Source: Planktothrix agardhii NIES-204 (GTDB taxonomy: Bacteria > Cyanobacteriota > Cyanobacteriia > Cyanobacteriales > Microcoleaceae). Taken from it: a stretch of DNA of 64,000 bases. The stretch spans positions 1 through 64,000 of the forward strand of contig AP017993.1 of NCBI GenBank assembly GCA_003609755.1. Direction: 5' to 3'. The notes beneath the pieces were generated by a model. The model was not told where the DNA came from. It saw only the letters and a program-made list of their open reading frames with translations, and ran no database searches. Made by a program: the position numbers and the translations under genes. Positions 1 to 64,000 of this stretch are shown in pieces (position 1 is the stretch's first letter; every line of letters starts with the position of its first letter).

Positions 1-624
<624 letters not shown>

Positions 625-626
625 TG

Positions 627-2240
627 TTATCGAATGGGATTCTGAACTTTTTTAATTTTCCAAAGGGCTAGATAACGATCATTTGGGGTTAATAAATCTG
701 GTTTATAAATTTCATCTAAATTAAACTGACCTTCTTGATTAATTGTATCTTTTAATAGAGAAGAAGGATTAAATAAAAGTAAGGATTGATCAGGATTTAA
801 AATTTGTTCTAAATCTGTTTGAGGTAGTAAGTAAACCTTAAGATTAGGGTTTAAATGATAGCTTAAGGATAAAATATCAAAAATTTGTTGTGTTTCGGTG
901 ATTAATGCCGGAGATTTACTTTGGTTAATTAAACGAGCTATCGTCAAATTATGCCGATTTCGACCTTTTTGGTAAATGGGAACCGCCTCTTGATATAAAA
1001 TACAAGAAATTAAACTCACTGATAGGAGCAGTATTAAAATAAACCCCCAAAATCGACGTTTTTTAATCGAATGAAAATCAAAAATTTGAGTAGCGAATAA
1101 GTAAGCAACCGCTAACAATAAACCCAGATAACAAGGAATCAGATATCGAGAGGTTGCTGAAGCTTGTCCTTGGGAAATCCCATCGATTAAAAATAATAGT
1201 AAAGGATTTACTAAAATTAAACAGAAAACGAATAACCCGATTGATGGAGGTGTTTTTTGATAAAGGAAGTAACAAGCGAACGTTATTAACCCTAAAACAA
1301 AAATGGTGAGGAGAGATCCTAAGATTATAACGAACAAGCTGGGTTGTTCTGAACTCAAGAAATCAAAAAATAAAATTGAAAGGCTATAAATAAAAATAGC
1401 AACTTTTGGTAAAAACTCCATTGGTGCTTTCACCCAGGTCGTATTATCCTGGAGTTGTCGCCAGTTCAAGATAATTATCATCATCCAAGGAAGAAAAGCG
1501 AGTAATCCTAAGCCAGAATAAACGCTATAATTCTTAACCAGCTTTGTTAATTTTAATTTTTTGAGGGTTAGAATATAAAGGGTTGAACTGATTAAGGTAA
1601 AACCTGAGAATAAAGACGTATATAACCCTAAAATTAAGCTTAAGGTATAAGCTAACCAAGATTTAGGATGATTGAGGCGTATTACTTTTAATAAAGTTAA
1701 ACTGGATAATAGAAGAGTTAGCATCCATAAACTATAGGGACGAGCTTCTTGAGCGTAAGCCATAAAAAAGGGAGAAACCGCAAACAATGTAACGGCAACT
1801 TTCCCGACTTCTACAACTTTAAATAATTCTAAACATAATATATATAATAACGGGAAACACAAAACATTCAATAAAACCGATAAAGTTCGGGTGGCGAGGA
1901 TAGAACTTCCAAAGATTTGTTGCCAAATTCTGAGGAGAATAAAATATAAAGGTGCGTGTTCTGGACTTTGAGTTAAGGCAGAAATTGTATCCTTCCAGTT
2001 TCGGTCAGGATTTAGTTGTTGATATTGTTTTAATTCCTGAATCGTAATAGAATCTCGTTGAGAGAGGTCTTGAATCAACGCTTGTCGAGTGTAACCAGAA
2101 ACTCTTAAAGAGGTAGAAACTTCATCAACCCAATACACTTTTTCTCCTAAATTAATTACTCGGAGTCCTAAGCTGACGAGTACAATAATTAATAGTAAAA
2201 CGGTCAAGAATTGATGTCGGATAGCTTTTAGGTGATTCAT
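627..2240 (-). CDS. GT39/PMT-like multi-span membrane glycosyltransferase
   Basis: This is a 537-residue, very hydrophobic protein. It starts with an N-terminal transmembrane helix (about 11-30) and then YWVDEVSTS (Asp39-Glu40), the loop-1 acidic pair of GT-C enzymes (ArnT, protein O-mannosyltransferase). About ten further hydrophobic spans follow, with a soluble tail of about 90 residues. Family members move a sugar from a polyprenyl-phosphate carrier at the outer face of the plasma membrane. The ATG at 2240 overlaps the TGA of the upstream gene (ATGA), so the two are translationally coupled. Acceptor and sugar cannot be read from the sequence. Its place beside a GT-B glycosyltransferase and lipid-type PKS genes hints at decoration of a lipid or polysaccharide (inference). 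Confidence 0.72.
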   Translation of the reverse strand: MNHLKAIRHQFLTVLLLIIVLVSLGLRVINLGEKVYWVDEVSTSLRVSGYTRQALIQDLSQRDSITIQELKQYQQLNPDRNWKDTISALTQSPEHAPLYFILLRIWQQIFGSSILATRTLSVLLNVLCFPLLYILCLELFKVVEVGKVAVTLFAVSPFFMAYAQEARPYSLWMLTLLLSSLTLLKVIRLNHPKSWLAYTLSLILGLYTSLFSGFTLISSTLYILTLKKLKLTKLVKNYSVYSGLGLLAFLPWMMIIILNWRQLQDNTTWVKAPMEFLPKVAIFIYSLSILFFDFLSSEQPSLFVIILGSLLTIFVLGLITFACYFLYQKTPPSIGLFVFCLILVNPLLLFLIDGISQGQASATSRYLIPCYLGLLLAVAYLFATQIFDFHSIKKRRFWGFILILLLSVSLISCILYQEAVPIYQKGRNRHNLTIARLINQSKSPALITETQQIFDILSLSYHLNPNLKVYLLPQTDLEQILNPDQSLLLFNPSSLLKDTINQEGQFNLDEIYKPDLLTPNDRYLALWKIKKVQNPIR

Positions 2241-3979
2241 CTTTTAAGTTCCTTTTGGGTTATACAAGTTGTATCTAATACTTGAAAATTTGAGTAAGTA
2301 AAAACTGAACAAGGTTCTATTAAGGGAGTAATCGCTAATTTTTTTCCTTGTTTAAGCTGTTCAAGGGTTTCCAAAACTACTTTTTTAAATGAACTGTTCA
2401 CAAGCCAAGGCTTTTCTAATAAGTAATTGGGTTGATTAAAATTAGATTCCAGTAGCAAAAAATTAATGTTATATTGATGAATAAAGTTAGTAATTACCTC
2501 TAAATCAGAACTATACTGAGCTTGAATTAAATCAAGGGTTCGCTGGTAAATTTCCTGATAATATTTGATATGATGGGGAAGGGCAAACTCTCCACCCACT
2601 AAAACGGAACGTTGGGAAAAGGCTGGTAAATTATCAATTTCATCCGCTAAAGATGCAATTAAAGTGTCTTTCGGCTGAGTTGAAAAAAATTGATATAGTT
2701 CAGGATATTTACCAATGACCCATCCTTGGAAAATAAACGGAACAATTGGAATAAACGGTAAGACTAAAGAAAGGGTGAGGACTATTGCTGCGATTCTCAA
2801 ACTGATGATTTGTAAAAGTTGGCTTTTAGGTGATTCTCTTTGCAATTTGTGGTAAAATTTTACGCCATAATTTAACATAATAAATAAAACAATCCCCGAA
2901 CTTATTGCCATTATAAAAATAAAGCTATGGTAAGTATAGCGACTGGGGAAGTAAAGTTTAAACAGGAAAATATGAGCCAGAAAAAACAGACTTAAACAAG
3001 CTAAAATTAGAAAGAATAAAATCTGGATTTTAGAGGTAATAAACTGGGTTAAGAGAAGTTTAAGTTTTAAGAATAACGGTAAAGCTAAACTCAATAAAAT
3101 TGGGAAGGGATATAAGGGAAGATTTAAGCCACTATTCCCATCTAAAATAAAATAAAGAAGGTTAACCCCGAAATATTCAACCCGTCCGTTTAAACCGAAT
3201 TCTGGCATGATTTTCATCTGTGCGCCATTAAAGGTTTCACCAAATTCGGATAGTTGGACAGCAAAAATAGAAAGAATAATCGCAGCAATGATGAGTCCTG
3301 ATATCCAAAAAATATAGTTTTCTTTGTTTTTTGAAAACCGAATTGCTTTCCCTTTAAATTGAAATAATTTAGCGGTAAGTAATGCTAACGCAACTAATAA
3401 AAACTGGGGGAAAAATAGGCCTAGCAAGGCTAGGGTTAATAAGGTATAAAAAAGTGATCGCTCAATTAAATAATAAATAAAAGCTGCAAAAATTGGATAT
3501 AAAAAAGCTCTCGGTGTTGCCGAAATTAAATCATCATTCATCCAGAGATTTTCATTGAAAATTAATGTTCCTAAAAATGCTGCTTCTGGACGGGGGAAAA
3601 TATTAAGAGAAACGTGAAAAAGATAAGCAGTTGTGATTAACGCTAAAATAGTGGGTAAAATTTTCGCAAGCGTAATAGCACCGATTCCCATTTGAGCGAT
3701 TAACCAATAAATAAACTTATATCCAGCAGGCGCAACACCATAAAAATAATCAGCAATAAAATCTTCCGTAAACAATTGCAAATCAACGAATTTTTGTAAC
3801 CAAACTACATGATGTCTAGCATCATCTTGAATAAGATAAGGATGAATTAGATAAAAACTTATGGACATTAATCCAAAATAAATCGGAATCAATAAACTGA
3901 GCATTAACCAAAATCGAGTTGAACGATTTTTAAAGACATTAATAAGGTAAATTGAAGTTATAATTTTATTTTCGGTCAT
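2237..3979 (-). CDS. Multi-span membrane protein, possible GT-C-type glycosyltransferase
   Basis: This is a 580-residue protein with about 11-13 hydrophobic segments and a short C-terminal soluble region. After the first helix comes QDDARHH (Asp52-Asp53), an acidic pair in the position where GT-C glycosyltransferases hold their catalytic or metal-binding aspartates, so the fold is probably GT-C. I cannot name the family. It is the first gene of a two-gene operon: its TGA overlaps the ATG of the GT39-like gene. The divergent GT-B gene starts 20 bp away, so both promoters must lie in or near that gap. Products of such neighbours often act together on one surface glycan or glycolipid. Confidence 0.6.
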   Translation of the reverse strand: MTENKIITSIYLINVFKNRSTRFWLMLSLLIPIYFGLMSISFYLIHPYLIQDDARHHVVWLQKFVDLQLFTEDFIADYFYGVAPAGYKFIYWLIAQMGIGAITLAKILPTILALITTAYLFHVSLNIFPRPEAAFLGTLIFNENLWMNDDLISATPRAFLYPIFAAFIYYLIERSLFYTLLTLALLGLFFPQFLLVALALLTAKLFQFKGKAIRFSKNKENYIFWISGLIIAAIILSIFAVQLSEFGETFNGAQMKIMPEFGLNGRVEYFGVNLLYFILDGNSGLNLPLYPFPILLSLALPLFLKLKLLLTQFITSKIQILFFLILACLSLFFLAHIFLFKLYFPSRYTYHSFIFIMAISSGIVLFIMLNYGVKFYHKLQRESPKSQLLQIISLRIAAIVLTLSLVLPFIPIVPFIFQGWVIGKYPELYQFFSTQPKDTLIASLADEIDNLPAFSQRSVLVGGEFALPHHIKYYQEIYQRTLDLIQAQYSSDLEVITNFIHQYNINFLLLESNFNQPNYLLEKPWLVNSSFKKVVLETLEQLKQGKKLAITPLIEPCSVFTYSNFQVLDTTCITQKELKR

Positions 3980-3999
3980 TGTTTTTAAATTAATTGATC

Positions 4000-5226
4000 A
4001 TGAAAATTGCAATCATTACGTCAGGATTTCTTCCCGTTGTTGATGGCGTGACCATAACGGTTTTTCAGCGAATTCAAAAGCTGAGTCAACTCGGACATCA
4101 GGTTTTATTATTTTGTCCTGATTATAGTGCATTACCAACCATTTATCCCCATTGGAAAGATTATACAGGAGATATTTTACCTGGAGTTCGGGTTATTAAT
4201 TTAGACAGTACCGCCTTTACGGGGGTTGATTTTGAACGGAATGTGAGTCAAAAATCTTATCAAATCGTATTAGAAGAATTAGAACAGTTTCAACCCGATA
4301 TTATTCATGTTGATGAACCGGAAAGACTGTGGTTAGGGTTTTTAAAACGACCTGGAATCGATTTTTCTAAACAATATAATATTCCCTGCGTGAGTTTTTT
4401 TCATAGTAATTTAATGGAATATTTAGAGGATTATTTACCGTTACCCTACGTTATTATTGCAGGGATTCAGTTTTTATTAAAATTTCATTTTAGATGGACG
4501 TATAACGGCTATAATGCAACGTTAACCGCTAGTTCCTCTAGTGCTAAAAAGTTGGTTAAGGTTGGACTTTGTAATGTTATTTTTGATCAGTTATTAGGCG
4601 TTGATTTAGAACAATTTAATCCCTACAAACGGGAAGAAAACTTTTTTGCTAAACATTATCATTTATCTAATGTTGATGACAAGGTTAAACTAATCTTTTT
4701 AGGACGGTTAACGCCTGATAAGGGGTGGAAGTTTACCCTTAAATCTTTACCGAAAATACAAGAATTGATTGATTTAGATCAAGTTAGTTTTATAATTGCA
4801 GGCGATGGGGAATTGAAAGATGAAATTGCTCAGAACTTTAAATCTTTTACCTCTAATATTCATTTTTTAGGGCGGGTGGAACCGAGTCAAGTTGCAGGAC
4901 TTTTAGCCAATAGTGATATCCATATTACTACGTCGGAAAAAGAAACCAGAGGGTTAACAATATTAGAAGCATTTGCATCAGGTATTCCGGTTTTAGCACC
5001 TGCTGCGGGTGGGGTTATTGATAGTATTGAATCGGGGAAAAATGGATTGTTATTTACACCTAAAAATGCTGATGATTTTGCTAAAAAGTTAAAAGTTTTA
5101 GTGGAGAATTCGGGGTTACGGGAACAAATGGGACAGCAAGGGAGAGAAACTGTTAAAGATTTTAGTTGGGATGAGGCGGTTCAAAATTTATTAGAGATTT
5201 GGAAACAACAAATTGAGCAGAAGTAA
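4000..5226 (+). CDS. GT4-family (GT-B fold) glycosyltransferase
   Basis: The protein has 408 residues from the ATG at 4000; a TTG two codons earlier is less likely. The N-terminus MKIAIITSGFLPVVDGVT with the following histidine- and glycine-rich segments is the acceptor domain of GT4 enzymes such as SqdX, PimB and MGDG/mannosyl transferases. The C-terminal half has FLGRLTPDKGW and the donor-site signature ETRGLTILEAFASGIPVLA, with paired glutamates (EX7E-type). It should transfer a nucleotide-activated sugar at the cytoplasmic membrane face with retention of configuration. It is divergent from the two membrane proteins and convergent with the SRPBCC gene, and is followed by a strong hairpin. 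Sulfolipid synthase (SqdX) is possible but not proven. Confidence 0.85.
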   Translation: MKIAIITSGFLPVVDGVTITVFQRIQKLSQLGHQVLLFCPDYSALPTIYPHWKDYTGDILPGVRVINLDSTAFTGVDFERNVSQKSYQIVLEELEQFQPDIIHVDEPERLWLGFLKRPGIDFSKQYNIPCVSFFHSNLMEYLEDYLPLPYVIIAGIQFLLKFHFRWTYNGYNATLTASSSSAKKLVKVGLCNVIFDQLLGVDLEQFNPYKREENFFAKHYHLSNVDDKVKLIFLGRLTPDKGWKFTLKSLPKIQELIDLDQVSFIIAGDGELKDEIAQNFKSFTSNIHFLGRVEPSQVAGLLANSDIHITTSEKETRGLTILEAFASGIPVLAPAAGGVIDSIESGKNGLLFTPKNADDFAKKLKVLVENSGLREQMGQQGRETVKDFSWDEAVQNLLEIWKQQIEQK

Positions 5227-5231
5227 GACAA

Positions 5232-5276
5232 GGGAAGTGAAGCAATCCTAAAGGTTTTAAGATTGCTTCACTTCCC
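5232..5276. terminator. Bidirectional hairpin terminator between convergent genes
   Basis: A perfect 16-bp inverted repeat (GGGAAGTGAAGCAATC and its complement) with a 13-base loop lies between the stop codons of the GT4 gene (+) and the SRPBCC gene (-). No long U tract follows on either strand, so it may act partly as a transcript-stabilising 3' stem. Confidence 0.7.
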
Positions 5277-5293
5277 TCCCAACGACAATAGAA

Positions 5294-5893
5294 TTAATTG
5301 CGACGTTCAGATTCTTTCTTAATGGCTTCTAAGGTCATTTTCAATGTATTTTCATAGATAGTATAAAATAAAGCTCTGGTGCGGGTTAAACCGGGATCAA
5401 CATTAACTTGATGCTGAATAATCACTTGTTTAGAGGAAATCGGTTCAATTGTCCAGCTTCCTTGTAACGCTTTCACCTCTCCTTCAACGAGTTTAAATGC
5501 AATTTGTTTAGGATAAGTTTCGCTGGCTGAAAGGCGAATTCGGCTTGTTTCATCAACAATGAGTGCTTTAATTCTATACACTTGTTCAAAAACTTTTTGA
5601 TTTCCTTGAACTTTTAACAGTTTGCTGCTTGTAACATTAGGTAAAAATTGATAAAAATTATTATAATCTGTTAACACTTTCCAAGCGGTATCCGCAGAGC
5701 TATTGACAACAATTCTAACCACATATTGCCCATTTCTTCCGGTTAATATTGCCCGTTGAGGCTGGCTGGCTAACAGAACAGGATTAACGCGTTCAGCAAC
5801 TGCAAGGGGACTATTGATCAAGGTGAAACTTAAACCAATAGCAGACGCAAAGGTAATCCAAGATTGCCAAGAGTTTTGAGACTTAAAAAACAT
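5294..5893 (-). CDS. SRPBCC (START/polyketide-cyclase-like) protein with N-terminal membrane or signal segment
   Basis: There are 199 residues from the ATG at 5893. The frame also extends to a TTG at 5965 inside the end of the KS gene, but the ATG gives a sensible signal or anchor segment: Lys-rich start, hydrophobic stretch, then SPLAVAE, an Ala-X-Ala-like cleavage site. The mature part has the SRPBCC pattern: a VVNSSADTAWKVLTDYNN helix-grip start, FLPNVTSSKLL, and a long C-terminal helix. SRPBCC proteins bind hydrophobic ligands, and some cyclise polyketides. It lies directly downstream of the KS-only gene and probably shares its transcript. An export-type N-terminus would place it outside the cytoplasm, which argues for lipid handling rather than classical cyclisation (inference). 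Confidence 0.75.
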   Translation of the reverse strand: MFFKSQNSWQSWITFASAIGLSFTLINSPLAVAERVNPVLLASQPQRAILTGRNGQYVVRIVVNSSADTAWKVLTDYNNFYQFLPNVTSSKLLKVQGNQKVFEQVYRIKALIVDETSRIRLSASETYPKQIAFKLVEGEVKALQGSWTIEPISSKQVIIQHQVNVDPGLTRTRALFYTIYENTLKMTLEAIKKESERRN

Positions 5894-5955
5894 CTGTTCA
5901 TAGTGGCGCTGAGAGCGCGGCACACCAAGATTAACCTGGTCAATTATATCAAAAA

Positions 5956-7869
5956 CTAAATCCAAAATTGTTGTCTTTGAAACGGATAATTAGGTAACAC
6001 TACTTTACAACCCGAATAACCTTGATAGAATTTCTCCCAATTAACCGACCCTCCATTAACGTAAAATTCTGCTAAATTAGATAACAATTTCGCGTCGTTT
6101 TGTAAGGGTAGAAACTCTAGGTCTGGGAAAAAACTATGATTAACTTGATTTTCTCGCACTCGTCCTTGAAATAGTTCTTCTGGGGTTCCTCCACTACAAA
6201 ATTCAGCGAATTGTTGTTGTAATTCTTGTTTAGATCGGGTAATAATGGCTAACCGATGATTAAATTGCGATCGCCCGATATTCGCAGTAAAACAAATATC
6301 GGCTAAAGCGTGATTTTTATTATTTTTTAAGTAATTTTGATATCGGACAGCTAACTGTTGTAAAGCGGTTGGAGTTTTTGCCGATAAAGTTAATAGATTA
6401 ACAGTTGGTTCTGTTGTTATTGATTTCGTCTCTAATAACGGAGCTTCTGCTAAGATAACATGGGCATTCGTTCCACTAAATCCGAAGGAACTGACCCCTG
6501 CTATTCGGTCTTGATTTCCTCTCACCCAAGGTAAAAAAACGGTTGGAACTTTAACCGCTATTTTATCCCAATCAATATGAGAATTAGGGGTATTAAAATG
6601 TAAATGGGGTGGAATTTCTTGATGTTGTAATGCTAAAATAACTTTAATTAATCCAGCCATTCCTGCCGCCGCTTCCAAGTGACCAATATTGGTTTTAATA
6701 GAAGCGATAATTAAAGGAAAATGATCTGCTCGATTTTCGCCATAAACGGCATTTAAAGCATTCACTTCGATCGGATCTCCTAATGGAGTTCCAGTGCCAT
6801 GAGTTTCAATATAACTGACTTGTTCTGGTTTAACTCGACCATTCTCTAACGCTTGCTGAATCACGGTTTGCTGGGCGCGACCATTGGGAACTGTTAAGCC
6901 ACTGGTACGACCATCATGGTTAACGGCAGAACCCCGAATAATCGCTAATATATTATCATTTGAAGCGATCGCATCGTTTAACCGTTTTAATACAATGACC
7001 CCGCAACCTTCCCCCCGAACAAATCCATCCGCCGCTTGATCAAAGGTTTTACAACGTCCTTCTGGGGATAACATTTTTGCCCTAGAAAAGTTAATGCTCA
7101 TTTGCGGAGAAAGAATTCGGTTAACCCCTGCTGCGATCGCCAGATTACACTCCTGATTTCTTAAACTTTGGCAAGCGGAATGAACGGCAACTAATGAAGA
7201 GGAACAAGCCGTATCTAACGCTAAACTAGGGCCAGTAAAACCAAAGCTATAGGAAATTCGACCGGCCGCCAAGCTATGGGAATTTCCAGTGGCAAGATAA
7301 GCATCAATTTCAGTGTTTTGGCGGCTGAGTAACCGATGCCAATAATCATTTGCACAGATGCCAACAAAGACTCCCGTTTGGTTTCCCACGAGGCGATCGA
7401 CGGCTAAACCCGCATTTTCTAATGCTTCCCAACTCACTTCTAAAAGCAGGCGTTGTTGGGGGTCGAGACTGGCGGCTTCTCTGGGAGAAATGCGGAAAAA
7501 TTGAGCATCAAAATCCTGTAAATTGCCGACAAACCCCCCCAGACGGTTACAAATGGTTCCTGGGATGTCGGGGTTTGGATGATAGTATTCATCGATATTC
7601 CAGCGATCTTGGGGAACAGGTGCGATCGCATCAACGCCATTCCGCAGCAGTTGCCAAAATTGTTCGGGACTTTCCACACCCCCTGGAAAACGGCATCCCG
7701 TCCCAATAATGGCAATGGGTTCATGATGGCGATTTTCCAGCGCCTCTAGTTTGGCTTGCATTTGTTCGAGGGCCAAAAGTGCTCGTTTGGTTGGGGATAG
7801 TTCGGTATGCAATTTATTAGAATCAGCAAATTCTGATTTTCTATCGCATAAAATCCATTTTGTCAACAA
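5956..7869 (-). CDS. Polyketide synthase ketosynthase protein lacking its AT domain
   Basis: The frame has 637 residues from a TTG at 7869. A stop lies two codons upstream. The first ATG (7761) would remove part of the helical docking segment (LSPTKRALLALEQMQAK), so a TTG start is preferred but unproven. The KS domain (about 50-470) is complete: DTACSSSLVAVH with active-site Cys near 220, ETHGTGT with His near 356, and KTNIGHLEAAAG with His near 395. After the KS comes the usual KS-AT linker (SAKTPTALQQLA...). The protein then jumps to the post-AT linker and ends with VLPNYPFQRQQFWI, so the ~300-residue AT, and any ACP, is absent. It would need extender units from elsewhere or act on a preloaded ACP. 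It is 154 bp downstream of the large PKS and upstream of the SRPBCC gene. Confidence 0.85.
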   Translation of the reverse strand: MLTKWILCDRKSEFADSNKLHTELSPTKRALLALEQMQAKLEALENRHHEPIAIIGTGCRFPGGVESPEQFWQLLRNGVDAIAPVPQDRWNIDEYYHPNPDIPGTICNRLGGFVGNLQDFDAQFFRISPREAASLDPQQRLLLEVSWEALENAGLAVDRLVGNQTGVFVGICANDYWHRLLSRQNTEIDAYLATGNSHSLAAGRISYSFGFTGPSLALDTACSSSLVAVHSACQSLRNQECNLAIAAGVNRILSPQMSINFSRAKMLSPEGRCKTFDQAADGFVRGEGCGVIVLKRLNDAIASNDNILAIIRGSAVNHDGRTSGLTVPNGRAQQTVIQQALENGRVKPEQVSYIETHGTGTPLGDPIEVNALNAVYGENRADHFPLIIASIKTNIGHLEAAAGMAGLIKVILALQHQEIPPHLHFNTPNSHIDWDKIAVKVPTVFLPWVRGNQDRIAGVSSFGFSGTNAHVILAEAPLLETKSITTEPTVNLLTLSAKTPTALQQLAVRYQNYLKNNKNHALADICFTANIGRSQFNHRLAIITRSKQELQQQFAEFCSGGTPEELFQGRVRENQVNHSFFPDLEFLPLQNDAKLLSNLAEFYVNGGSVNWEKFYQGYSGCKVVLPNYPFQRQQFWI

Positions 7870-8023
7870 GTTTCAGGAGATTGTTTTAACAAAACCTGTT
7901 GACATCTATAGTTGAAAACGTGAGATTATGGAATTAAAACAACTAATAGCAAAAAATAATGCTTGAAAGCTCTGGGAAAACTTAAAATAAGTTTTTTATT
8001 GGTTTCTAATGCTTTAGATTTTA

Positions 8024-11000
8024 TTAATAATTCCAAAGGTTCAATTTTTCTAATAACAGCGCCTCTGCTTTCTCCTCAGAAAGCTGTTGAACTTGAGACA
8101 AGAATTCATCAACAATTCGTTGATTTTTATCATAGGTTAAAGATAGAATACTTTCCCCTAAATAATTGGTTAAATCGGCTAACGTGGGATAGTCAAAAAT
8201 TATCGTCGTTGGAAAAGAACATTGAAAACGATTTTGCAAACGGTTTCTGAATTCCACAGATGTTAAAGAATCTAAACCGAGTTCAGAAAATCCCTGGTTT
8301 GGGTCAAGAGTTGTCCCCGTATCTAAACCTAACACAATCGCTAATTGAGATTGAATTTCTTGTTTTAATTGTTGATAAGCTTCGGTTATCGGTAAAGATT
8401 TCAGTTGATTAATCCAAGTTTGTTCTTCCTGAGAAGACAATAACAATTCACTCAAGAAAGGATAGCTTTTTTGTTGCAGTAATTGAGGGTGTTCAAAATC
8501 AACCACACTCACTTGAGTCGGTTTTTCTATTAAAATCCACTCTAAAACAGCTAACCCTTGTTCAGAGGAAATTGTTCCCATTCCTTTAATACTTAAAGGT
8601 TGATTTGTTCGATGTGCGAGTCCGATTTCACCCCAAGCACCCCAGTTAATACTGGTGGCTGTTTGTCCTTGTCCTCGCCGGAAATGCGCTAAAGTATCTA
8701 AGGTGATATTCGCGGCGGAATAGTTGCTTTGACCTGCGGAACCCAACACCGAAGCAACGGAAGAAAATAAGAGGAAAAAGTCGAGATCAAGATTACGAGT
8801 TAATTGATGTAAATTCCAGCCGCCTTTAAGTTTCGGTGATATCACTTTTTCAAAAGATTCTCGACTTTGTTGAACTAACATCTTATCTTCAATTAATCCC
8901 GCCGCATGAATCACTCCTTTTAAGGGAGGTAAACTTTGATGAATTTCCTCAAATACCGTTGCTAATTGCTGATAATCCGTAACATCCGCTTGTCTAACAA
9001 TAATATTAGCTTGAAACGAGTTAATTCGAGCATGAATCACCTCGCTTACGGAATTCCTCCCCACTAAAATTATCGTATTTGCTCCCCATTTGCTCAACTG
9101 TTCTGCAATGGTTAATCCTAAATCTCCTAATCCTCCAGTAATTAAATAAGATGAGTCTTCCCAACTGCTTTTAGAACGATTCGAGTTGGTTTGTTCTAGG
9201 GGAGGAGTAATAATAATTTTACCAATATGTTTCGCTTGCTGCATAAACCGAAACCCCTCGATTATCTGTTCTGCGGAGAAAACTTGATAAGGTAACGGTT
9301 GAAGCTGAGACACAGCAAATTGAGGAATTAATTGAGAAAATAAGGATTGAATTAAACTCGGATTTTGCTGAATCATCTCGATTAAATCAACAATAAAATA
9401 AGAAATATTCGGTTTGAAATCAGCGACTTTTTCCGGTTGCCAAATATTTTGTTTTCCAATTTCTATAAAACGACCGTTTTCTTTAAGAATTGAAAGGCTT
9501 TTAGGAATAAAATCTCCCGTTAGGGAATTTAAGACAATATCAACACCTTCACCTTCTGTTAGCGTGAGAATTTGTTCCGCAAAGTCTAATGTTCGGGAGT
9601 TCATAATATACTTAACTCCCATAGATTCTAGCAGCGACCATTTGCTCGGAGATGCGGTCGCAAAGACTTCTGCACCTGCTTTTTTAGCCAATTGTACCGC
9701 AGCTAACCCTACGCCTCCGGTTGCTGCATGAATGAGAATGCGATCGCCTTTGGTAATATTTGCTAAAGAATATAAAGTATAGAAAGCGGTTAGAAATGCA
9801 CCGGGTATTGTTGCGGCTTCTACAACCGTTAACAATTCGGGTTTGAGGACAACTAATTCAGCATTAATTGTAATATATTGGTTAAAGCTGCCAGGTGCGA
9901 TCGCCATTACTGGATCACCGATTTTAAATGAGTTTACTCCATCCCCAACGGCGATAATTTCTCCCGCACATTCTAACCCTAAATCTCCCGCTTCCCCTGG
10001 ATACAAATCTAAAGCATTTAAAACATCTCTAAAATTTAATCCAGTTGCTTGCACTTTGATTTCCACTTCCCCAAAACTGGGTTGACGGCGAGAAATGGGT
10101 TGCCATTTTAAATGTTCTAAGGTTCCTCGTTGCGTAATTTGTAGTTGTAGTGACGTTTGAGGAAATGAATGGTGCTGAGATTTTTTAATCAGTCGAGGAA
10201 CCCAGCGATCGCCCTTTCTAAATGCAATTTGATCTTCAGAATTTTCTGTTATAATTTCTGTGAATAACTGTGCCGCTTCATCCGGTTGGGGAGAGACATC
10301 TAAATCAATTAACCGACACCGAAATTCAGGATGTTCTAAAGCGATGGTTTTTCCCAGTCCCCAAAGGGTTGATTGAAGAATTGCAGGTTCTTGAATGATA
10401 CTATTATTAATGGCTTGTGTTCCTCTAGTGACGATAAAAAGTTGAGGTGGTTCTGACCCTTGTTGAGATGCTAAACTTTGAATTAAATTAAGAATAATTT
10501 CCCATTCCGGTTGAGAGGAAGTTTCAAGACTCCCTAAATAAATCACACCTTGTAAGGGAAGATGCGATCGCCTAAACTTAAATAACGTTTCAAAATCAAT
10601 CGGTTCTATTAGATTAACTAACTGACAAGTTTGATTATGGGAGGTTAGCAATATTTCTAGCGATTTTGCAAGCGTTGAAGGTTGAGTTAAAATTAACCAA
10701 TCCCCTACTTTTTTCGTTAAATTAGAAAGAGTTTGAGGGACAGATTGATTTTGTTTTTGCCATTTTATTTCATATAACCAATTGTACCAATTTTCTAACG
10801 GTTGTTGAGGTATTTCTACACCAAGAAGCGTTTGGGAAGTCACTTTTTTAGACGTTAACCCTTTGACTTCCATTACTAAATCACCTGCGGTGTTAAAGAG
10901 TTGAACATCAGCAACTAAGGAATTAGAACGTAACCTGACATAACTCCAGACGCAGGTTTGAGGACGTTGATAAATTGTTAACTGTTCAAGCGAAGTAGGT

Positions 11001-14000
11001 AAATAAACTTCGGATAAATTAGAATCCGGTAAAATTGTCAGGAGGACTTGTAAACATCCATCTAATAAAACCGGATGAACGTGATAAGAATCAGCCTCTA
11101 AATTTTTGGGTAATTCTATCCTACCTAACGCTTGCTCTTCTCCAACCCACAATTGTTTTAAAACTTGAAAAGTCTCACCATATTCTAATCCCCGTTGTTG
11201 GCATGTTTGATAATGGTGTTGAGGTTCTCTCGGTTGTAAAGTCGTTTGATAGAATTCAATATTAATCGATTCTAAATGTTGAGGTGGAGAAGGGAAAGTA
11301 ATTTTTCCTGAACAATTTAAGCTCCAATCCTCCTCTTGATTTGAATATTGGCTATAAATTTTAAATGAAGATTCTGTTGGATTTTTTTCTAAAATAACTT
11401 GAATTGTTGTTTCAATTTCGGCTAGAATTGGGCAAGGATACCCAGCCCCTGCGATGTTAGGGAGGTTTTTTGTTAAGAATAATACTTTTTCAAATGTAAT
11501 AGTTTTTAAGCATAAATTTTGATGATTAAAAATTTTAATTCCTGCGGATAAGGCAATTTCTAAATAAGCCGTTGCTGGTAAAACAGCTTGTTGATAAACT
11601 CGATGATCCTTCAGAAATGTAGGATTATTTGGACTAAGTTGGGATTGAAATAAAATTTGTTTTAAAGGGGAAGATAGTTTTTCTCCGAGTAAAGGATGAA
11701 TTAATCGAGAGGGTTTCATTAAACGTTGTTGGATGACTTCTTTGGGAGGATCAATCCAATATCGTTTCCGTTCAAAGGGATATAACGGTAAACTGACTTT
11801 ATGATAAGAATAATCTTGATTAAATTTTTTCCAATCAATCACCACACCCTGAATATAAAGTTGACTCAAACTCTTTAAAATTTCTTGCCAATCTGTTCCT
11901 TCAGATCGTAAGCTAGGACAGCAAATTACCTCCTGATTAGAGTAGGAAAAACGCGCAATTCCTGATAAAATCGGTTTAGCACCGCATTCAATTAGAACAT
12001 TGTAACCTGCTTGTTTTAAGGTTTCCAAACCCGCAGCAAATTGAACTGTTTCTAAGAGATGGCGACACCAATAGTTAGGCGTGGTTATTTCTTGATGAAT
12101 GATTTCTCCGGTTAAATTAGAAATCAAGCAAATATTAGGACGGGAAAAGTTAACTTGGCTTAAAATTTGCTTAAATTCATTAACAATCGGTTCCATTAAG
12201 GGAGAATGAAACCCATGAGAAACCGTTAAATATTGAGTTTTAATCTTTTTTTTGTTACAAATTTCTACAATAGAGTTAACGGCGGATTCAGTACCGGAAA
12301 TCACAATATTTGCCGAATGGTTAATAACAGCGATCGCAACTTTGCCCAAATGCAATTCAATTAAGGATTCAACGGTGTTTTGATCGGCAAAAATCGTGAG
12401 CATCTTCCTCGGAGGTAACTGTTGTATTAGTCGTCCCCTCGCCACCATTAATTTTAACCCATCTTCTAAACTAAAAACCCCCGTCGCACAAGCCGCAACA
12501 TATTCTCCCAGACTATGACCTAAAACGGCTTCCGGTGTAATTCCCCAAGATTTCCATAAGGTAAATAAAGCATATTCAATCGCAAATAAGGCGGGTTGGG
12601 TATAGGCGGTTTCGTTGAGGGGAGAAGGTTGATTTTGTTGAGGATAAAGAACAGAAAGCAACGGTTTTTCTAACTCAGATCGAAGAATTTGATCGCAATC
12701 ATCTAAAGTTTGGCGAAAGGTGGGTTGGGTTTCATAAAGTTGACGACCCATATTAATATATTGAGAACCTTGTCCGGTAAATAAAAAGGCGATTTTGTGA
12801 CGGGAATGACGGATTTTTCCTTGAAGCCAGTTGGGATTTTCTTGATAATTTTGAATAGCAGTTAATTGTTGCTGTAAATTCTCAATAGAATCCGTAAGAA
12901 TGGCTAATCGATAATTAAAATGCGATCGCCCGATTTGAGTCGTAAAGGCAATATTTTCTAATAATAGTTGAGGATGATTATTCAAAAAATTTAGATAACG
13001 ATTAACTAACGCCTTTAAAGCAGTTTCTGTTTTAGCAGAAAGGGTTAAAAGAAAATGAGAAGGTTTAATTTGATCAACCCTTAACGGTTCTGGTGCTTCT
13101 TCTAAAATCACATGAACATTGGTTCCTCCCACCCCCAAAGAATTGACCCCAGCGCGACGGGGGGTGTCGGTTCTCACCCAGTCTTTTAAATCCGTATTGA
13201 CATAAAAAGGACTATTCTTAAAATTAATTTTCGGATTCGGATTGCGGAAGTATAAACTGGGCGGTAATTGTTGATAATTCAACGCTAAAACCGTTTTAAT
13301 AAACCCAACAATTCCCGATGCAATTTGTAAATGTCCGATATTCGTTTTAACTGAACCAATGGCGCAGAAATTCTTGTGATCGGTTGTCATTTCAAACGCC
13401 TGACTTAAGCCGCCAATTTCAATCGGATCACCTAAAATTGTTCCGGTTCCGTGCGCTTCGATATAATTAATTGTATCTGCTGTAATATTAGCGATCGCCA
13501 TTGCTTCTGCTACCACTCTCGCTTGTCCTTCTCCATTAGGTGCTAAATATCCAACTTTTGTGGCACCATCATTTGCCATTGCAGACCCTTTTATGACCGC
13601 ATAAATTTGATCTCGATCGGCGATCGCTTCCTCTAATCTTTTTAACACAACTAACCCGACACCACTGCCGAAAATTGTACCTTTTGCCTCCGCATCAAAG
13701 GCGCGACAATGACCATCATTAGAAACGATCATTCCCTCTTGATAAAGATACCCTTGTTTTTCAGGAACTCTAACCGAAACACCCCCCGCTAATGCTAAAT
13801 CGCACTCACCATTCAGCAAACTTTTACAAGCAACATGAACCGCTACTAATGACGTTGAACAAGCGGTTTGCAAATTCACACTGGGGCCTGTTAAATTTAA
13901 TTTATAGGAGATGCGAGTGGTTAGATAATCTTTATCATTAGCCACCATGAGTTGAAAGCCACCCATAGAATCTAAAGTCAATGTTTGTAAAGTTTCATTC

Positions 14001-16459
14001 GGATCAAATTGATGGCGATTGGGATATAAATTATTGAAAATATAAGTATTCATTGCCGCGCCCGCATAAATGCCAATAGCACCGTTATAATTCAACGGAT
14101 CATATCCAGCATCTTCTAAACTTTCCCAAGCGCATTCTAATAATAAACGCTGTTGCGGATCGATTAATTCTGCTTCTTTGGCGGTATACCCAAAAAAGTC
14201 AGCATCAAACAATTCTATATTGGATAAAATCGGACTAGCTTTAACATAATTGGGATTTTTAACTAAGTTTGGATCAACACCGGATGCGAGGATTTCTGCA
14301 TCGGTAAAAAAGGAAATGGATTCAACGCCGTTTTGTAAATTTTGCCAAAATTTCTCTAAATTATCTGCCCCCGGAAATCGCCCCGCCATACCAATCACTG
14401 CAATATTAAACGGTTGCGAACCCGTCGAATGATTGCGAGTCTGATTAGGAGTCGCTTTCGGTGTGGTTTTAGAGGTGCAGAAATCCGCTAACGCTGCAAT
14501 GGTTGGATAACGGAAAAAGTTAATAATGGCTAAGTCATAGCCTAATTTGTCTTGAATTTGCTGTTGAACTTGAATTAATAAGAGAGAATTTCCCCCTAAC
14601 TCAAAGAAGTTTTCCGTTAATCCAATCGAAGATAAACCTAAAACAGCTTGCCAAATTAAGGTAATTTGTTCTTGAAGTTCGGTTGTGGGTAGAGTATTAA
14701 CGGCAGTTGAACGTTGAAACTGTTGCAGAATCTCGTTAAATTCTCCGGCTTCAAATTGTTGGGTTAACTGTTGGCGTTGAATCTTACCAATGGCTGTTTT
14801 AGGAATACTTGTTTTGTCTACCGGAATAATATAGTCAGGGTTTATCCCAATTTTCGTTAATAGTTTTTCTCGAATTTTCTGACTTAAACTTATAATATTA
14901 TTACCGCTAATCGGATGAAAGAAAACCGCTAATTTTTCTGTGCCATTCTGATGAGTTGGGCGCACTGCACAAGCCGCCGTATAAGAAACAGCAACTTCTG
15001 GTAAAGTTTCTACGACGGCTTCAATTTCATGGCTATAATAATTTACCCCATTGATAATAATCGTATCTTTAGCCCGACCCACCAGTGTGAGTTTGCGATC
15101 GCTAATAAACCCTAAATCCCCCGTGACAAACCAGCCTTCACTGGTAAACGCTTCTTGATTCTCTTCAAAATGATTATAATATCCTGGAGAAACTACATCC
15201 CCTTTTACTTGTAAATGACCGATGCTTTCTTCGGGGAGGACATTATTTTCTTCGTCAACAATTCTAATTTTTACTCCTGGAATCGGTTCCCCTAAATTAA
15301 CAAACGAGTTAGAATTAATATCCGTATTTTCTACTTGTTTAATCGTTCCACTTAAACAGGCTTTATCTAAGCAGTGAATTCTAAAAACTTCGGATTGATT
15401 GGGGATAAAATAAGTAATTCCTGATCCTAATTCTGCCATCCCAAACGCTGGACGAATTGCAGTTGCGGGTAAATTATACCTGACCAAATTTTGTAAAAAA
15501 GTTTTAATCGCATCAACGCTAATAATTTCACCCGCCGTTAATAAAAACTTAACGCAGGATAAATCCCAATTTTGGCGAGGATTTTTTTCTAAGTGTTGGT
15601 TAATTAAACTATAAGCAAAGTTAGGTGCCCAACTGTGGGTAACTCGATATTGATTAATTAATTCAATCCAATTGAGGGGAGAAGCGAGAATATTTTCTTT
15701 AGTTGTATAAATCAGTTTACAGCTCAATAAAATTCCCCGAATATGCCAATCGCTAATACTGCCAATATGGTCAAAGGGTAGCCAATTTAAAATAATATCA
15801 TTTTGGTGGTGATGATTTAGAAGATTTGCCCCTCTGGCGCGACTAATTAGATTTCGATGGGTGAGTTGGATACATTTAGGAATTCCGGTACTCCCAGAGG
15901 AAAGACTGAGAAGTGCCACGTCATCGGGTTGGGGAGAATAATAGTTAGTATCTGGGGAAAATTGCCATAAATGTTCAATCGAAACTAACCTTAGATTCTG
16001 TCCGGCTAAGTTTTGAAGATCAGGTGCCTGAATTTGGGATGTTAAAATAGTGGGAAACTCTAAAAATTGCCAAATTAAAATCAGTTTTTCTCGAATCGGG
16101 TTAGACTCTTGATAACTGGGGGGAACTTCGAGAATAACAGGAATAAATCCACCTAAAATACAACCCCAAAATGCCGGAATTAAATCAAAATTCTGTTCAA
16201 GTTGCAGGATAATTTTATCCCCTGGTTGTAATCCTTTGCTTCTTAATCCGGCTAAAATTTTTTCAGCGAGTTCTAACAGTTGACGATAGGATTGATGGAT
16301 AACTTCGCCCTGGGATTGCCAGTAAACAATTTGTTGTTTGGTTGAAGTTTTAGTGGCTGTTTGTAATCCTTCAATTAAAGTTTGAGGGGTGTTGAGATCA
16401 ACGGAAAGAGAACCGCCATCAACAATTGCTGGATTGAGGGAGGGGAAGTCTTCTTGCAT
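8024..16459 (-). CDS. Fatty-acyl-AMP ligase-loaded type I PKS: FAAL-ACP-KS-AT-DH-ER-KR-ACP
   Basis: The protein has 2811 residues from the ATG at 16459. The adenylating FAAL-type domain (1-~590) has LSSGSTGIPK near 187 and VTGDLG near 445. ACP1 has FELGGNSLLL near 620. The KS has TACSTSLVAVH (Cys ~866), EAHGTGT (His ~1000) and NIGHL (~1040). The AT has GHSLGEYVAA (Ser ~1316). The DH has DHRVYQQAVLP near 1618 (His kept, the usual motif Gly replaced by Gln) and LLDGCLQ later. The ER has HAATGGVGLAAVQLAK (~2250), the KR has TGGLGDLG (~2443) and a YSAAN region, and ACP2 has ELGLDSLTS (~2729). This module activates a free fatty acid as the acyl-adenylate, loads it on ACP1, adds one two-carbon unit and fully reduces it. 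It is the first gene of a minus-strand PKS operon. Confidence 0.93.
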   Translation of the reverse strand: MQEDFPSLNPAIVDGGSLSVDLNTPQTLIEGLQTATKTSTKQQIVYWQSQGEVIHQSYRQLLELAEKILAGLRSKGLQPGDKIILQLEQNFDLIPAFWGCILGGFIPVILEVPPSYQESNPIREKLILIWQFLEFPTILTSQIQAPDLQNLAGQNLRLVSIEHLWQFSPDTNYYSPQPDDVALLSLSSGSTGIPKCIQLTHRNLISRARGANLLNHHHQNDIILNWLPFDHIGSISDWHIRGILLSCKLIYTTKENILASPLNWIELINQYRVTHSWAPNFAYSLINQHLEKNPRQNWDLSCVKFLLTAGEIISVDAIKTFLQNLVRYNLPATAIRPAFGMAELGSGITYFIPNQSEVFRIHCLDKACLSGTIKQVENTDINSNSFVNLGEPIPGVKIRIVDEENNVLPEESIGHLQVKGDVVSPGYYNHFEENQEAFTSEGWFVTGDLGFISDRKLTLVGRAKDTIIINGVNYYSHEIEAVVETLPEVAVSYTAACAVRPTHQNGTEKLAVFFHPISGNNIISLSQKIREKLLTKIGINPDYIIPVDKTSIPKTAIGKIQRQQLTQQFEAGEFNEILQQFQRSTAVNTLPTTELQEQITLIWQAVLGLSSIGLTENFFELGGNSLLLIQVQQQIQDKLGYDLAIINFFRYPTIAALADFCTSKTTPKATPNQTRNHSTGSQPFNIAVIGMAGRFPGADNLEKFWQNLQNGVESISFFTDAEILASGVDPNLVKNPNYVKASPILSNIELFDADFFGYTAKEAELIDPQQRLLLECAWESLEDAGYDPLNYNGAIGIYAGAAMNTYIFNNLYPNRHQFDPNETLQTLTLDSMGGFQLMVANDKDYLTTRISYKLNLTGPSVNLQTACSTSLVAVHVACKSLLNGECDLALAGGVSVRVPEKQGYLYQEGMIVSNDGHCRAFDAEAKGTIFGSGVGLVVLKRLEEAIADRDQIYAVIKGSAMANDGATKVGYLAPNGEGQARVVAEAMAIANITADTINYIEAHGTGTILGDPIEIGGLSQAFEMTTDHKNFCAIGSVKTNIGHLQIASGIVGFIKTVLALNYQQLPPSLYFRNPNPKINFKNSPFYVNTDLKDWVRTDTPRRAGVNSLGVGGTNVHVILEEAPEPLRVDQIKPSHFLLTLSAKTETALKALVNRYLNFLNNHPQLLLENIAFTTQIGRSHFNYRLAILTDSIENLQQQLTAIQNYQENPNWLQGKIRHSRHKIAFLFTGQGSQYINMGRQLYETQPTFRQTLDDCDQILRSELEKPLLSVLYPQQNQPSPLNETAYTQPALFAIEYALFTLWKSWGITPEAVLGHSLGEYVAACATGVFSLEDGLKLMVARGRLIQQLPPRKMLTIFADQNTVESLIELHLGKVAIAVINHSANIVISGTESAVNSIVEICNKKKIKTQYLTVSHGFHSPLMEPIVNEFKQILSQVNFSRPNICLISNLTGEIIHQEITTPNYWCRHLLETVQFAAGLETLKQAGYNVLIECGAKPILSGIARFSYSNQEVICCPSLRSEGTDWQEILKSLSQLYIQGVVIDWKKFNQDYSYHKVSLPLYPFERKRYWIDPPKEVIQQRLMKPSRLIHPLLGEKLSSPLKQILFQSQLSPNNPTFLKDHRVYQQAVLPATAYLEIALSAGIKIFNHQNLCLKTITFEKVLFLTKNLPNIAGAGYPCPILAEIETTIQVILEKNPTESSFKIYSQYSNQEEDWSLNCSGKITFPSPPQHLESINIEFYQTTLQPREPQHHYQTCQQRGLEYGETFQVLKQLWVGEEQALGRIELPKNLEADSYHVHPVLLDGCLQVLLTILPDSNLSEVYLPTSLEQLTIYQRPQTCVWSYVRLRSNSLVADVQLFNTAGDLVMEVKGLTSKKVTSQTLLGVEIPQQPLENWYNWLYEIKWQKQNQSVPQTLSNLTKKVGDWLILTQPSTLAKSLEILLTSHNQTCQLVNLIEPIDFETLFKFRRSHLPLQGVIYLGSLETSSQPEWEIILNLIQSLASQQGSEPPQLFIVTRGTQAINNSIIQEPAILQSTLWGLGKTIALEHPEFRCRLIDLDVSPQPDEAAQLFTEIITENSEDQIAFRKGDRWVPRLIKKSQHHSFPQTSLQLQITQRGTLEHLKWQPISRRQPSFGEVEIKVQATGLNFRDVLNALDLYPGEAGDLGLECAGEIIAVGDGVNSFKIGDPVMAIAPGSFNQYITINAELVVLKPELLTVVEAATIPGAFLTAFYTLYSLANITKGDRILIHAATGGVGLAAVQLAKKAGAEVFATASPSKWSLLESMGVKYIMNSRTLDFAEQILTLTEGEGVDIVLNSLTGDFIPKSLSILKENGRFIEIGKQNIWQPEKVADFKPNISYFIVDLIEMIQQNPSLIQSLFSQLIPQFAVSQLQPLPYQVFSAEQIIEGFRFMQQAKHIGKIIITPPLEQTNSNRSKSSWEDSSYLITGGLGDLGLTIAEQLSKWGANTIILVGRNSVSEVIHARINSFQANIIVRQADVTDYQQLATVFEEIHQSLPPLKGVIHAAGLIEDKMLVQQSRESFEKVISPKLKGGWNLHQLTRNLDLDFFLLFSSVASVLGSAGQSNYSAANITLDTLAHFRRGQGQTATSINWGAWGEIGLAHRTNQPLSIKGMGTISSEQGLAVLEWILIEKPTQVSVVDFEHPQLLQQKSYPFLSELLLSSQEEQTWINQLKSLPITEAYQQLKQEIQSQLAIVLGLDTGTTLDPNQGFSELGLDSLTSVEFRNRLQNRFQCSFPTTIIFDYPTLADLTNYLGESILSLTYDKNQRIVDEFLSQVQQLSEEKAEALLLEKLNLWNY

Positions 16460-16639
16460 GGGTTACGGAGTTGGTTTCATTTTTTCGAGATATTTTACCA
16501 AGGAAACGTTATGTGCTTGCTATATAATCATTATAATCTCTTTCTTTCCTGATTTTTGTTTAAGTCCCACTAAGGCAAATAACGATTAATAATACCAAAC
16601 TTAAAGCTTGTTACTTATTTAACGTGAGTTCGATGGAGT

Positions 16640-16704
16640 GCGATCGCGATAAAACAGACGACTATTGGGCAGGCGATCGCGATAAAACAGACGACTATTG
16701 GGCA
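16640..16704. repeat. Tandem duplication of a HIP1-containing 32-bp unit
   Basis: Two identical 32-bp units (16640-16671 and 16673-16704), each starting with GCGATCGC and ending in CTATTGGGCA, are separated by one base. They lie in the 920-bp stretch between the PKS start and the integrase. It looks like replication slippage or duplication, with no sign of function. Confidence 0.9.
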
Positions 16705-16775
16705 TATGATCTAATCAGTAAGCGTGGGAAAATAGAGATGTAACCAGCAAATATTAGACAATTAAGGAGACTTTT

Positions 16776-16838
16776 ATGGATCACAGAGCATCACACTTAG
16801 ACATAACAGAAGTTTTTTGTGACTTAGAAAAATCTTAA
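16776..16838 (+). pseudogene. Possible transposase N-terminal remnant (20 codons)
   Basis: An ATG preceded by AAGGAGA at good spacing opens a 20-codon frame whose end, LDITEVFCDLEKS, resembles the N-termini of some cyanobacterial IS transposases (LDIT.IFC...). It then stops, and the next 100 bases have stops in every frame. The rest of 16460-17090 has no gene I can support. Confidence 0.3.
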
Positions 16839-17097
16839 AAAAAAAGACTGGCGCTGGAAAAGGACAAAATCCAGTTTAAAGAAAAAACAGAATCCTGAAA
16901 AAACAGGGATGAAAAAAAGAGACTTGGAGACGTTAAAGCGTTATGAAAATGATTGTACCTCTGAACGCTTGCGATTTAATTCCCTTAGCAACTCTCAAGA
17001 ATTATCCTAAACAATCCTTTTCTATTATTTACTTTATTTATGACCACCTACTTAGCTGTAGCGAACTGCAAACATAAACGCTTCAAACTCAATTTTC

Positions 17098-17212
17098 AAA
17101 CCACATTAACTGCAAATAAGGGGGGTCTCCAAACCAAATTATTTGCAAATGAAACCACATTCACTGCAAACAAACCACAATAACTGCAAATGAAACCACA
17201 TTATTTGCAAAT
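17098..17212. repeat. Five 20-bp iteron-like direct repeats
   Basis: Five imperfect copies of a 20-mer of the form AAACCACATTAACTGCAAAT start at 17098, 17131, 17152, 17172 and 17193. The last four are spaced 20-21 bp apart (two helical turns), so a protein bound at each would face the same side. A half-copy (AACTGCAAAC) occurs near 17063. They lie 170 bp upstream of the integrase gene. They could be a replication origin, a recombinase or transposase end, or a repressor array; no direct evidence chooses between these. The second integrase copy lacks them. Confidence 0.75.
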
Positions 17213-17292
17213 AATTCGTAACCCTTACGGTGATTGGGATAGAGAATTTATAGCGTCAAATTTGACTAACGTACTGTGATGAATATCATGAG

Positions 17293-18030
17293 CTTCATTG
17301 TGTGTAACTTTTGCACGAAACCATATTGATTTTTTAAGCCACTTGCAAAGGCACTACCCACGCCCTAACAATCCTCTTAACGGGTATGGGTGCTTATATG
17401 AAAGTAAACAGACACGGGAAAGCCAAAATACTCAGCCATGATGAAATCCAGATCCTATTTAATGAAGGTTTGCACAACCTCAGAGATCGGGTAATTTTTG
17501 CTGTCTGTCTCTTCACCGCCGTTAGAATCAATGAAGCTGTTACTCTCTACACGGCTGATGTCTACGACAAGAGGGGACGGGTTAGGGATGAATTAACCTT
17601 TAGGAAATCCAATACAAAAAGGAAACTGGCAACCCGCACGATTCCGGTGCTAGATGAACTCAGGGGATATTTAGAGAAGTACAAACCAGAGGCGGGTAAA
17701 ATTTGGCTGTTCCCCGGTGGAACCTTTCGAGATGACCAAAACCACCATATCACCTCTGACTCAGGCGCACGGATTTTAAGGAAGGCTTTTGAACAGACTG
17801 GCATTGATGGGGCCAGTAGCCATAGTATGAGACGGACGGCCCTAACCCAAATGTCTAACGCTGGAATTCCCCTCAGAACCATTCAGGAAATATCCGGCCA
17901 TCGCAACCTTGAACAACTACAGCAATATTTAGAAGTGCAGCCGGAACAGGTCAGGGGAGCTATCGCCGCTTTATCTATGCTGTCTCCTGTTCATAACGCA
18001 AGAGACGGAAAACTCTTATTTCCTGACACA
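17293..18030 (+). repeat. Long direct repeat, copy 1 (integrase and leader)
   Basis: This stretch of about 735 bp, starting 93 bp before the integrase ATG, is nearly identical to 52442-53179 in the same orientation (constant offset 35,149 bp). I see one silent-type difference in the body and divergence only in the last ~50 bp. Homologous recombination between the copies would excise a 35-kb circle. Confidence 0.92.
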
Positions 18031-18066
18031 CCCACCCCGAAAAACCTTGATATTCCACAGGTTTAG
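17386..18066 (+). CDS. Short tyrosine recombinase/integrase, copy 1
   Basis: The protein has 226 residues and all catalytic positions: Arg47 (TAVRINEA), His146-x-x-Arg149 (SHSMRR), His172 (SGHRNLEQ) and nucleophile Tyr181 (LQQYLEV). The usual N-terminal SAM-like DNA-binding domain (about 100 residues) is absent, so this is the catalytic-domain-only type common on cyanobacterial mobile elements. It starts at the ATG at 17386; a second ATG lies at codon 5. Upstream are iteron-like repeats, and downstream a short repeat and decayed genes. It probably catalyses integration or excision of a plasmid-like element, or resolves its dimers. The near-identical copy is at 52535. Confidence 0.9.
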   Translation: MGAYMKVNRHGKAKILSHDEIQILFNEGLHNLRDRVIFAVCLFTAVRINEAVTLYTADVYDKRGRVRDELTFRKSNTKRKLATRTIPVLDELRGYLEKYKPEAGKIWLFPGGTFRDDQNHHITSDSGARILRKAFEQTGIDGASSHSMRRTALTQMSNAGIPLRTIQEISGHRNLEQLQQYLEVQPEQVRGAIAALSMLSPVHNARDGKLLFPDTPTPKNLDIPQV

Positions 18067-18081
18067 GAAAATCAGTCTTTC

Positions 18082-18123
18082 GGGTAAAGCCGAAATACAC
18101 GCCAAATAGGATACGCTGTAAAG
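18082..18123 (+). repeat. Dispersed 42-bp repeat, copy 1
   Basis: The sequence begins GGGTAAAGCCGAAATACACG and ends ACGCTGTAAAG. It recurs at 18893-18932 (diverged) and 29423-29465 (nearly identical), always just after a plus-strand gene of the island. It has no clear hairpin. Confidence 0.8.
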
Positions 18124-18126
18124 TCT

Positions 18127-18258
18127 AAGGTTTATGTGGGGGCTAGAATCCCTGTATTTTTGCATCAACGGTTATCTGAGTATATTGAGATAGATGATAG
18201 GGTTGCTCATTAGTATGGGCTGACTGATGAAGATATGAAGATTATTAGGGGGGAGTAA
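18127..18258 (+). pseudogene. Remnant of a small RHH-like gene with an in-frame stop
   Basis: A frame without an ATG encodes VYVGARIPVFLHQRLSEYI and then, after a TAG at 18211, continues in the same frame as YGLTDEDMKIIRGE before a TAA. The first part has the strand-then-helix look of ribbon-helix-helix proteins. It is read as a decayed small regulator, with modest confidence because it is short. Confidence 0.35.
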
Positions 18259-18263
18259 AAGTC

Positions 18264-18838
18264 ATGGTAGAAACCGTTTTTTCCGTTATGATCAAAGGAA
18301 TAATTCTTACCTATACAGTATTGCTTTTTCCGTTAATTCAAAAATTTTTAGAAACTCAAGTTTCACAGTATCACAATAAACAGAAGCAACAAGAAGAACG
18401 CATAAAAGAATTAGGGATAACATTGCTTTTATTAAAATAGGAAAAAATAAAGATGCCGTACTCTTACAATATATGGATCAGATAAATTTAGCTTTTGCTC
18501 ATAGTAAAGGAGGCGGAGTAAGTTTCATAATTCAGTTGAGTATTGCCCAAGATATCTGGCTAAAAGAAGAACAAAGGTTAATGACTTACCGAGAATTTTG
18601 TGAAATGTTATTGAATGATAAAATTCAAGAGTGGTGGTACAGTTTAATTGATTTTTTTATTGAAGCAGGAAAGAAGAATGAAATAAAAATTAAGCGACTT
18701 CAGCTAGCTATTAATGCGATTGAGAATTTAGCTAATTTTCTCGATAAAAATATTGGTCAAGGGGATTCTATTGATATTGTTAAAAAATTTGTTGTAGAGG
18801 ATATGATAACAAGAGATGATAAGGATGGCGAGACTTAG
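18264..18838 (+). pseudogene. Unknown membrane-anchored protein, probably split by a frameshift
   Basis: An ATG at 18264 with GGGGAG upstream starts a frame with a transmembrane helix (about residues 9-26) and a Gln/Glu-rich coil, closed by a TAG at 18440. The other forward frame is already coding-like before that stop (DNIAFIKIGKNKDAVLLQYM) and runs on through the ATG at 18473 to 18838. Together they make one protein of about 190 residues with an N-terminal anchor and a helical cytoplasmic domain. The shift falls near 18415-18435. Either the gene is broken, or it is two overlapping genes of 58 and 121 residues. The family is not recognised. Confidence 0.45.
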
Positions 18839-18892
18839 ACACTTATGCCCCTACCAGACTACATAGACAACTTCCAACACAAGCTCGAAATA

Positions 18893-18932
18893 GGGTAAAG
18901 CCGAGATACCCTAACAATAGGGAACGCTGTAA
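18893..18932 (+). repeat. Dispersed 42-bp repeat, copy 2 (diverged)
   Basis: GGGTAAAGCCGAGATA and the closing ACGCTGTAA match the copy at 18082; the middle differs. It follows the split unknown gene. Confidence 0.6.
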
Positions 18933-19025
18933 CGATTTAACAGATAAAACAACAATTAGCTAAATATTTAATGTTATTGATTGAGTAACCTGAATTAGCC
19001 CAAACACAAACCGTCAAAAAATATT

Positions 19026-19697
19026 ATGTTACGAGAAGAAGCACAATGGTTAGGTAAAATGATTAATTCTCTTGATGAAAAAACCGTTTTTCCTCTTTTA
19101 AATCTTGGGAGTTCTAGCAAAAATTTTCGAGAAAAAGAACAACCTTGGATAGATCAATATTTATTCAGATATCCTAGAGAAAAGGGTAATTTGGTGATCC
19201 ACGCTGATCTAAAACAAGACTGCGGCGTTGATTTAGTAGGAGACTTAAATGATCTCGTTTTTTTGGAAAAAATTGCAGAAATGAAAATCAAATCGGTTCT
19301 TTGTTCTAATTTATTGGAACACATTTTAAATCAAGAGGAAATTTGTCATAAGATTAGCTCTATTATTCCCATTAATGGCTATTTATTTGTGACAGTTCCA
19401 TATAAATTCCCTTTACATTTAGACCCTATTGATACTCTATTTCGTCCTAATATTAATCAATTGTGTCAACTTTTTCCTGAATTGGAAATGGTTCACGGCG
19501 AAATTATTGAAGGTGGCAAGTTAATTCAGTGTACATCTGTACCACCTTTTCTCTATTTAATAGTAATGATGCTTCGACTATTGTTACCAATTTATCAGCC
19601 GCTACGATGGCTTAATTCCCTGCGTTATAGTTTATGGTTATTTAGAGATATTTCGGTTACTTGTATTGTTTTAAAAAAAACTCACGCTCAAAAATGA
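19026..19697 (+). CDS. Class I SAM-dependent methyltransferase-like protein
   Basis: The protein has 223 residues from the ATG at 19026. LLNLGSSSKNF fits the glycine-rich SAM-binding loop, IHADLKQDCGVDLVGDLNDL fits the acidic end of strand 2 and the following loop, and VLCSNLLEHI fits the strand-4 motif of Methyltransf_11-type enzymes. GYLFVTVPYKFP then resembles strand 5. The C-terminus has a hydrophobic segment that may touch the membrane. The substrate is unknown; relatives in cyanobacteria often sit with glycan or natural-product genes. It appears transcribed alone between a repeat and a convergent gene. Confidence 0.68.
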   Translation: MLREEAQWLGKMINSLDEKTVFPLLNLGSSSKNFREKEQPWIDQYLFRYPREKGNLVIHADLKQDCGVDLVGDLNDLVFLEKIAEMKIKSVLCSNLLEHILNQEEICHKISSIIPINGYLFVTVPYKFPLHLDPIDTLFRPNINQLCQLFPELEMVHGEIIEGGKLIQCTSVPPFLYLIVMMLRLLLPIYQPLRWLNSLRYSLWLFRDISVTCIVLKKTHAQK

Positions 19698-19737
19698 TCC
19701 TAAATTGTATTACCATAGGCCAAATGCTTGAATTAGA

Positions 19738-19887
19738 TTAATTTTGTTCATCCGAATGAGAAAAACCTAAAGATTTTCCTAAGTTGGAATTTTTCCAAAA
19801 ATCTTGTCGCTGAGAATGCGTCATCACTTTTGTTGTACCTGCTCTAACCTGATTAGAGGTTAAGCTGGGTTGGGACTCCCCATTCAT
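19738..19887 (-). CDS. Small hypothetical protein (49 aa)
   Basis: The ATG at 19887 overlaps the end of the upstream 189-residue gene by 35 bp. The protein is polar and basic (SLTSNQVRAGTTKVMTHSQR, then SDEQN at the end). The frame is also open upstream to 19947. The family is not recognised; the overlap suggests coupled expression with the neighbour if it is real. Confidence 0.4.
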   Translation of the reverse strand: MNGESQPSLTSNQVRAGTTKVMTHSQRQDFWKNSNLGKSLGFSHSDEQN

Positions 19888-20422
19888 TTTCTTGTCTGTA
19901 ACAGAAGGCTTTTGCTTCTTTCTTAGAAAATTTGAACGCATATCCATCTTCTCCCGGAGCGATAGTTGTCGGCCCCAAACACTGCATTTGGATTACATCT
20001 CTATAGTAGTTGATAGCATCTTCCAATGACACTAACACAATCAGTGTGTCGGTTCCTGAGCAACACTGCAATCCCACCTGTACAGCGTACCAGATTAACC
20101 ATTTGCCTATGGGTACAATCAAACGTTCTGAGAGTTGTCCTCTACTGGCTGGGTTAGTCTCCAGATGTTCTATCTCCAGAAATTCTGGGGAGGTAGAATC
20201 AGAATAAGGATAAACACCATATCGAACTAATCCCCAAAGCTGTTTATCGTAAATTAGTTTGATGATGTTTTGACAATCAAAGTCCGTTGCTTGCCACAAC
20301 AATAGCCAGTTAAATGTCCAGTCCGTCGGCATATCTTCCTCTGTTGCTGGAGTTAGTAAAGCTGTTTGTTGAGTCCCAGTTTGCGCCAGAACGGATACCT
20401 GAAATGATTTAACGGGTGTCAT
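19853..20422 (-). CDS. Hypothetical protein, possible GNAT-like fold
   Basis: The protein has 189 residues from the ATG at 20422 (a GTG precedes it). The segment LEIEHLETNPASRG, followed by a helix and LIVLVSLEDAINYYRDVI, resembles the acetyl-CoA-binding strand/helix and the following strand of N-acetyltransferases, although the classic Q/RxxGxG/A loop is not clear. It is followed by an overlapping 49-residue frame and preceded by an RHH regulator on the same strand. The acetyltransferase assignment is tentative. Confidence 0.55.
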   Translation of the reverse strand: MTPVKSFQVSVLAQTGTQQTALLTPATEEDMPTDWTFNWLLLWQATDFDCQNIIKLIYDKQLWGLVRYGVYPYSDSTSPEFLEIEHLETNPASRGQLSERLIVPIGKWLIWYAVQVGLQCCSGTDTLIVLVSLEDAINYYRDVIQMQCLGPTTIAPGEDGYAFKFSKKEAKAFCYRQENEWGVPTQLNL

Positions 20423-20503
20423 CACTCACATTTATTTAAACAGAAAATCATGATTTTTATTCGTTGAAATTGGCAGTAATTGGCAGTTAAGAGTCCCGCT
20501 TCA

Positions 20504-20773
20504 TTAGTCATCAATATTAAAATAATTCTTTAATTTATCAGATTCAATATTATTTAATTTTTTCCCAGTTAAAACTTTTCTGATAATCACCTGAATGTCC
20601 TCCGGCGGTGATATTTTTGCATTTTCATCATCATCATCATGTTCCCCCACAGACTCAAGCCCCTGACGGATGAAATACCTGATCTGCTGACTGAGACTCC
20701 TTTCATATCTAGCGCATACCCTGTCTAACGGCCCTCGCAACCCTTCTATATCAATTGTGATCCGTTCAACCAT
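20504..20773 (-). CDS. Ribbon-helix-helix (CopG/Arc-type) DNA-binding protein
   Basis: There are 89 residues from the ATG at 20773. ERITIDIEGLRGPLDRVCAR followed by SLSQQIRYFIRQGLESV is a basic strand plus two helices, as in plasmid copy-control and antitoxin RHH proteins. An acidic Asp-rich linker and a C-terminal tail follow. It lies divergent from the plus-strand plasmid-like operon and could repress it (inference). Confidence 0.6.
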   Translation of the reverse strand: MVERITIDIEGLRGPLDRVCARYERSLSQQIRYFIRQGLESVGEHDDDDENAKISPPEDIQVIIRKVLTGKKLNNIESDKLKNYFNIDD

Positions 20774-20834
20774 ATTTTTACCCCGTATCAGCATCAAATC
20801 TCATTATATCAGCACTTAGAGACTCATAAGATAT

Positions 20835-21221
20835 TCTAATATAAACAAAATGATTCATTCTGTTTAATACGGATTGAGGAACTAGGAAAACGGGGAAAGG
20901 AACGCCCAAACGAACTGATAAAGGACTTGGGAAAAAAGGCAACTGTCCAACGGCAATCAAGCGAGAAAACAACAACAGTACGGCACAAAACCCTGGATTT
21001 AGTCGGACTGAAATCGAAAGCCTCCAACAGCAAATAAACCAATTAAAAGAGACGGTCATCCTGCTAGAAAGCCGTCTCTCCAATCAATCCACCCATTACG
21101 AAGGATTAATTATGAAAGCAATTTTAACACGACTCAAGGGTGTTCTGAGACAACTTGAGGGCATATCACCCAATCACTACGATGTTCAAAGTATGGAATG
21201 TTTAGGGTTGTGTATATAAAA
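20835..21221 (+). pseudogene. Frameshifted coiled-coil gene remnant
   Basis: One forward frame reads IEELGKRGKERPNELIKDLG before a stop. Another frame takes over and reads TEIESLQQQINQLKETVILL, a clear heptad coiled coil, then MKAILTRLKGVLRQLEG, ending at 21221. Codon pattern and protein character are coding-like in both halves, and neither has a convincing start. I read it as a small gene broken by a frameshift. The 72-residue gene at 21198 overlaps its end. Confidence 0.35.
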
Positions 21222-21416
21222 CTAAACCTACCCCAAACCCTTAACTGTATTTTACTTGGCACTGCCTTGGGTGCTATTTGTGGGGTGTTTCTATCAATTT
21301 TTGAACCGGAAATATCCCAAACTAAAATGGCACGATATGGGGCATTAATCGGACTAATCACTTCTACTGCATCGGTATCAATGGTATTAATTCTTGACCG
21401 TAATAACAGAGGTTAA
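21198..21416 (+). CDS. Small two-helix membrane protein
   Basis: The protein has 72 residues and two hydrophobic segments (about 16-36 and 46-65), rich in Gly and Ala. It is the first gene of a tight plus-strand run: the next gene starts 3 bp after its stop, and the third and fourth overlap. The family is not recognised; by position it may be a membrane component of the ATPase operon. Confidence 0.6.
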   Translation: MFRVVYIKLNLPQTLNCILLGTALGAICGVFLSIFEPEISQTKMARYGALIGLITSTASVSMVLILDRNNRG

Positions 21417-21419
21417 ATA

Positions 21420-21953
21420 ATGGGAATATTTGATGCTATTGGTAAAATTTTTGGCGGTGGTAAAAATGATTCTACCATTGACCCAAAAATAGCGGTTAAG
21501 GGTGATATCAGTCCTATCCCACAAAACCTAATCACCCCCGATTATAGACCTCAGAACGGGGTTTATATTGGCACTTCTGCCGACATTTTAAGAGAGTGGG
21601 AATCAAGGGGATGGATGATTTCTAAAGATGATTTAGACAAGCTCAAAGCCATGCACAAAACCCTTGAAGGTTACGAAAAAATCAGCAAGGAATATGGCAA
21701 GGAATTAGGAGCTTTTAGCCGCACAGAAGCCAAATTAGTCGGGACTGTAACTAAAACTATTCCCAAGGTTGCCGGGGGGAATTTTGCCCAATATGCAGCT
21801 AATCAACGGCTTAATTCAGATATGGACAAGATAGCTGTTGAGTATCAGAAAAACATCGCTTTAAGACAAGCAGAAGCCCAACAACTGCAACAACAACTAG
21901 AACAACAAAAAGCACGAATACAAGAGCGTAAGGAACGCTTGAGAGGTGGCTAA
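21420..21953 (+). CDS. Hypothetical helical protein of the plasmid-like operon
   Basis: The protein has 177 residues. A glycine-rich amphipathic start (MGIFDAIGKIFGGGKND) resembles phage or plasmid structural leader sequences. The middle has EWESRGWMISKDDLDKLKAM, and the C-terminus is a long Gln/Glu/Arg coiled coil (about 135-175). Its TAA overlaps the ATG of the next gene (TAATG). No enzyme motif is seen. Location between membrane proteins and an ATPase suggests a scaffold or adaptor (inference). Confidence 0.65.
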   Translation: MGIFDAIGKIFGGGKNDSTIDPKIAVKGDISPIPQNLITPDYRPQNGVYIGTSADILREWESRGWMISKDDLDKLKAMHKTLEGYEKISKEYGKELGAFSRTEAKLVGTVTKTIPKVAGGNFAQYAANQRLNSDMDKIAVEYQKNIALRQAEAQQLQQQLEQQKARIQERKERLRGG

Positions 21954-22225
21954 TGAGTCGATTTAGTCTCTACTTTGGGACAGGTTTATTAAGTATTGGA
22001 GTTTGGCAATTTCTTACCTTGATAACTCGCTCTGTTCCTAACTTTACCTGGCTATATTGGTCAGGTTTTTTTATTATCATTGTCGGGTCAATTATTGCCT
22101 GTACCGCAGTTGCTAGACAGGTTTATTCGGGACAGTTTGCAACGTCATCGCCAACATGGTTAACCGTAATCGTAATTATTTTAATTAGTTCCTTTCTGGG
22201 GGTGATTTGGGGATGGGGTTTTTAG
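21953..22225 (+). CDS. Small three-span membrane protein
   Basis: The protein has 90 residues with hydrophobic segments at about 5-24, 35-54 and 68-88. It starts in a TAATG overlap with the upstream gene, and its own end overlaps the start of the ATPase gene by 13 bp, so the operon is translationally coupled. The family is not recognised. Confidence 0.65.
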   Translation: MSRFSLYFGTGLLSIGVWQFLTLITRSVPNFTWLYWSGFFIIIVGSIIACTAVARQVYSGQFATSSPTWLTVIVIILISSFLGVIWGWGF

Positions 22226-23583
22226 CGTGGCTAGAGGATCATGAATCGGCAGTTAGTTCCCTGATTTGTTGCGGGGGTGGTGTTGTAGCCCTGAGTTGGT
22301 CAGTTGTAAACCCCGGCATTAATCCCAGTCGGTTTTATGCTTCAGGTTGTGCGGGTTTGTTTGGGGTGGGGGCGATCGCCACTGCAATTAAAGGATTAAA
22401 GGAGGAGGAAAGGTCAATTATCCGACGGGACACTCAAGAGGAAATATTTGGACTTTATCAAGCGGCGGAAATCCAAACTGTTCAAAATGTTCTGTTTCCC
22501 CCTTCTCCCATGCCAACACCGCCGGGGGTAATGAACACCTACTATCAGATGGCATTTAACCAGTTACCCAGTGAACTCGATTTCTACAACTGGGATGGAC
22601 TTGCTGATGAAGCGTCGGGGATTTTAGTTGGGGGGAACAGTGGGAGCGCGAAAACAAGTTTAGGAGCCGGGTTTATTGTTGGCAAACTTACGGCCGTTAC
22701 CCCTGCGGAAGTGATTGTACTTGACATTCACCAACGAAAAAATATCATCTGGAAACAGATGGGCTTCCCCCGTGTCGAGTCAGATGTTGAAACCATTTAT
22801 CAGATTTTGTGCTGGTTAATTGACGAGGTAGAGCGGCGAAAGCAAGAGGACGGACACCCTCTGATTGTCTGCCTTGACGAAATCAACGATACTCTGAGTG
22901 AGTTAGAACAACTGGACACCGTAAGCCCCTTGCCTGGTAAACAAAAGCGAACTAAAACCTTCATTTATGCCATCCGTAAGCTTTCTAACGCCCGTAAATT
23001 TGATATTTGCTTAATAGGCTTTATGCAGTCCCACAACACAGAAGCCATAGGGATTGATGGGAAGTTTAGGAATAACTTTCTATTGGTGCTTTGCGGTGCT
23101 TCTGCTAGGGGAGAAATTCAGAACATTTGGAAGCATGATGACCCTAGATTTCTAAGAATCCTAAATGTGCCTTATCCGGTTGTTGTTTGTGGTTCTAACC
23201 CGCATCAAATCGCAGAACACCCAACGCATAAACACCATAGCCGATACTTGAAAAAAGGCAACGCTCCGGCTAATTTAATTCAACCTAGATTCCTTGATAA
23301 ATCATCAATTCCGGTCTTTGAATTAGTGGGACAATCAGAAGATTTTGAGGAGGATTACCAACCCCGTCAACCTTCAAAACCTGAACCACAGTTACCCCGA
23401 TTTAATTTTCAGAAAACCTCCCTAGACCCTGATTATCCCAACCTATCTATAGAGCAAGCCAAAATAGTTCGATGGGTAGGCAAACAAGGGGGAAAGGTTA
23501 AGTTAAACGAGATGTTAAAAGGTTTAACAATTTCAAGTGATGGTGAGAGATGGACTAAGCAAAATTATCTCAATTTAACATAA
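22213..23583 (+). CDS. Membrane-anchored P-loop ATPase (FtsK/HerA/coupling-protein-like)
   Basis: There are 456 residues from the ATG at 22213 (a TTG two codons earlier is possible). Two N-terminal hydrophobic segments (about 15-35 and 43-60) precede the ATPase domain. The Walker A is LVGGNSGSAKTSLG near 140 (GxxGxxKT form, Ala in place of Gly before Lys) and the Walker B is LIVCLDEIND near 216. ICLIGFMQSHN follows as a sensor-like strand with Gln. The C-terminal 60 residues look like a winged helix (IEQAKIVRWVGKQGGKVKL). Such ATPases pump or segregate DNA at membranes. With the replication and partition genes downstream, it may move the element's DNA; no relaxase is visible in the window. 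Confidence 0.7.
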   Translation: MGFLAWLEDHESAVSSLICCGGGVVALSWSVVNPGINPSRFYASGCAGLFGVGAIATAIKGLKEEERSIIRRDTQEEIFGLYQAAEIQTVQNVLFPPSPMPTPPGVMNTYYQMAFNQLPSELDFYNWDGLADEASGILVGGNSGSAKTSLGAGFIVGKLTAVTPAEVIVLDIHQRKNIIWKQMGFPRVESDVETIYQILCWLIDEVERRKQEDGHPLIVCLDEINDTLSELEQLDTVSPLPGKQKRTKTFIYAIRKLSNARKFDICLIGFMQSHNTEAIGIDGKFRNNFLLVLCGASARGEIQNIWKHDDPRFLRILNVPYPVVVCGSNPHQIAEHPTHKHHSRYLKKGNAPANLIQPRFLDKSSIPVFELVGQSEDFEEDYQPRQPSKPEPQLPRFNFQKTSLDPDYPNLSIEQAKIVRWVGKQGGKVKLNEMLKGLTISSDGERWTKQNYLNLT

Positions 23584-23610
23584 ACTAGAAAAAAAATAAC
23601 CATTAAAAAT

Positions 23611-24339
23611 ATGAACAATATTCAACAATCTGGCTTCGTTTACATCCTACACGCCGAGGGTACTAATCGCTTTAAGATTGGATATTCGGCAAAGCCTCAA
23701 AACAGGTGTCAAGATATCAATCAACAGTCGCCATTTCCTATTAAGTTAATCCATTACTACCCTTCAGATGATGCTTATAGAGACGAACAAAAGCTACATA
23801 AAATGTTTAATCATCGAAGGGTACACGGAGAGTGGTTTTTTTTCGATTCTGTGGAACATATAAAAGGATTGATTGACGAGTTTTTTGAAATTAAATTAGT
23901 AGCTAAAAATACAGAACTATTGCTATCAACTAAGGTTAATAGTCGATGGAATAAAGATAGCAACCTATCACAATACCCTAATGAACCGGAAAAGGACGAA
24001 CGAACGCTTTTAGAATCTGAACTCCAAACAAAAATTAAAAAACTTGGGGATGAAATTATTGGTCAATTCCCATCAGGTAAAAAGCCATCAGAAGCAGCTT
24101 ATGCCGTCTATTGTTTCGTGTGCGAAACCTTCACCGGATTTCCGATTCCCGCCCGTGAATGTTATCGGAAATCCTCACTGAGAACTCAGTACGGGTTGAA
24201 TGCGGAAATGACGGAACAGATCTTTGATGAGCTACAAAGCTTTGGTTTAGGGATGAAGATAGTTGAAGAAATAAATAATTTTAAAAGTGTCAAGTTTGAT
24301 CCCAATCTTGATAATCTACAATTTACTAACACTAACTAA
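23611..24339 (+). CDS. T5orf172/GIY-YIG-superfamily domain protein
   Basis: The protein has 242 residues. The N-terminal domain (about 8-90) has GFVYILHAEGTNRFKIGYS, RCQDINQQSPFPIKLIHYY and HGEWFFFD, the pattern of the T5orf172/MUG113 branch of GIY-YIG-like DNA-binding or nuclease domains. A charged linker and a helical C-terminal domain with YAVYCFVCETFTGFPIPARE follow. It starts 27 bp after the ATPase stop. It probably binds or nicks DNA for the element; catalysis is unproven. Confidence 0.72.
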   Translation: MNNIQQSGFVYILHAEGTNRFKIGYSAKPQNRCQDINQQSPFPIKLIHYYPSDDAYRDEQKLHKMFNHRRVHGEWFFFDSVEHIKGLIDEFFEIKLVAKNTELLLSTKVNSRWNKDSNLSQYPNEPEKDERTLLESELQTKIKKLGDEIIGQFPSGKKPSEAAYAVYCFVCETFTGFPIPARECYRKSSLRTQYGLNAEMTEQIFDELQSFGLGMKIVEEINNFKSVKFDPNLDNLQFTNTN

Positions 24340-24347
24340 TTAAATCT

Positions 24348-24485
24348 ATGCAGTCAGTGAATAGCAACAATAATTATTCGATTCAGGATGAGAGCAAACT
24401 CCGGTTATTACTTTTGAAAACCGTTGTATCAGGTTCGGTGATTATGGGTTTGTTTGGGGGTCAATTCCGACTCATGACACGATGA
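24348..24485 (+). CDS. Very small membrane protein (45 aa), paralogue of the next gene's start
   Basis: The frame MQSVNSNNNYSIQDESKLRL leads into a hydrophobic stretch (VVSGSVIMGLFGG) and then stops. Its plan matches the first 45 residues of the protein at 24533 (MQTINITPT...LDENKPPK then a helix), so it is either a duplicated, truncated copy or a real single-span peptide. Confidence 0.4.
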   Translation: MQSVNSNNNYSIQDESKLRLLLLKTVVSGSVIMGLFGGQFRLMTR

Positions 24486-24532
24486 CATGACATGACAGCT
24501 TATCAATTTATTAACACTAACCCAGTGACAAT

Positions 24533-25006
24533 ATGCAAACAATTAACATTACCCCGACAGCTTCAATACTGGATGAGAATAAACCGCCTAAATTGATACT
24601 TCTAAAAGGGATGGCGATCGCTACCATCACCGTTAGCTTGATTGGGGGAATTATTCATGTAGTTAATAGTCGTCAAACTATCACAAAAACTGACCCAAAG
24701 GAACAGCCTAAACCCGATATTAGTAATCAGAAATTAACAACACCTACCCAACCATCGGAACAGCCCAAAGTTGTTGTGAAAAAACCAGAGAAGCCTATTG
24801 TTATTAAGGAAGGATCAGATGCTTGGTTTTGCTTACAGAATAACGGCGGTTCCGGTTGTCTAACCCGTGATAGGTTTGCACCTAACTATAAAATTGTTTC
24901 ACCGCCTGAACGGGAGAAAACTTACGAGGATTATTTGATTCAATACGGGGTTAGGAGCGGGGGATATTGTGGGAGGTATTTAAACGGCGAGCCAAATTGT
25001 TTTTAA
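24533..25006 (+). CDS. Single-span membrane protein with Pro-rich stalk and cysteine-containing tail
   Basis: The protein has 157 residues. A short polar N-terminus precedes one transmembrane helix (about 25-42). A Lys/Pro/Thr-rich stalk (about 50-90) follows, then a C-terminal module with four cysteines (WFCLQNNGGSGCLTRD and SGGYCGRYLNGEPNCF), likely two disulfides if it is outside the membrane. The family is not recognised. It is followed by an RHH gene with its own promoter. Confidence 0.6.
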   Translation: MQTINITPTASILDENKPPKLILLKGMAIATITVSLIGGIIHVVNSRQTITKTDPKEQPKPDISNQKLTTPTQPSEQPKVVVKKPEKPIVIKEGSDAWFCLQNNGGSGCLTRDRFAPNYKIVSPPEREKTYEDYLIQYGVRSGGYCGRYLNGEPNCF

Positions 25007-25091
25007 TCAAATTATTTGATTAGACACAAGTTAAAATAATTTTCTGTACATCAAAATGGAACTACAGAGATCCGAACCTCTGCTGTTGCGG

Positions 25092-25097
25092 TATAAT
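25092..25097 (+). promoter_or_regulatory. Consensus -10 box (TATAAT) for the RHH gene
   Basis: A perfect TATAAT lies 31 bp before the ATG at 25128. No good TTGACA is found 17 bp upstream. Its position inside the longer open frame (from 25056) supports the later ATG as the start. Confidence 0.45.
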
Positions 25098-25127
25098 AGT
25101 TTTATTGTTGGTTTGAAGGTAAAAAAT

Positions 25128-25292
25128 ATGCGACAAAGAAAATATTATCCCACGGGCTTCACACTTTCAGGTAATGATCGAGCTATTCTTAAGCGCGAGA
25201 TGATGAGAACCGGAAAAACTCGCTCTGAGATAATCCGAGAATATATTGCTGACATTGGTAGGAAACAATCCCAGAAAAACAAAGCCGCGTAG
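25128..25292 (+). CDS. Ribbon-helix-helix (CopG-type) protein
   Basis: There are 54 residues from the ATG at 25128, with GAAGGT as ribosome-binding site. YYPTGFTLSGNDRAILKREM and TGKTRSEIIREYIADIG form the strand-helix-helix of plasmid copy-control or antitoxin regulators, with a basic C-terminal tail. A hairpin terminator follows directly, so it is probably monocistronic. It may repress the replication gene downstream (inference). Confidence 0.7.
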   Translation: MRQRKYYPTGFTLSGNDRAILKREMMRTGKTRSEIIREYIADIGRKQSQKNKAA

Positions 25293-25325
25293 TTGCTAGT
25301 ACAATTACGCAGCCTTAATTTTTAT
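25284..25325 (+). terminator. Rho-independent terminator after the RHH gene
   Basis: GCCGCGTAGTTG pairs with CAATTACGCAGC (two mismatches) around a six-base loop and is followed by TTAATTTTTATT. The remaining ~275 bp to the zinc-ribbon gene holds no gene I can see; a TATAAT at 25528 could serve the replication gene. Confidence 0.7.
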
Positions 25326-25600
25326 TCTCTTGTAAATCTGTATAAACCTTTTAATTAAGCTCTCTGTGGCAACTTTGACGCTTGATTAAAAGGAATCTAC
25401 AGGGTAGTAGTGCCCCAATCGGGGTATCCGTAATACATCTATGATATCAGCAAAATGTCTATTCTGTGCGTATAGTTTCAAATTTTTGTCACGAACTCAA
25501 TACTTAAACGATTGTTTAACTATACCATATAATCCCCACAATCTACACCGGATATCTGTAGATTGTAAGAATTGCCAAACCTCACCAACACGGGGGCGGC

Positions 25601-25960
25601 ATGATTAATCAACAATGCCCTAGCTGTGGCTCTAGTAGATTTCAGGTTAAGGACGCGCCACCACCCCATAACCAAAAACTTGTCTGTTCGGGTTGCGATC
25701 GCTTCATTAAATGGCTTCCCAAACCAAAAAATATTGATCGCCATCGGGAATTAAAAATCAGACTTGAATCGTTAAAGAATAAGGTTAACGGTTGGGAATC
25801 CATTTTTATTAATGATTTAATCAAGAATTTAAGGATTGCAGAACGGGACGGCAAAATCTTTAAATTATCCCCCCGACAATTAGAAAGCCTTGAAAAAATA
25901 GAGGGTAAATTCTTAAACAGCAACCCCCAAAACTCAGTGACTAAAAGGGGTGCGAGATGA
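25601..25960 (+). CDS. Zinc-ribbon protein coupled to the replication gene
   Basis: The protein has 119 residues with CPSCGSSRF and CSGCDRFIKW (two CxxC pairs, about 7-10 and 30-33) forming a zinc ribbon, then a long charged helical region. Its TGA overlaps the ATG of the CyRepA1-type gene (ATGA), a strong sign of coupled synthesis. It probably assists DNA binding or priming of the replication protein (inference). Confidence 0.75.
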   Translation: MINQQCPSCGSSRFQVKDAPPPHNQKLVCSGCDRFIKWLPKPKNIDRHRELKIRLESLKNKVNGWESIFINDLIKNLRIAERDGKIFKLSPRQLESLEKIEGKFLNSNPQNSVTKRGAR

Positions 25961-28900
25961 TTAATCCCCAACATTATCAGGAATTAATCAATAGCGCGAT
26001 CGCACCTGAACTCATTGATCTGAATTTCCGATCAATGTCAGGGGATGAAGCTATTGAAGCGGTTATGTACCAAAAACTTGATGACATAGATTGCAGAACA
26101 AAGCACGTTCATCAAAGAGAATTGAATCGCATTTACAAGCAACAACATTTAATCGAGGGCGGTTTGTGGTGTGCCGGGCTTGATCCGTTTGATGGTTGGG
26201 GCCAGATGCAATGGGGAGCATTTAAGCCCGATAAACCCCGCCCAGACAGAACTAACCCAACTAAAAAAATTAAGTATGAACATCCTCCAAAAGTAGAAAC
26301 CCGTGCCTTTTTCCTGCGGGTAACTTTTAGGATTGGATTAAAGATTGCCACCAAAGCCGGGGCGGAGGCATCTTACTTAGAGAGAATCCCAACACAGATT
26401 CCCGAACTCAATAAAAATTTAGATTTGGTTGACGCGGGTTTCTGGCAGTGGGTATGGGATGAAAATATCCCCATTGTGATAACAGAGGGAGCCAAGAAAA
26501 CCGCCGCATTATTATCAGCCGGATATGCAGCTATTGGACTGCCGGGAATTAATGGGGGGGTTCGGACTAAAGATTATAATAAAGCCCCATGCAAACCATT
26601 CTTAATCCCTGAGATTGCAAAATTTGCTACAGAGGATCGGACAATTACGATCTGTTTTGATCATGATTTGAAACCCAAAACTATTGCAGCAGTTAATAGA
26701 GAAATTAGCAAGTTATCCGAGCTACTTCTGAAATCCAAAGCAATCCCTAAAGTTATTGAATTACCAGGCCCTGAAAAGGGTGTTGATGATTTTATTTTTG
26801 AGCGGGGGGTATTAGCTTTTGATGATCTATATATTGCCGCCAATGATTATCGCTACTGGCAATTTAAAAAAGGACACAAATTAAGCTATAAACCAAATCG
26901 AATTCTTAATCGAAAATACCTCGGAAAATTACCGTACCCAGTGCGGGGTATGTGTTTTATTAAATCCGTTCAGGGAACAGGGAAAACTCAATCATTAATT
27001 GAGTTGATTCGTAAAGCTAAAGGGACGGGTCGCCCGGTGTTAGTCATCACCCACCGGATTGAATTAGGGAGGGCTATTTGTGAAGCAATTGGAATTAACT
27101 GGATTGAAGATTGCAAGGGAAGTATTGAGGGCAAATTGTTCGGCTTTGGCTTGTGCGTAGATAGCCTACACCCATCAAGCCAAGCCAATTTTGACCCCGA
27201 TGCTTGGGAAGGTGCAATCGTTATCTTAGATGAAGTCGAGCAAGTTTTATGGCACATGATGAACAGTTCCACTTGTATCGAAAACCGGACTAATATTATT
27301 AATAGTTTTGAATTATTAATCAAAAATGTGACGGCTTCTGATGGATTGATCATCGCTCAAGATGCAGATTTGTCCGATTATTCTATTGATTATCTTCTGG
27401 GATTGTCTAGCAATCCTGAGTTAAAACCTTTCGTAATTGTCAATAATTATTCTGGCAATCATCGGGACGTAATTGTTTACAATCAGTCCGAACCCATGAA
27501 ATTATTTATGGCAGTAGGGGAAGTTTTAACGCAAGGTGAAAAGGTTTTAATTGTTGAGGATAGCCAAAAACGCAAGGGGCTGTGGAGTGCTGTTAATTCA
27601 GAATCGCGTATCAAAAAGCTATTCCCTAGCGCACGAATTTTAAGGATTGATAGCGAAACCGTAGCAGACCCCAATCACCCCGCTTTCTGTTGTGCCAAAA
27701 ATATTAATTTAATCATTAAAGATTACGATGTTGTAATAGTTACCCCGACAATCGGGACGGGGGTTAGCATTGATTTAAAAGGGCATTTTGCGGCGGTGTT
27801 TGGATTATTTTATGGGGCTATTACTACCCATGACGCTATACAGATGATGCACCGCTACCGTGACCCGGATGCGACTTGGCATATTTGGGCAAAATCTGTC
27901 GGGGTTGGTTTAGTTAACGGGGGTTGCAGTTTTTCCGGTGGGATCATTAATTCCACTAATTCAGTCATCAGAAAAAATTTAGAACTGATTGGAAAGTCAG
28001 ATAAGGAAGGTTTTGATCTTGAGGATCTATGCAACCAACGCCATACTCAACTATGGGCAAAAATGGGGGCTCGCATTAATTCCGGTATGTGGAATTATCG
28101 TAAAAATATTTGCACCCTGTTACGGGATGCAGGGCACAGGGTTACGGGGGATGATGCCGAAAAACAACCCACCACCAACGCCGAAAAAGCGGTTAAGAAT
28201 TTTGCAATTGAAACTAGGGATGAGAACCGCCAAACCTATGCCGAACTGGTAGAAGCCGCCGAACCGATTACCGAGAATGAGTACAAAGCCCTAAAGGATA
28301 AAAAAGCCAAAACTCTCACCGAGCTAACTCAAGAAAAAAAATATTATCTTGAGGATGCCTACTCGATACCAGTCACATCGGAATTAGTTTTGATGGATGA
28401 AGACGGTTGGCTCCCCAAAATTAAACTTCATTATTATCTATTGAATCCCAACCAAGCCAAGGAGCGCGATATTCGACATCTGGAGACGGCAGAAAAAAAT
28501 GGGGATGGGAAATTCCAAATACAGGATCTAAAATTTGTCAGTGCCAGGGTGGAAATTTTGCGACGCCTAAATATTCTGGGATTGTTTGACCCCGATAAAA
28601 TTTTTACCAATGACTCCCCTGAAATTTTAGCGATCGCCAATGCTCTAATAGGGGCCAAGGATATTGATTATTTGGGGGTTAAACCCAATCTCAAATCAAG
28701 TCCGATGAGAATTGTTCAAGATTTACTACGGGCGACGCTAGGCTTCACCCTGCAATCAAGCCAAGTTAAACGGGACGGTAAGAAAATTCGGGAATACAAA
28801 TTCGTGGGGGTTGGTGATAAAAGATACACGATATTTGAGGCGTGGGATAAAAAAACGGCAGAAATTAACGAAGCAATGGGGGTTGTACCACCATTCCTGT

Positions 28901-29301
28901 ATAAAGATATAGAGATGGTGGTACCACCAGAATTAGAAGAAACTCCCCCCATGAATTTGGCGGCACCAGTCCCAGACATCGAAAATTTGGAAGGTTTGAT
29001 TTTAGTAGAGGATGCCACCGGACGGCCCGACATTGTAGCCAAGCAATCCAACTACACGACCTGGATAACCGCCAAACGAGCCTATATCTCAAGAAATGAT
29101 GTTAGAGAGGGCTATTACCGACCCCCTAACCTTAACGACGTGGTGGGATGGATGAAAACAGCTATAGCAGAAGCAAGCCCACAGAAAGCTAAATGGCTTG
29201 ATGATAATTTTGGGCATGGGTCAGATTGCCTAATGGAGAGGGCTATGAATGCGTTCTTTTATGAATTAGCTCCTATTTACGACTTGCTTGATGCGATCTA
29301 A
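25957..29301 (+). CDS. CyRepA1-type plasmid replication protein (DUF3854 Toprim-like plus helicase)
   Basis: The protein has 1114 residues. The N-terminal part has IPIVITEGAKKTAALLSAG near 174 and ICFDHD near 232, the Toprim/DUF3854 layout of primase-like nucleotidyl transfer. A superfamily helicase core follows: SVQGTGKTQS (Walker A, ~337), IVILDEVEQ (Walker B, ~423), TPTIGTGVSI (~595) and QMMHRYRD (~630, motif VI-like). About 450 further residues are less conserved. This is the domain plan of the large replication proteins of cyanobacterial plasmids annotated CyRepA1. It should prime and unwind the element's origin. With the ParA pair it marks this stretch as plasmid-derived. Confidence 0.85.
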   Translation: MINPQHYQELINSAIAPELIDLNFRSMSGDEAIEAVMYQKLDDIDCRTKHVHQRELNRIYKQQHLIEGGLWCAGLDPFDGWGQMQWGAFKPDKPRPDRTNPTKKIKYEHPPKVETRAFFLRVTFRIGLKIATKAGAEASYLERIPTQIPELNKNLDLVDAGFWQWVWDENIPIVITEGAKKTAALLSAGYAAIGLPGINGGVRTKDYNKAPCKPFLIPEIAKFATEDRTITICFDHDLKPKTIAAVNREISKLSELLLKSKAIPKVIELPGPEKGVDDFIFERGVLAFDDLYIAANDYRYWQFKKGHKLSYKPNRILNRKYLGKLPYPVRGMCFIKSVQGTGKTQSLIELIRKAKGTGRPVLVITHRIELGRAICEAIGINWIEDCKGSIEGKLFGFGLCVDSLHPSSQANFDPDAWEGAIVILDEVEQVLWHMMNSSTCIENRTNIINSFELLIKNVTASDGLIIAQDADLSDYSIDYLLGLSSNPELKPFVIVNNYSGNHRDVIVYNQSEPMKLFMAVGEVLTQGEKVLIVEDSQKRKGLWSAVNSESRIKKLFPSARILRIDSETVADPNHPAFCCAKNINLIIKDYDVVIVTPTIGTGVSIDLKGHFAAVFGLFYGAITTHDAIQMMHRYRDPDATWHIWAKSVGVGLVNGGCSFSGGIINSTNSVIRKNLELIGKSDKEGFDLEDLCNQRHTQLWAKMGARINSGMWNYRKNICTLLRDAGHRVTGDDAEKQPTTNAEKAVKNFAIETRDENRQTYAELVEAAEPITENEYKALKDKKAKTLTELTQEKKYYLEDAYSIPVTSELVLMDEDGWLPKIKLHYYLLNPNQAKERDIRHLETAEKNGDGKFQIQDLKFVSARVEILRRLNILGLFDPDKIFTNDSPEILAIANALIGAKDIDYLGVKPNLKSSPMRIVQDLLRATLGFTLQSSQVKRDGKKIREYKFVGVGDKRYTIFEAWDKKTAEINEAMGVVPPFLYKDIEMVVPPELEETPPMNLAAPVPDIENLEGLILVEDATGRPDIVAKQSNYTTWITAKRAYISRNDVREGYYRPPNLNDVVGWMKTAIAEASPQKAKWLDDNFGHGSDCLMERAMNAFFYELAPIYDLLDAI

Positions 29302-29422
29302 TCTATCTGGGGGAGCGATCGCAACCCCGCCCAAATGCGAAATTATGCGATATTACGCTCATATCTTCACAACCCACCCCTGGAACCTTTGCCATCTGAC
29401 AACAGTAGCCTATAGGTTAACG

Positions 29423-29465
29423 GGGTAAAGCCGAAATACACGCCAAAATAGGACACGCTGTAAAG
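29423..29465 (+). repeat. Dispersed 42-bp repeat, copy 3
   Basis: It is nearly identical to 18082-18123 (one extra A in the middle and one T/C change). It lies between the stop of the replication gene and the convergent RHH gene; nothing else is seen in this 175-bp gap. Confidence 0.8.
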
Positions 29466-29476
29466 TTTTATGACAA

Positions 29477-29812
29477 TTAATCCTGAACGTTCTCTAATGC
29501 TTCATCTAATAGGAGTCTGACGATTTCCGCTTTGGTTCGTCCTGTCCTGGCCGCCAACATTGATAATTTTCGATGGGTGGATTCGGGTAAATCGACGGTG
29601 AACCGTTTTGTCCCTTCTTTGGGTTGAACTTGTAATCTGTCCATAAATGTTGTTTCTGGTTGGGGAATGGGTTGGGGTTCGGAAATTTCAATGGTTTCTA
29701 GTTCAATGGTTTCTAGTTTGGGAGTTACCGCCGGTGTTGAATTTTCTCCATAGACAAATTCTTGGGCTAAGGCATCACTCAAGGGTTTACGGGTTTGTTT
29801 TTTATTGTTCAT
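29477..29812 (-). CDS. RHH partner of ParA (ParB/ParG-like centromere-binding candidate)
   Basis: The protein has 111 residues. A flexible N-terminus with a repeated ETIE motif and a Pro/Gln-rich stretch leads to a C-terminal ribbon-helix-helix: GTKRFTVDLPESTHRKLSML and GRTKAEIVRLLLDEAL. The ATG overlaps the TGA of parA (ATGA). Small RHH proteins downstream of ParA bind the centromere and stimulate the ATPase through the mobile N-terminus (ParG, CopG-like ParB). It also likely autoregulates through the repeats upstream of parA. Confidence 0.75.
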   Translation of the reverse strand: MNNKKQTRKPLSDALAQEFVYGENSTPAVTPKLETIELETIEISEPQPIPQPETTFMDRLQVQPKEGTKRFTVDLPESTHRKLSMLAARTGRTKAEIVRLLLDEALENVQD

Positions 29813-30462
29813 ACTCCCTCTGGTAATTGTTTGAGGATGGCTTTAAATAATCGGTCATATTCGATAGCAGCTTCACTGGCGGCTTGTCCTGGTAAGTCCC
29901 AAACCGTTAAGGATTGACCAGAAGTATCGGCCACGGCTTGTTTTTGGTGAATGATGGGCTTTAAAAATTTAGCATCGGGGATTTGAGATAAAAGGGCGAT
30001 CGCCTCCTGTTTGAGTTTGGTATTCTTCACCGCCCGACTTAGGAAAACTAAACCTTTGGGCAATCCCCCCCGCACAGACTGAGCCTGTTTGAGTAATCGC
30101 ATGGCATCGCTGGCAGACCGTAAATCAACACCCGTCGGTTGCACCGGAATTACGGCTAAATCACATCGGAATAAAATAGCTCTGGTTTCTTCGGAAAGAC
30201 TCGCCGGGCCGTCAATAACTAGGTAATCGTAATCTTTGATTAACTCTGGAATCTTTTCTAGGATGTCATCTGGGGATTGAATCACCTGACAAGCAAGTTC
30301 AATCCCCATCCCGGCTACCCATTGGGAACTTGACCGTTGAGCATCGGCATCTACCAGCAACACCCGATAGTTCTGTTTGAACTGAAGCCAATAGGCTAAA
30401 TGCACTGACGAGGTAGATTTCCCCGACCCCCCCTTCTGATTGATTAAGGCAATTATTCCCAT
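29809..30462 (-). CDS. parA: ParA-family partition ATPase
   Basis: The protein has 217 residues. It starts with a deviant Walker A, INQKGGSGKSTSS, at 7-19. VLLVDADAQRSSSQW follows as the A' motif and YLVIDGPASLS as Walker B, the MinD/ParA arrangement. It lacks the N-terminal HTH of type Ia ParA, so it is the small type Ib form, which fits the RHH partner downstream. It should move the element's copies by gradients on the nucleoid. A repeat array lies just upstream. Confidence 0.93.
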   Translation of the reverse strand: MGIIALINQKGGSGKSTSSVHLAYWLQFKQNYRVLLVDADAQRSSSQWVAGMGIELACQVIQSPDDILEKIPELIKDYDYLVIDGPASLSEETRAILFRCDLAVIPVQPTGVDLRSASDAMRLLKQAQSVRGGLPKGLVFLSRAVKNTKLKQEAIALLSQIPDAKFLKPIIHQKQAVADTSGQSLTVWDLPGQAASEAAIEYDRLFKAILKQLPEGV

Positions 30463-30478
30463 ACTGATTTACTTACTT

Positions 30479-30616
30479 ACTGCATTAATTAAGTATTTTA
30501 TTACAGTTTGCAGGATTCAGTCAGATTCTGATTCAGTAAAATCTACTGCAATATAGAGATAAAACAGTAAGTAAACACTGCATTAAGTAAATACTGCATT
30601 ACTGTATTAAGTAAAT
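30479..30616. promoter_or_regulatory. Repeat array upstream of parA (centromere/operator candidate)
   Basis: Imperfect direct repeats of ACTGCATTAAGTAAAT occur at 30577 and 30601 (ACTGTATTAAGTAAAT), a half copy ACTGCATT lies at 30593, and ACTGCATTAATTAAGTATTT at 30479 next to the parA start. Related ACTTACTTACT and CAGTAAGTAAAC runs surround them. Small ParA/RHH systems keep both centromere and operator here, so the RHH protein is the expected ligand (inference). Confidence 0.6.
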
Positions 30617-30689
30617 AAACTTCAATTAGGATGATTAGAAAACCAAGTTACCAAACTAATGAACTGTCAATATAGACAGGAGAGTACGA

Positions 30690-31501
30690 CAGGACTTACG
30701 CAAGCACGCTATATATAGCATACTAAAAGTAGGCGATCGCATACCAATGATAATAGCAATCACCCTAAAAAGTCCTGATTATTTATTTAAAAATAAACCC
30801 AAAAGAATCAAACAAGTTCCATTTTTATCGAAGGACAATTCAGTTCTTTGATTAAATAACTGGACAAAGATTCAGCTTTTAACTGATAGACTGTTTTCTT
30901 TGTCAGATGAGCTAATCTTTTCAATTGATTCCAAACTAAAAGGGCACAAGCAATATGGATCATATATGCGATAATCAATTACCCAAAATAAACCCAGTTC
31001 TGGATTAACATAAACACAGTTAACCAGCCCAATACCTGACAGTACACGATGTTCTGTTCCGCTATATTGACGACGGACTAATTCAATCTTTTCCCCGAAC
31101 CTTTTATCTAATACTGTATCATCAAAAATGATCGCACTATTTTCACTGATTTGGATATCTTTTTTGACATTTTGCCACAAAGATTCCGAGGTGAAATTTT
31201 CTTTGGTTAAGTAACGATTTATGGTATCATGGCTAACATTTTCTAAGTGTTTGGCTAAGTTATTTAAGGTATAATTGTTTGGGCTGCTCAATAGATATTG
31301 GCAGTAATCTAGTTGGCTAAACGACATATTTTTCACCCCAAATTAACTTAATCAGTTTAGCATAAATATTGACTGTTAAATATCTGTCAATCAGCATAAT
31401 TTTTGTGTCTAAATTTTATATTGCTGGCGCAAATACTTGAACAATTGGCAGCGTTCGCTGGCTTACTGCACACTATATATAGTGTGCCTGCGTAAGTCCT
31501 G
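30690..31501 (-). mobile_element. Internally deleted IS copy (812 bp)
   Basis: The ends CAGGACTTACGCA...TGCGTAAGTCCTG match the full element at 37212-38517, but 494 bp inside the transposase gene are missing. The deletion joins two sites sharing only CA. No target-site duplication flanks it (TACGA versus TTCTT). It could be moved in trans by the full copy. Confidence 0.9.
30872..31327 (-). pseudogene. Truncated, frameshifted transposase of the deleted IS
   Basis: Residues match the intact transposase at 37386 from the start to WVIDYRIYDP. The deletion then puts the tail out of frame (YCLCPFSLESIEK...). The first catalytic Asp region (DDTVLDKRFG) remains, while the second Asp and the Glu are lost, so the product is inactive. 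Confidence 0.9.
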
Positions 31502-31582
31502 TTCTTGTTCAAATTGTGCTTTTGTTTGTTGGAGGGCATCGGGGAAGGTTTCGGGGTAGTTGATGGTGAGTTGGTAAGTCAT
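31502..31582 (-). pseudogene. 5' fragment of a UPF0175-like antitoxin gene cut by the IS
   Basis: An ATG at 31582 starts a frame reading MTYQLTINYPETFPDALQ and about nine more residues, running straight into the IS end at 31501. This is the N-terminus of UPF0175-type antitoxins. No continuation is seen beyond the other IS end, so the rest of the gene has been lost. Confidence 0.55.
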
Positions 31583-31661
31583 AGGGGAATAATGGGGTTT
31601 TGAATTGGTGGTTTGGGATTTGTCTTGAGTTTGCCAATATGAACTCTATTTAAAGGATATT

Positions 31662-32012
31662 TTAATCTGATAAATTCAGAGATTTTTTAAGGGCATTATG
31701 AACCAAAGAAATTAAATCAACAGGTAGAAAACCTAATTGTTTTACAAATAGCTCTTTGCTCACCGTTGCTATTTTGTCAGTCCGAATCAAAGAACTCTTT
31801 TTCAGACCTGTTTGCTGAAAATTGAGATATTGCTCAGAAATCAGTACCCAATTATCTTGTAAAGCGATATCGGGTATTTTGGAGAATATACCAACAAGAA
31901 TAACTTCTTCTCTATGAACAGAAATAATTAAAGCAGGTCTGAGCTTAGAAGACGTTAAATCGCTGAAAGGGAATCTAACTAGCCAAATTTCATTGGTTTT
32001 AGGCAACATCAT
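31662..32012 (-). CDS. PemK/MazF-family toxin (endoribonuclease)
   Basis: There are about 116 residues from the ATG at 32012 (another ATG follows at once). NEIWLVRFPFSDLTSSKLRPALIIS is the hallmark start of the CcdB/PemK barrel: the loop before a conserved Arg-Pro-Ala. IRTDKIATVSKELF is the second conserved segment. Family members cut mRNA. It overlaps the end of the upstream antitoxin gene by about 11 bp, the normal order for this class. Confidence 0.85.
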   Translation of the reverse strand: MMLPKTNEIWLVRFPFSDLTSSKLRPALIISVHREEVILVGIFSKIPDIALQDNWVLISEQYLNFQQTGLKKSSLIRTDKIATVSKELFVKQLGFLPVDLISLVHNALKKSLNLSD

Positions 32013-32262
32013 TATAAATATCCTCTTCTGGATCGTTCCATTCAGCAAAACCTGTTTCGGCTAGTTGCATAATTGGAAAGACATTTAACTCCTCATCTGT
32101 GAGTGATTTTGCGAACAAAGAAACCGCTTGTTTATCAACTAATAAATTCTGTTCATGTTCAAACAACAACGCCTCAATCCTTTTCCAATCATGGTAATTA
32201 ATAATCACCGCCACAGGGTTAAAATCCTCATCTGTCACAATTTGCTTTTTTATAGCTGGCAT
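31999..32262 (-). CDS. Phd/YefM-like antitoxin of the PemK pair
   Basis: The protein has 87 residues. KKQIVTDEDFNPVAVIINYHDW with KRIEALL resembles Phd/YefM antitoxins, whose N-terminal part binds DNA and whose acidic C-terminus (NDPEEDIYNDVA) wraps the toxin. It is the first gene of the pair and probably autoregulates it. Confidence 0.75.
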   Translation of the reverse strand: MPAIKKQIVTDEDFNPVAVIINYHDWKRIEALLFEHEQNLLVDKQAVSLFAKSLTDEELNVFPIMQLAETGFAEWNDPEEDIYNDVA

Positions 32263-32348
32263 TTTAGTTAGCTCCTAAATTGTTTAAATTCGATCCAGAC
32301 TTCGATCCAGATTCTGACCTAGAGAGTAATCACCATCAACTCCTATGC

Positions 32349-32587
32349 CTAACTGACATATCCTAGTTTAACCAAAAATTCATTCAACTCTCCTAAAGTT
32401 TGCGATCGCTCCGCCTCCAATTCCCGACTAGAAACCGCATACTTATCCCAAAGCTTCTCAACCAAGGCAATCAGCGCCCTTTTTGCCCCATTCAAATAGC
32501 GGATTACAGCAACCGCCTTGGCGGTTAAGACATAGAATATAATCTGGATGGTGTTGAAATCATCCTCATTAAGATATGGCAGTTATA
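32349..32587 (-). pseudogene. C-terminal fragment of a type I methylase (HsdM) gene
   Basis: A minus-strand frame without a start reads VLTAKAVAVIRYLNGAKRA and LIALVEKLWDKYAVSSREL, then ends LNEFLVKLGYVS at a TAG (32351). This is the characteristic C-terminal coiled helix of cyanobacterial N-6 DNA methylases. The rest of the gene is absent. It differs from the HsdM at 60702, so it comes from another system. Confidence 0.6.
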
Positions 32588-32875
32588 GGAAAGCTGGAAT
32601 TAACCCTGAAAATTACGGAATTTCCGACGGATGTTCAGACCGTTGAGAATAACTGGAAGCAATTTGCTGTTGACTGTGATGGCAGAATCTTCACAATAAC
32701 AGTGAAGCCGAAAATGTTCAAAAAACTAGAGGAAGCGCAAGCAAATTTTCCGATGTGGGTGGCAGCGATTGCTGGGAAGATGGGAGAAGCTACTCCCGAT
32801 GGTTTTGTTTTGGCTGACCCCGCAATTCAAGTGTTTGAGAAAAAACCGCTCATACCCCAAGGAAGCTGTACCTGA
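32576..32875 (+). CDS. FinO-like small cyanobacterial protein
   Basis: The protein has 99 residues. GKLELTLKITEFPTDVQTV, VKPKMFKKLEEAQANFPMWV and AAIAGKMGEATPDGF match the small cyanobacterial proteins annotated as fertility-inhibition FinO-like, which have a FinO/ProQ-type RNA-binding fold. A role in antisense-RNA control of a plasmid is the family-based guess. The 3' two thirds of the gene are duplicated at 38955. The ATG lies within the antisense hsdM fragment. Confidence 0.6.
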   Translation: MAVIGKLELTLKITEFPTDVQTVENNWKQFAVDCDGRIFTITVKPKMFKKLEEAQANFPMWVAAIAGKMGEATPDGFVLADPAIQVFEKKPLIPQGSCT

Positions 32876-33063
32876 GTAGAAAGGTTTGAGTAGCAATCGT
32901 ACAGAAACTTACGCTAAGACTAAAATCAATTACAGCATAGGTTTTAGAAGTTGACTTTTCTTAACAAATCTCAATCCGTTTTGTACCAATTCAACTAAGG
33001 TTTAACGGGTACAGTCAAAGCCAAATCCTTAACGGCACTTTCTGCACAGTTGCTACTCAAACC
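32676..33063 (+). repeat. 388-bp direct repeat, copy 1
   Basis: It runs from the middle of the FinO-like gene through ~190 bp of noncoding DNA and matches 38955-39342 in the same orientation (offset 6,279 bp) with only a few changes. The noncoding part (32876-33063) has no gene I recognise. The two copies bracket the restriction-modification cassette. Confidence 0.9.
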
Positions 33064-33065
33064 CC

Positions 33066-33611
33066 TTATTCGACTTTTTTAACCTTCCAGGCCCCCTGAT
33101 TGCCAATCTTACCCGCTCTAACAAACTCCCACCCGCCCCGGTGGAATATTTCACCTTTGGGTTTAACCCCAATTAACGCCTCAACCTCAGAACTAGATAG
33201 AATCCAACCTTGTTTAGCCGCTTTCTCCAGTTCATCATGATACCACAAGGGGGAACGGGGTTGAATGTTGGAGACGATAACACCCACCAAACGCTCTAAC
33301 ATGACCATCGGGGTGTCTATCTCTGAATTTACAGTGTCTATTGCTGAGTAGACAGTAGAGGGTTCAGAGGTGTCTATCTGACTGTCTATCGAGGTGTAAA
33401 TTTCAGGACTAGACACCGGGGTAAAACTGCCCAACGTTCCCCCTTGTTTTAGATGTTCTACCAGTTGGTCTAAAACCTCAATTTGTTCCGGTGTGGCGTA
33501 GGCGTGACCCCTCTCATCTTTGGGTAGGGTAAGATTTGCAGCCTTAATCCAATCATAGATTGATTGCCGTGTTTTCAGTCCGTACCGTTCCTGTAGTTCC
33601 TTAATTTTCAT
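33066..33611 (-). CDS. HTH protein with intragenic TAGACA iterons, copy 1
   Basis: The protein has 181 residues. The N-terminal helix-turn-helix (ELQERYGLKTRQSIYDWIKA) is MerR/excisionase-like, and EQIEVLDQLVEHLKQGG continues it. A Ser/Thr/Asp-rich linker (about 70-105) joins a C-terminal domain with KQGWILSSSEVEALIGVKPK and HRGGWEFVRAGKIG. The linker DNA carries six TAGACA/TGTCTA hexamers (33314-33415), and two more lie before the start. DNA sites inside the initiator's own gene recall lambda O. It could be a replication initiator or an autoregulator; the family name is unknown to me. A paralogue is at 62989. Confidence 0.65.
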   Translation of the reverse strand: MKIKELQERYGLKTRQSIYDWIKAANLTLPKDERGHAYATPEQIEVLDQLVEHLKQGGTLGSFTPVSSPEIYTSIDSQIDTSEPSTVYSAIDTVNSEIDTPMVMLERLVGVIVSNIQPRSPLWYHDELEKAAKQGWILSSSEVEALIGVKPKGEIFHRGGWEFVRAGKIGNQGAWKVKKVE

Positions 33612-33612
33612 C

Positions 33613-33683
33613 TGTCTATCAGGGTGTAAATTTTACAGTGCCCATTGTACAGTTTACACCTGTCTATCACTTGACAATTATCC
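33613..33683. promoter_or_regulatory. TAGACA/TGTAAA repeat region upstream of the HTH gene
   Basis: TGTCTA at 33613 and 33661 and two inverted GTGTAAA-type elements (AGGGTGTAAATTTTACAG; GTACAGTTTACACCTGTC) form a symmetric array next to the ATG. The same array occurs before the paralogue at 62989. The rest, to 33833, is AT-rich with no gene. Confidence 0.55.
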
Positions 33684-33833
33684 CAATTCAGCATATTCTT
33701 TATAATTGTGACTATCAAAGCAATTTTACTTTCATAGACTTTTTAAGGTTATAAAAAGTAAACTTACTCTTTGCAGCGAAAGTCCAAGAAGTGTTTACAT
33801 TATTAGTTTATGTATTTCATAACTAGATAAAAA

Positions 33834-34652
33834 ATGTATAGTAAAGATGAAAAAACTCCTTTACTCTTTCGATATCCTGGAGGCAAATATTATGCCATGA
33901 ATTTATTGCGTCCATTTTTTGAAAATGTTGAGCATACTGAATATAGAGAAGCATTTGTAGGAGGGGGAAGTGTATTTTTTTCAAAAAAAAAATCTGTATT
34001 TAATTGGCTGAATGATAAAGATGAAGAGCTAATTATAACTTACAAATCTATACAGTCGAATAATAATCGTCAAAATCTAATAGATAGATTATCTGTAGAA
34101 ACTGCTTCAAAAGAAAGATGGAAAGAAGTTCTGGATTTTACTCCTTGTAATGAACAAGATATAGCCTTTAAATATTTCTATCTCAATCGTACATCTTTTT
34201 CAGGTAAGCTAGTTTCTCCAGGATGGGGATATCGACCAAAAAGAAGTTTACCCCCTGAACGCTGGCATGAAAGAATCCTTCCATGTGGGGAAAAATTAAA
34301 TAATGTAAAGTTAACCTCACAAGATTTTGAAAATGTCATTCGAGAGAATAGTGTCGAGAAAGGGAATGTCTTGATATATGTAGATCCTCCATATTTTACC
34401 CCTCCTAAAAGAAAACACTATCGTTATGGACTGTCAAAAACTGATCATGAAAGATTAGCACTGGCTCTTAAGGAGACAAAGCATAAATTCTTTTTAACTT
34501 ATGACGACTGTCCCGAAGTTAGAAAATTATATGAATGGGCTAATATTTTTGATCTTAGCTTTTTTTATAGAGTTCAAAACTCAAATACTTCAAGTGGTAA
34601 AAGAAAAATATGTTTTGAGCTTGTTATTACAAATTACGATCCTTTTAAATAG
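33834..34652 (+). CDS. Dam-like (D12 class) adenine-N6 DNA methyltransferase 1
   Basis: The protein has 272 residues. LLFRYPGGKYYAMNLLRPFF is the SAM-binding motif I of the D12/Dam class. HTEYREAFVGGGSVFFSKK and FNWLNDKDEELI follow, and LIYVDPPYFTPPK near 182 is the catalytic DPPY motif. It methylates adenine at a specific site. It is tandem with a second, clearly related methylase one base after its stop, and convergent with a two-gene endonuclease operon. Paired methylases usually mean that the recognition site is asymmetric, one enzyme per strand (inference). Confidence 0.9.
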   Translation: MYSKDEKTPLLFRYPGGKYYAMNLLRPFFENVEHTEYREAFVGGGSVFFSKKKSVFNWLNDKDEELIITYKSIQSNNNRQNLIDRLSVETASKERWKEVLDFTPCNEQDIAFKYFYLNRTSFSGKLVSPGWGYRPKRSLPPERWHERILPCGEKLNNVKLTSQDFENVIRENSVEKGNVLIYVDPPYFTPPKRKHYRYGLSKTDHERLALALKETKHKFFLTYDDCPEVRKLYEWANIFDLSFFYRVQNSNTSSGKRKICFELVITNYDPFK

Positions 34653-34653
34653 T

Positions 34654-35529
34654 ATGTTTTTAAATCAACCCGAAAGTTATTCGTCTTTTACAATATCAAA
34701 TAGTCTTTCTTATAAAAAAGATTATATACAATCACCTTTTCGTTATCCTGGTGGGAAATTTTATGCTCTAAAATTTATATTACCAATGCTTCACTGTATC
34801 CCTCATAATGAATATAGAGAACCTTTTGTAGGAGGAGGAAGTGTATTTTTAGGTAAATCTAAAGTCAAATTTAATTGGATAAATGATTTAGATTCCGATC
34901 TAATAGAAGCTTATCTGGCAATATCAGATTCAAAAAGATGTGAGATTTTATCAAAAAGAGTAAACCAAGAAGAAGCTTCACGAGAACGACACAATGAAAT
35001 AAAGTTATATCAACCTCAAAATAGAGATGATATTGCTTTTAAAACCTATTATCTAAATAGAACATCTTATTCAGGAATAATACATAAGCCTGCTTGGGGT
35101 TATAAAATAGGTAAAAGTTCTCCTCCGAAAAATTGGGGAAAATTTTTAAAAGAAGCTAATAAAAAGTTACTCAATATCAAAATAACATCTTTAGATTTTG
35201 AAGAAGTAATTGAAACCCCAAGCAATAATCAAGTGTTAATGTATTTAGATCCACCTTATTACCATGCTGATCAAAAGAGAGCTTATAAAAAATCATTTAA
35301 ACTTGATGACCACTTTAGATTAGAGAATAGTCTAAAAAAAACAAGATATTATTTTTGTCTTTCTTATGATGATTGTCCTGAAATTAGAAATTTATACAAA
35401 TGGGCTAATATATATGAAAGAAAGTGGTTTTATAATACCGCAAACGTATCTACCACAAGAAAGATGGGTAATGAACTATTAATAACAAATTATGAAGTAA
35501 TTTATGATACTCAACTTTCTTTATTCTAA
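34654..35529 (+). CDS. Dam-like (D12 class) adenine-N6 DNA methyltransferase 2
   Basis: There are 291 residues from the ATG at 34654. SPFRYPGGKFYALKFILPML (motif I), EYREPFVGGGSVFLGKSK, FKTYYLNRTSYSGI and LMYLDPPYYHADQK (DPPY) mirror the first methylase almost motif for motif. The shared YDDCPE...WANIYE C-terminal strand shows they arose by duplication. A 45-residue N-terminal extension is not present in its partner. It is transcribed with methylase 1. Confidence 0.9.
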   Translation: MFLNQPESYSSFTISNSLSYKKDYIQSPFRYPGGKFYALKFILPMLHCIPHNEYREPFVGGGSVFLGKSKVKFNWINDLDSDLIEAYLAISDSKRCEILSKRVNQEEASRERHNEIKLYQPQNRDDIAFKTYYLNRTSYSGIIHKPAWGYKIGKSSPPKNWGKFLKEANKKLLNIKITSLDFEEVIETPSNNQVLMYLDPPYYHADQKRAYKKSFKLDDHFRLENSLKKTRYYFCLSYDDCPEIRNLYKWANIYERKWFYNTANVSTTRKMGNELLITNYEVIYDTQLSLF

Positions 35530-35579
35530 GTCATAAAGAAGTTTAAATGTGTATTAAGTTTATGAAGAAATAAAAAGTT

Positions 35580-36812
35580 TCATTTTAACCGATTTAAACT
35601 TTTTTCGTCGAATCTGTGTTGCTCTAATTCAAAATATTTTATTTTCTGTAACGGATTAATACGATTATTGAATTTAGGATGAACTTTAAGTAAATTAACA
35701 GATATTAGATAAAATTCCCATGCCGCTTCTTCGGCATGAAGACCTGCTATTTTTCTATACAATTTTGCTATAATAGGATCTAATGCAATAATTAAATAAT
35801 CAAAATCTGTTAAAAAGTATAGACGGCTTTGGGTCAGGTGATCATTTACTCTCCCTCTGGTTAATTGCGTTTCAACTCCAACAGTTAAATTATCTTTATT
35901 AAACGAACAATTATTTATAGAGACTCCTTTCATCTGAAAGTATATGTATTTACCGTTTATATAAATTGCATGATCTGCTTTATCTGATCTTGGTCTATTT
36001 GTAACACTAGGATTTAATATATCTAATAAAATACTGGCAGCATATTTTTCAAATGCTTGTTGCCTTGCAAATCCTCTTATAGACACCCATATTCTAAAAT
36101 TTTCCTTAGTTAAAATTGTATCTATAATTACTTCTGTTGAAAGATTTAGATATTTTGAAAGCTTTGGTAAAAGCTCATTATTTGAAGGCAAAAAAAACTC
36201 ATCAGTATTCTTTAATGTAACACCAATTCTATCAAAAGCATTTAACCCTAAATGATTTTTCCAGTCCATGCTGAAAGGGCTTAATATATGAGATTTTGAT
36301 TTTGGAAAAATAGGAAGTTCTTTTTTGTGTAAAATTAGAATATTTAAAGGATTATAAGATATAAGTCCAACAAGAAAATCAGCAAACTTTGCTATAGAAT
36401 GATAGTAATCGTATGACTCATTTTCTGATTTTGCTCCATGAGTTTTATGAGTTTTATACTGAACAATATTATCTTTTGTTCCTGATTTATTCGGCGTTTT
36501 TAGTTGCAAGGTATGTCCATTAACTACTCTATCTATTGGGGAGTCCCCACCCAAAACTTGCACTTCATATCCATTTTTTTTTAGAAGTAAATCAAAAAAG
36601 GTTTCAAATACATGACCAGCAACTGTTCTCAAAACGGGTGAGTTATTGATAATAAGATCATCAAACTCATTATAATCTAATTGCAAGTTTTGACATAGGG
36701 CATCTAATTTATCGACAGTTGATATTTCGAGAATTGACTTATAATCATGTTTTTTAATTAAGGAATTAATGATTTGATGAATCCTACCCGTTTCATGTTC
36801 TATATCAGTCAC
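35580..36812 (-). CDS. Restriction endonuclease with two PD-(D/E)XK-like segments
   Basis: There are 410 residues from a GTG at 36812 that overlaps the XRE gene's TGA. The first nuclease-like segment (about 65-115) is VFETFFDLLLKKNGYEV, then SPIDRVVNGHTLQLKTPNKS, i.e. Asp...QxK. The second (about 250-305) is QAFEKYAASILLDIL, then KADHAIYINGKYIYFQMKG, again Asp...QxK. Gln in place of Glu/Asp is tolerated in some families. Placement beside two methylases and a controller makes it the restriction subunit. It is convergent with them across 50 bp. It could also carry one nuclease and one degenerate copy used for DNA recognition. Confidence 0.75.
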   Translation of the reverse strand: MTDIEHETGRIHQIINSLIKKHDYKSILEISTVDKLDALCQNLQLDYNEFDDLIINNSPVLRTVAGHVFETFFDLLLKKNGYEVQVLGGDSPIDRVVNGHTLQLKTPNKSGTKDNIVQYKTHKTHGAKSENESYDYYHSIAKFADFLVGLISYNPLNILILHKKELPIFPKSKSHILSPFSMDWKNHLGLNAFDRIGVTLKNTDEFFLPSNNELLPKLSKYLNLSTEVIIDTILTKENFRIWVSIRGFARQQAFEKYAASILLDILNPSVTNRPRSDKADHAIYINGKYIYFQMKGVSINNCSFNKDNLTVGVETQLTRGRVNDHLTQSRLYFLTDFDYLIIALDPIIAKLYRKIAGLHAEEAAWEFYLISVNLLKVHPKFNNRINPLQKIKYFELEQHRFDEKSLNRLK

Positions 36813-37054
36813 TTATTTATCTCTTTTTCAAGATCGCTAATAAATTTAATAGGATCAAATGGAAGGGCTTCAGCTATTTTCAAAAATTCGATAACATCGA
36901 GTCTACGTTCACCACTCTCATACTTAGAGACATAAGACTGAGGTTTCCCCAGTTTTTTTGCCAAGGTAATTTGAGTCACCAAAGCCTCGTTTCGATACTG
37001 AATAAGTAGTTTCCGAAATATTTCGTATTCTTTTGTAAAAACTGAAGAACCCAT
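36809..37054 (-). CDS. XRE-family controller protein of the restriction system
   Basis: The protein has 81 residues with a classic helix-turn-helix (TQITLAKKLGKPQSYVSKYE, then SGERRLDVIEFLKIAEAL). The ATG at 37054 has AGGA eight bases upstream, and its TGA overlaps the endonuclease GTG. Restriction controller (C) proteins sit upstream of, and coupled to, the endonuclease in this way, delaying it until methylation is complete. The IS insertion 157 bp upstream may have changed its promoter. Confidence 0.85.
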   Translation of the reverse strand: MGSSVFTKEYEIFRKLLIQYRNEALVTQITLAKKLGKPQSYVSKYESGERRLDVIEFLKIAEALPFDPIKFISDLEKEINK

Positions 37055-37211
37055 TTTTTTTCCTGTGAGGCATCATAACCTGCCCCCAAAAAAATCCCAA
37101 AACGGGATATTACAGCAAATTAGAATCGATCATGTCATGTATACAAACAATCAAAGTCTTTGGCGAAAATAGAAGGTTCTTGCTATAGAGACATTCAATT
37201 TTTTGCACAGT

Positions 37212-38517
37212 CAGGACTTACGCAGGCACACTATATATAGTGTGCAGTAAGCCAGCGAACGCTGCCAATTGTTCAAGTATTTGCGCCAGCAATATAAAAT
37301 TTAGACACAAAAATTATGCTGATTGACAGATATTTAACAGTCAATATTTATGCTAAACTGATTAAGTTAATTTGGGGTGAAAAATATGTCGTTTAGCCAA
37401 CTAGATTACTGCCAATATCTATTGAGCAGCCCAAACAATTATACCTTAAATAACTTAGCCAAACACTTAGAAAATGTTAGCCATGATACCATAAATCGTT
37501 ACTTAACCAAAGAAAATTTCACCTCGGAATCTTTGTGGCAAAATGTCAAAAAAGATATCCAAATCAGTGAAAATAGTGCGATCATTTTTGATGATACAGT
37601 ATTAGATAAAAGGTTCGGGGAAAAGATTGAATTAGTCCGTCGTCAATATAGCGGAACAGAACATCGTGTACTGTCAGGTATTGGGCTGGTTAACTGTGTT
37701 TATGTTAATCCAGAACTGGGTTTATTTTGGGTAATTGATTATCGCATATATGATCCAGAATATGATAATAAAACCAAACTAGATCATGTAGCTGATATGT
37801 TGAATAATCTGGTGACAGAAAAACAACTACCCTTCGCAAAAGTCCTTATGGATAGCTGGTATGGGTCACAAAAACTAATGGCAATGATTGAAGAATTAGG
37901 AAAAATTTATTATTGCCCATTGAAAAAGAATCGTTTAGTAGATGACACAGGAGGAAAAGAAAAATACCAATCAATTGAAAAGTTAAACTGGTCTAATACT
38001 GAAGAAAAATCAGGGAAGTTAATCAAAATCAAAAATTTCCCTAAATCTCATAAAGTCAAGCTATTTCGGGTTATTGTTTCTACCAACAGAACGGAATATG
38101 TAGCAACTAATGACTTAACTCAAGCATCCACATTGGATACGAAAAAAACCTGTGCTATTCGCTGGAAAATAGAGGAGTTTCACCGAGAAATTAAGCAGTT
38201 AACTGGGATTGAATCTTGCCAGTGTCGTCAAGCTAGTATTCAAAGAAATCATATTGCTTGTGCCCTTTTAGTTTGGAATCAATTGAAAAGATTAGCTCAT
38301 CTGACAAAGAAAACAGTCTATCAGTTAAAAGCTGAATCTTTGTCCAGTTATTTAATCAAAGAACTGAATTGTCCTTCGATAAAAATGGAACTTGTTTGAT
38401 TCTTTTGGGTTTATTTTTAAATGAATAATCAGGACTTTTTAGGGTGATTGCTATTATCATTGGTATGCGATCGCCTACTTTTAGTACGCTATATATAGCG
38501 TGCTTGCGTAAGTCCTG
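37212..38517 (+). mobile_element. Complete IS (IS4-superfamily, IS701/ISH3-like), 1306 bp, with 5-bp target duplication
   Basis: The terminal inverted repeats CAGGACTTACGCA...TGCGTAAGTCCTG are flanked on both sides by ACAGT (37207-37211 and 38518-38522), a perfect 5-bp target duplication that marks an intact insertion. The left end also contains the perfect palindrome GCACACTATATATAGTGTGC, and the right end a matching CTATATATAG core. Confidence 0.95.
37386..38399 (+). CDS. DDE transposase of the complete IS
   Basis: There are 337 residues from the ATG at 37386, with GGGGTGA as ribosome-binding site; a GTG three codons earlier is less likely. The N-terminal helix domain (SQLDYCQYLLSS, HDTINRYLTKEN) is followed by the catalytic residues: DDTVLDKRFG (first Asp), VLMDSWYGSQKLM (second Asp) and IRWKIEEFHREIKQLTG (Glu in the YREK-type motif). 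It is intact, with complete ends around it, so it is probably active. Similar IS are usually annotated IS701 family in cyanobacteria, while a 5-bp target duplication fits ISH3 better. Confidence 0.93.
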   Translation: MSFSQLDYCQYLLSSPNNYTLNNLAKHLENVSHDTINRYLTKENFTSESLWQNVKKDIQISENSAIIFDDTVLDKRFGEKIELVRRQYSGTEHRVLSGIGLVNCVYVNPELGLFWVIDYRIYDPEYDNKTKLDHVADMLNNLVTEKQLPFAKVLMDSWYGSQKLMAMIEELGKIYYCPLKKNRLVDDTGGKEKYQSIEKLNWSNTEEKSGKLIKIKNFPKSHKVKLFRVIVSTNRTEYVATNDLTQASTLDTKKTCAIRWKIEEFHREIKQLTGIESCQCRQASIQRNHIACALLVWNQLKRLAHLTKKTVYQLKAESLSSYLIKELNCPSIKMELV

Positions 38518-38673
38518 ACAGTAAAATCAACTCTTCACGCTATTCCGTCCCTCAAACTTGCCCATTAATGACCTTTTTAGGGGATGTTTTACAAAAGAGG
38601 ACACGCGGAATTCAGTGTTGAAACAACGTAAAATCGTGGATTTTAAACATCAACGTTACAAAACTTTACAAAG

Positions 38674-38706
38674 TGTCCCATTTTGCACGTATCTCGGTGG
38701 CTACCC
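38674..38706 (+). repeat. 33-bp direct repeat, copy A
   Basis: TGTCCCATTTTGCACG then TATCTCGGTGGCTACCC. It recurs at 38922-38954 with two changes. Both copies are preceded by TTACAA-rich sequence. Confidence 0.85.
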
Positions 38707-38921
38707 TAATTCATAAATTTTTCAAATATATTTTTAAAAAAGTTGGGGGAGTATTCCGAGAAAATATCTTGGCCGAAAATTTACTAAAGTTATAATTGAG
38801 ATGGCTTATAAATTTGGTACTTTACAGCGAAATAGCGAAGCTGTCATGAACCGCAAAGTAGCAATTTAAAGCCCCTCTGTGTAAAGGTTACAGCGAGTAG
38901 TCGTAATAATTTGTTACAACC

Positions 38922-38954
38922 TGTCCCATTTCGCGCGTATCTCGGTGGCTACCC
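38922..38954 (+). repeat. 33-bp direct repeat, copy B, ending at the 388-bp repeat
   Basis: It matches 38674-38706. Its last base abuts exactly the start of the duplicated FinO-like segment (38955), so it marks a recombination or insertion boundary. The 38523-38944 stretch has no gene I can support. Confidence 0.85.
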
Positions 38955-39154
38955 GTGATGGCAGAATCTTCACAATAACAGTGAAGCCGAAAATGTTCAA
39001 AAAACTAGAGGAAGCGCAAGCGAATTATCCGCTCTGGGTGGCAGCGATAGCTGGGAAGATGGGAGAAGCTACTCCCGATGGTTTTGTTTTGGCTGACCCC
39101 GCAATTCAAGTGTTTGAGAAAAAACCGCTCATACCCCAAGGAAGCTGTACCTGA
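38955..39154 (+). pseudogene. 5'-truncated FinO-like gene copy
   Basis: The frame encodes DGRIFTITVKPKMFKKLEEA to the end of the family, with Tyr and Leu changes at ANYPLW. It lacks the first ~33 residues of the intact copy. A GTG at 38945 inside the 33-bp repeat could only start a fused product. Confidence 0.85.
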
Positions 39155-39342
39155 GTAGAAAGGTTTGAGTAGCAATCGTACAGAAACTTACGCTAAGACT
39201 AAAATCAATTACAGCATAGGTTTTAGAAGTTGACTTTTCTTAACAAATCTCAATCCGTTTTGTACCAATTCAACTAAGGTTTAACGGGTACAGTCAAAGC
39301 CAAATCCTTAACGGCACTTTCTGCACAGTTGCTACTCAAACC
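38955..39342 (+). repeat. 388-bp direct repeat, copy 2
   Basis: It matches 32676-33063. It contains a 5'-truncated copy of the FinO-like gene and the same ~190-bp noncoding tail. Confidence 0.9.
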
Positions 39343-39432
39343 CGAAATTCAAAATTATGAACAAGCACCTTGAGGGAAAACATAGTCCTAAATCTATCAT
39401 TTTTCTACTTTAGACAAAAATCACCACTGAAC

Positions 39433-42400
39433 TTAATGTGTTTGAATGTCGCTATCTAAACCAAGTTCTTGCAATGCAACTTTTGTTTCTTCAATTTTCT
39501 GTTCTGAAATTTCACCATCCACAACAACCTCAACCTTGAGTTTTAGTTTCAAGTCCTTAGTGGCTGAGAATTTGGATAACACCTTTGTATAAAACTGTGT
39601 CCATTTTTGGGGCGTAACTTCTCCAGACCATTTTAATTGATTGGGTGGCGTTGGTACGACTTTTTTCTCATCCCCATCTGGAGCAGGAGTGTCATTGCTA
39701 GGAACAGTTTCTTTTTCAATGGTGAAACTAACGGTATTAGCGATCGCACCAACCGTAGCATTAACTGTAAAGTTTCCGGTGATTTCGCCCGCAATTAACA
39801 TTCCTTGCGCGTCAATATTGCCGCCTGTGGCTGTCCAGAGGACATTAGCGATCGCAATATTCTGATGACGTTGATCAACTCCTTTGACAGTAAATGTTTG
39901 TCCTTGATTGGGTTTTAGGGTGACATCTGTTGGGGTGATCTCTAAAGTGGTTAGTCGAGATGGATCTTCCTGTTCTTTTTGGTACTTTTCGGCATCTTCA
40001 CCTTTAATCAAATAAATATCATCGGAAATTTCAACGCTGTCAATGTCTAGTGGCGAATCTTTAAAATAAAAGGGTTGATATTTGCTATCAGATGTTTTAC
40101 CAACATAGGCAAAACTGCCCTCTTTTACACCTTTGACGATGGTTTCTTTGATCGCATTACCATTGAGAAGACGAGGCAAGCTAGGTGACGAGAAAAAGAC
40201 ATCACGGACTGCTTTTGTACTCCATTCTTTAAAAACGAGTGACCAGTTACGCACTAAAAAGCGTGGGGTGATCGCATCTTGGAGAATATCCTCTGTTTTA
40301 AGTCGGTTAAGGATAAGTGCTGTAATTGATTTAGAACTATCGGCACTACTAGATGAACCTGCTCCCATGTCAACCGTGCGTAGTTGATTGTCTTTATCTA
40401 GTAAAACAGTATATTTATAGGAACGCCATACGGCTTCTTGAACGTCGCGTTCGGCTTTTTTGAGATTCACACTCAGTTGTTTTTGCTGCACATCATTTAA
40501 TGTATCCCATTCTTGGTCACGAATATTTTCCCAAGCCAACACTTTACGCGCTTCATCTCTGAGTAGGTTTTCCGAGTCAGCGATCGCAAAAATCACGGCA
40601 CTTTTATAGGTACGATCAGATGTACCCGACTCCCGAATCAGCTTTTCTACAAATAGCAATGTGTTAGCATCGCTCATCGGACGCTCAATAGATAATACTG
40701 CCAAAGTTAATTTAGGTACATTGGGAATTTCACTAGATTGTTTAGGAAAATGTCTAACACTAACATCTACACCAGGGACAGAAGGAAAGGCTTTTTTAAT
40801 TTCATTTTCAATCCGCTTACTAATGTCTTCCGTTTGCACACTAGCTAGGCGATCTGCTAAAATCTTATTTAAGTTAGGCGAAAGGCTAAAATGATATTTA
40901 GTGCTTTCAACTATCAGGTAATAACAGTCTGTTTTGAGCGTATCTAAGACTGTTTCCACATCACCAATATTAATACTAGAATCGGCGATCGCTAAACGAA
41001 CTTCGGGTAAGGTTGCTGTTTCACGAACTACACCACCATTTGACTCAAAGAAAATCGTAGTTGCGGCTTTACCATGTAATCTTGCATTTTTAATCGCTTC
41101 AGTTGCTTCGAGATCCAGTCGAAACGCATGGGAGTCTTTTTTGCCACAGATATCGGTTGTCACTGCCGTTTCGAGACGACCTTCACCCATTTGCTCAAAC
41201 ACGGCTGATCGAAATATGGGATCGTTAAGAGGGGCTGTACCTAATGTAATCAGTGCATCTTTGTGGTTGCCTTTGTAACCCTCTTGATAGGCGTGAGATA
41301 CCCAAAGAGCTAGTAAGCGCAGAATACCCCTTGTACGCTGAAATCTGGGCAATGCTGCCCATTTACGTTCAAAGACTGAAATTACAGTAGGATGAAAGGG
41401 ATAGGTGGCGGCAAAGGCTTCACGGGCATTATCAATGGGAAACCAGCTAGGAAGTAAGGAGCGATTTTCCACAGCCCAATCTGCATATTCATTACAGGTA
41501 GCGATCGCTTCTTTAGGTAATATAATTTTACCCTCGGCAGTTACCGCTCGTTCATCCCATTCAAATAACCTTCTGCGAATAATTTCTGAAGCTTCTGCTT
41601 CCGCAGACATGACAACAGCTTTACCAACACGATCTAGCATTTTTTTGAAACGTTGTTCATCAGCTTCATCGGCGGCGGTATATTCCATAACTGAAGCCGG
41701 AATTGAAGCAATCAAAACGATATGATCTTCACCTCTGGCAGTTTCAGAAAGTGCCTGCATAAAGTTATAAAGCCGATCATGATAGCCATATTTGCGATAG
41801 CTAGAAACATAATTAAGGATTTCATCCATCAAAATCAGACAGGGTTTATCTTTAGGTAGAAAAGCCCGAATCACATCCCCCTTGGGTTCAGTAAATTCGG
41901 CATCGTGTTGGGCAACAATTTTAAAAGCTTCCTCACCACCTAACTGAAAGGCGATTTCCCCCCAGGGAGTTTTGCGTAAGGGTGTACCATCATTGCCGCC
42001 GCGACCAGTTAAGGAGTCAAATTCTGTACCAACAAAGACAGCCACATTCGCAGTAGGTAAGGTTTTAATATCTGCTTGGGCAATAATCTTGCGAACACCA
42101 GACCATGATTCTGCGGCCTGTCCATTTTGGGCTAGATGGTAAAGCAGAGCGAGGGCGTGGGTTTTACCACCGCCAAACTGAGTCGCCAGGTTATAGACTG
42201 CATTAGCTTCTGTTTTCACACCGGATAAACGGCGCATTACTTGTCCGGCAAATTCAGCCAGCCAACGGGTGAGATAGGTACGGCTCAAGAATTTTTCCGG
42301 GTCTTGGTAGTCGATGGGGGCGCGATTTTCCCGGACATGATCAAGGTTTACAGCAAATTCCGAAGCATCAAGGGGTCGGTTATTCCGTAAGTCTTCCCGT

Positions 42401-42441
42401 GGGGTAAGTCCTTCAATTTTGTACCAAGGTTTTAGGAGCAT
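39433..42441 (-). CDS. DUF499-type AAA+ ATPase with an Ig-like domain (Hma ATPase subunit)
   Basis: The protein has 1002 residues. LATQFGGGKTHALALLYHLA near 87 is the Walker A of DUF499 ATPases, and CLILMDEILNYVSSY near 200 is the Walker B. VFVGTEFDSL and the following segments also fit. Near 830-908 there is an insert of TTLEITPTDVTLKPNQGQTF, VLWTATGGNIDAQGML and FTVNATVGAI, the beta-sandwich pattern of bacterial Ig-like (Big_2) domains, unusual for a cytoplasmic ATPase. A Lys-rich C-terminal domain follows. DUF499 ATPases are found with DUF1156 methylases and SNF2-type helicases in phage-defence islands. It is the last gene of the 12-kb minus-strand operon. Confidence 0.85.
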   Translation of the reverse strand: MLLKPWYKIEGLTPREDLRNNRPLDASEFAVNLDHVRENRAPIDYQDPEKFLSRTYLTRWLAEFAGQVMRRLSGVKTEANAVYNLATQFGGGKTHALALLYHLAQNGQAAESWSGVRKIIAQADIKTLPTANVAVFVGTEFDSLTGRGGNDGTPLRKTPWGEIAFQLGGEEAFKIVAQHDAEFTEPKGDVIRAFLPKDKPCLILMDEILNYVSSYRKYGYHDRLYNFMQALSETARGEDHIVLIASIPASVMEYTAADEADEQRFKKMLDRVGKAVVMSAEAEASEIIRRRLFEWDERAVTAEGKIILPKEAIATCNEYADWAVENRSLLPSWFPIDNAREAFAATYPFHPTVISVFERKWAALPRFQRTRGILRLLALWVSHAYQEGYKGNHKDALITLGTAPLNDPIFRSAVFEQMGEGRLETAVTTDICGKKDSHAFRLDLEATEAIKNARLHGKAATTIFFESNGGVVRETATLPEVRLAIADSSINIGDVETVLDTLKTDCYYLIVESTKYHFSLSPNLNKILADRLASVQTEDISKRIENEIKKAFPSVPGVDVSVRHFPKQSSEIPNVPKLTLAVLSIERPMSDANTLLFVEKLIRESGTSDRTYKSAVIFAIADSENLLRDEARKVLAWENIRDQEWDTLNDVQQKQLSVNLKKAERDVQEAVWRSYKYTVLLDKDNQLRTVDMGAGSSSSADSSKSITALILNRLKTEDILQDAITPRFLVRNWSLVFKEWSTKAVRDVFFSSPSLPRLLNGNAIKETIVKGVKEGSFAYVGKTSDSKYQPFYFKDSPLDIDSVEISDDIYLIKGEDAEKYQKEQEDPSRLTTLEITPTDVTLKPNQGQTFTVKGVDQRHQNIAIANVLWTATGGNIDAQGMLIAGEITGNFTVNATVGAIANTVSFTIEKETVPSNDTPAPDGDEKKVVPTPPNQLKWSGEVTPQKWTQFYTKVLSKFSATKDLKLKLKVEVVVDGEISEQKIEETKVALQELGLDSDIQTH

Positions 42442-42488
42442 TTGTTTAATCTGGTTTGTTGTTTTTGAATTTAGTTGAATTTAGTTTT

Positions 42489-43091
42489 TTAATGCGCGGG
42501 GATTAATTGTAGGAGAATGCCGAGAATTTTGTCGATATTAGTGATATAGTAGTCGGTGAGATCAATCACTACGGTTTGCTCAGATATTTGCAGAAATTTC
42601 CAGATTTCGCCCGAAGTAACAATGCCATAAATTGTTTTAATATCGTTGTTTTCTTGTTCGTTAAATAATTGGGCGGCTATCATTTCAGCGATACATTGTC
42701 CTAGTCCTGATTTAATATCTTCGTTTTTTGCTTCGACAATGGCAACTACTGGCGCACTAATCATTAGTTGCTGTTTGGATAAACTAATCAAATAATCACA
42801 ATAACCTGATAATCCTTGTTCGGGACTAATGCTAAATTCTGTGCCAGAAAATAAGCTGACGGGAGTAGGTGATCGCCGTCTAAGTTCGAGTAAGGTGGGA
42901 GCAATTAAAAATTCTGATCGCGCTTTTTCAGTATTAATAGCTAGGGCTAAGGGAATATTTTCGGCAAGAATGCGTTTGAGGTCGTCACTGGGAGCGATCG
43001 CTTCGATATGGGCAAATAGATCGATTTTTTCTTCAATTTGCAAGTGAAAGTCTTTTTCTACTTGTCTGAGGGTAAAGTTGCTATAGGGCAT
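42489..43091 (-). CDS. PD-(D/E)XK-type nuclease-like protein of the Hma operon (1)
   Basis: The protein has 200 residues. SGYCDYLISLSKQQ near 100 and VVAIVEAKNEDIKSGLGQCI near 117 give the Asp...Glu-x-Lys nuclease motif with a following helix holding Gln, as in cyanobacterial restriction-like proteins. IYGIVTSGEIWKFLQI is the conserved strand that follows. Its ATG overlaps the upstream Uma2 gene by 11 bp, and the ATPase starts 48 bp after its stop. It could supply DNA cleavage to the system; it is a genome-typical family also found alone. Confidence 0.75.
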   Translation of the reverse strand: MPYSNFTLRQVEKDFHLQIEEKIDLFAHIEAIAPSDDLKRILAENIPLALAINTEKARSEFLIAPTLLELRRRSPTPVSLFSGTEFSISPEQGLSGYCDYLISLSKQQLMISAPVVAIVEAKNEDIKSGLGQCIAEMIAAQLFNEQENNDIKTIYGIVTSGEIWKFLQISEQTVVIDLTDYYITNIDKILGILLQLIPAH

Positions 43092-43686
43092 TGGTTTCGG
43101 ATGGGAAGTTAATATTTTCGTAAATAATTGAGAGGGAAAAGGTTAGGTTTAGGCTGGTGATGTGAATTTCTGGATCGTTTTCTACCAAGTCTGTTGGCTC
43201 GATCGCAAGGGATAAATATTCCCAAGCTAAGTCGCTACGGCGTTGGTAGATCTCGATTCTGGGTCGCTCTGGTGTGATTAGGATATAGGTTTGCAGAGTT
43301 TCGATCAGCATATAGTGTTGCTGTTTGATACCGCGATCGCGGGCTTCGGTGGCAGGTGATAGGACTTCGGCAATTAAGCTAGGATATTGCAAAAAATCAC
43401 GGTTAAAACGATCACGTTCATCGCAGCTAACAACAAGATCTGGATAGTAATATTTCCCAGATTTTGTTGTCACTTTGGCATCACTAACGGCGACTTTGCA
43501 ACCTTTACCGCGCAAGTGGGGAATTAGCAGGGCAGCAAGATTGGCGGAAATTTGGCTATGGGGAATTGTGCCGCCTGTCATGGCGATAATTTTGCCGTTT
43601 TCGTATTCATATTTAGTATCTTGATCGGCTTCCCATACGAGATATTCTGCGGGGGACATGGTGAGTGATTGAAGGTTAGCAATCAT
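43081..43686 (-). CDS. Uma2-family (DUF820) nuclease-like protein of the Hma operon
   Basis: The protein has 201 residues. MSPAEYLVWEAD, KYEYENGKIIAMTGGT and HSQISANLAALL are Uma2 N-terminal signatures. YYPDLVVSCDE (Asp ~79), LIAEVLSPATEARDRGIK (Glu ~103, then the Lys helix) form the PD-(D/E)XK-like core. Uma2 proteins are very common in cyanobacteria and their function is unsettled. Its place between two other nuclease-like genes, with an 11-bp overlap downstream and 7 bp upstream, ties it to the operon. Confidence 0.88.
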   Translation of the reverse strand: MIANLQSLTMSPAEYLVWEADQDTKYEYENGKIIAMTGGTIPHSQISANLAALLIPHLRGKGCKVAVSDAKVTTKSGKYYYPDLVVSCDERDRFNRDFLQYPSLIAEVLSPATEARDRGIKQQHYMLIETLQTYILITPERPRIEIYQRRSDLAWEYLSLAIEPTDLVENDPEIHITSLNLTFSLSIIYENINFPSETNAL

Positions 43687-43693
43687 ATATACC

Positions 43694-44314
43694 TCACGAA
43701 ATTTTGGTAGATAGACGTTTGAGAATGCCTAGCACTTCATACAGTGGGTTTTCACGCGGATCGAGGAGTGAAAACTCGGCAGACCATGCGTATTGAGGCG
43801 GGTTAGATTTTGCCATTTTCAGGAATAAAAAGTTATTCCCATTTGTCACCATGCCGAAGATGGGACGATCTCGGCGGTTAGGGCTGGCATACATATAGGC
43901 AAGGGTCTGGGGAATGGCGGAATATGTGCTGAATTTTAAGCCTTTGGCTTCGATAACAGCGATCCATAATTCGCTATTAAATACCAACACATCTAACCGA
44001 CCGCGTACTGGCTCGCTATTATCTTCTTCGTCAATGATAACAGGATCTTCAGCAGAAATATCAAAGGGGTCTTGATAAAAACCTGCTATGTCTAACAAGG
44101 GCGATAAAACTAGCATTTTTACTAATACTTCGATGGTTTTACGGCGATATAACACTTGTCGCATAAATTGGTTGCGGATGCGATCGCACTTGGCTTTTTC
44201 TTCTTCAGAGAGTGCGATCGGTTCTAGCCATTCCGTAAAGAAGTTGCTATCGGTAGCGACTTGTAGGTTTAATCGTTCTTCTAATTCATAAAGTGTGATT
44301 TCATTGGCTTGCAT
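43694..44314 (-). CDS. PD-(D/E)XK-type nuclease-like protein of the Hma operon (2)
   Basis: The protein has 206 residues. VRGRLDVLVFNSELWIAVIE with AKGLKFS (Asp ~106, Glu-x-Lys ~121-123) is the nuclease motif of the type I restriction N-terminal-like family. PQTLAYMYASPNRRDRPIFG and VTNGNNFLFLKM are the helix and strand that follow. It starts 25 bp after the methylase stop. It has the same fold plan as the protein at 42489 but little sequence in common. Confidence 0.78.
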   Translation of the reverse strand: MQANEITLYELEERLNLQVATDSNFFTEWLEPIALSEEEKAKCDRIRNQFMRQVLYRRKTIEVLVKMLVLSPLLDIAGFYQDPFDISAEDPVIIDEEDNSEPVRGRLDVLVFNSELWIAVIEAKGLKFSTYSAIPQTLAYMYASPNRRDRPIFGMVTNGNNFLFLKMAKSNPPQYAWSAEFSLLDPRENPLYEVLGILKRLSTKIS

Positions 44315-44338
44315 AATCTTTTTTCTCCTATAATAGTT

Positions 44339-47300
44339 CTATAGTCCTAAACCTTTTTTACGCGCTAATAAGCCATCAACCCAGCGTTTTTCGTCAGTAC
44401 CCGCCGGATAAAGGGCTGAAAATGATTGTGCTAGTTGCCAGAATTTAATATCTTTACCAATTGCTTCATCAACTAAAAAGCGTTTGAGTGCTTCACTCCG
44501 TCCAGAGTTAAATAACAGCATTGCTTGATGTACTTTATCGCAAATGGTTTCACCAATACGAGAAATTTTGACTTCCCCATGTTCGTCTTCAGGAAGTTCA
44601 TCAAGTACGCCTATAATAATAAGTTGTTTGTCACCTTTGGCTTTTTTCTTGGGAATATCGGGAATAATGCCTTCCTTACCAAATAGGTAAGCAGCACGTT
44701 CTTTAACAGGTAGCAGTCGGGCTTTGTCGCCTTTAACTTCGACAAGATGAGTAAGGTTTTCCAGATGTGCGCCGAGTCCCTGAGCAATCTTACGGGCGGT
44801 ATCATATTCAAGGCTAAAACCTGTTATTTTTGGTTTTTTGCTAGTGTTTTCGTCATCATCATCATCTTCGCTCCCCTCGCCATCTGGGAGAGGGGCTGGG
44901 GGTGAGGGTTCTCCTGCTGAAAGTGTCCAGAGCCACATGGTGGTTAAACGGGCATCTTCTTCAAAGTTGGAGGTGTCTGCGTCTTTAAAGATGGTGCTGA
45001 GGGCTTCTTGGGAAATGGCTGCCCAGACATATTCGAGATATTCACGCAAGGGGACAATTTCACCGCTTGCTTTTTCAACACTGGAATAACGGGAGAAGAT
45101 TTCCAGGGCGGGGCCTAAACAAGCAAAGATGGCATCAGCACCTACTACGCCTTGTTCGGTGAGGCGTGGCATCCATTCTTTGATCCGTTGGGGGAGTTCT
45201 TGCAAAACATTGCGCCAATCGCCTATTTCATTATTGCTGCGTGGGCGGCAGACTAGGTGAACGGATGAGGCAAGGGCAGCAGAGTTTTGAGAACGTAATC
45301 TACCTGGTCTTTCCGTATCAATTGCCCAAGAGCCAGTAAAAATCCATCCTGCATCAATCATTGCTTGTAGTTGTGCTTCCCATCCTGCTGTGGACTTGTG
45401 AGCAAAAACAATTAACCCGATGCCATTTGGAGCAACAATTCGCCGACCTTCTGCCATTGCTTGCCCCATTGTGCGCTCGAAAAAGGCTTTATCTTTTCCT
45501 TTCATTTCGTCAACAATGCACTCTTCATCTTTTGGTGTAAGTTCATTAGAAAAACTTTTCAAAAGATTTATAGGTAAAGTTCTTTTTAGCCAAACATAGA
45601 AAAAATCTGACAGATCGGCATAAGGAACTGCATCATAGTAAGGTGGATCAGTACAAAAGAATTGAACCGCATCATCAGGGAGATAGTAAAGATTCGTAGC
45701 TGATGTTTGTTCTATTTGGGCATTAGTAAGATATTCTGCACTATTCGCCTTTATTGTGAGTTTTATCCAGTCCAAAGCACCTATCCAATTACCTGAACCA
45801 TCTGCAAAGAGATTACATTCTGGAAACTCCCAGACTATAGGCAAAGCTTGTCTCCCAAATGTATGAGCAATAAATTCTCCTGAATTAGCCCAAATTACAA
45901 GAGATGTTAAATAATCAGCTTGTCTATCAACAGCTAAAGATAAACAAGTTTGAATGGCATTTGCTAATTCTTTATCACTTCCTAATTCTTGAATTTCGTT
46001 ACTACTAAGTTTTTTAACCAGTCTTGTTAGTGTAACTAATGCCAGTAATTGTCTAGGGGTGAATAAATCAGCAAAATTATCCATACCATAATTACGCTGT
46101 GAGAATGCTCTACCTGCACCACTACCTCCTCCCATTGGTGTTGGTTCATTTGGAATCAAATCTAAACTTGTAAATTCTTTTAATGCTAAAACTGCTTTTT
46201 CAGTTGCTTCTAAATCTTGTAAACTTGGCAACCGATAAAATCTTCCCTGTGTACTTGGCTTTAATAACACTACACAAAATAAACGAGCATCATTAGCTCC
46301 ACCTTTTCTTATTTTTAGTTGCCTTCTTGTCGATGCTACAGGAGTAGTAAAACCCGTCACAGGACAAGTAGCCGAACCCCTAGCCACTGTCCCCTTTTCA
46401 ACTTCCTTCTCACTTTTCGGCTCAAAAATCTCCAACAAAGGACGGCGCACCTTGCGCGTTACTCCATCCGCATAAGTCACTTCTAACGTCTCAGTTTGCA
46501 CAATACCCGTATCATCCCTTACCCATCGCAAAGCCTTATTTCTCCCAGCCTTCTTCGCCAACCACAAAGAACGCATCAAAGGCACTTCTACAGGAATCCC
46601 CGTACCATCATCAGGAGCTTCAGAAATAATCGTCCTCGCCCATAAATAAGCAATGGGGGTACTACCATCCTCATCTTTAGGATAAAACTCTGCTAACTCC
46701 TTCTCTGCTTCTTCCTTCACCCATTGTCCCCATTTTCTAACTTCATCAGCTAAAGTTTGCCCATATTTGGGGATATATTCCAAAACTACCTTATTTAACA
46801 ACACCGCCACCGGATTGAGGTCACTCGCAAACGCATCCGCCCCCACTCGTAAAGCCTCTAAGGGTATCGAACCACCACCCGCAAACGGGTCAACCACAAG
46901 GGGGCGCGTCCCCACTTCCCCACCTAACGCTTCATGGGCTGCTTGAGTCAAAGCCCTCGCCGTTTCCAGATAATCAGACTGAGTTGAATTATCCCAATTA
47001 GCAAAATCCGCAATAAAATCTAGCAATAAATAGCGCAAACTGTTTAAATTCTTTGGATTCTGCGGATCTAGTGCATTTTCAGGCTTGGCTAATACCTTCC
47101 ATTTCTTCCAATTTTCTTTTGAACAGCATCCATCTGCGGCTGCTTTCCGAGCAAATTTAGTAATAATTTCTACCGCTTGATCTCGAAATATTTGGGGACA
47201 TAAACTATCAACCGGATCAATCCACAATGAAGCACAAATCACCGCCCGACAAGCTGCTAATGGTCGCCGCGCCCACCATATATGTAGAGTTGAAATATGT

Positions 47301-47389
47301 CCATGTCTAATTGATTTCTCCCGTCTGGCATGGGCAGAAATACGTTTAATAGGTAGGTCAACTTCGATTAGGCGTTTGGGATAGATCAT
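44339..47389 (-). CDS. DUF1156-type DNA methyltransferase (Hma methylase subunit)
   Basis: The protein has 1016 residues. The N-terminus MIYPKRLIEVDLPIKRISAH, then GHISTLHIWWARRPLAACRA, is DUF1156. VVDPFAGGGSIPLEALRVGA near 170 is SAM motif I, and FFCTDPPYYDAVPYADLSDF near 578 the catalytic DPPY motif of amino-methylases (m6A or m4C). VALANPEA-type motifs are not needed for this call. Near 830 a Pro/Gly insert and an Asp run (SPPAPLPDGEGSEDDDDDE) come from a genomic repeat inserted in frame. It should mark self DNA for the helicase-ATPase complex. Confidence 0.9.
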   Translation of the reverse strand: MIYPKRLIEVDLPIKRISAHARREKSIRHGHISTLHIWWARRPLAACRAVICASLWIDPVDSLCPQIFRDQAVEIITKFARKAAADGCCSKENWKKWKVLAKPENALDPQNPKNLNSLRYLLLDFIADFANWDNSTQSDYLETARALTQAAHEALGGEVGTRPLVVDPFAGGGSIPLEALRVGADAFASDLNPVAVLLNKVVLEYIPKYGQTLADEVRKWGQWVKEEAEKELAEFYPKDEDGSTPIAYLWARTIISEAPDDGTGIPVEVPLMRSLWLAKKAGRNKALRWVRDDTGIVQTETLEVTYADGVTRKVRRPLLEIFEPKSEKEVEKGTVARGSATCPVTGFTTPVASTRRQLKIRKGGANDARLFCVVLLKPSTQGRFYRLPSLQDLEATEKAVLALKEFTSLDLIPNEPTPMGGGSGAGRAFSQRNYGMDNFADLFTPRQLLALVTLTRLVKKLSSNEIQELGSDKELANAIQTCLSLAVDRQADYLTSLVIWANSGEFIAHTFGRQALPIVWEFPECNLFADGSGNWIGALDWIKLTIKANSAEYLTNAQIEQTSATNLYYLPDDAVQFFCTDPPYYDAVPYADLSDFFYVWLKRTLPINLLKSFSNELTPKDEECIVDEMKGKDKAFFERTMGQAMAEGRRIVAPNGIGLIVFAHKSTAGWEAQLQAMIDAGWIFTGSWAIDTERPGRLRSQNSAALASSVHLVCRPRSNNEIGDWRNVLQELPQRIKEWMPRLTEQGVVGADAIFACLGPALEIFSRYSSVEKASGEIVPLREYLEYVWAAISQEALSTIFKDADTSNFEEDARLTTMWLWTLSAGEPSPPAPLPDGEGSEDDDDDENTSKKPKITGFSLEYDTARKIAQGLGAHLENLTHLVEVKGDKARLLPVKERAAYLFGKEGIIPDIPKKKAKGDKQLIIIGVLDELPEDEHGEVKISRIGETICDKVHQAMLLFNSGRSEALKRFLVDEAIGKDIKFWQLAQSFSALYPAGTDEKRWVDGLLARKKGLGL
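44871..44914 (-). repeat. GC-rich interspersed repeat inserted in frame in the methylase gene
   Basis: CTCCCCTCGCCATCTGGGAG and the following GAGGGGCTGGGGGTGAGGG are a GC-rich dispersed-repeat type seen in many cyanobacterial genomes, here coding for SPPAPLPDGEG without breaking the frame. A CATCATCATCATC run coding for the Asp tract lies next to it. Confidence 0.65.
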
Positions 47390-47400
47390 GGTTTAGGCGC

Positions 47401-47590
47401 TTATGAATTGGGACTATCCCAAATAGTTTGAATTACATCTAAATTTCTTATCTTGCGAGATTGCCGATATATGAACTGGATAGCCATTATTAAAGGCATG
47501 ATCAAAGGCAATCGACGCATCATAGGCTAATTTTTCTGGACTACGAAAATACCAAACAATGGCATGGGTATCAGCAACAATCGCACTCAT
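47401..47590 (-). pseudogene. VapC (PIN-domain toxin) gene with internal deletion
   Basis: An ATG at 47590, overlapping the VapB-like TGA, starts MSAIVADTHAIVWYFRSPEK, the PIN N-terminus with its first Asp. The frame reaches HISAIS and then breaks. In another frame the tail LDVIQTIWDSPNS runs to a TAA at 47403. About 70 residues with the other acidic residues are missing, so the toxin is dead. Confidence 0.75.
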
Positions 47591-47817
47591 AGATCTGCAA
47601 ATTTCTTATCGAAATTTCCCCACATCTCACGCCTCACTTCTTTGATATCCTCTTCAGTAATATGAATGTCCAAGTCTGCCCACATCCCCTTTAAGCTTTT
47701 TCTAGGACGCTTAACAGAGTTCTTAGATTTCAAGAGCTTGGCATAGCTCAACAATTCCATTTGTTCCTCTACTGACAAGTCTTCTAAGACAGCAACTAAT
47801 GAATCTTTAAGAGTCAT
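47587..47817 (-). CDS. VapB-like antitoxin, orphaned
   Basis: The protein has 76 residues: SLVAVLEDLSVEEQMELLSY and an acidic/basic C-terminus (DIHITEEDIKEVRREMWG). This is the small helical antitoxin type (DUF2281-like) that precedes PIN toxins in cyanobacteria. The ATGA overlap with the broken vapC remains. It sits between the helicase and methylase genes of the defence operon. Confidence 0.7.
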   Translation of the reverse strand: MTLKDSLVAVLEDLSVEEQMELLSYAKLLKSKNSVKRPRKSLKGMWADLDIHITEEDIKEVRREMWGNFDKKFADL

Positions 47818-47857
47818 AATTCGTTAACCTCCGGTAAATTTTTCGCCAAAATAGGCA

Positions 47858-50800
47858 TTAAATATCCTGATTTTTGATATTTAAAACCTGATCGGCATCC
47901 ACCTGGTAATGTTTTACTTTAACAATTGCCTCCCAATCTAGTTTAGCTGGATCTTGAATGGCATGAATCTCTGGCTGTGTAGCACAATTAAACACCACAT
48001 ACAACCAATAATCTTGTTTAAGACGCTCGGCGGTACGGTATTCATTATCACTTAAAGCGACCCGTCCAACCTGAGAGCGCCCTTTAACCTCAATAAACTT
48101 GACTGAGATCGCCGTCTTGGGATCTTCAGGGTGAAGTTGGCGCGAAATCAAGTCAAAACCACGATTTTCAGATTCTACAGTTTCCACTTGCCAACCCTGT
48201 GCTTCTTCATACGAGATCACCGCATTAACGGCAATCCGCTCAATTTCAGCATTACTAACCATTGGTGCAATATCAGGCGCGTGGCGTTCAGGATGAGGTA
48301 ACACCCATGCCCTACCCTTTGGCTCAATGGCAGCAATCATACAGTTACGTTCCTGTGTTAATTCTATCCTGCGCCGATCCAATCTTGTATTTAATTCATC
48401 CAGACGATCTTCAGCTTGTTTCAAACGCCCATCTAAACCCGTTTCTTCTGACCCTGATTCCTTTTTATCAAATAATTCACCATATTGAATCTGTAAGCGA
48501 TCGATAATTGCCAATAAACTAATTTCCGTATGGTCAGAGATTATTTTAATTTCTCGCTCTCTTTCCTGCTGCATTTCTGTTAAAAATCCGTTTAACTCAG
48601 ATTCAATCAAAAACTGTTCAAGCTGTAGACTATCTGGTAAATTAAGATGATCAGGAAATTCACTTGTTTCCGTTGCAGGTATTAAGTCAAGAAAAATCGT
48701 TGGTTGTTTGAGCGATAAAGTTTGGTCTAATTCAGTTTGCACCACATATAAACGCTCATGGAGTTTATTGCCCCGTCCATCTTGAAATACCACCAAATAA
48801 ACATCTAACCTTGCGGGTTGGGTGCGATGCAAGTCATAAAATACCGCGCCATGTTGCAAGTCTTGTTCTGTTTGTTTTAGTACCTCTTTTCGCACACACT
48901 CAAACAGGGGATGTCCTGGTGTCACCCATTCCACCGTAGGATCTAAATCGAGAACTTTTTTATCAAAAGCAATCTGCTTATATTCCCGTCCCAGTTTACC
49001 AAAACGCGATTCTTGATCATCCCCTGTTACCCAAAGATGGCGCGGGATACGTCCAATGCGATAGATTTTGCCCATCTCCCCCCCTCGTCCTTTGGGATTC
49101 GGGTTGGAGGTGATAGCTTTAGGATGAATACCAACAATAGAAGATGCTTCAACAAAGAAATTTTCGACTACTTCAGGCACTAATCGCTTTTCCTTAGCAT
49201 CAGTAGATCTGCCAATCAAATTAGATAAATTTAGTTCGCGTTTTGCTAGTCCCTCTAATGCCGATTTGGTAATTCTGCGAAAATGTTCCGTATCTACCTG
49301 ACTGACAATCCGATCTTTAATTACATCTTCGGTGAGATTACGAGCATACATCTCCCTGAGCATTTTTTCAATTTGATTTGCTGGAAAAACATCGCCTAAA
49401 ACATTGAAAACTTTGCCCGTATTTTCAGGATCAAGATCAGCCTCAATTTTTTGAAGACGTTCAAATAGTTTCCAAAATACGCTCCCTTCACGGGTATTTG
49501 TAGAAACAAAATTAAAAATCAAACAGTCTTTTTCCTGTCCATAACGATGAATCCTGCCCATCCGTTGTTCTAAACGAACAGGATTCCAAGGAATGTCATA
49601 GTTAATCATTAGCCAGCAAAACTGAAGGTTAATCCCCTCACCCGCCGCTTCCGTTGCTACTAATACTTGACAATCTTCTTTAAACTCACGCTCGGCATAA
49701 ATGCGGGTATTAGGGGTATTGCGATCGCCTATATTCATCCCTCCATGAATTTGGGTAACACTCAAACCCCACTGTTTAAGCTTGCCTAGAGGACGTTCAT
49801 TTTTACCATCACCTGCTAAAAAGTCAAGGGTATCCTTATGTTCAGTAAAAATCAGCAGCTTCATTTTGGGATCGTTAAAAAAGCCTTTTTCTACCAATAA
49901 CTGCTTCAGTCGTTGTAATTTTGATTCAATTTCACGATGTTCTAAATCTTTCGCTAATTTAATCAGCTTATTAAGTATTCTGATTTCATCTTGTAAGGCA
50001 ATCGGATCAATATTGGCTACTACATTTTCGAGATCACCTAAAATCTTTTCTTGAGCTTCTTCCGTTAGTTCGTCAAAATCATCAGGTAATTTCCGTTCAA
50101 TTAATTCCTGACGGTATGCTGCTGGATTTTCGAGGATATACTTACGCTTTTCACACATCCGTTCCAGACTGCGGCGTACAGCATAAACACTTGAGGCAAA
50201 ACGTCTCTGTAACATAGCCATCGTAAACCCTAAAGCCCGTCCACGATTTGAGTCATCCATTGCTGCCTTAATTGACTGATCTTCAACATAGCGTGTCAAT
50301 TCATCATAAAAATCTAGCTCATCGTTATTAATTTGAAAATCGGCAGTTTGGACAATGCGACGAGTAAAAAGCTTTTTTACTTCTCCAGTTTCCGGGTCAG
50401 GAAATGTGACCAGTGCTTCCTTAGTTCGACGTAGATAGAAAGGAGCATGATTACGTTTCATCGCCTCTTCTAAGCTGCTTACATCCCCATAAACATCACG
50501 ATCCAGTAAGGCTAAAAACAAACAAAAGTTTTTCGGATCGCCCTTGTGGGGGGTAGCAGTCATCAGTAAATAGTGATCGGTCATTTCTGACAACTTCTCA
50601 CCGAGTTGATAAGCCAGTGTTTTTTGATCAGAACTATAGGCACTCATCTTATGGGCTTCATCAACAATGATTAAATCCCAATGGCTACGCAACAGGCTTT
50701 CCTTAGCATCATCAACCCGCGAAATCCAAGAAACTGAAGTAACAATTTGATTTTTATCCTGCCAAGGATTTGCACCATAATTAGCACGGAGAATATCACC

Positions 50801-51340
50801 GCGCACTACTTCAAAATCTTCACGAAACTTGTCTTTCATTTCGCGTTGCCACTGAAATGTCAGGTTTGCAGGTGTAACAATCAGGACGCGCTTAACTAAT
50901 CCTCTAGCCTTCAATTCTTTAAGTAGTAAACCTGCCATAATCGTTTTACCCGCACCTGGATCATCGGCCAATAAAAAACGGATTCGCGGTTGCTTCAAAA
51001 AATAGTCGTAAACGGCTTCAAGTTGGTGGGGTAGGGGATCAACTCGTGCAACGGTAAGGGCGAAAAATGGATCGTATTCATAAGCTAAACCTAAGCGCAT
51101 TGCCTCAATCCCATAGCGAAACTTCTGGGCATCGCCATCAAAGGGTTCTTGTTCTGGGGTAGCTTCAAGCTGGGCAATCTGTTCAGAGGTTAAGAATGGT
51201 TGGTGTACTTGATTTGTATTAATTCCTTGCCCAAACAGTTTGACTCCATCCATCATCGGTTGGACAGTTATCACTTTTACTGGTTCAGAGAAGATCGAAC
51301 CGCGAATGATCATACCTTGCTTCAGTTGTTCTGGTTTCAC
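47858..51340 (-). CDS. SNF2-like helicase with C-terminal DUF3883 domain (Hma helicase subunit)
   Basis: There are 1160 residues from a GTG at 51340; the conserved MKPEQLKQGMIIRG start supports it over the ATG at codon 10. FLLADDPGAGKTIMAGLLL near 130 is motif I, DLIIVDEAHKM near 230 motif II, LLMTATPHKGD motif III, and EQRMGRIHRYGQEKD near 597 motif VI of SNF2/superfamily 2. About 400 residues later comes ENRGFDLISRQL, then ISVKFIEVKGRSQVG, a DUF3883-type domain that resembles PD-(D/E)XK folds (Asp...Glu-x-Lys). It is first in the operon and should translocate on invading DNA. Confidence 0.9.
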   Translation of the reverse strand: MKPEQLKQGMIIRGSIFSEPVKVITVQPMMDGVKLFGQGINTNQVHQPFLTSEQIAQLEATPEQEPFDGDAQKFRYGIEAMRLGLAYEYDPFFALTVARVDPLPHQLEAVYDYFLKQPRIRFLLADDPGAGKTIMAGLLLKELKARGLVKRVLIVTPANLTFQWQREMKDKFREDFEVVRGDILRANYGANPWQDKNQIVTSVSWISRVDDAKESLLRSHWDLIIVDEAHKMSAYSSDQKTLAYQLGEKLSEMTDHYLLMTATPHKGDPKNFCLFLALLDRDVYGDVSSLEEAMKRNHAPFYLRRTKEALVTFPDPETGEVKKLFTRRIVQTADFQINNDELDFYDELTRYVEDQSIKAAMDDSNRGRALGFTMAMLQRRFASSVYAVRRSLERMCEKRKYILENPAAYRQELIERKLPDDFDELTEEAQEKILGDLENVVANIDPIALQDEIRILNKLIKLAKDLEHREIESKLQRLKQLLVEKGFFNDPKMKLLIFTEHKDTLDFLAGDGKNERPLGKLKQWGLSVTQIHGGMNIGDRNTPNTRIYAEREFKEDCQVLVATEAAGEGINLQFCWLMINYDIPWNPVRLEQRMGRIHRYGQEKDCLIFNFVSTNTREGSVFWKLFERLQKIEADLDPENTGKVFNVLGDVFPANQIEKMLREMYARNLTEDVIKDRIVSQVDTEHFRRITKSALEGLAKRELNLSNLIGRSTDAKEKRLVPEVVENFFVEASSIVGIHPKAITSNPNPKGRGGEMGKIYRIGRIPRHLWVTGDDQESRFGKLGREYKQIAFDKKVLDLDPTVEWVTPGHPLFECVRKEVLKQTEQDLQHGAVFYDLHRTQPARLDVYLVVFQDGRGNKLHERLYVVQTELDQTLSLKQPTIFLDLIPATETSEFPDHLNLPDSLQLEQFLIESELNGFLTEMQQEREREIKIISDHTEISLLAIIDRLQIQYGELFDKKESGSEETGLDGRLKQAEDRLDELNTRLDRRRIELTQERNCMIAAIEPKGRAWVLPHPERHAPDIAPMVSNAEIERIAVNAVISYEEAQGWQVETVESENRGFDLISRQLHPEDPKTAISVKFIEVKGRSQVGRVALSDNEYRTAERLKQDYWLYVVFNCATQPEIHAIQDPAKLDWEAIVKVKHYQVDADQVLNIKNQDI

Positions 51341-51681
51341 TATCTCGCTCTACTTCACAAAATAAAAGGAAGATTACTATTGCCTAAAAATGCGATCGCA
51401 GGTAAATTAGCAGGATTTTGGGAATTAAATAGAGTTTAGCAGAGTAACTTAACTTTAATTAAACTTATAACTGAGGTTTCTCTTTTTCTGGTACTTACAG
51501 CTAGGTTTTAATTAAACACTGCCTTGATTTTTGCAGTAAACTCCCCTTTACCAATAAATTATTCAAAAATTCTCTGTGACCAACATCACCTCAGTTTTTG
51601 AGTCAAGTCACTGTAACAATCCTTAACATTCCGTTACATTAATTTACATACACAAGCAAATTAAATTCAAGGAAAAACACC
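51341..51681. other. Gene-free stretch between the defence operon and the ssl1498-like gene
   Basis: This is 341 bp of AT-rich DNA with one GCGATCGC site near 51391. I see no coding frame, hairpin or repeat that stands out. The promoters of the helicase gene (-) and of the small photosynthesis-related gene (+) must lie here. Confidence 0.6.
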
Positions 51682-51846
51682 ATGAGAACCACCAACGAAA
51701 ACGGCATCCTAAATAACTACGCCACCGAACCCAAACTTTATTTTGCCGAATACCCCTCACCCGAACAGCAAAATCGCTATGCCCTTCAAGCCTCTGCTGC
51801 TGTCCTTCTGTTGACTTCCCTGCTCCTGATTGCTTTTGCTGCCTAA
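51682..51846 (+). CDS. ssl1498-type small light-harvesting-like protein
   Basis: The protein has 54 residues from the ATG at 51682 with AAGGA upstream. MRTTNENGILNNYATEPKLY and FAEYPSPEQQNRYALQASAA are the near-invariant start of the ssl1498 family of single-helix cyanobacterial thylakoid proteins, followed by one transmembrane helix (LLLTSLLLIAFA). It is a host housekeeping-type gene, so it may mark original chromosome beside the island. Confidence 0.88.
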   Translation: MRTTNENGILNNYATEPKLYFAEYPSPEQQNRYALQASAAVLLLTSLLLIAFAA

Positions 51847-51903
51847 AATCATGGGCTATCACAATTCTTTGAACTGCCTCATCCGGGGTGGTTTTTCCGT
51901 ATT

Positions 51904-52200
51904 TTAGGATAGCTTTAAATTAAGAGACAACTGGCCAGGTGAGATATTTCCACGACTTCTACGATGGTAAGCTAAATGGCAACTACTACACAATGCCACT
52001 AAATTTTCTAACCTATTATCCCCAGGGTCAAGATTCCAATGATGCACTTGCAACACATAAGCTCGACGTTTTAGGGTATCGGGTAAAGTTTCTCCAGGTT
52101 TCAGACATAAACGACCACATCGTTGACATTGCCAGTTCGCTGATTCCTTAACCGCTAAAGCTAGTTCCGTCCAATTATCAGGATAACGATTTAAACTCAT
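51904..52200 (-). CDS. HNH endonuclease-like protein
   Basis: The protein has 98 residues. CQRCGRLC and CSSCHLAYHRR give the zinc-binding Cys pairs, and YVLQVHHWNLDPGDNRLENL carries the HH...N core of the HNH nuclease fold. It is convergent with the ssl1498-like gene and lies just before the second integrase copy. Such stand-alone HNH proteins are common in cyanobacteria; whether it acts in defence or mobility is unknown. Confidence 0.85.
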   Translation of the reverse strand: MSLNRYPDNWTELALAVKESANWQCQRCGRLCLKPGETLPDTLKRRAYVLQVHHWNLDPGDNRLENLVALCSSCHLAYHRRSRGNISPGQLSLNLKLS

Positions 52201-52292
52201 AGACTGATTTATTAATTTTTATTAAGGCTTTGATATTTATTGATGTTTCCCCTCAAGCACTTCTTACAGTCTAGTTTTTCCTTGACCCGTTG

Positions 52293-52351
52293 AGATAACG
52301 AATAACATAACCAATAACGTAATCAATAACGGATAACATAACGAATAACAG
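52293..52351. repeat. Short AATAAC-type repeat cluster upstream of integrase copy 2
   Basis: About seven near-copies of (G)ATAAC/AATAAC(G/A) occur in 59 bp, with GATAACGAATAACATAACC and GGATAACATAACGAATAAC as the longest related units. It lies about 90 bp before the duplicated block and is absent from copy 1. Confidence 0.6.
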
Positions 52352-52441
52352 GAATAGCAATTGAATCAATATGTCTGGACTCGTTTGGATTATTCACTGA
52401 AACCAGATAAGCAACCCGCAATGATGAATGTAAAAAATGAA

Positions 52442-53179
52442 CTTCATTGTGTGTAACTTTTGCACGAAACCATATTGATTTTTTAAGCCACTTGCAAAGG
52501 CACTACCCACGCCCTAACAATCCTCTTAACGGGTATGGGTGCTTATATGAAAGTAAACAGACACGGGAAAGCCAAAATACTCAGCCATGATGAAATCCAG
52601 ATCCTATTTAATGAAGGTTTGCACAACCTCAGAGATCGGGTAATTTTTGCTGTCTGTCTCTTCACCGCCGTTAGAATCAATGAAGCTGTTACTCTCTACA
52701 CGGCTGATGTCTACGACAAGAGGGGACGGGTTAGGGATGAATTAACCTTTAGGAAATCCAATACAAAAAGGAAACTGGCAACCCGCACGATTCCGGTGCT
52801 AGATGAACTCAGGGGATATTTAGAGAAGTACAAACCAGAGGCGGGTAAAATTTGGCTGTTCCCCGGTGGAACCTTTCGAGATGACCAAAACCACCATATC
52901 ACCTCTGACTCAGGCGCACGGATTTTAAGGAAGGCTTTTGAACAGACTGGCATTGATGGAGCCAGTAGCCATAGTATGAGACGGACGGCCCTAACCCAAA
53001 TGTCTAACGCTGGAATTCCCCTCAGAACCATTCAGGAAATATCCGGCCATCGCAACCTTGAACAACTACAGCAATATTTAGAAGTGCAGCCGGAACAGGT
53101 CAGGGGAGCTATCGCCGCTTTATCTATGCTGTCTCCTGTTAATAACGCAAGAGACGGAAAATTCTTATATCCCGACACA
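52442..53179 (+). repeat. Long direct repeat, copy 2 (integrase and leader)
   Basis: It is the partner of 17293-18030, in the same orientation. It includes 93 bp of leader and almost the whole integrase gene. Confidence 0.92.
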
Positions 53180-53206
53180 CCCCATAATAAAACCCCTATC
53201 CTCTAA
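52535..53206 (+). CDS. Short tyrosine recombinase/integrase, copy 2
   Basis: The protein has 223 residues, identical to the copy at 17386 for about 200 residues (Arg47, His146-x-x-Arg149, His172, Tyr181 all kept). Only the last ~20 residues diverge (NNARDGKFLYPDTPHNKTPIL). A good terminator follows. The near lack of differences, even at third positions, points to recent duplication or gene conversion. Confidence 0.92.
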   Translation: MGAYMKVNRHGKAKILSHDEIQILFNEGLHNLRDRVIFAVCLFTAVRINEAVTLYTADVYDKRGRVRDELTFRKSNTKRKLATRTIPVLDELRGYLEKYKPEAGKIWLFPGGTFRDDQNHHITSDSGARILRKAFEQTGIDGASSHSMRRTALTQMSNAGIPLRTIQEISGHRNLEQLQQYLEVQPEQVRGAIAALSMLSPVNNARDGKFLYPDTPHNKTPIL

Positions 53207-53228
53207 GGTTTTGGGGGGTTTGTTTTTT
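53186..53228 (+). terminator. Terminator after integrase copy 2
   Basis: AAAACCCC pairs with GGGGGGTTT around a loop of about 16 bases, followed by GTTTTTT. It overlaps the last codons of the integrase gene. Confidence 0.65.
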
Positions 53229-53247
53229 AGATGGAGATGGGCGCTCG

Positions 53248-53406
53248 CTATTTGACTGTTTGGGCTGCTTTGGCATCCTCAATCTGTTTTTTGATTTTTT
53301 GAGTCATCGCTTCTGAGGTTTCGGACATTTTTTGAGCCGCGTTGTACATCTGTTGACCCATTTCTAACAACTCGTTTAGAATTTTTTCGTCTGGTAAATT
53401 TGTCAT
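53248..53406 (-). CDS. Small coiled-coil protein (52 aa)
   Basis: The frame MTNLPDEKILNELLEMGQQM, then MYNAAQKMSETSEAMTQKIK, is one amphipathic helix. Its ATG overlaps the TGA of the upstream 118-residue gene (ATGA). It is the third gene of an RHH-led operon. The family is not recognised. Confidence 0.65.
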   Translation of the reverse strand: MTNLPDEKILNELLEMGQQMYNAAQKMSETSEAMTQKIKKQIEDAKAAQTVK

Positions 53407-53759
53407 TGTAGGTTCTCCAATCGATTTCGATAAGCTAGGGTTCGGCTTTTAGTTTCCAAAACCTCACCTTTTAAAGTTGATAAATACTCTCCGACTTCAT
53501 AAATTATTGCTGATGCAACTAAAGGGGAAATGTCTTCAGAGAGTTGTTCTCTAGTGTTTTGGATATCCCTTCGGGTTTTATCGACATAGAATAAAACCGA
53601 ATTGAAAAAGTAAGAAACTTGAAGGAATATCGGGTTGTTTTCAAATAGAACTAGAAAACGGTTGGCAATTGCTAACCCTTCTGTTGCTAGTCCCTCAATT
53701 TCATCTAATTCTAGGTTAATTTCATTGATTAACCTCTCAATCTCTGGTGGTATTGGCAT
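53403..53759 (-). CDS. All-helical hypothetical protein (118 aa)
   Basis: The predicted protein is almost wholly helical: IERLINEINLELDEIEGLAT, FNSVLFYVDKTRRDIQNTRE and YLSTLKGEVLETKSRTLAYR. It follows the RHH gene by 3 bp and overlaps the 52-residue gene. No motif is recognised. RHH plus two small helical proteins could be a toxin-antitoxin-like or plasmid-maintenance unit (inference). Confidence 0.65.
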   Translation of the reverse strand: MPIPPEIERLINEINLELDEIEGLATEGLAIANRFLVLFENNPIFLQVSYFFNSVLFYVDKTRRDIQNTREQLSEDISPLVASAIIYEVGEYLSTLKGEVLETKSRTLAYRNRLENLQ

Positions 53760-53762
53760 TGC

Positions 53763-53942
53763 TTAATTGTTACTCTTTACCTTCCCATATTCTCCAGTCC
53801 CCGCAATCTCCCTCTCAACCATCCCAAATAACAAGTCCTGTAGGGTTGTATCCCTATCAAGAGCTATTCGTTTGATTGCCTTGTGAGTTTCAGGGGTCAC
53901 ATAGAAACAGATGATTTTGCTTGACCCTTTAGGCCTAGGCAT
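53763..53942 (-). CDS. Ribbon-helix-helix regulator (59 aa)
   Basis: MPRPKGSSKIICFYVTPETH, then KAIKRIALDRDTTLQDLLFG, is a strand plus two helices of the RHH fold, of the type found in small plasmid antitoxins and partition proteins. It is the first gene of the three-gene minus-strand operon and probably represses it. Confidence 0.7.
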   Translation of the reverse strand: MPRPKGSSKIICFYVTPETHKAIKRIALDRDTTLQDLLFGMVEREIAGTGEYGKVKSNN

Positions 53943-54332
53943 GGGTTTTACCTTGTATTTGTCTATTTATATAGTAAACCCGTTCTCCCGTGACATAAAG
54001 ATTCTATTCAGGAACGTAAATTATTGAATTAGTAGTTGTCAGTTTTAAGTTTGTACCCCACATTCCGCAGATAGGGGTCAAATTTTCCACTAATTCTAAA
54101 AAATAGAAACCTATTCCAATTTTTCGGTGAACTTCCGAGGCTTTACTATCAAATTATATAGCTAGTTTACCGCTATTTAACTAAACATAAATAATTACTA
54201 TTTTTTAATAGAAATAGAACTCCATTTTTTTAATATATTTGTATTTTATCACCAAATTCTTTTCAGCCAAGAGTTCTCATCTTGACTCATAACTTAGATT
54301 TTTTACAACTATTTCCCCCTTTCTTTTAATCT
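53943..54332. other. AT-rich gene-free stretch
   Basis: This stretch of about 390 bp lies between the RHH operon's promoter side and the IS1634-type transposase. I see no coding frame and no clear terminal inverted repeat of the IS, whose left end must lie somewhere in it. Confidence 0.5.
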
Positions 54333-55976
54333 TTATCCCCCAGGAATCATTAAATAGTATTGACAGCAATCTTTCCCTAAATGCTGCAATATTTCTTGAC
54401 GTTCTTGGGTTAAGTTACTCACTTGTTTCTCCCCATTTATCCTGACTAAATGTACCGCTTGAAACATTTGAAATATCCACCGCATTGTCGGTTTATTCGT
54501 GATTTTCTTGACCTGATTCCTCACCCCTTCTTGGGCTGTTTCTAATTGTTTTCTCAATTTTCTTTGAGCTAGGTTATACACTAACAAGCACAATCCCATT
54601 ATCATCGCTATTGCTTCCACTCTCTCTGGTTTTTTCACGAATACACTTGCTGTGAAAAATAACGGATCTTTTAAAAATCTAAATCCTCTCTCGTTACTTT
54701 GCTGCGCTTTATATTCGGCTAATAGCTTTTCATTACTCACCTCTTTCTTGTCTAATATATTTGTCGCTAATATAAATCTTCCGGCTTTGATTTTTTCCGC
54801 TTCTATCACTGATTCTCTAGGTTCTATCTCTCCTGTTACTTGATAAACTATTGTCTTTTCTTAATTCCCTTTTTCTGTTTTACTTTGGCTTTTTTTACTG
54901 GCTTTTTCTGTGCATTTTATTTCTTTTATTTCGTGATATTTCCACGAATCTGATAACATTTTTATCCCAATCTCTGCATCCGCTATGCAAGCATACTCTT
55001 GTTTCAATAGCTTCCGCAGTGATGCTTTGGCGTTCTCTAACTGTTTTTCTACTTGCTCTGATATTTTTTTTAGGGCTGCTTTTTTCCTGGCTTCACTTTC
55101 TACTACTAACCATCTTTGTTTTATGTTTGCGTACTCACTTGATTTCGTTGCTATTCTATATCCTTTTATTTGACTCTGCTCCCATTCTTCCTCTTCTATC
55201 TCTACAATCTTATTTTGCGCTTCTTTTATACTTAATGGTACTCTTGTTATCCATTTCATTCCTGCCATTGCTCCTATATTCTCTGCTGTGTATAATGCAC
55301 TGTCTGCTACACATATTCCTTCAAATGTCCATTGCTTTTTAAATTCTTTTAGTCTTTCTACAAATACGCTTTTATCATCGGCGTTTCCGTCATCTATTTT
55401 TAGATATAATGGCACATCTCCGTCTCCGCTTACTACCATATCTATTATAAATTGTTTCAGATCTGGTCTTTTATCTCTTGAGTATCCATGCACTATTTTT
55501 ATGGCTTTCATTTCTTCTTCTATTTCCTGATTTTCTTCTTCTTTACTTTTGTATTCTCCCTCTACTGATATCGAACTGCTATCTAGGTGTACGCTTTCCT
55601 TTTCTACTTGGAATTTTTGGGCGGCTTTTAGGGCTATTGCTGTGAATAGATTTGTTGTTCCTACTTCATAATATTTATCTAATGCTCTCCCGATTCTGTC
55701 ATCATTTAGTTGCTCTGCTATTACTCCTTCTCCTATTAAATGTTCTGTTGCTTTCCCTACGAAAAAGTTCTCGAATAGGTACAGCGGCGCGCTCAAAAAC
55801 CCTAATCCATTCAAAATCATTGCTTTCATTACCTGTCCTGGGCTTACTGCTTCTTTTGCTCTTAATCCCACTTTTTTATTCACTTCTTCTACTAATTCCA
55901 TCTCATCTATTACGCCTGCTACTATTCCTAAATGGTCTAAATTCACGATTTCTATCGCTTCTAGGGGGTTTTTCAT
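54333..55976 (-). pseudogene. IS1634-type transposase interrupted by one in-frame TAA
   Basis: Read from the ATG at 55976, 371 codons run to a TAA (54861-54863). The same frame continues without another stop for 175 codons to 54333. The N-terminal part has LDHLGIVAGVIDEMELVEEV, the DDE start LDSSSISVEGEY and FIIDMVVSGDGDVPLYLKID. The C-terminal part past the stop (KIKAGRFILATNILD, DPLFFTASVFVKKPERVEAI) carries the rest of the IS1634/IS1549-type domain. One base change would restore a ~547-residue enzyme, so the element is freshly inactivated unless the stop is read through. Confidence 0.85.
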
Positions 55977-56022
55977 ATTTTTATTTGTTCAGCTACTCTA
56001 ATTATTATTCTACATTGAAAAT

Positions 56023-56055
56023 AGCCCAAATGATTGCCATATAATGATTTGGGCT
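56023..56055. terminator. Bidirectional hairpin between hsdR remnant and IS1634-type element
   Basis: AGCCCAAAT pairs with ATTTGGGCT around a 15-base loop, with TTTTATTTATT on the plus side and TATTTTC on the minus side. It lies 6 bp after the hsdR-type stop and may also mark the IS end. Confidence 0.6.
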
Positions 56056-56060
56056 TTTAT

Positions 56061-58025
56061 TTATTCCAATTTAATTGGCAATTCAATTGGCTTAAATATC
56101 TGCGGAATGTGGGTTAACAGTCCTGCTACATCCTCCGCATCGTAGCCATCTAACGCGCCACTGGTGTAGTCTGTGATTGCCCCCTCTAGTTTTTTAAATA
56201 AGTCTTTATAATCTACGATATAGCCATATTCTTTATCGTCTCCATCCAAACGATTAACGCGACAAATGGCTTGAAATAAACCATGATCTTGCATATTTTT
56301 ATCAATATAAAGGTAAGTCGCGGGGGGAGCATCAAAACCTGTCAATAGTTTATCTACAACTATTAATAAGCGCATTTGTCCGGGTTGTTTAATAAAGCGG
56401 TTTTTAACGTCTGTCTCGAACTCCTCAACCCGATACATGGCTTTATCTTCTGAGTCGTTGAAATAGTCCGCCAACATTTTCCGATAAATGGCATATTGGT
56501 TTAATTTCTCGGTGAGTCCTTCTCCGGTTTCTTCTCCTTTAATATCAGATGGGGCGGGTTTGTAACTGGTAATAATGGCACATTTTTGTTTTAATTCAGT
56601 TTGACTAAAAAGTTCATAAAATTTGCAGGCTTGATAAATACTAGCACAGACTAACATGGCATTACCGCGTTCATCCATAAGACGAGGTTTCCTTGCCATA
56701 TCTAATAGAATATCACCAACAATTTGCTCAAGGCGAGACTTACTAGAAAGGAGTTTTTGCATTGTTCCCCATTTCTGTTTAAGTTGGGTTTTTGCTAAGT
56801 CAGACAACCCGCGGGTTTTAGCATCAAACCATTGATCTATTTTCGTCTCGGAGGTAAGATTTTGGTCAATATCGCGGGCTTCATAGCGCAAATCAAGTAC
56901 AATTTTATCGGCTACGGCTTCATTAAATTTATAGGTGTGGATATAGTTACCAAAAATTTCAATACTGCGTTGTTTGTCTTGTTTTAATAGGGGCGTACCT
57001 GTAAAGCCAATAAATAGGGCATTGGGTAGGATGCTTTTCATCGCTGTGTTAAGTTTTCCTGACTGGGTACGGTGACATTCATCTACGAAGATAAAAATGT
57101 TACCTTTGGGGGTGAAATTGCTGGGAGGTTGCAAGGTTTTGATAAATTCATCAGTGGCTTGATTTTGGGTGTTTTCTTCCCGGTTGCCAAATTTATGAAC
57201 TAAAGAACAAATTAACCAGGGGTTGATGTCGTTGAGGATGGTGATTAAATCACTACCGCTTTTAGTCTGATAAATGTTTTCATCTACCCCTTGAAAAATG
57301 TCTTCTATTTGTTGGTCTAGTTCGGTGCGATCTGTAATAATTAAAATTCGGGCATCTGTGGTGTTTTCCCGTATCCATTTAGCTAACCAGACCATTGTTA
57401 GGCTTTTTCCTGAGCCTTGGGTATGCCAGATAATGCCTCCGGCTTGGCGTTGGATATGTTTTTGGGCGGCTTTGATACCGAAATATTGGTGATGACGACA
57501 GGTTTTTTTAATGCCTTTATCGAAGATAATAAAGTTATGAATTAAATCTAAAAATCGGGTTTTATTACACAGCCGAATTAAGGCACAATCTAATAAATTA
57601 TCACCGCTTTCATAGGTAAAATTAGAAAGATATTTTTGTTCTATGGGATCTATTTGTTGATTATATTTGGGGTTTTCTTCTTTCCATTCCAGATAATATT
57701 TTTCTGGGGTTTCGATAGTTCCATAGCGCAGTCCTTGGGTATCATTTCCCGCCATAACTAACTGTAGTGTGGTGAAAAATGGGCGGATAAATTCTTTTTT
57801 CTGGTTATCAAGATTTTGGCGGATGCCTTCACTAATGGAGACAGTAGAGCGTTTGAGTTCGAGGATACCGAGGGCGATACCATTAATATAAAGAACAATA
57901 TCGGGGCGTTTGTCAAGTTTGCTTTTTACGGTGACTTCTTCTGCTATAGCAAAATGGTTATTTTCGGGATTTTCCCAGTCTATTAACCAAATGGTTTGTT
58001 TTTGTTCTCCGGCTCCTTCTTTCAT
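56061..58025 (-). CDS. hsdR: Type I restriction enzyme R subunit, truncated at both ends
   Basis: The frame has 654 residues, whereas HsdR proteins are usually about 1000. It keeps the nuclease core (RPDIVLYINGIALGILELKR, about 40-58: Asp...Glu-x-Lys) and the motor: WHTQGSGKSLTMVWLAK (~205), FIFVDECHRTQSGKL (~317), FIGFTGTPLL and QAICRVNRLDGDDKE. The start (MKEGAGEQKQTIWLIDWENP) is normally preceded by about 100 residues, missing here at an AT-rich repeat. The C-terminal ~350 residues are missing at the IS1634-type element. The M-S-R system is therefore probably restriction-dead, although translocation might survive. Confidence 0.8.
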   Translation of the reverse strand: MKEGAGEQKQTIWLIDWENPENNHFAIAEEVTVKSKLDKRPDIVLYINGIALGILELKRSTVSISEGIRQNLDNQKKEFIRPFFTTLQLVMAGNDTQGLRYGTIETPEKYYLEWKEENPKYNQQIDPIEQKYLSNFTYESGDNLLDCALIRLCNKTRFLDLIHNFIIFDKGIKKTCRHHQYFGIKAAQKHIQRQAGGIIWHTQGSGKSLTMVWLAKWIRENTTDARILIITDRTELDQQIEDIFQGVDENIYQTKSGSDLITILNDINPWLICSLVHKFGNREENTQNQATDEFIKTLQPPSNFTPKGNIFIFVDECHRTQSGKLNTAMKSILPNALFIGFTGTPLLKQDKQRSIEIFGNYIHTYKFNEAVADKIVLDLRYEARDIDQNLTSETKIDQWFDAKTRGLSDLAKTQLKQKWGTMQKLLSSKSRLEQIVGDILLDMARKPRLMDERGNAMLVCASIYQACKFYELFSQTELKQKCAIITSYKPAPSDIKGEETGEGLTEKLNQYAIYRKMLADYFNDSEDKAMYRVEEFETDVKNRFIKQPGQMRLLIVVDKLLTGFDAPPATYLYIDKNMQDHGLFQAICRVNRLDGDDKEYGYIVDYKDLFKKLEGAITDYTSGALDGYDAEDVAGLLTHIPQIFKPIELPIKLE

Positions 58026-58026
58026 T

Positions 58027-58112
58027 ACTCATAATTGATAATTGACAATTGATAATTAATAATTGATAATTGATAGTTGACAATTGATAATTGATAATTG
58101 ATAATTGAATTT
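58027..58112. repeat. AATTGATAATT-type repeat block, upstream of Uma2
   Basis: AATTGATAATT and AATTGACAATT units repeat about eight times. A similar block (with TTGTCAATTATCAATTATT) lies at 58736-58776, so both sides of the Uma2 gene carry the same AT-rich self-complementary repeat. Confidence 0.8.
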
Positions 58113-58129
58113 TAGGATTAGGGAGAATT

Positions 58130-58741
58130 ATGATTCAGACGCTTACTAAACCTATCTCCTTTGATGAATTTGTGGTCTGGTATCCAGAAAATACAACCTG
58201 CAAGTATGAACTACACAATGGAAGGATTGTCGAGATGCCTTTAGGAACGGGCGCCCACTCTAATATTACAGGATTTATTACGGGTGAAATCCATTTTCAA
58301 ATCAGGAGACTCCAACTACCTTACTCGATTCCGGGGGATTGTTTGCTGAAACCGTTGGATGATGAGTCTGGTTATCAGCCCGATGTAATTGTGTTAGATA
58401 AAGGGGAGTTAAGTAAAGAACCCCGTTGGCAAAAAGAGTCTATTATTACCCTGGGGGGTTCGGTGCGGTTAGTGGTGGAAGTTGTTAGTACAAATTGGCA
58501 GAATGATTATTTGAGGAAGGTGGGAGATTATGAGTTAATGGGAATACCTGAGTATTGGATTGTGGATTATTTGGGGTTGGGGGGACGGCGTTTTATAGGT
58601 GATCCTAAATCGCCGACGCTTTCGATTTATAATATGGTTAATGGGGAGTATGAGGTGAGGCAATTTCGTGATGATGAAAGGGTTGAATCTTTGGCTTTTC
58701 CTGAGTTACAATTAACAGCTAAACAGATTTTTAATAATTAA
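58130..58741 (+). CDS. Uma2-family nuclease-like protein, cassette inside the type I locus
   Basis: There are 203 residues from the ATG at 58130 (GGGAGA upstream). SFDEFVVWYPEN, CKYELHNGRIVEMPLGTGAH and YQPDVIVLDKGE (Asp ~84) with VRLVVEVVSTNWQNDYLRKV (Glu ~117, then Lys) are the Uma2 pattern. It is the only plus-strand gene in the locus and lies between AT-rich repeat blocks, between the HsdS/PIN genes and the HsdR fragment. It was probably inserted there and cost hsdR its 5' end (inference). Confidence 0.88.
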   Translation: MIQTLTKPISFDEFVVWYPENTTCKYELHNGRIVEMPLGTGAHSNITGFITGEIHFQIRRLQLPYSIPGDCLLKPLDDESGYQPDVIVLDKGELSKEPRWQKESIITLGGSVRLVVEVVSTNWQNDYLRKVGDYELMGIPEYWIVDYLGLGGRRFIGDPKSPTLSIYNMVNGEYEVRQFRDDERVESLAFPELQLTAKQIFNN

Positions 58742-58776
58742 TAATTGATAATTGTCAATTGTCAATTATCAATTAT
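58736..58776. repeat. AATTGATAATT-type repeat block, downstream of Uma2
   Basis: Units of AATTGATAATT and its complement overlap the Uma2 stop codon and reach into the 3' end of the antitoxin-like gene. Confidence 0.75.
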
Positions 58777-58992
58777 TTCATCGTATTGGTTGCTTTCGTC
58801 TTCTCGATGCTGTTTCATTGATAGCAGAATCTCGTCTAATGGTGTTTGGTTTAGCCACTGATGGCGGTCTTGGGTATAGTCGCCTTGACCGAGATTAAAG
58901 TAGTTAATAAACCGGATAGCATCAACGACTCCTAAAGAATCGATTAAGGCTTGATATCCTTGTTTGATAATTTCTTGCTGGGTTTTAGTCAT
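58762..58992 (-). CDS. Small antitoxin-like protein downstream of the PIN gene
   Basis: The protein has 76 residues. EIIKQGYQALIDSLGVVDAI, then RFINYFNLGQGDYTQ and a charged tail, is a small helical protein type often found with cyanobacterial PIN toxins. It starts 10 bp after the PIN stop. Its last codons run into the AT-rich repeat block, so the C-terminus may have been altered. Confidence 0.65.
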   Translation of the reverse strand: MTKTQQEIIKQGYQALIDSLGVVDAIRFINYFNLGQGDYTQDRHQWLNQTPLDEILLSMKQHREDESNQYDEIIDN

Positions 58993-59002
58993 GGTTTTGC
59001 TC

Positions 59003-59461
59003 CTATTTTTGGGTAATGCTCATTAGCCATTGAACGGGATTGTTAACGGGAACCTGGATAAGTTGAATATATTTTTGGTTTTTTTTGATTAGACGGTCAT
59101 CTGTGGATAAAAATATATTGGCACGGCTTCGTTCTGCACTAGCGATATGGGTGGCATCGTAGCCAGAAAATCCTAATTTTACAAGTTCTATAGAACGATC
59201 TTCTATTAATTGACTGCTGATTATTTTAATTTTAGCAATTCTCAGGATTGCCTTGACGTTCTTGAGTCTTTCAACGTCGGGAGTTTGAGCGAGTTCTGCA
59301 TCTAAGGCGGTGCTGGTGATTAGTTTCCATTGTCCTGATTGGCATTGGCTTAAGATAGTGAGGATTGCTTGGGTTTCTAAGGCGATTCGGGGCTGGGTTT
59401 GGTCGTCAAAGGGACGATTGAGACAACAAGCATCTAAATAAATTCTGTAGCTTTCACTCAT
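59003..59461 (-). CDS. PIN-domain protein (putative toxin nuclease)
   Basis: The protein has 152 residues. YRIYLDACCLNRPFDD (first Asp), a central Glu (ALDAELAQ), GYDATHIASAERSRANIFLS (Asp) and TDDRLIKKN (Asp) give the four-acid PIN active site. The ATG overlaps the hsdS TGA (ATGA), so it is translated with the type I specificity gene. Toxin precedes antitoxin here, the reverse of most VapBC pairs. It may stabilise the locus. Confidence 0.85.
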   Translation of the reverse strand: MSESYRIYLDACCLNRPFDDQTQPRIALETQAILTILSQCQSGQWKLITSTALDAELAQTPDVERLKNVKAILRIAKIKIISSQLIEDRSIELVKLGFSGYDATHIASAERSRANIFLSTDDRLIKKNQKYIQLIQVPVNNPVQWLMSITQK

Positions 59462-60711
59462 ATTAACCGAGTCCTCCCGATTAACAATTCTTGCATCATT
59501 CCCTGTTTAATAGCTTGGGTTTTGGCGCGACGTTTTTCTAATGCGGTGATTTCGGTATCGATATCAGAAAGGACTTGGGCGATAGCTTTTTGTTCGGGAA
59601 GGGGTGGTAAGTTTAAAGAAAGTTTTAGAAAGTTAGTCTTAGATAAGTTATATCGAGTGGCTCCTTGAGCCAAAGAGTATATGAGATTTCGACCTTGATC
59701 ACTTCTGAAAAAATAGGTGAGGTATAACCCATCAATTTTTACATTGTCTTCCAGCCTAAATCCAAAGCAAAAACTATTTAGATAAACATCGGCTACTTCT
59801 TCTGTTAGAATAGAACACATTCCAACCTCTTCAGGAGTCTCGGATGAAGTATTGAAAAACAGATCGTTTTTTTTGACAGCATTTTGATTTTCGTTTTTTT
59901 TGATATTTACCTTTTCCACAATAGATGTATCAATAACAATATTATTCATAATATTTAGAAAAGTAATATATTGAAATAACCCATTTCCAAAGTCGGATTT
60001 CTTTTTTCCTGTCAAACCACCGTAAGTTGATCCCAATGTACCTACTTTTTTGATTTCCCACTCCCCACAAAACCCCGGTAAGCGTGTCTTACCCGTGAGG
60101 AGTTGCTGCATAGTTGCGGTTTTGATGTTGCGCTTTTTGGCGATGAGTTTATCCAGTGCGGCAATTAGGGCATCTACATCGGATAGGGTTTGTGCGATCG
60201 CTTTTTGTTCTGGAAGGGGTGGTAGTCCTAATGAATATTTTTTTAATTCAGGTAAATCAACTCCCGTTTGTCCTGACGAACGCTGGGAAAGCATTTCCAT
60301 CAATTTAAAAATCTTCTCGTCTTGTATGAAATAATAGAAAAACTCTTGATCAACTTTTGATGACGGTATTGCCTTTATAATGGCAACATTATAAGCACCT
60401 TCTATCCCTCTTAGAATTTGAAAAATTGGCGGGCCATAACGTCCAATCATTATGTCTTTTTTTGCACATTTCTTTTTGGCTAATTTTTCAGGAATATAGG
60501 TTTCATATTCATCAGTCTTATAATCACGAATTTGAATAAGACGTAAATACCCAGCCCTCGGCTTAAATATAAATGTGCTTCGAGGAGGTTGAGATCCTCC
60601 AGAGAAAGAAACAACATCGTCAATTTTGTAGGGTTCCCAATCTTCAGGAATCACCCCCGCCTCAGTTTTTTTATACCCTTCTGGCACTTGATTATTATTA
60701 ATTAATTCCAT
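59458..60711 (-). CDS. hsdS: Type I specificity subunit HsdS
   Basis: The protein has 417 residues and two target-recognition domains, each followed by the conserved spacer LPPLPEQKAIAQTLSDVDAL (first) or LPPLPEQKAIAQVLSDIDTE (second) and the KTATMQQLLTGKTRL-type coiled helix. Length and both repeats are complete, so it should still direct methylation to a bipartite site. It overlaps the hsdM gene by 10 bp and the PIN gene by 4 bp. Confidence 0.93.
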   Translation of the reverse strand: MELINNNQVPEGYKKTEAGVIPEDWEPYKIDDVVSFSGGSQPPRSTFIFKPRAGYLRLIQIRDYKTDEYETYIPEKLAKKKCAKKDIMIGRYGPPIFQILRGIEGAYNVAIIKAIPSSKVDQEFFYYFIQDEKIFKLMEMLSQRSSGQTGVDLPELKKYSLGLPPLPEQKAIAQTLSDVDALIAALDKLIAKKRNIKTATMQQLLTGKTRLPGFCGEWEIKKVGTLGSTYGGLTGKKKSDFGNGLFQYITFLNIMNNIVIDTSIVEKVNIKKNENQNAVKKNDLFFNTSSETPEEVGMCSILTEEVADVYLNSFCFGFRLEDNVKIDGLYLTYFFRSDQGRNLIYSLAQGATRYNLSKTNFLKLSLNLPPLPEQKAIAQVLSDIDTEITALEKRRAKTQAIKQGMMQELLIGRTRLI

Positions 60712-62781
60712 GACACCCCCATCCTTTTCAAATGCTCATCTACCCGACTCGATAACATCTCAACCTCATCCACTAACTGCGACAAAGGTTCAGCATAACG
60801 TTCATCTAACTCCTTAATTCGACTCGCTAACTGCTGCGTTACCCGCTCAATTTCCCCGATAATCCTCCCCTCTAATGTCGCCCCCCATTTATCATTAATT
60901 ACCAAAGTTTTAATCTCATCCTCTGTTAACTTTGGATACTGAGCCAACACCGCCTTATCTAATTCTATCTGAGCCTCTTTAACCTTTTTTTTCATCGTTT
61001 CCTCCTGCTCAAATAGTTGAAAACATTGGTAAATAATTAAAACATCATCCTGTTCAATTGACAATTCTAAATCCTCAAATATTGATAATTGTTTACTACC
61101 ATCTATTAACTTTTTAACATTATTTTTTGTCACCTTTCCCGCATCCGTTTGAGCATCAACTAACGCCCCATCTTCCCCCGTATGTTCCTCAATTAATGCT
61201 TCTAATTCCTGAGTAATAACATCTAAATCCGTTTGAAATTCATCAATTTGCTGTTGTTGTTTAGCAAAATATCGCGCCACAATTAAACCGGGCGGGATCA
61301 AATCCGCCTTATACTTTTTCTTATCTATAATTAAATCCGGCGCTTCCTTCAACTTTTCGCCTTTTTTTGCCACCAATTCCCGTAACACTTTCCCCGCTTC
61401 CCAACTATCTTGTACCAGGATATAAACATCATCCTGCATGGTTTCCTCCCAGTAGTCCATCAATAGTTGGTAAATATCATATTTATCTAGTAATTCAGCT
61501 TTAACAAATCGCTTTAGTAAATCCTCCGATAATAGGGCGATAAGTGCTTTAGGTTTATCCCCAATGGCGATATTTTTTAACCTCTTTTCATGATAGTTTT
61601 GCCAACCTTGATAAAGGGCTAAAGTCAGTTTTGCAAAAGCCGTAAATTCAGGATGATTGAGAATAGTTATTTTTACCCGACTTGCATCTACCAAACTCTC
61701 ACTATATCCTGAGAATTGACTAGGTGCAAATAAAACACTCCGCACTTGAGGAAATACCCGCCAATAGTTCTCTAACGCATCAATATCCGCGTTAGGAATA
61801 CCCCCGTTTAAGTGGGCGCTGAGGTCGTGAATATCTTCCGGTTCGCTAGAATCAATATAACGGGGAATATTGAGGTTATAATCATTAGTAGCAATTTCTT
61901 CTAAACTTACCATCCGACTATAGCGAGATAGTTCAATTTGATGATTAAACACATCAACAATTTTATGGATATCCTGACTGCGGAGGCGATTTTTATTGCC
62001 ATCTTTAATAAAGCCCTTACTCCCATCTACCATAAACAAACCTTTGCGAGTGGCGGCCGTAGATTTATCAATTACAATAATACAGGCAGGGATACCCGTA
62101 CCATAAAATAAGTTTGCTGGTAAGCCAATAATTCCCTTAATGTATCCTTGAGTGATTAAATTCTTACGAATCCGCGCCTCAGCATTGCCCCGAAATAGAA
62201 CCCCGTGCGGCAAAATTATCGCGGCTTTTCCTGTAGTTTTTAAGGATTTAAGAATATGCAGTAAAAACGCATAATCGCCGTTTTTATCCGGTGGTACGCC
62301 ATAGTTAAAACGATTAAATTCGTCATTAGTAAGGCTGACACCATTACTCCAAGATTTATAGGAAAAAGGGGGATTAGCTACGGCAAAATCAAAGGTTTTA
62401 AGGCTACCATCGGGGTTTTTCCAGTAAGGAGCCGCCAGGGTGTTATCCTTCCAAATGACTGCCGTTGGGGAGTCGTGCAGAATCATATTCATCTTTGCTA
62501 AAGCTACCGTTGCGTTATCCATTTCTTGACCGTAAATCGTCAACCCATTAGGCGCTTCATTCGCAACTTTTAACAATAGGGAACCAGAGCCACAAGTCGG
62601 ATCATAAACCGTTCCATCTTGCCTAGTTTCGGGAGTAATGCCGACTACTTTAGCTAATATCCGCGACACCTCTGCGGGAGTATAAAACTGTCCTTTACTC
62701 TTACCGGATTCTGTGGCAAAATGACGCATCAGAACATCCCGCCCATAATGAGCTATACAGTTCAGTCTTTTTTACGGCCAT
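60702..62781 (-). pseudogene. hsdM: Type I methylase HsdM with a 5' deletion
   Basis: From the ATG at 62729 a 675-residue frame has DPTCGSGSLLLKVANEA (SAM motif, ~44), VANPPFSYKSW (catalytic NPPF, ~122) and a long C-terminal coil. It begins at MRHFATESGKSKGQFYTPAE, which in full HsdM lies after about 150 residues. Just upstream, in another frame, an ATG at 62781 starts MAVKKTELYSSLWAGC, the true HsdM N-terminus. So about 130 codons were deleted with a frameshift at 62730. The remaining protein has the catalytic core but lacks the N-terminal helical domain; activity is doubtful. Confidence 0.8.
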
Positions 62782-62898
62782 TGGTGATTATAAGTTGTAA
62801 TCGTGTCTATGGTTTCGCTGGCAATCTCCCAGAGTACACAACCTTAATCATAAGCCCCCCTGGTAGCAGTCTCGCACTTATCTAGTCCCCCAATTGGG

Positions 62899-62987
62899 TG
62901 TCTATCAATTGGTAGACAGGTGTAAACTGTACAATAGACACTGTAAATAGACAGTATAATAGACATCAATTGACACTCCCATAGACA
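62899..62987. promoter_or_regulatory. TAGACA iteron array before HTH copy 2
   Basis: Exact TAGACA/TGTCTA hexamers start at 62899 (reverse), 62913, 62935, 62948, 62960 and 62982, with GTGTAAACTGTAC between two of them. The array ends two bases before the ATG at 62989. The same motif recurs inside the gene. Spacing of 12-22 bp suggests several protein-binding sites on the start region. Confidence 0.75.
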
Positions 62988-62988
62988 C

Positions 62989-63537
62989 ATGAAAATCAAG
63001 GAACTACAGGAACGCTACGGGCTAAAAACACGGCAATCAATCTATGATTGGATTAAAGCTGCAAAGATTACCTTACCGAAAGATGATAGGGGTCACGCCT
63101 ACGCCAAACCGGAGCAAATTGAAGTTTTAGACCAACTGGTAGAACATCTAAAACAAGGGGGGACGTTAGGCAGTTTTACCCCTGTGTCTAGTCCTGAAAT
63201 TTACACCACGGCAGACAGTCAGATAGACACCTCTAAACCCTCTACTGTCTACCAGATAGTAGACACTGTAAATTCAACAGAAGACAGTCCGATGGTCATG
63301 TTAGAGCGGTTGGTCGGTGTTATAGTCTCCAATATTCAACCCCGTTCCCCCTTGTGGTTTCATGACGAACTGGTGAAAGCGGCTAAACAAGGTTGGATTC
63401 TGTCTAGTTCCGATGTTGAGGCGTTAATTGGAGTTAAACCCAAAGGTGAAATGTTCCACCGGGGCGGGTGGGAGTTTGTCAGAGCGGGTAAGATTGGCAA
63501 TCAGGGAGCATGGAAGGTCAACAAATTAGAACTTTAA
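62989..63537 (+). CDS. HTH protein with intragenic TAGACA iterons, copy 2
   Basis: The protein has 182 residues, about 90% identical to the one at 33066 by eye, including the same N-terminal HTH (ELQERYGLKTRQSIYDWIKA) and C-terminal HRGGWEFVRAGKIGNQGAWK. The variable linker again carries TAGACA/TGTCTA at 63185, 63224, 63246 and 63260, plus near-matches. Keeping the motif in both paralogues while the encoded residues differ (TSIDSQIDTSEPSTVYSAID versus TTADSQIDTSKPSTVYQIVD) argues that the DNA sites themselves matter. Its function is unknown; candidates are an initiator or an autoregulated DNA-binding protein. Confidence 0.7.
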   Translation: MKIKELQERYGLKTRQSIYDWIKAAKITLPKDDRGHAYAKPEQIEVLDQLVEHLKQGGTLGSFTPVSSPEIYTTADSQIDTSKPSTVYQIVDTVNSTEDSPMVMLERLVGVIVSNIQPRSPLWFHDELVKAAKQGWILSSSDVEALIGVKPKGEMFHRGGWEFVRAGKIGNQGAWKVNKLEL

Positions 63538-63575
63538 AAACAATGAAATTATTTTTAGGTTTACTGCCATTGAAT

Positions 63576-63613
63576 TTTACTCCCCCAACTTTCTGAAGTT
63601 TTGAGGGAGTAAA
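63576..63613 (+). terminator. Hairpin terminator after HTH copy 2
   Basis: TTTACTCCCCCAACTT pairs with AAGTTTTGAGGGAGTAAA (minor mismatches) around TCTG. It also lies at the 3' side of the convergent partial gene. Confidence 0.65.
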
Positions 63614-63641
63614 CCAATTTAGCTACGTTCCGAGCGCCTAG

Positions 63642-64000
63642 CTAAGAAGCTGTTGCCACTTCTCTAGCATCACGATGGGCTAAGGCCAGTTCTCGGAATG
63701 TGGGGTTATCTAGCTTTTTAATCGGGGTAATTTGCCAACAATTCCCACGATATTCAAGCCCTGCAACTAAAGCCTGATTGTCAACGGAGTAAACATAGCT
63801 AGTTTTCATTCCTTCAGTGGGTGCGGGTTCATCCAGTCTTGTGTTTAAAAAGCTAGATAAGGCGGTTAATGTCAACAAATCATCAGTAGTTACTCGATAA
63901 CGACATTGTGAGTAATTAGCTAATACTTTTAACTGTGCTTCAACAACCCGCCGTTTTTTCCATTCATCCTCACCCGAATTAAAGTTAGCCCATTTCTCAT
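63642..64000 (-). CDS. Hypothetical protein, 5' end beyond the window
   Basis: The frame is open from the right edge to the TAG at 63642, giving at least 119 residues: EKWANFNSGEDEWKKRRVVE, then a helical region and GMKTSYVYSVDNQALVAGLE, with RGNCWQITPIKKLDNPTFRE near the end. The track of short conserved blocks looks like a real small protein, but I do not recognise its family. It converges with HTH copy 2. Confidence 0.5.
   Translation of the reverse strand, partial: EKWANFNSGEDEWKKRRVVEAQLKVLANYSQCRYRVTTDDLLTLTALSSFLNTRLDEPAPTEGMKTSYVYSVDNQALVAGLEYRGNCWQITPIKKLDNPTFRELALAHRDAREVATAS

What the first reader, a model, noticed from the sequence alone, without database searches (positions are those of the whole stretch)
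39433..51340. Hma-type defence operon carrying three consecutive embedded nuclease-like genes
The minus-strand genes run helicase (DEAH, DUF3883-like end), VapB remnant pair, DUF1156-type methylase, three PD-(D/E)XK-type proteins in a row (43694-44314, 43081-43686 Uma2, 42489-43091) and DUF499-type ATPase. Helicase-methylase-ATPase is the core named Hma and related to DISARM. The nucleases overlap or nearly abut the core genes, so they look like functional parts rather than chance neighbours. A single system using three different nuclease-like subunits would be unusual.
Basis: partly seen in the sequence, partly recalled or inferred. Interest (0 to 1): 0.75.

Follow-up and report, generated by a model that had tools for sequence, protein, structure and literature searches.

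The report
Defence operon with exchangeable nuclease cargo
A cyanobacterial anti-phage operon of a known kind (Hma) carries three small nuclease-like genes in a slot where related operons carry other genes, so they look like exchangeable extra weapons rather than fixed parts of the machine.

Summary
In detail: an Hma triad (HmaA helicase 47858-51340, HmaB methylase 44339-47389, HmaC ATPase 39433-42441) with three intact nuclease-like genes between HmaB and HmaC (HsdR_N-like, Uma2, PD-(D/E)XK). The genome is a Planktothrix, by kinship label the same species as PCC 7821. The trio is no fixed part of Hma: it occurs in 1 of 63 HmaB-HmaC junctions of related loci (PCC 7821) and on two P. agardhii plasmids, with decayed copies on two more. 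The nearest relative outside Planktothrix (Nostoc desertorum) has another gene there, an unnamed ~190-aa family seen only at Hma. The junction is a cargo slot: 47 of 63 hold at least one ORF, among them TA, Schlafen, GmrSD and TIR genes. All three families are widespread outside Hma, where HsdR-like genes also abut unrelated genes, so tight spacing proves little. Yet such genes are enriched in cyanobacterial Hma spacers (14 of 21 mid-sized ORFs against 3 of 103 in arbitrary regions), and the trio is under purifying selection. Best reading: exchangeable auxiliary nucleases riding in a Type-1 BREX-related (Hma) operon, a published theme. By-products: the 190-aa family, and strain-variable recognition segments in HmaB.

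The parts
47858..51340 (-). HmaA: SNF2/DEAD helicase with C-terminal NOV_C (PD-(D/E)XK-type) domain, motif D1063...E1084-V-K1086
   Evidence: PADLOC HmaA 1.1e-186, Pfam NOV_C 3.8e-20; motif read
47587..47817 (-). VapB-like antitoxin ORF (76 aa), cargo of the HmaA-HmaB spacer
   Evidence: weak DUF2281 hit, 0.0072, under cut-off; a gene annotated as hypothetical in the same place in L188 and L189, beside VapC/PIN pieces
47414..47590 (-). shortened VapC-like frame, about 58 codons
   Evidence: three-frame reading (end computed from 58 codons plus stop); annotated as a 177-nt VapC in L188 and as two PIN pieces in L189
44339..47389 (-). HmaB: DUF1156 N6-adenine methyltransferase; segment aa ~277-705 differs between strains
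   Evidence: strain comparison
43694..44314 (-). HsdR_N-like PD-(D/E)XK protein (206 aa), cargo 1
   Evidence: Pfam HSDR_N 1.2e-6; homologous to cargo 3 by hhalign, probability 95.4, E 1.7e-8
43081..43686 (-). Uma2 (DUF820) family protein (201 aa), cargo 2
   Evidence: Pfam Uma2 1.4e-34; PDB 9y1l match 4.4e-4
42489..43091 (-). PD-(D/E)XK protein (200 aa), cargo 3
   Evidence: PADLOC PD_DExK 5e-52; no Pfam hit; model pLDDT 86.5 matching BpuSI, DrdV and HsdR nuclease domains
39433..42441 (-). HmaC: DUF499 AAA+ ATPase
   Evidence: PADLOC HmaC 4e-117, Pfam DUF499 2.1e-24

Best explanation
A working-looking Hma (DUF499-centred, Type-1 BREX-related) restriction-like operon whose HmaB-HmaC junction is a cargo slot. 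In the Planktothrix agardhii/rubescens lineage the slot holds three co-directional PD-(D/E)XK-type genes (HsdR_N-like, Uma2, PD_DExK). Most likely mechanism: HmaB methylates self DNA, HmaC and HmaA (helicase plus its own C-terminal nuclease) attack unmethylated phage DNA, and the three small nucleases, expressed with the operon, act as separate auxiliary or backup effectors, not as obligate subunits. Shown: identity, intact motifs, purifying selection, exchangeability of the slot, enrichment of such genes in Hma spacers. Inferred: co-transcription, nuclease activity, and an anti-phage role for the trio.
For: Triad by profile. HmaA nuclease motif intact; 36 of 37 HmaA ORFs over 1000 aa in the loci keep a D..EVK pattern. 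Trio in 1 of 63 junctions; 47 of 63 junctions hold at least one same-strand mechanical ORF of 75 aa or more. Ten cargo ORFs that I chose are MNT+HepT, PIN, AlbA_2 Schlafen, GmrSD, DarT+macro, AAA_21, TIR and DUF3368 (the DarT+macro pair is in L178, which is outside the 63). Intact locus with trio on NIVA-CYA126/8 p3 and No.976 p4; P. pseudagardhii No.713 p1 has the 190-aa gene there instead. HmaC tree: the trio rows sit in a set whose next member has the 190-aa gene (support 100). Families widespread outside Hma: at least 406 PD and 306 HsdR-like matches, each in 88 of 386 genomes, copies at Hma included; 98 Uma2 matches in the own genome. Enrichment: 14 genes of the three families in 97.1 kb of Hma spacer against 15 in 335.8 kb of flank and 7 in 800 kb of arbitrary regions; 14 of 21, 12 of 69 and 3 of 103 ORFs of 180-260 aa. 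Purifying selection: cargo 3 against the L087 homologue dS 1.78, dN 0.096. PMC12839542 describes embedded auxiliary nucleases in Type-1 BR loci.
Against: No activity, expression or phage data. On PCC 7805 p1 and No.365 p1 the rest of Hma is gone but for an HmaB stub, while Uma2 and cargo 3 stay intact, so they may do something unrelated to Hma. The enrichment could reflect a general liking of these families for defence islands: flanks are also enriched over arbitrary regions (p 2e-4). The family HMMs for that test were home-made and seeded with window proteins; the control regions were picked by me at round coordinates in 18 genomes; genes in one row (L062, L071) are not independent.
Confidence: 0.6

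Rival explanations
1. The three genes are passengers or self-spreading nuclease genes that settled in a tolerant junction and have no defence role there.
For: All three families are dispersed and many-copy in cyanobacteria; HsdR-like genes lie 3-6 nt from an unrelated gene in 6 of 10 loci and stand in tandem in L101 and L105; three Uma2 genes in a row sit in another Hma locus (L062); Uma2 and cargo 3 outlive the loss of Hma on two plasmids; a DUF559 domain has even landed inside HmaB of PCC 7821.
Against: Enrichment in Hma spacers over flanks of the same loci (14 of 21 against 12 of 69, p 4e-5; without PCC 7821 10 of 17 against 11 of 67, p 9e-4); 13 of the 14 spacer genes run with the operon, L054 being the exception; other checked cargo of the slot is typical defence or TA cargo.
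Confidence: 0.25
2. The three proteins are true subunits of this Hma: a multi-nuclease effector assembled on HmaA-HmaB-HmaC.
For: Tight packing with an 11-nt overlap; 0 nonsynonymous differences between the window and PCC 7821 in each of the three genes; in the own genome the only copies of the PD and HsdR-like genes are these.
Against: Absent from 62 of 63 junctions; each family occurs in places without Hma; HmaA has its own nuclease domain; the slot content differs within the genus.
Confidence: 0.08
3. The trio replaces the ~190-aa gene that relatives carry in the same place and took over its job, for example as the nuclease or regulator of the ATPase.
Against: No sequence relation to the trio (hhalign); the fold match is under the tool's own caution level and Foldseek ranks acetyl-CoA carboxylase and formamidases first; L108, close kin too, has neither; on the HmaC tree the 190-aa gene is as scattered as shuffled labels (12 changes, shuffled mean 12.3).
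Confidence: 0.07

Closest known systems
Hma system (PADLOC; PMC8565338), also called Type-1 DUF499-centred BREX-related (BR) system (PMC12839542)
   Same: SNF2 helicase with C-terminal PD-(D/E)XK, DUF1156 N6-methyltransferase and DUF499 ATPase in one operon
   Different: Carries three small nuclease-type genes between HmaB and HmaC; PMC12839542 reports standalone nucleases in such loci in general terms and does not mention Uma2 in its main text
Auxiliary and backup nuclease effectors of BREX/BR loci (PMC12839542, section 35)
   Same: Standalone PD-(D/E)XK genes embedded among core genes
   Different: Here three in a row (two related to each other, one Uma2), lineage-specific, in a slot whose content differs within one genus
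Uma2/DUF820 family and PADLOC PD_DExK family
   Same: Sequence and motif, fold for the PD protein
   Different: Their copies are widely dispersed and mostly not tied to Hma (only the loci fetched were checked for context)

Membership tests
Hma / Type-1 BR | HmaA SNF2 helicase | tested here: met
   PADLOC HmaA 1.1e-186
Hma / Type-1 BR | HmaB methyltransferase with DUF1156 | tested here: met
   HmaB 2e-123, DUF1156 6.6e-21
Hma / Type-1 BR | HmaC DUF499 ATPase | tested here: met
   HmaC 4e-117, DUF499 2.1e-24
Hma / Type-1 BR | C-terminal active PD-(D/E)XK on the helicase (79% of Type-1 BR taxa by PMC12839542) | tested here: met
   NOV_C 3.8e-20; D1063..E1084-V-K1086; activity itself not tested
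Hma / Type-1 BR | anti-phage activity | not testable with these tools
   needs phage assay
DISARM | DrmA-DrmB(-DrmC) core (recalled) | tested here: not met
   All seven ORFs of the operon and two neighbours scanned with PADLOC: the helicase is best as HmaA, with DrmD and DrmA as weaker helicase matches; no DrmB or DrmC in the rows shown (for the helicase 25 of 65). The rest of the window was not scanned
BREX | PglZ plus BrxC and other BREX core genes | tested here: not met
   No PglZ in the rows shown for the nine proteins scanned; BrxC only 0.0015 on HmaC. The rest of the window was not scanned
PD-(D/E)XK superfamily (42489 protein) | fold and D..ExK motif | tested here: met
   [not shown]
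PD-(D/E)XK superfamily (43694 protein) | HSDR_N profile and D..ExK motif | tested here: met
   Pfam HSDR_N over its cut-off; D108, E122, K124 each in 25 of 26
Uma2 (43081 protein) | Uma2 profile and conserved acidic residues and lysine | tested here: met
   1.4e-34; D83 47/49, E107 47/49, K121 42/49
Obligate Hma component (trio) | present at the junction in other Hma loci | tested here: not met
   1 of 63 junctions
Hma-bound gene (~190-aa family) | single copy and only at Hma | tested here: met
   19 of 19 genomes known to have it have one copy, the one at Hma, one of them split in two adjacent pieces; in 386 cyanobacterial genomes 3 confident hits, all at HmaC, and one weak hit with stops. 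It is present in only 20 of 79 loci, so linked but not obligate
PD-(D/E)XK superfamily (~190-aa family) | restriction-endonuclease-like fold | tested here: inconclusive
   [not shown]

The most novel reading that the evidence does not exclude
The HmaB-HmaC junction is a dedicated effector slot of Hma. Its most recurrent occupant is an unnamed ~190-aa protein, seen only at Hma and spread from cyanobacteria to methanogens (invariant D..ExE, possibly a BamHI-like nuclease; the BamHI residues are recalled). In Planktothrix it was swapped for a three-nuclease cassette that does the same job, while strains exchange the recognition segment of HmaB to change specificity.
Probability: 0.2. Interest if true: 0.62.

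Novelty: new variant of a known kind. Interest (0 to 1): 0.42.

Why it matters
It shows that an Hma operon can change its small nuclease or toxin modules between the core genes, and that counting neighbours inside an operon as subunits misleads when the slot is a cargo hotspot. The comparison also picks out a gene that is tied to Hma (the ~190-aa family, no convincing Pfam, NCBIfam or PADLOC match; PHROGs not scanned) and natural allele sets of HmaB with different recognition segments, both directly testable.

Tried and rejected
Trio as a separate mobile cassette: on PCC 7805 p1 and No.365 p1 the trio stands without Hma, but an HmaB stub (aa 674-714) sits right next to the shortened HsdR-like gene, so this is a decayed Hma locus, not a free cassette. 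Extra ~200 aa in HmaB of PCC 7821 as an intein: it holds a DUF559 domain (3.8e-34) between SPSP..GEG repeat peptides. Trio related to the 190-aa family: no (hhalign). Trio as stand-in for a lost HmaA nuclease: HmaA motif intact. Promoter and terminator scan: fewer promoter-like sites than in shuffles (16 against a mean of 26.9), uninformative; one 10-of-12 site lies at 42535-42506 before HmaC. PDB sequence search with the 190-aa profile and with the six-row profile of cargo 1 and 3 found nothing. Among the papers listed by searches (20 of 32; 6 of 6; 7 of 7; 12 of 413; 2 of 2; 12 of 115) I saw none whose title or shown abstract start is on Hma in Planktothrix or on Uma2 genes in Hma; search 81 (11 of 11), on recognition-domain exchange, listed BREX/PglX and other restriction or defence papers; search 103 (5 of 5), on the BamHI active site, listed nothing of use.

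Papers: PMC12839542 was seen as passages, section 29 whole and section 35 part 1 of 2; PMC8565338 as passages; PMC1913061 as one passage; all others as search listings only.

Counting notes: of 79 loci, 16 lacked HmaB or HmaC by my criteria and were left out of the 63. There the trio families were recognised by phmmer with the window proteins (E up to 1e-3), so remote Uma2 genes may be missed. In some searches, 4 of the 55 loci L032-L086 were left out beforehand (L045, L055 and L073 short or partial, L083 overlapping L052) and one more fell out for showing fewer than two core genes, leaving 50. Match counts are lower bounds, because at most 8 candidates per genome were scored. PCC 7821 is both G255/L071 and L107 and is one strain. 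Several phylum loci are the same contigs as loci (for example L067 and L116), so the two samples overlap. 44 of the 81 tree rows were in no labelled group.
Full report
What is there. On the minus strand, 51340 to 39433, lie HmaA (helicase, C-terminal NOV_C), a VapB-like ORF with a shortened VapC-like frame, HmaB (DUF1156), an HsdR_N-like protein, a Uma2 protein, a PD_DExK protein and HmaC (DUF499).

They are not a fixed part of Hma. A scan of one genome per species with an HmaC alignment gave 79 loci from cyanobacteria, other bacterial phyla and archaea. In 63 both HmaB and HmaC can be read; HmaB precedes HmaC in all 63 (in more distant Hma groups of the phylum sample, such as L035, L048 and L056, the order is HmaC before HmaB). 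The trio is in one of the 63, PCC 7821. 47 of 63 junctions hold at least one same-strand mechanical ORF of 75 aa or more; 11 have a gap of at most 150 nt. Ten cargo ORFs that I chose for a Pfam check were MNT and HepT (L142), PIN (L115), AlbA_2 Schlafen (L143), GmrSD (L136), DarT and macro domain (L178, not among the 63), AAA_21 (L176), TIR (L177) and DUF3368 (L119). In the phylum sample single members of the three families sit in other Hma spacers: a PD gene (L035), an HsdR-like gene (L051), Uma2 genes (L050, L054, L056, L058, L072), and three Uma2 genes in a row (L062).

History within Planktothrix. Complete loci with the trio are on NIVA-CYA126/8 plasmid p3 and No.976 plasmid p4 as well as on the PCC 7821 chromosome. 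PCC 7805 p1 and No.365 p1 keep Uma2 and the PD gene at 99.5% protein identity, a shortened HsdR-like gene and an HmaB stub: decayed loci. P. pseudagardhii No.713 p1 has an Hma operon with the ~190-aa gene in the slot. In PCC 7821 the HmaA-HmaB spacer holds a 220-aa PD-type gene (50 bits to cargo 3; no Pfam hit) where the window has VapB and the VapC-like frame. In the HmaC tree (quick method) the two trio rows group with L113 (Nostoc desertorum), which has the ~190-aa gene (support 100), and then with the two Chlorogloea loci, one with the gene and one with an empty junction.

Abutment is weak evidence. The PD and HsdR-like families have at least 406 and 306 matches, each in 88 of 386 cyanobacterial genomes, copies at Hma included; the own genome has 98 Uma2 matches, although it holds only this one copy each of the PD and HsdR-like genes. 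Of 20 loci fetched around PD or HsdR-like hits, none shows both families; in 6 of the 10 HsdR-like loci the gene lies 3-6 nt from a gene that I read as a cysteine desulfurase (by eye). PD homologues 84-86% identical occur in G193 and G282, which are not among the 49 genomes with an HmaB hit at 1e-30.

But chance alone is excluded. In 50 Hma loci of the phylum sample, 97.1 kb of spacer hold 14 genes of the three families, 335.8 kb of flank hold 15, and 800 kb of arbitrary regions (40 stretches at round coordinates in 18 genomes, each with an HmaB hit) hold 7 (spacer against arbitrary p 1.7e-9; without PCC 7821 10 in 94.5 kb, p 1.7e-6; flank against arbitrary p 2e-4; spacer against flank p 0.0026). 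Among ORFs of 180-260 aa the shares are 14 of 21, 12 of 69 and 3 of 103. The profiles were home-made from window proteins, genes in one row are not independent, and the flanks are richer than arbitrary regions themselves, so part of the effect is habitat.

Mechanism. The published account of Type-1 BR (Hma) systems has the methyltransferase mark self DNA, the ATPase scan, and the helicase-nuclease restrict; further nucleases inside the locus are read as auxiliary or backup effectors (PMC12839542). The window fits: HmaA keeps its own PD-(D/E)XK motif, as do 36 of 37 long HmaA ORFs of the relatives. I therefore take the trio as auxiliary effectors in an exchangeable slot (0.6), with passengers (0.25), subunits (0.08) and a direct replacement of the ~190-aa protein's job (0.07) as rivals.

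Two by-products. First, a ~190-aa family without a convincing Pfam, PADLOC or NCBIfam match (stray single hits down to 0.0018) sits directly before HmaC in the 18 loci first found (distance -58 to 122 nt), and is in 20 of 79 by six-frame profile search. It is single copy in 19 of 19 genomes chosen because they have it, and in 386 cyanobacterial genomes its 3 confident hits are all at HmaC (a fourth, weak hit has stops). D75, E93 and E95 are invariant in 18 of 18 rows. Its model is confident (pLDDT 86.7) but its fold match is not decisive. Against a core role: on the HmaC tree its presence is as scattered as shuffled labels (12 changes, shuffled mean 12.3). Second, HmaB of four Planktothrix strains agrees at 88-100% in most 40-residue blocks of residues 1-236 and 706-1016 (one block, 81-116, at 66-77%), but from about residue 317 in NIVA-CYA126/8 and 237 in No.976 up to about 705 the larger blocks drop to 17-75% identity with the window, and in PCC 7821 to 40-97%, while HmaA and HmaC stay at 96.3-99.5% DNA identity. 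The segment spans the stretch between the DPFAGGGS and DPPY motifs and beyond, which fits the inserted target-recognition domain that PMC12839542 describes for these methylases, so recognition-segment exchange is likely but not shown.

Noticed in passing
L113:5380-5943, L109:3813-4376 and 18 further loci; L190:5136-5720: Unnamed ~190-aa family at the HmaB-HmaC junction, directly upstream of HmaC, across cyanobacteria, Chloroflexota, Acidobacteriota, Planctomycetota, Verrucomicrobiota, Myxococcota, Thermodesulfobacteriota and Methanothrix; seen only at Hma; no convincing Pfam, NCBIfam or PADLOC match; invariant D..ExE.
   Followed up: partly
44339-47389 (HmaB aa ~277-705) against L071, L188, L189: The central segment of HmaB differs strongly between Planktothrix strains while HmaA and HmaC are nearly identical: likely exchange of target recognition.
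   Followed up: partly
L071:8499-12122: HmaB of PCC 7821 holds an in-frame ~200-aa insert with a DUF559 (Vsr-like, recalled) domain flanked by SPSP..GEG repeat peptides; a similar DUF559 gene with such repeats lies between HmaB and HmaC in L044:10898-11458.
   Followed up: partly
G000 contig C3, about 75-86 kb (L083, L052): A second, more distant Hma operon on the same contig (HmaB 37% identical over its match) without ORFs between HmaB and HmaC and with a HigBA-like pair between HmaA and HmaB (the pair read by eye).
   Followed up: no
L062:5532-7369: Three consecutive Uma2 genes between HmaC and HmaB in another cyanobacterium: an independent row of three nuclease-type cargo genes.
   Followed up: partly
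L178:936-2599 and L184: DarT and macro-domain (DarTG-like) pair next to HmaC; Pfam checked on L178, the L184 genes are by similarity to L178 only.
   Followed up: no
L032, L033, L035, L048, L054, L056, L080, L081, L085: A 142-150-aa protein (DUF7680) recurs between HmaB and HmaC in a more distant Hma group; Pfam was checked on the L032 copy only.
   Followed up: no
33834-37054: Two Dam-like methylase ORFs (read by eye), an ORF with a weak Mrr_cat hit (0.0056, under cut-off) and an HTH gene: a likely separate restriction-modification set beside Hma.
   Followed up: no
56061-62729: A type I restriction-modification set (R-, S- and M-like ORFs) with a second Uma2 gene at 58130-58741, next to a transposase-like ORF at 54861-55976 (read by eye, apart from Uma2).
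   Followed up: no
17288-18033 and 52437-53182; 30690-31501 and 37212-38517; 32676-33064 and 38955-39343: Repeated mobile-element pieces: near-identical integrase copies in direct orientation (99.2%), transposase pieces in inverse orientation (99-100%), FinO-like gene copies (98.7%); names read by eye or from the Planktothrix records.
   Followed up: no
[not shown]
   Followed up: no
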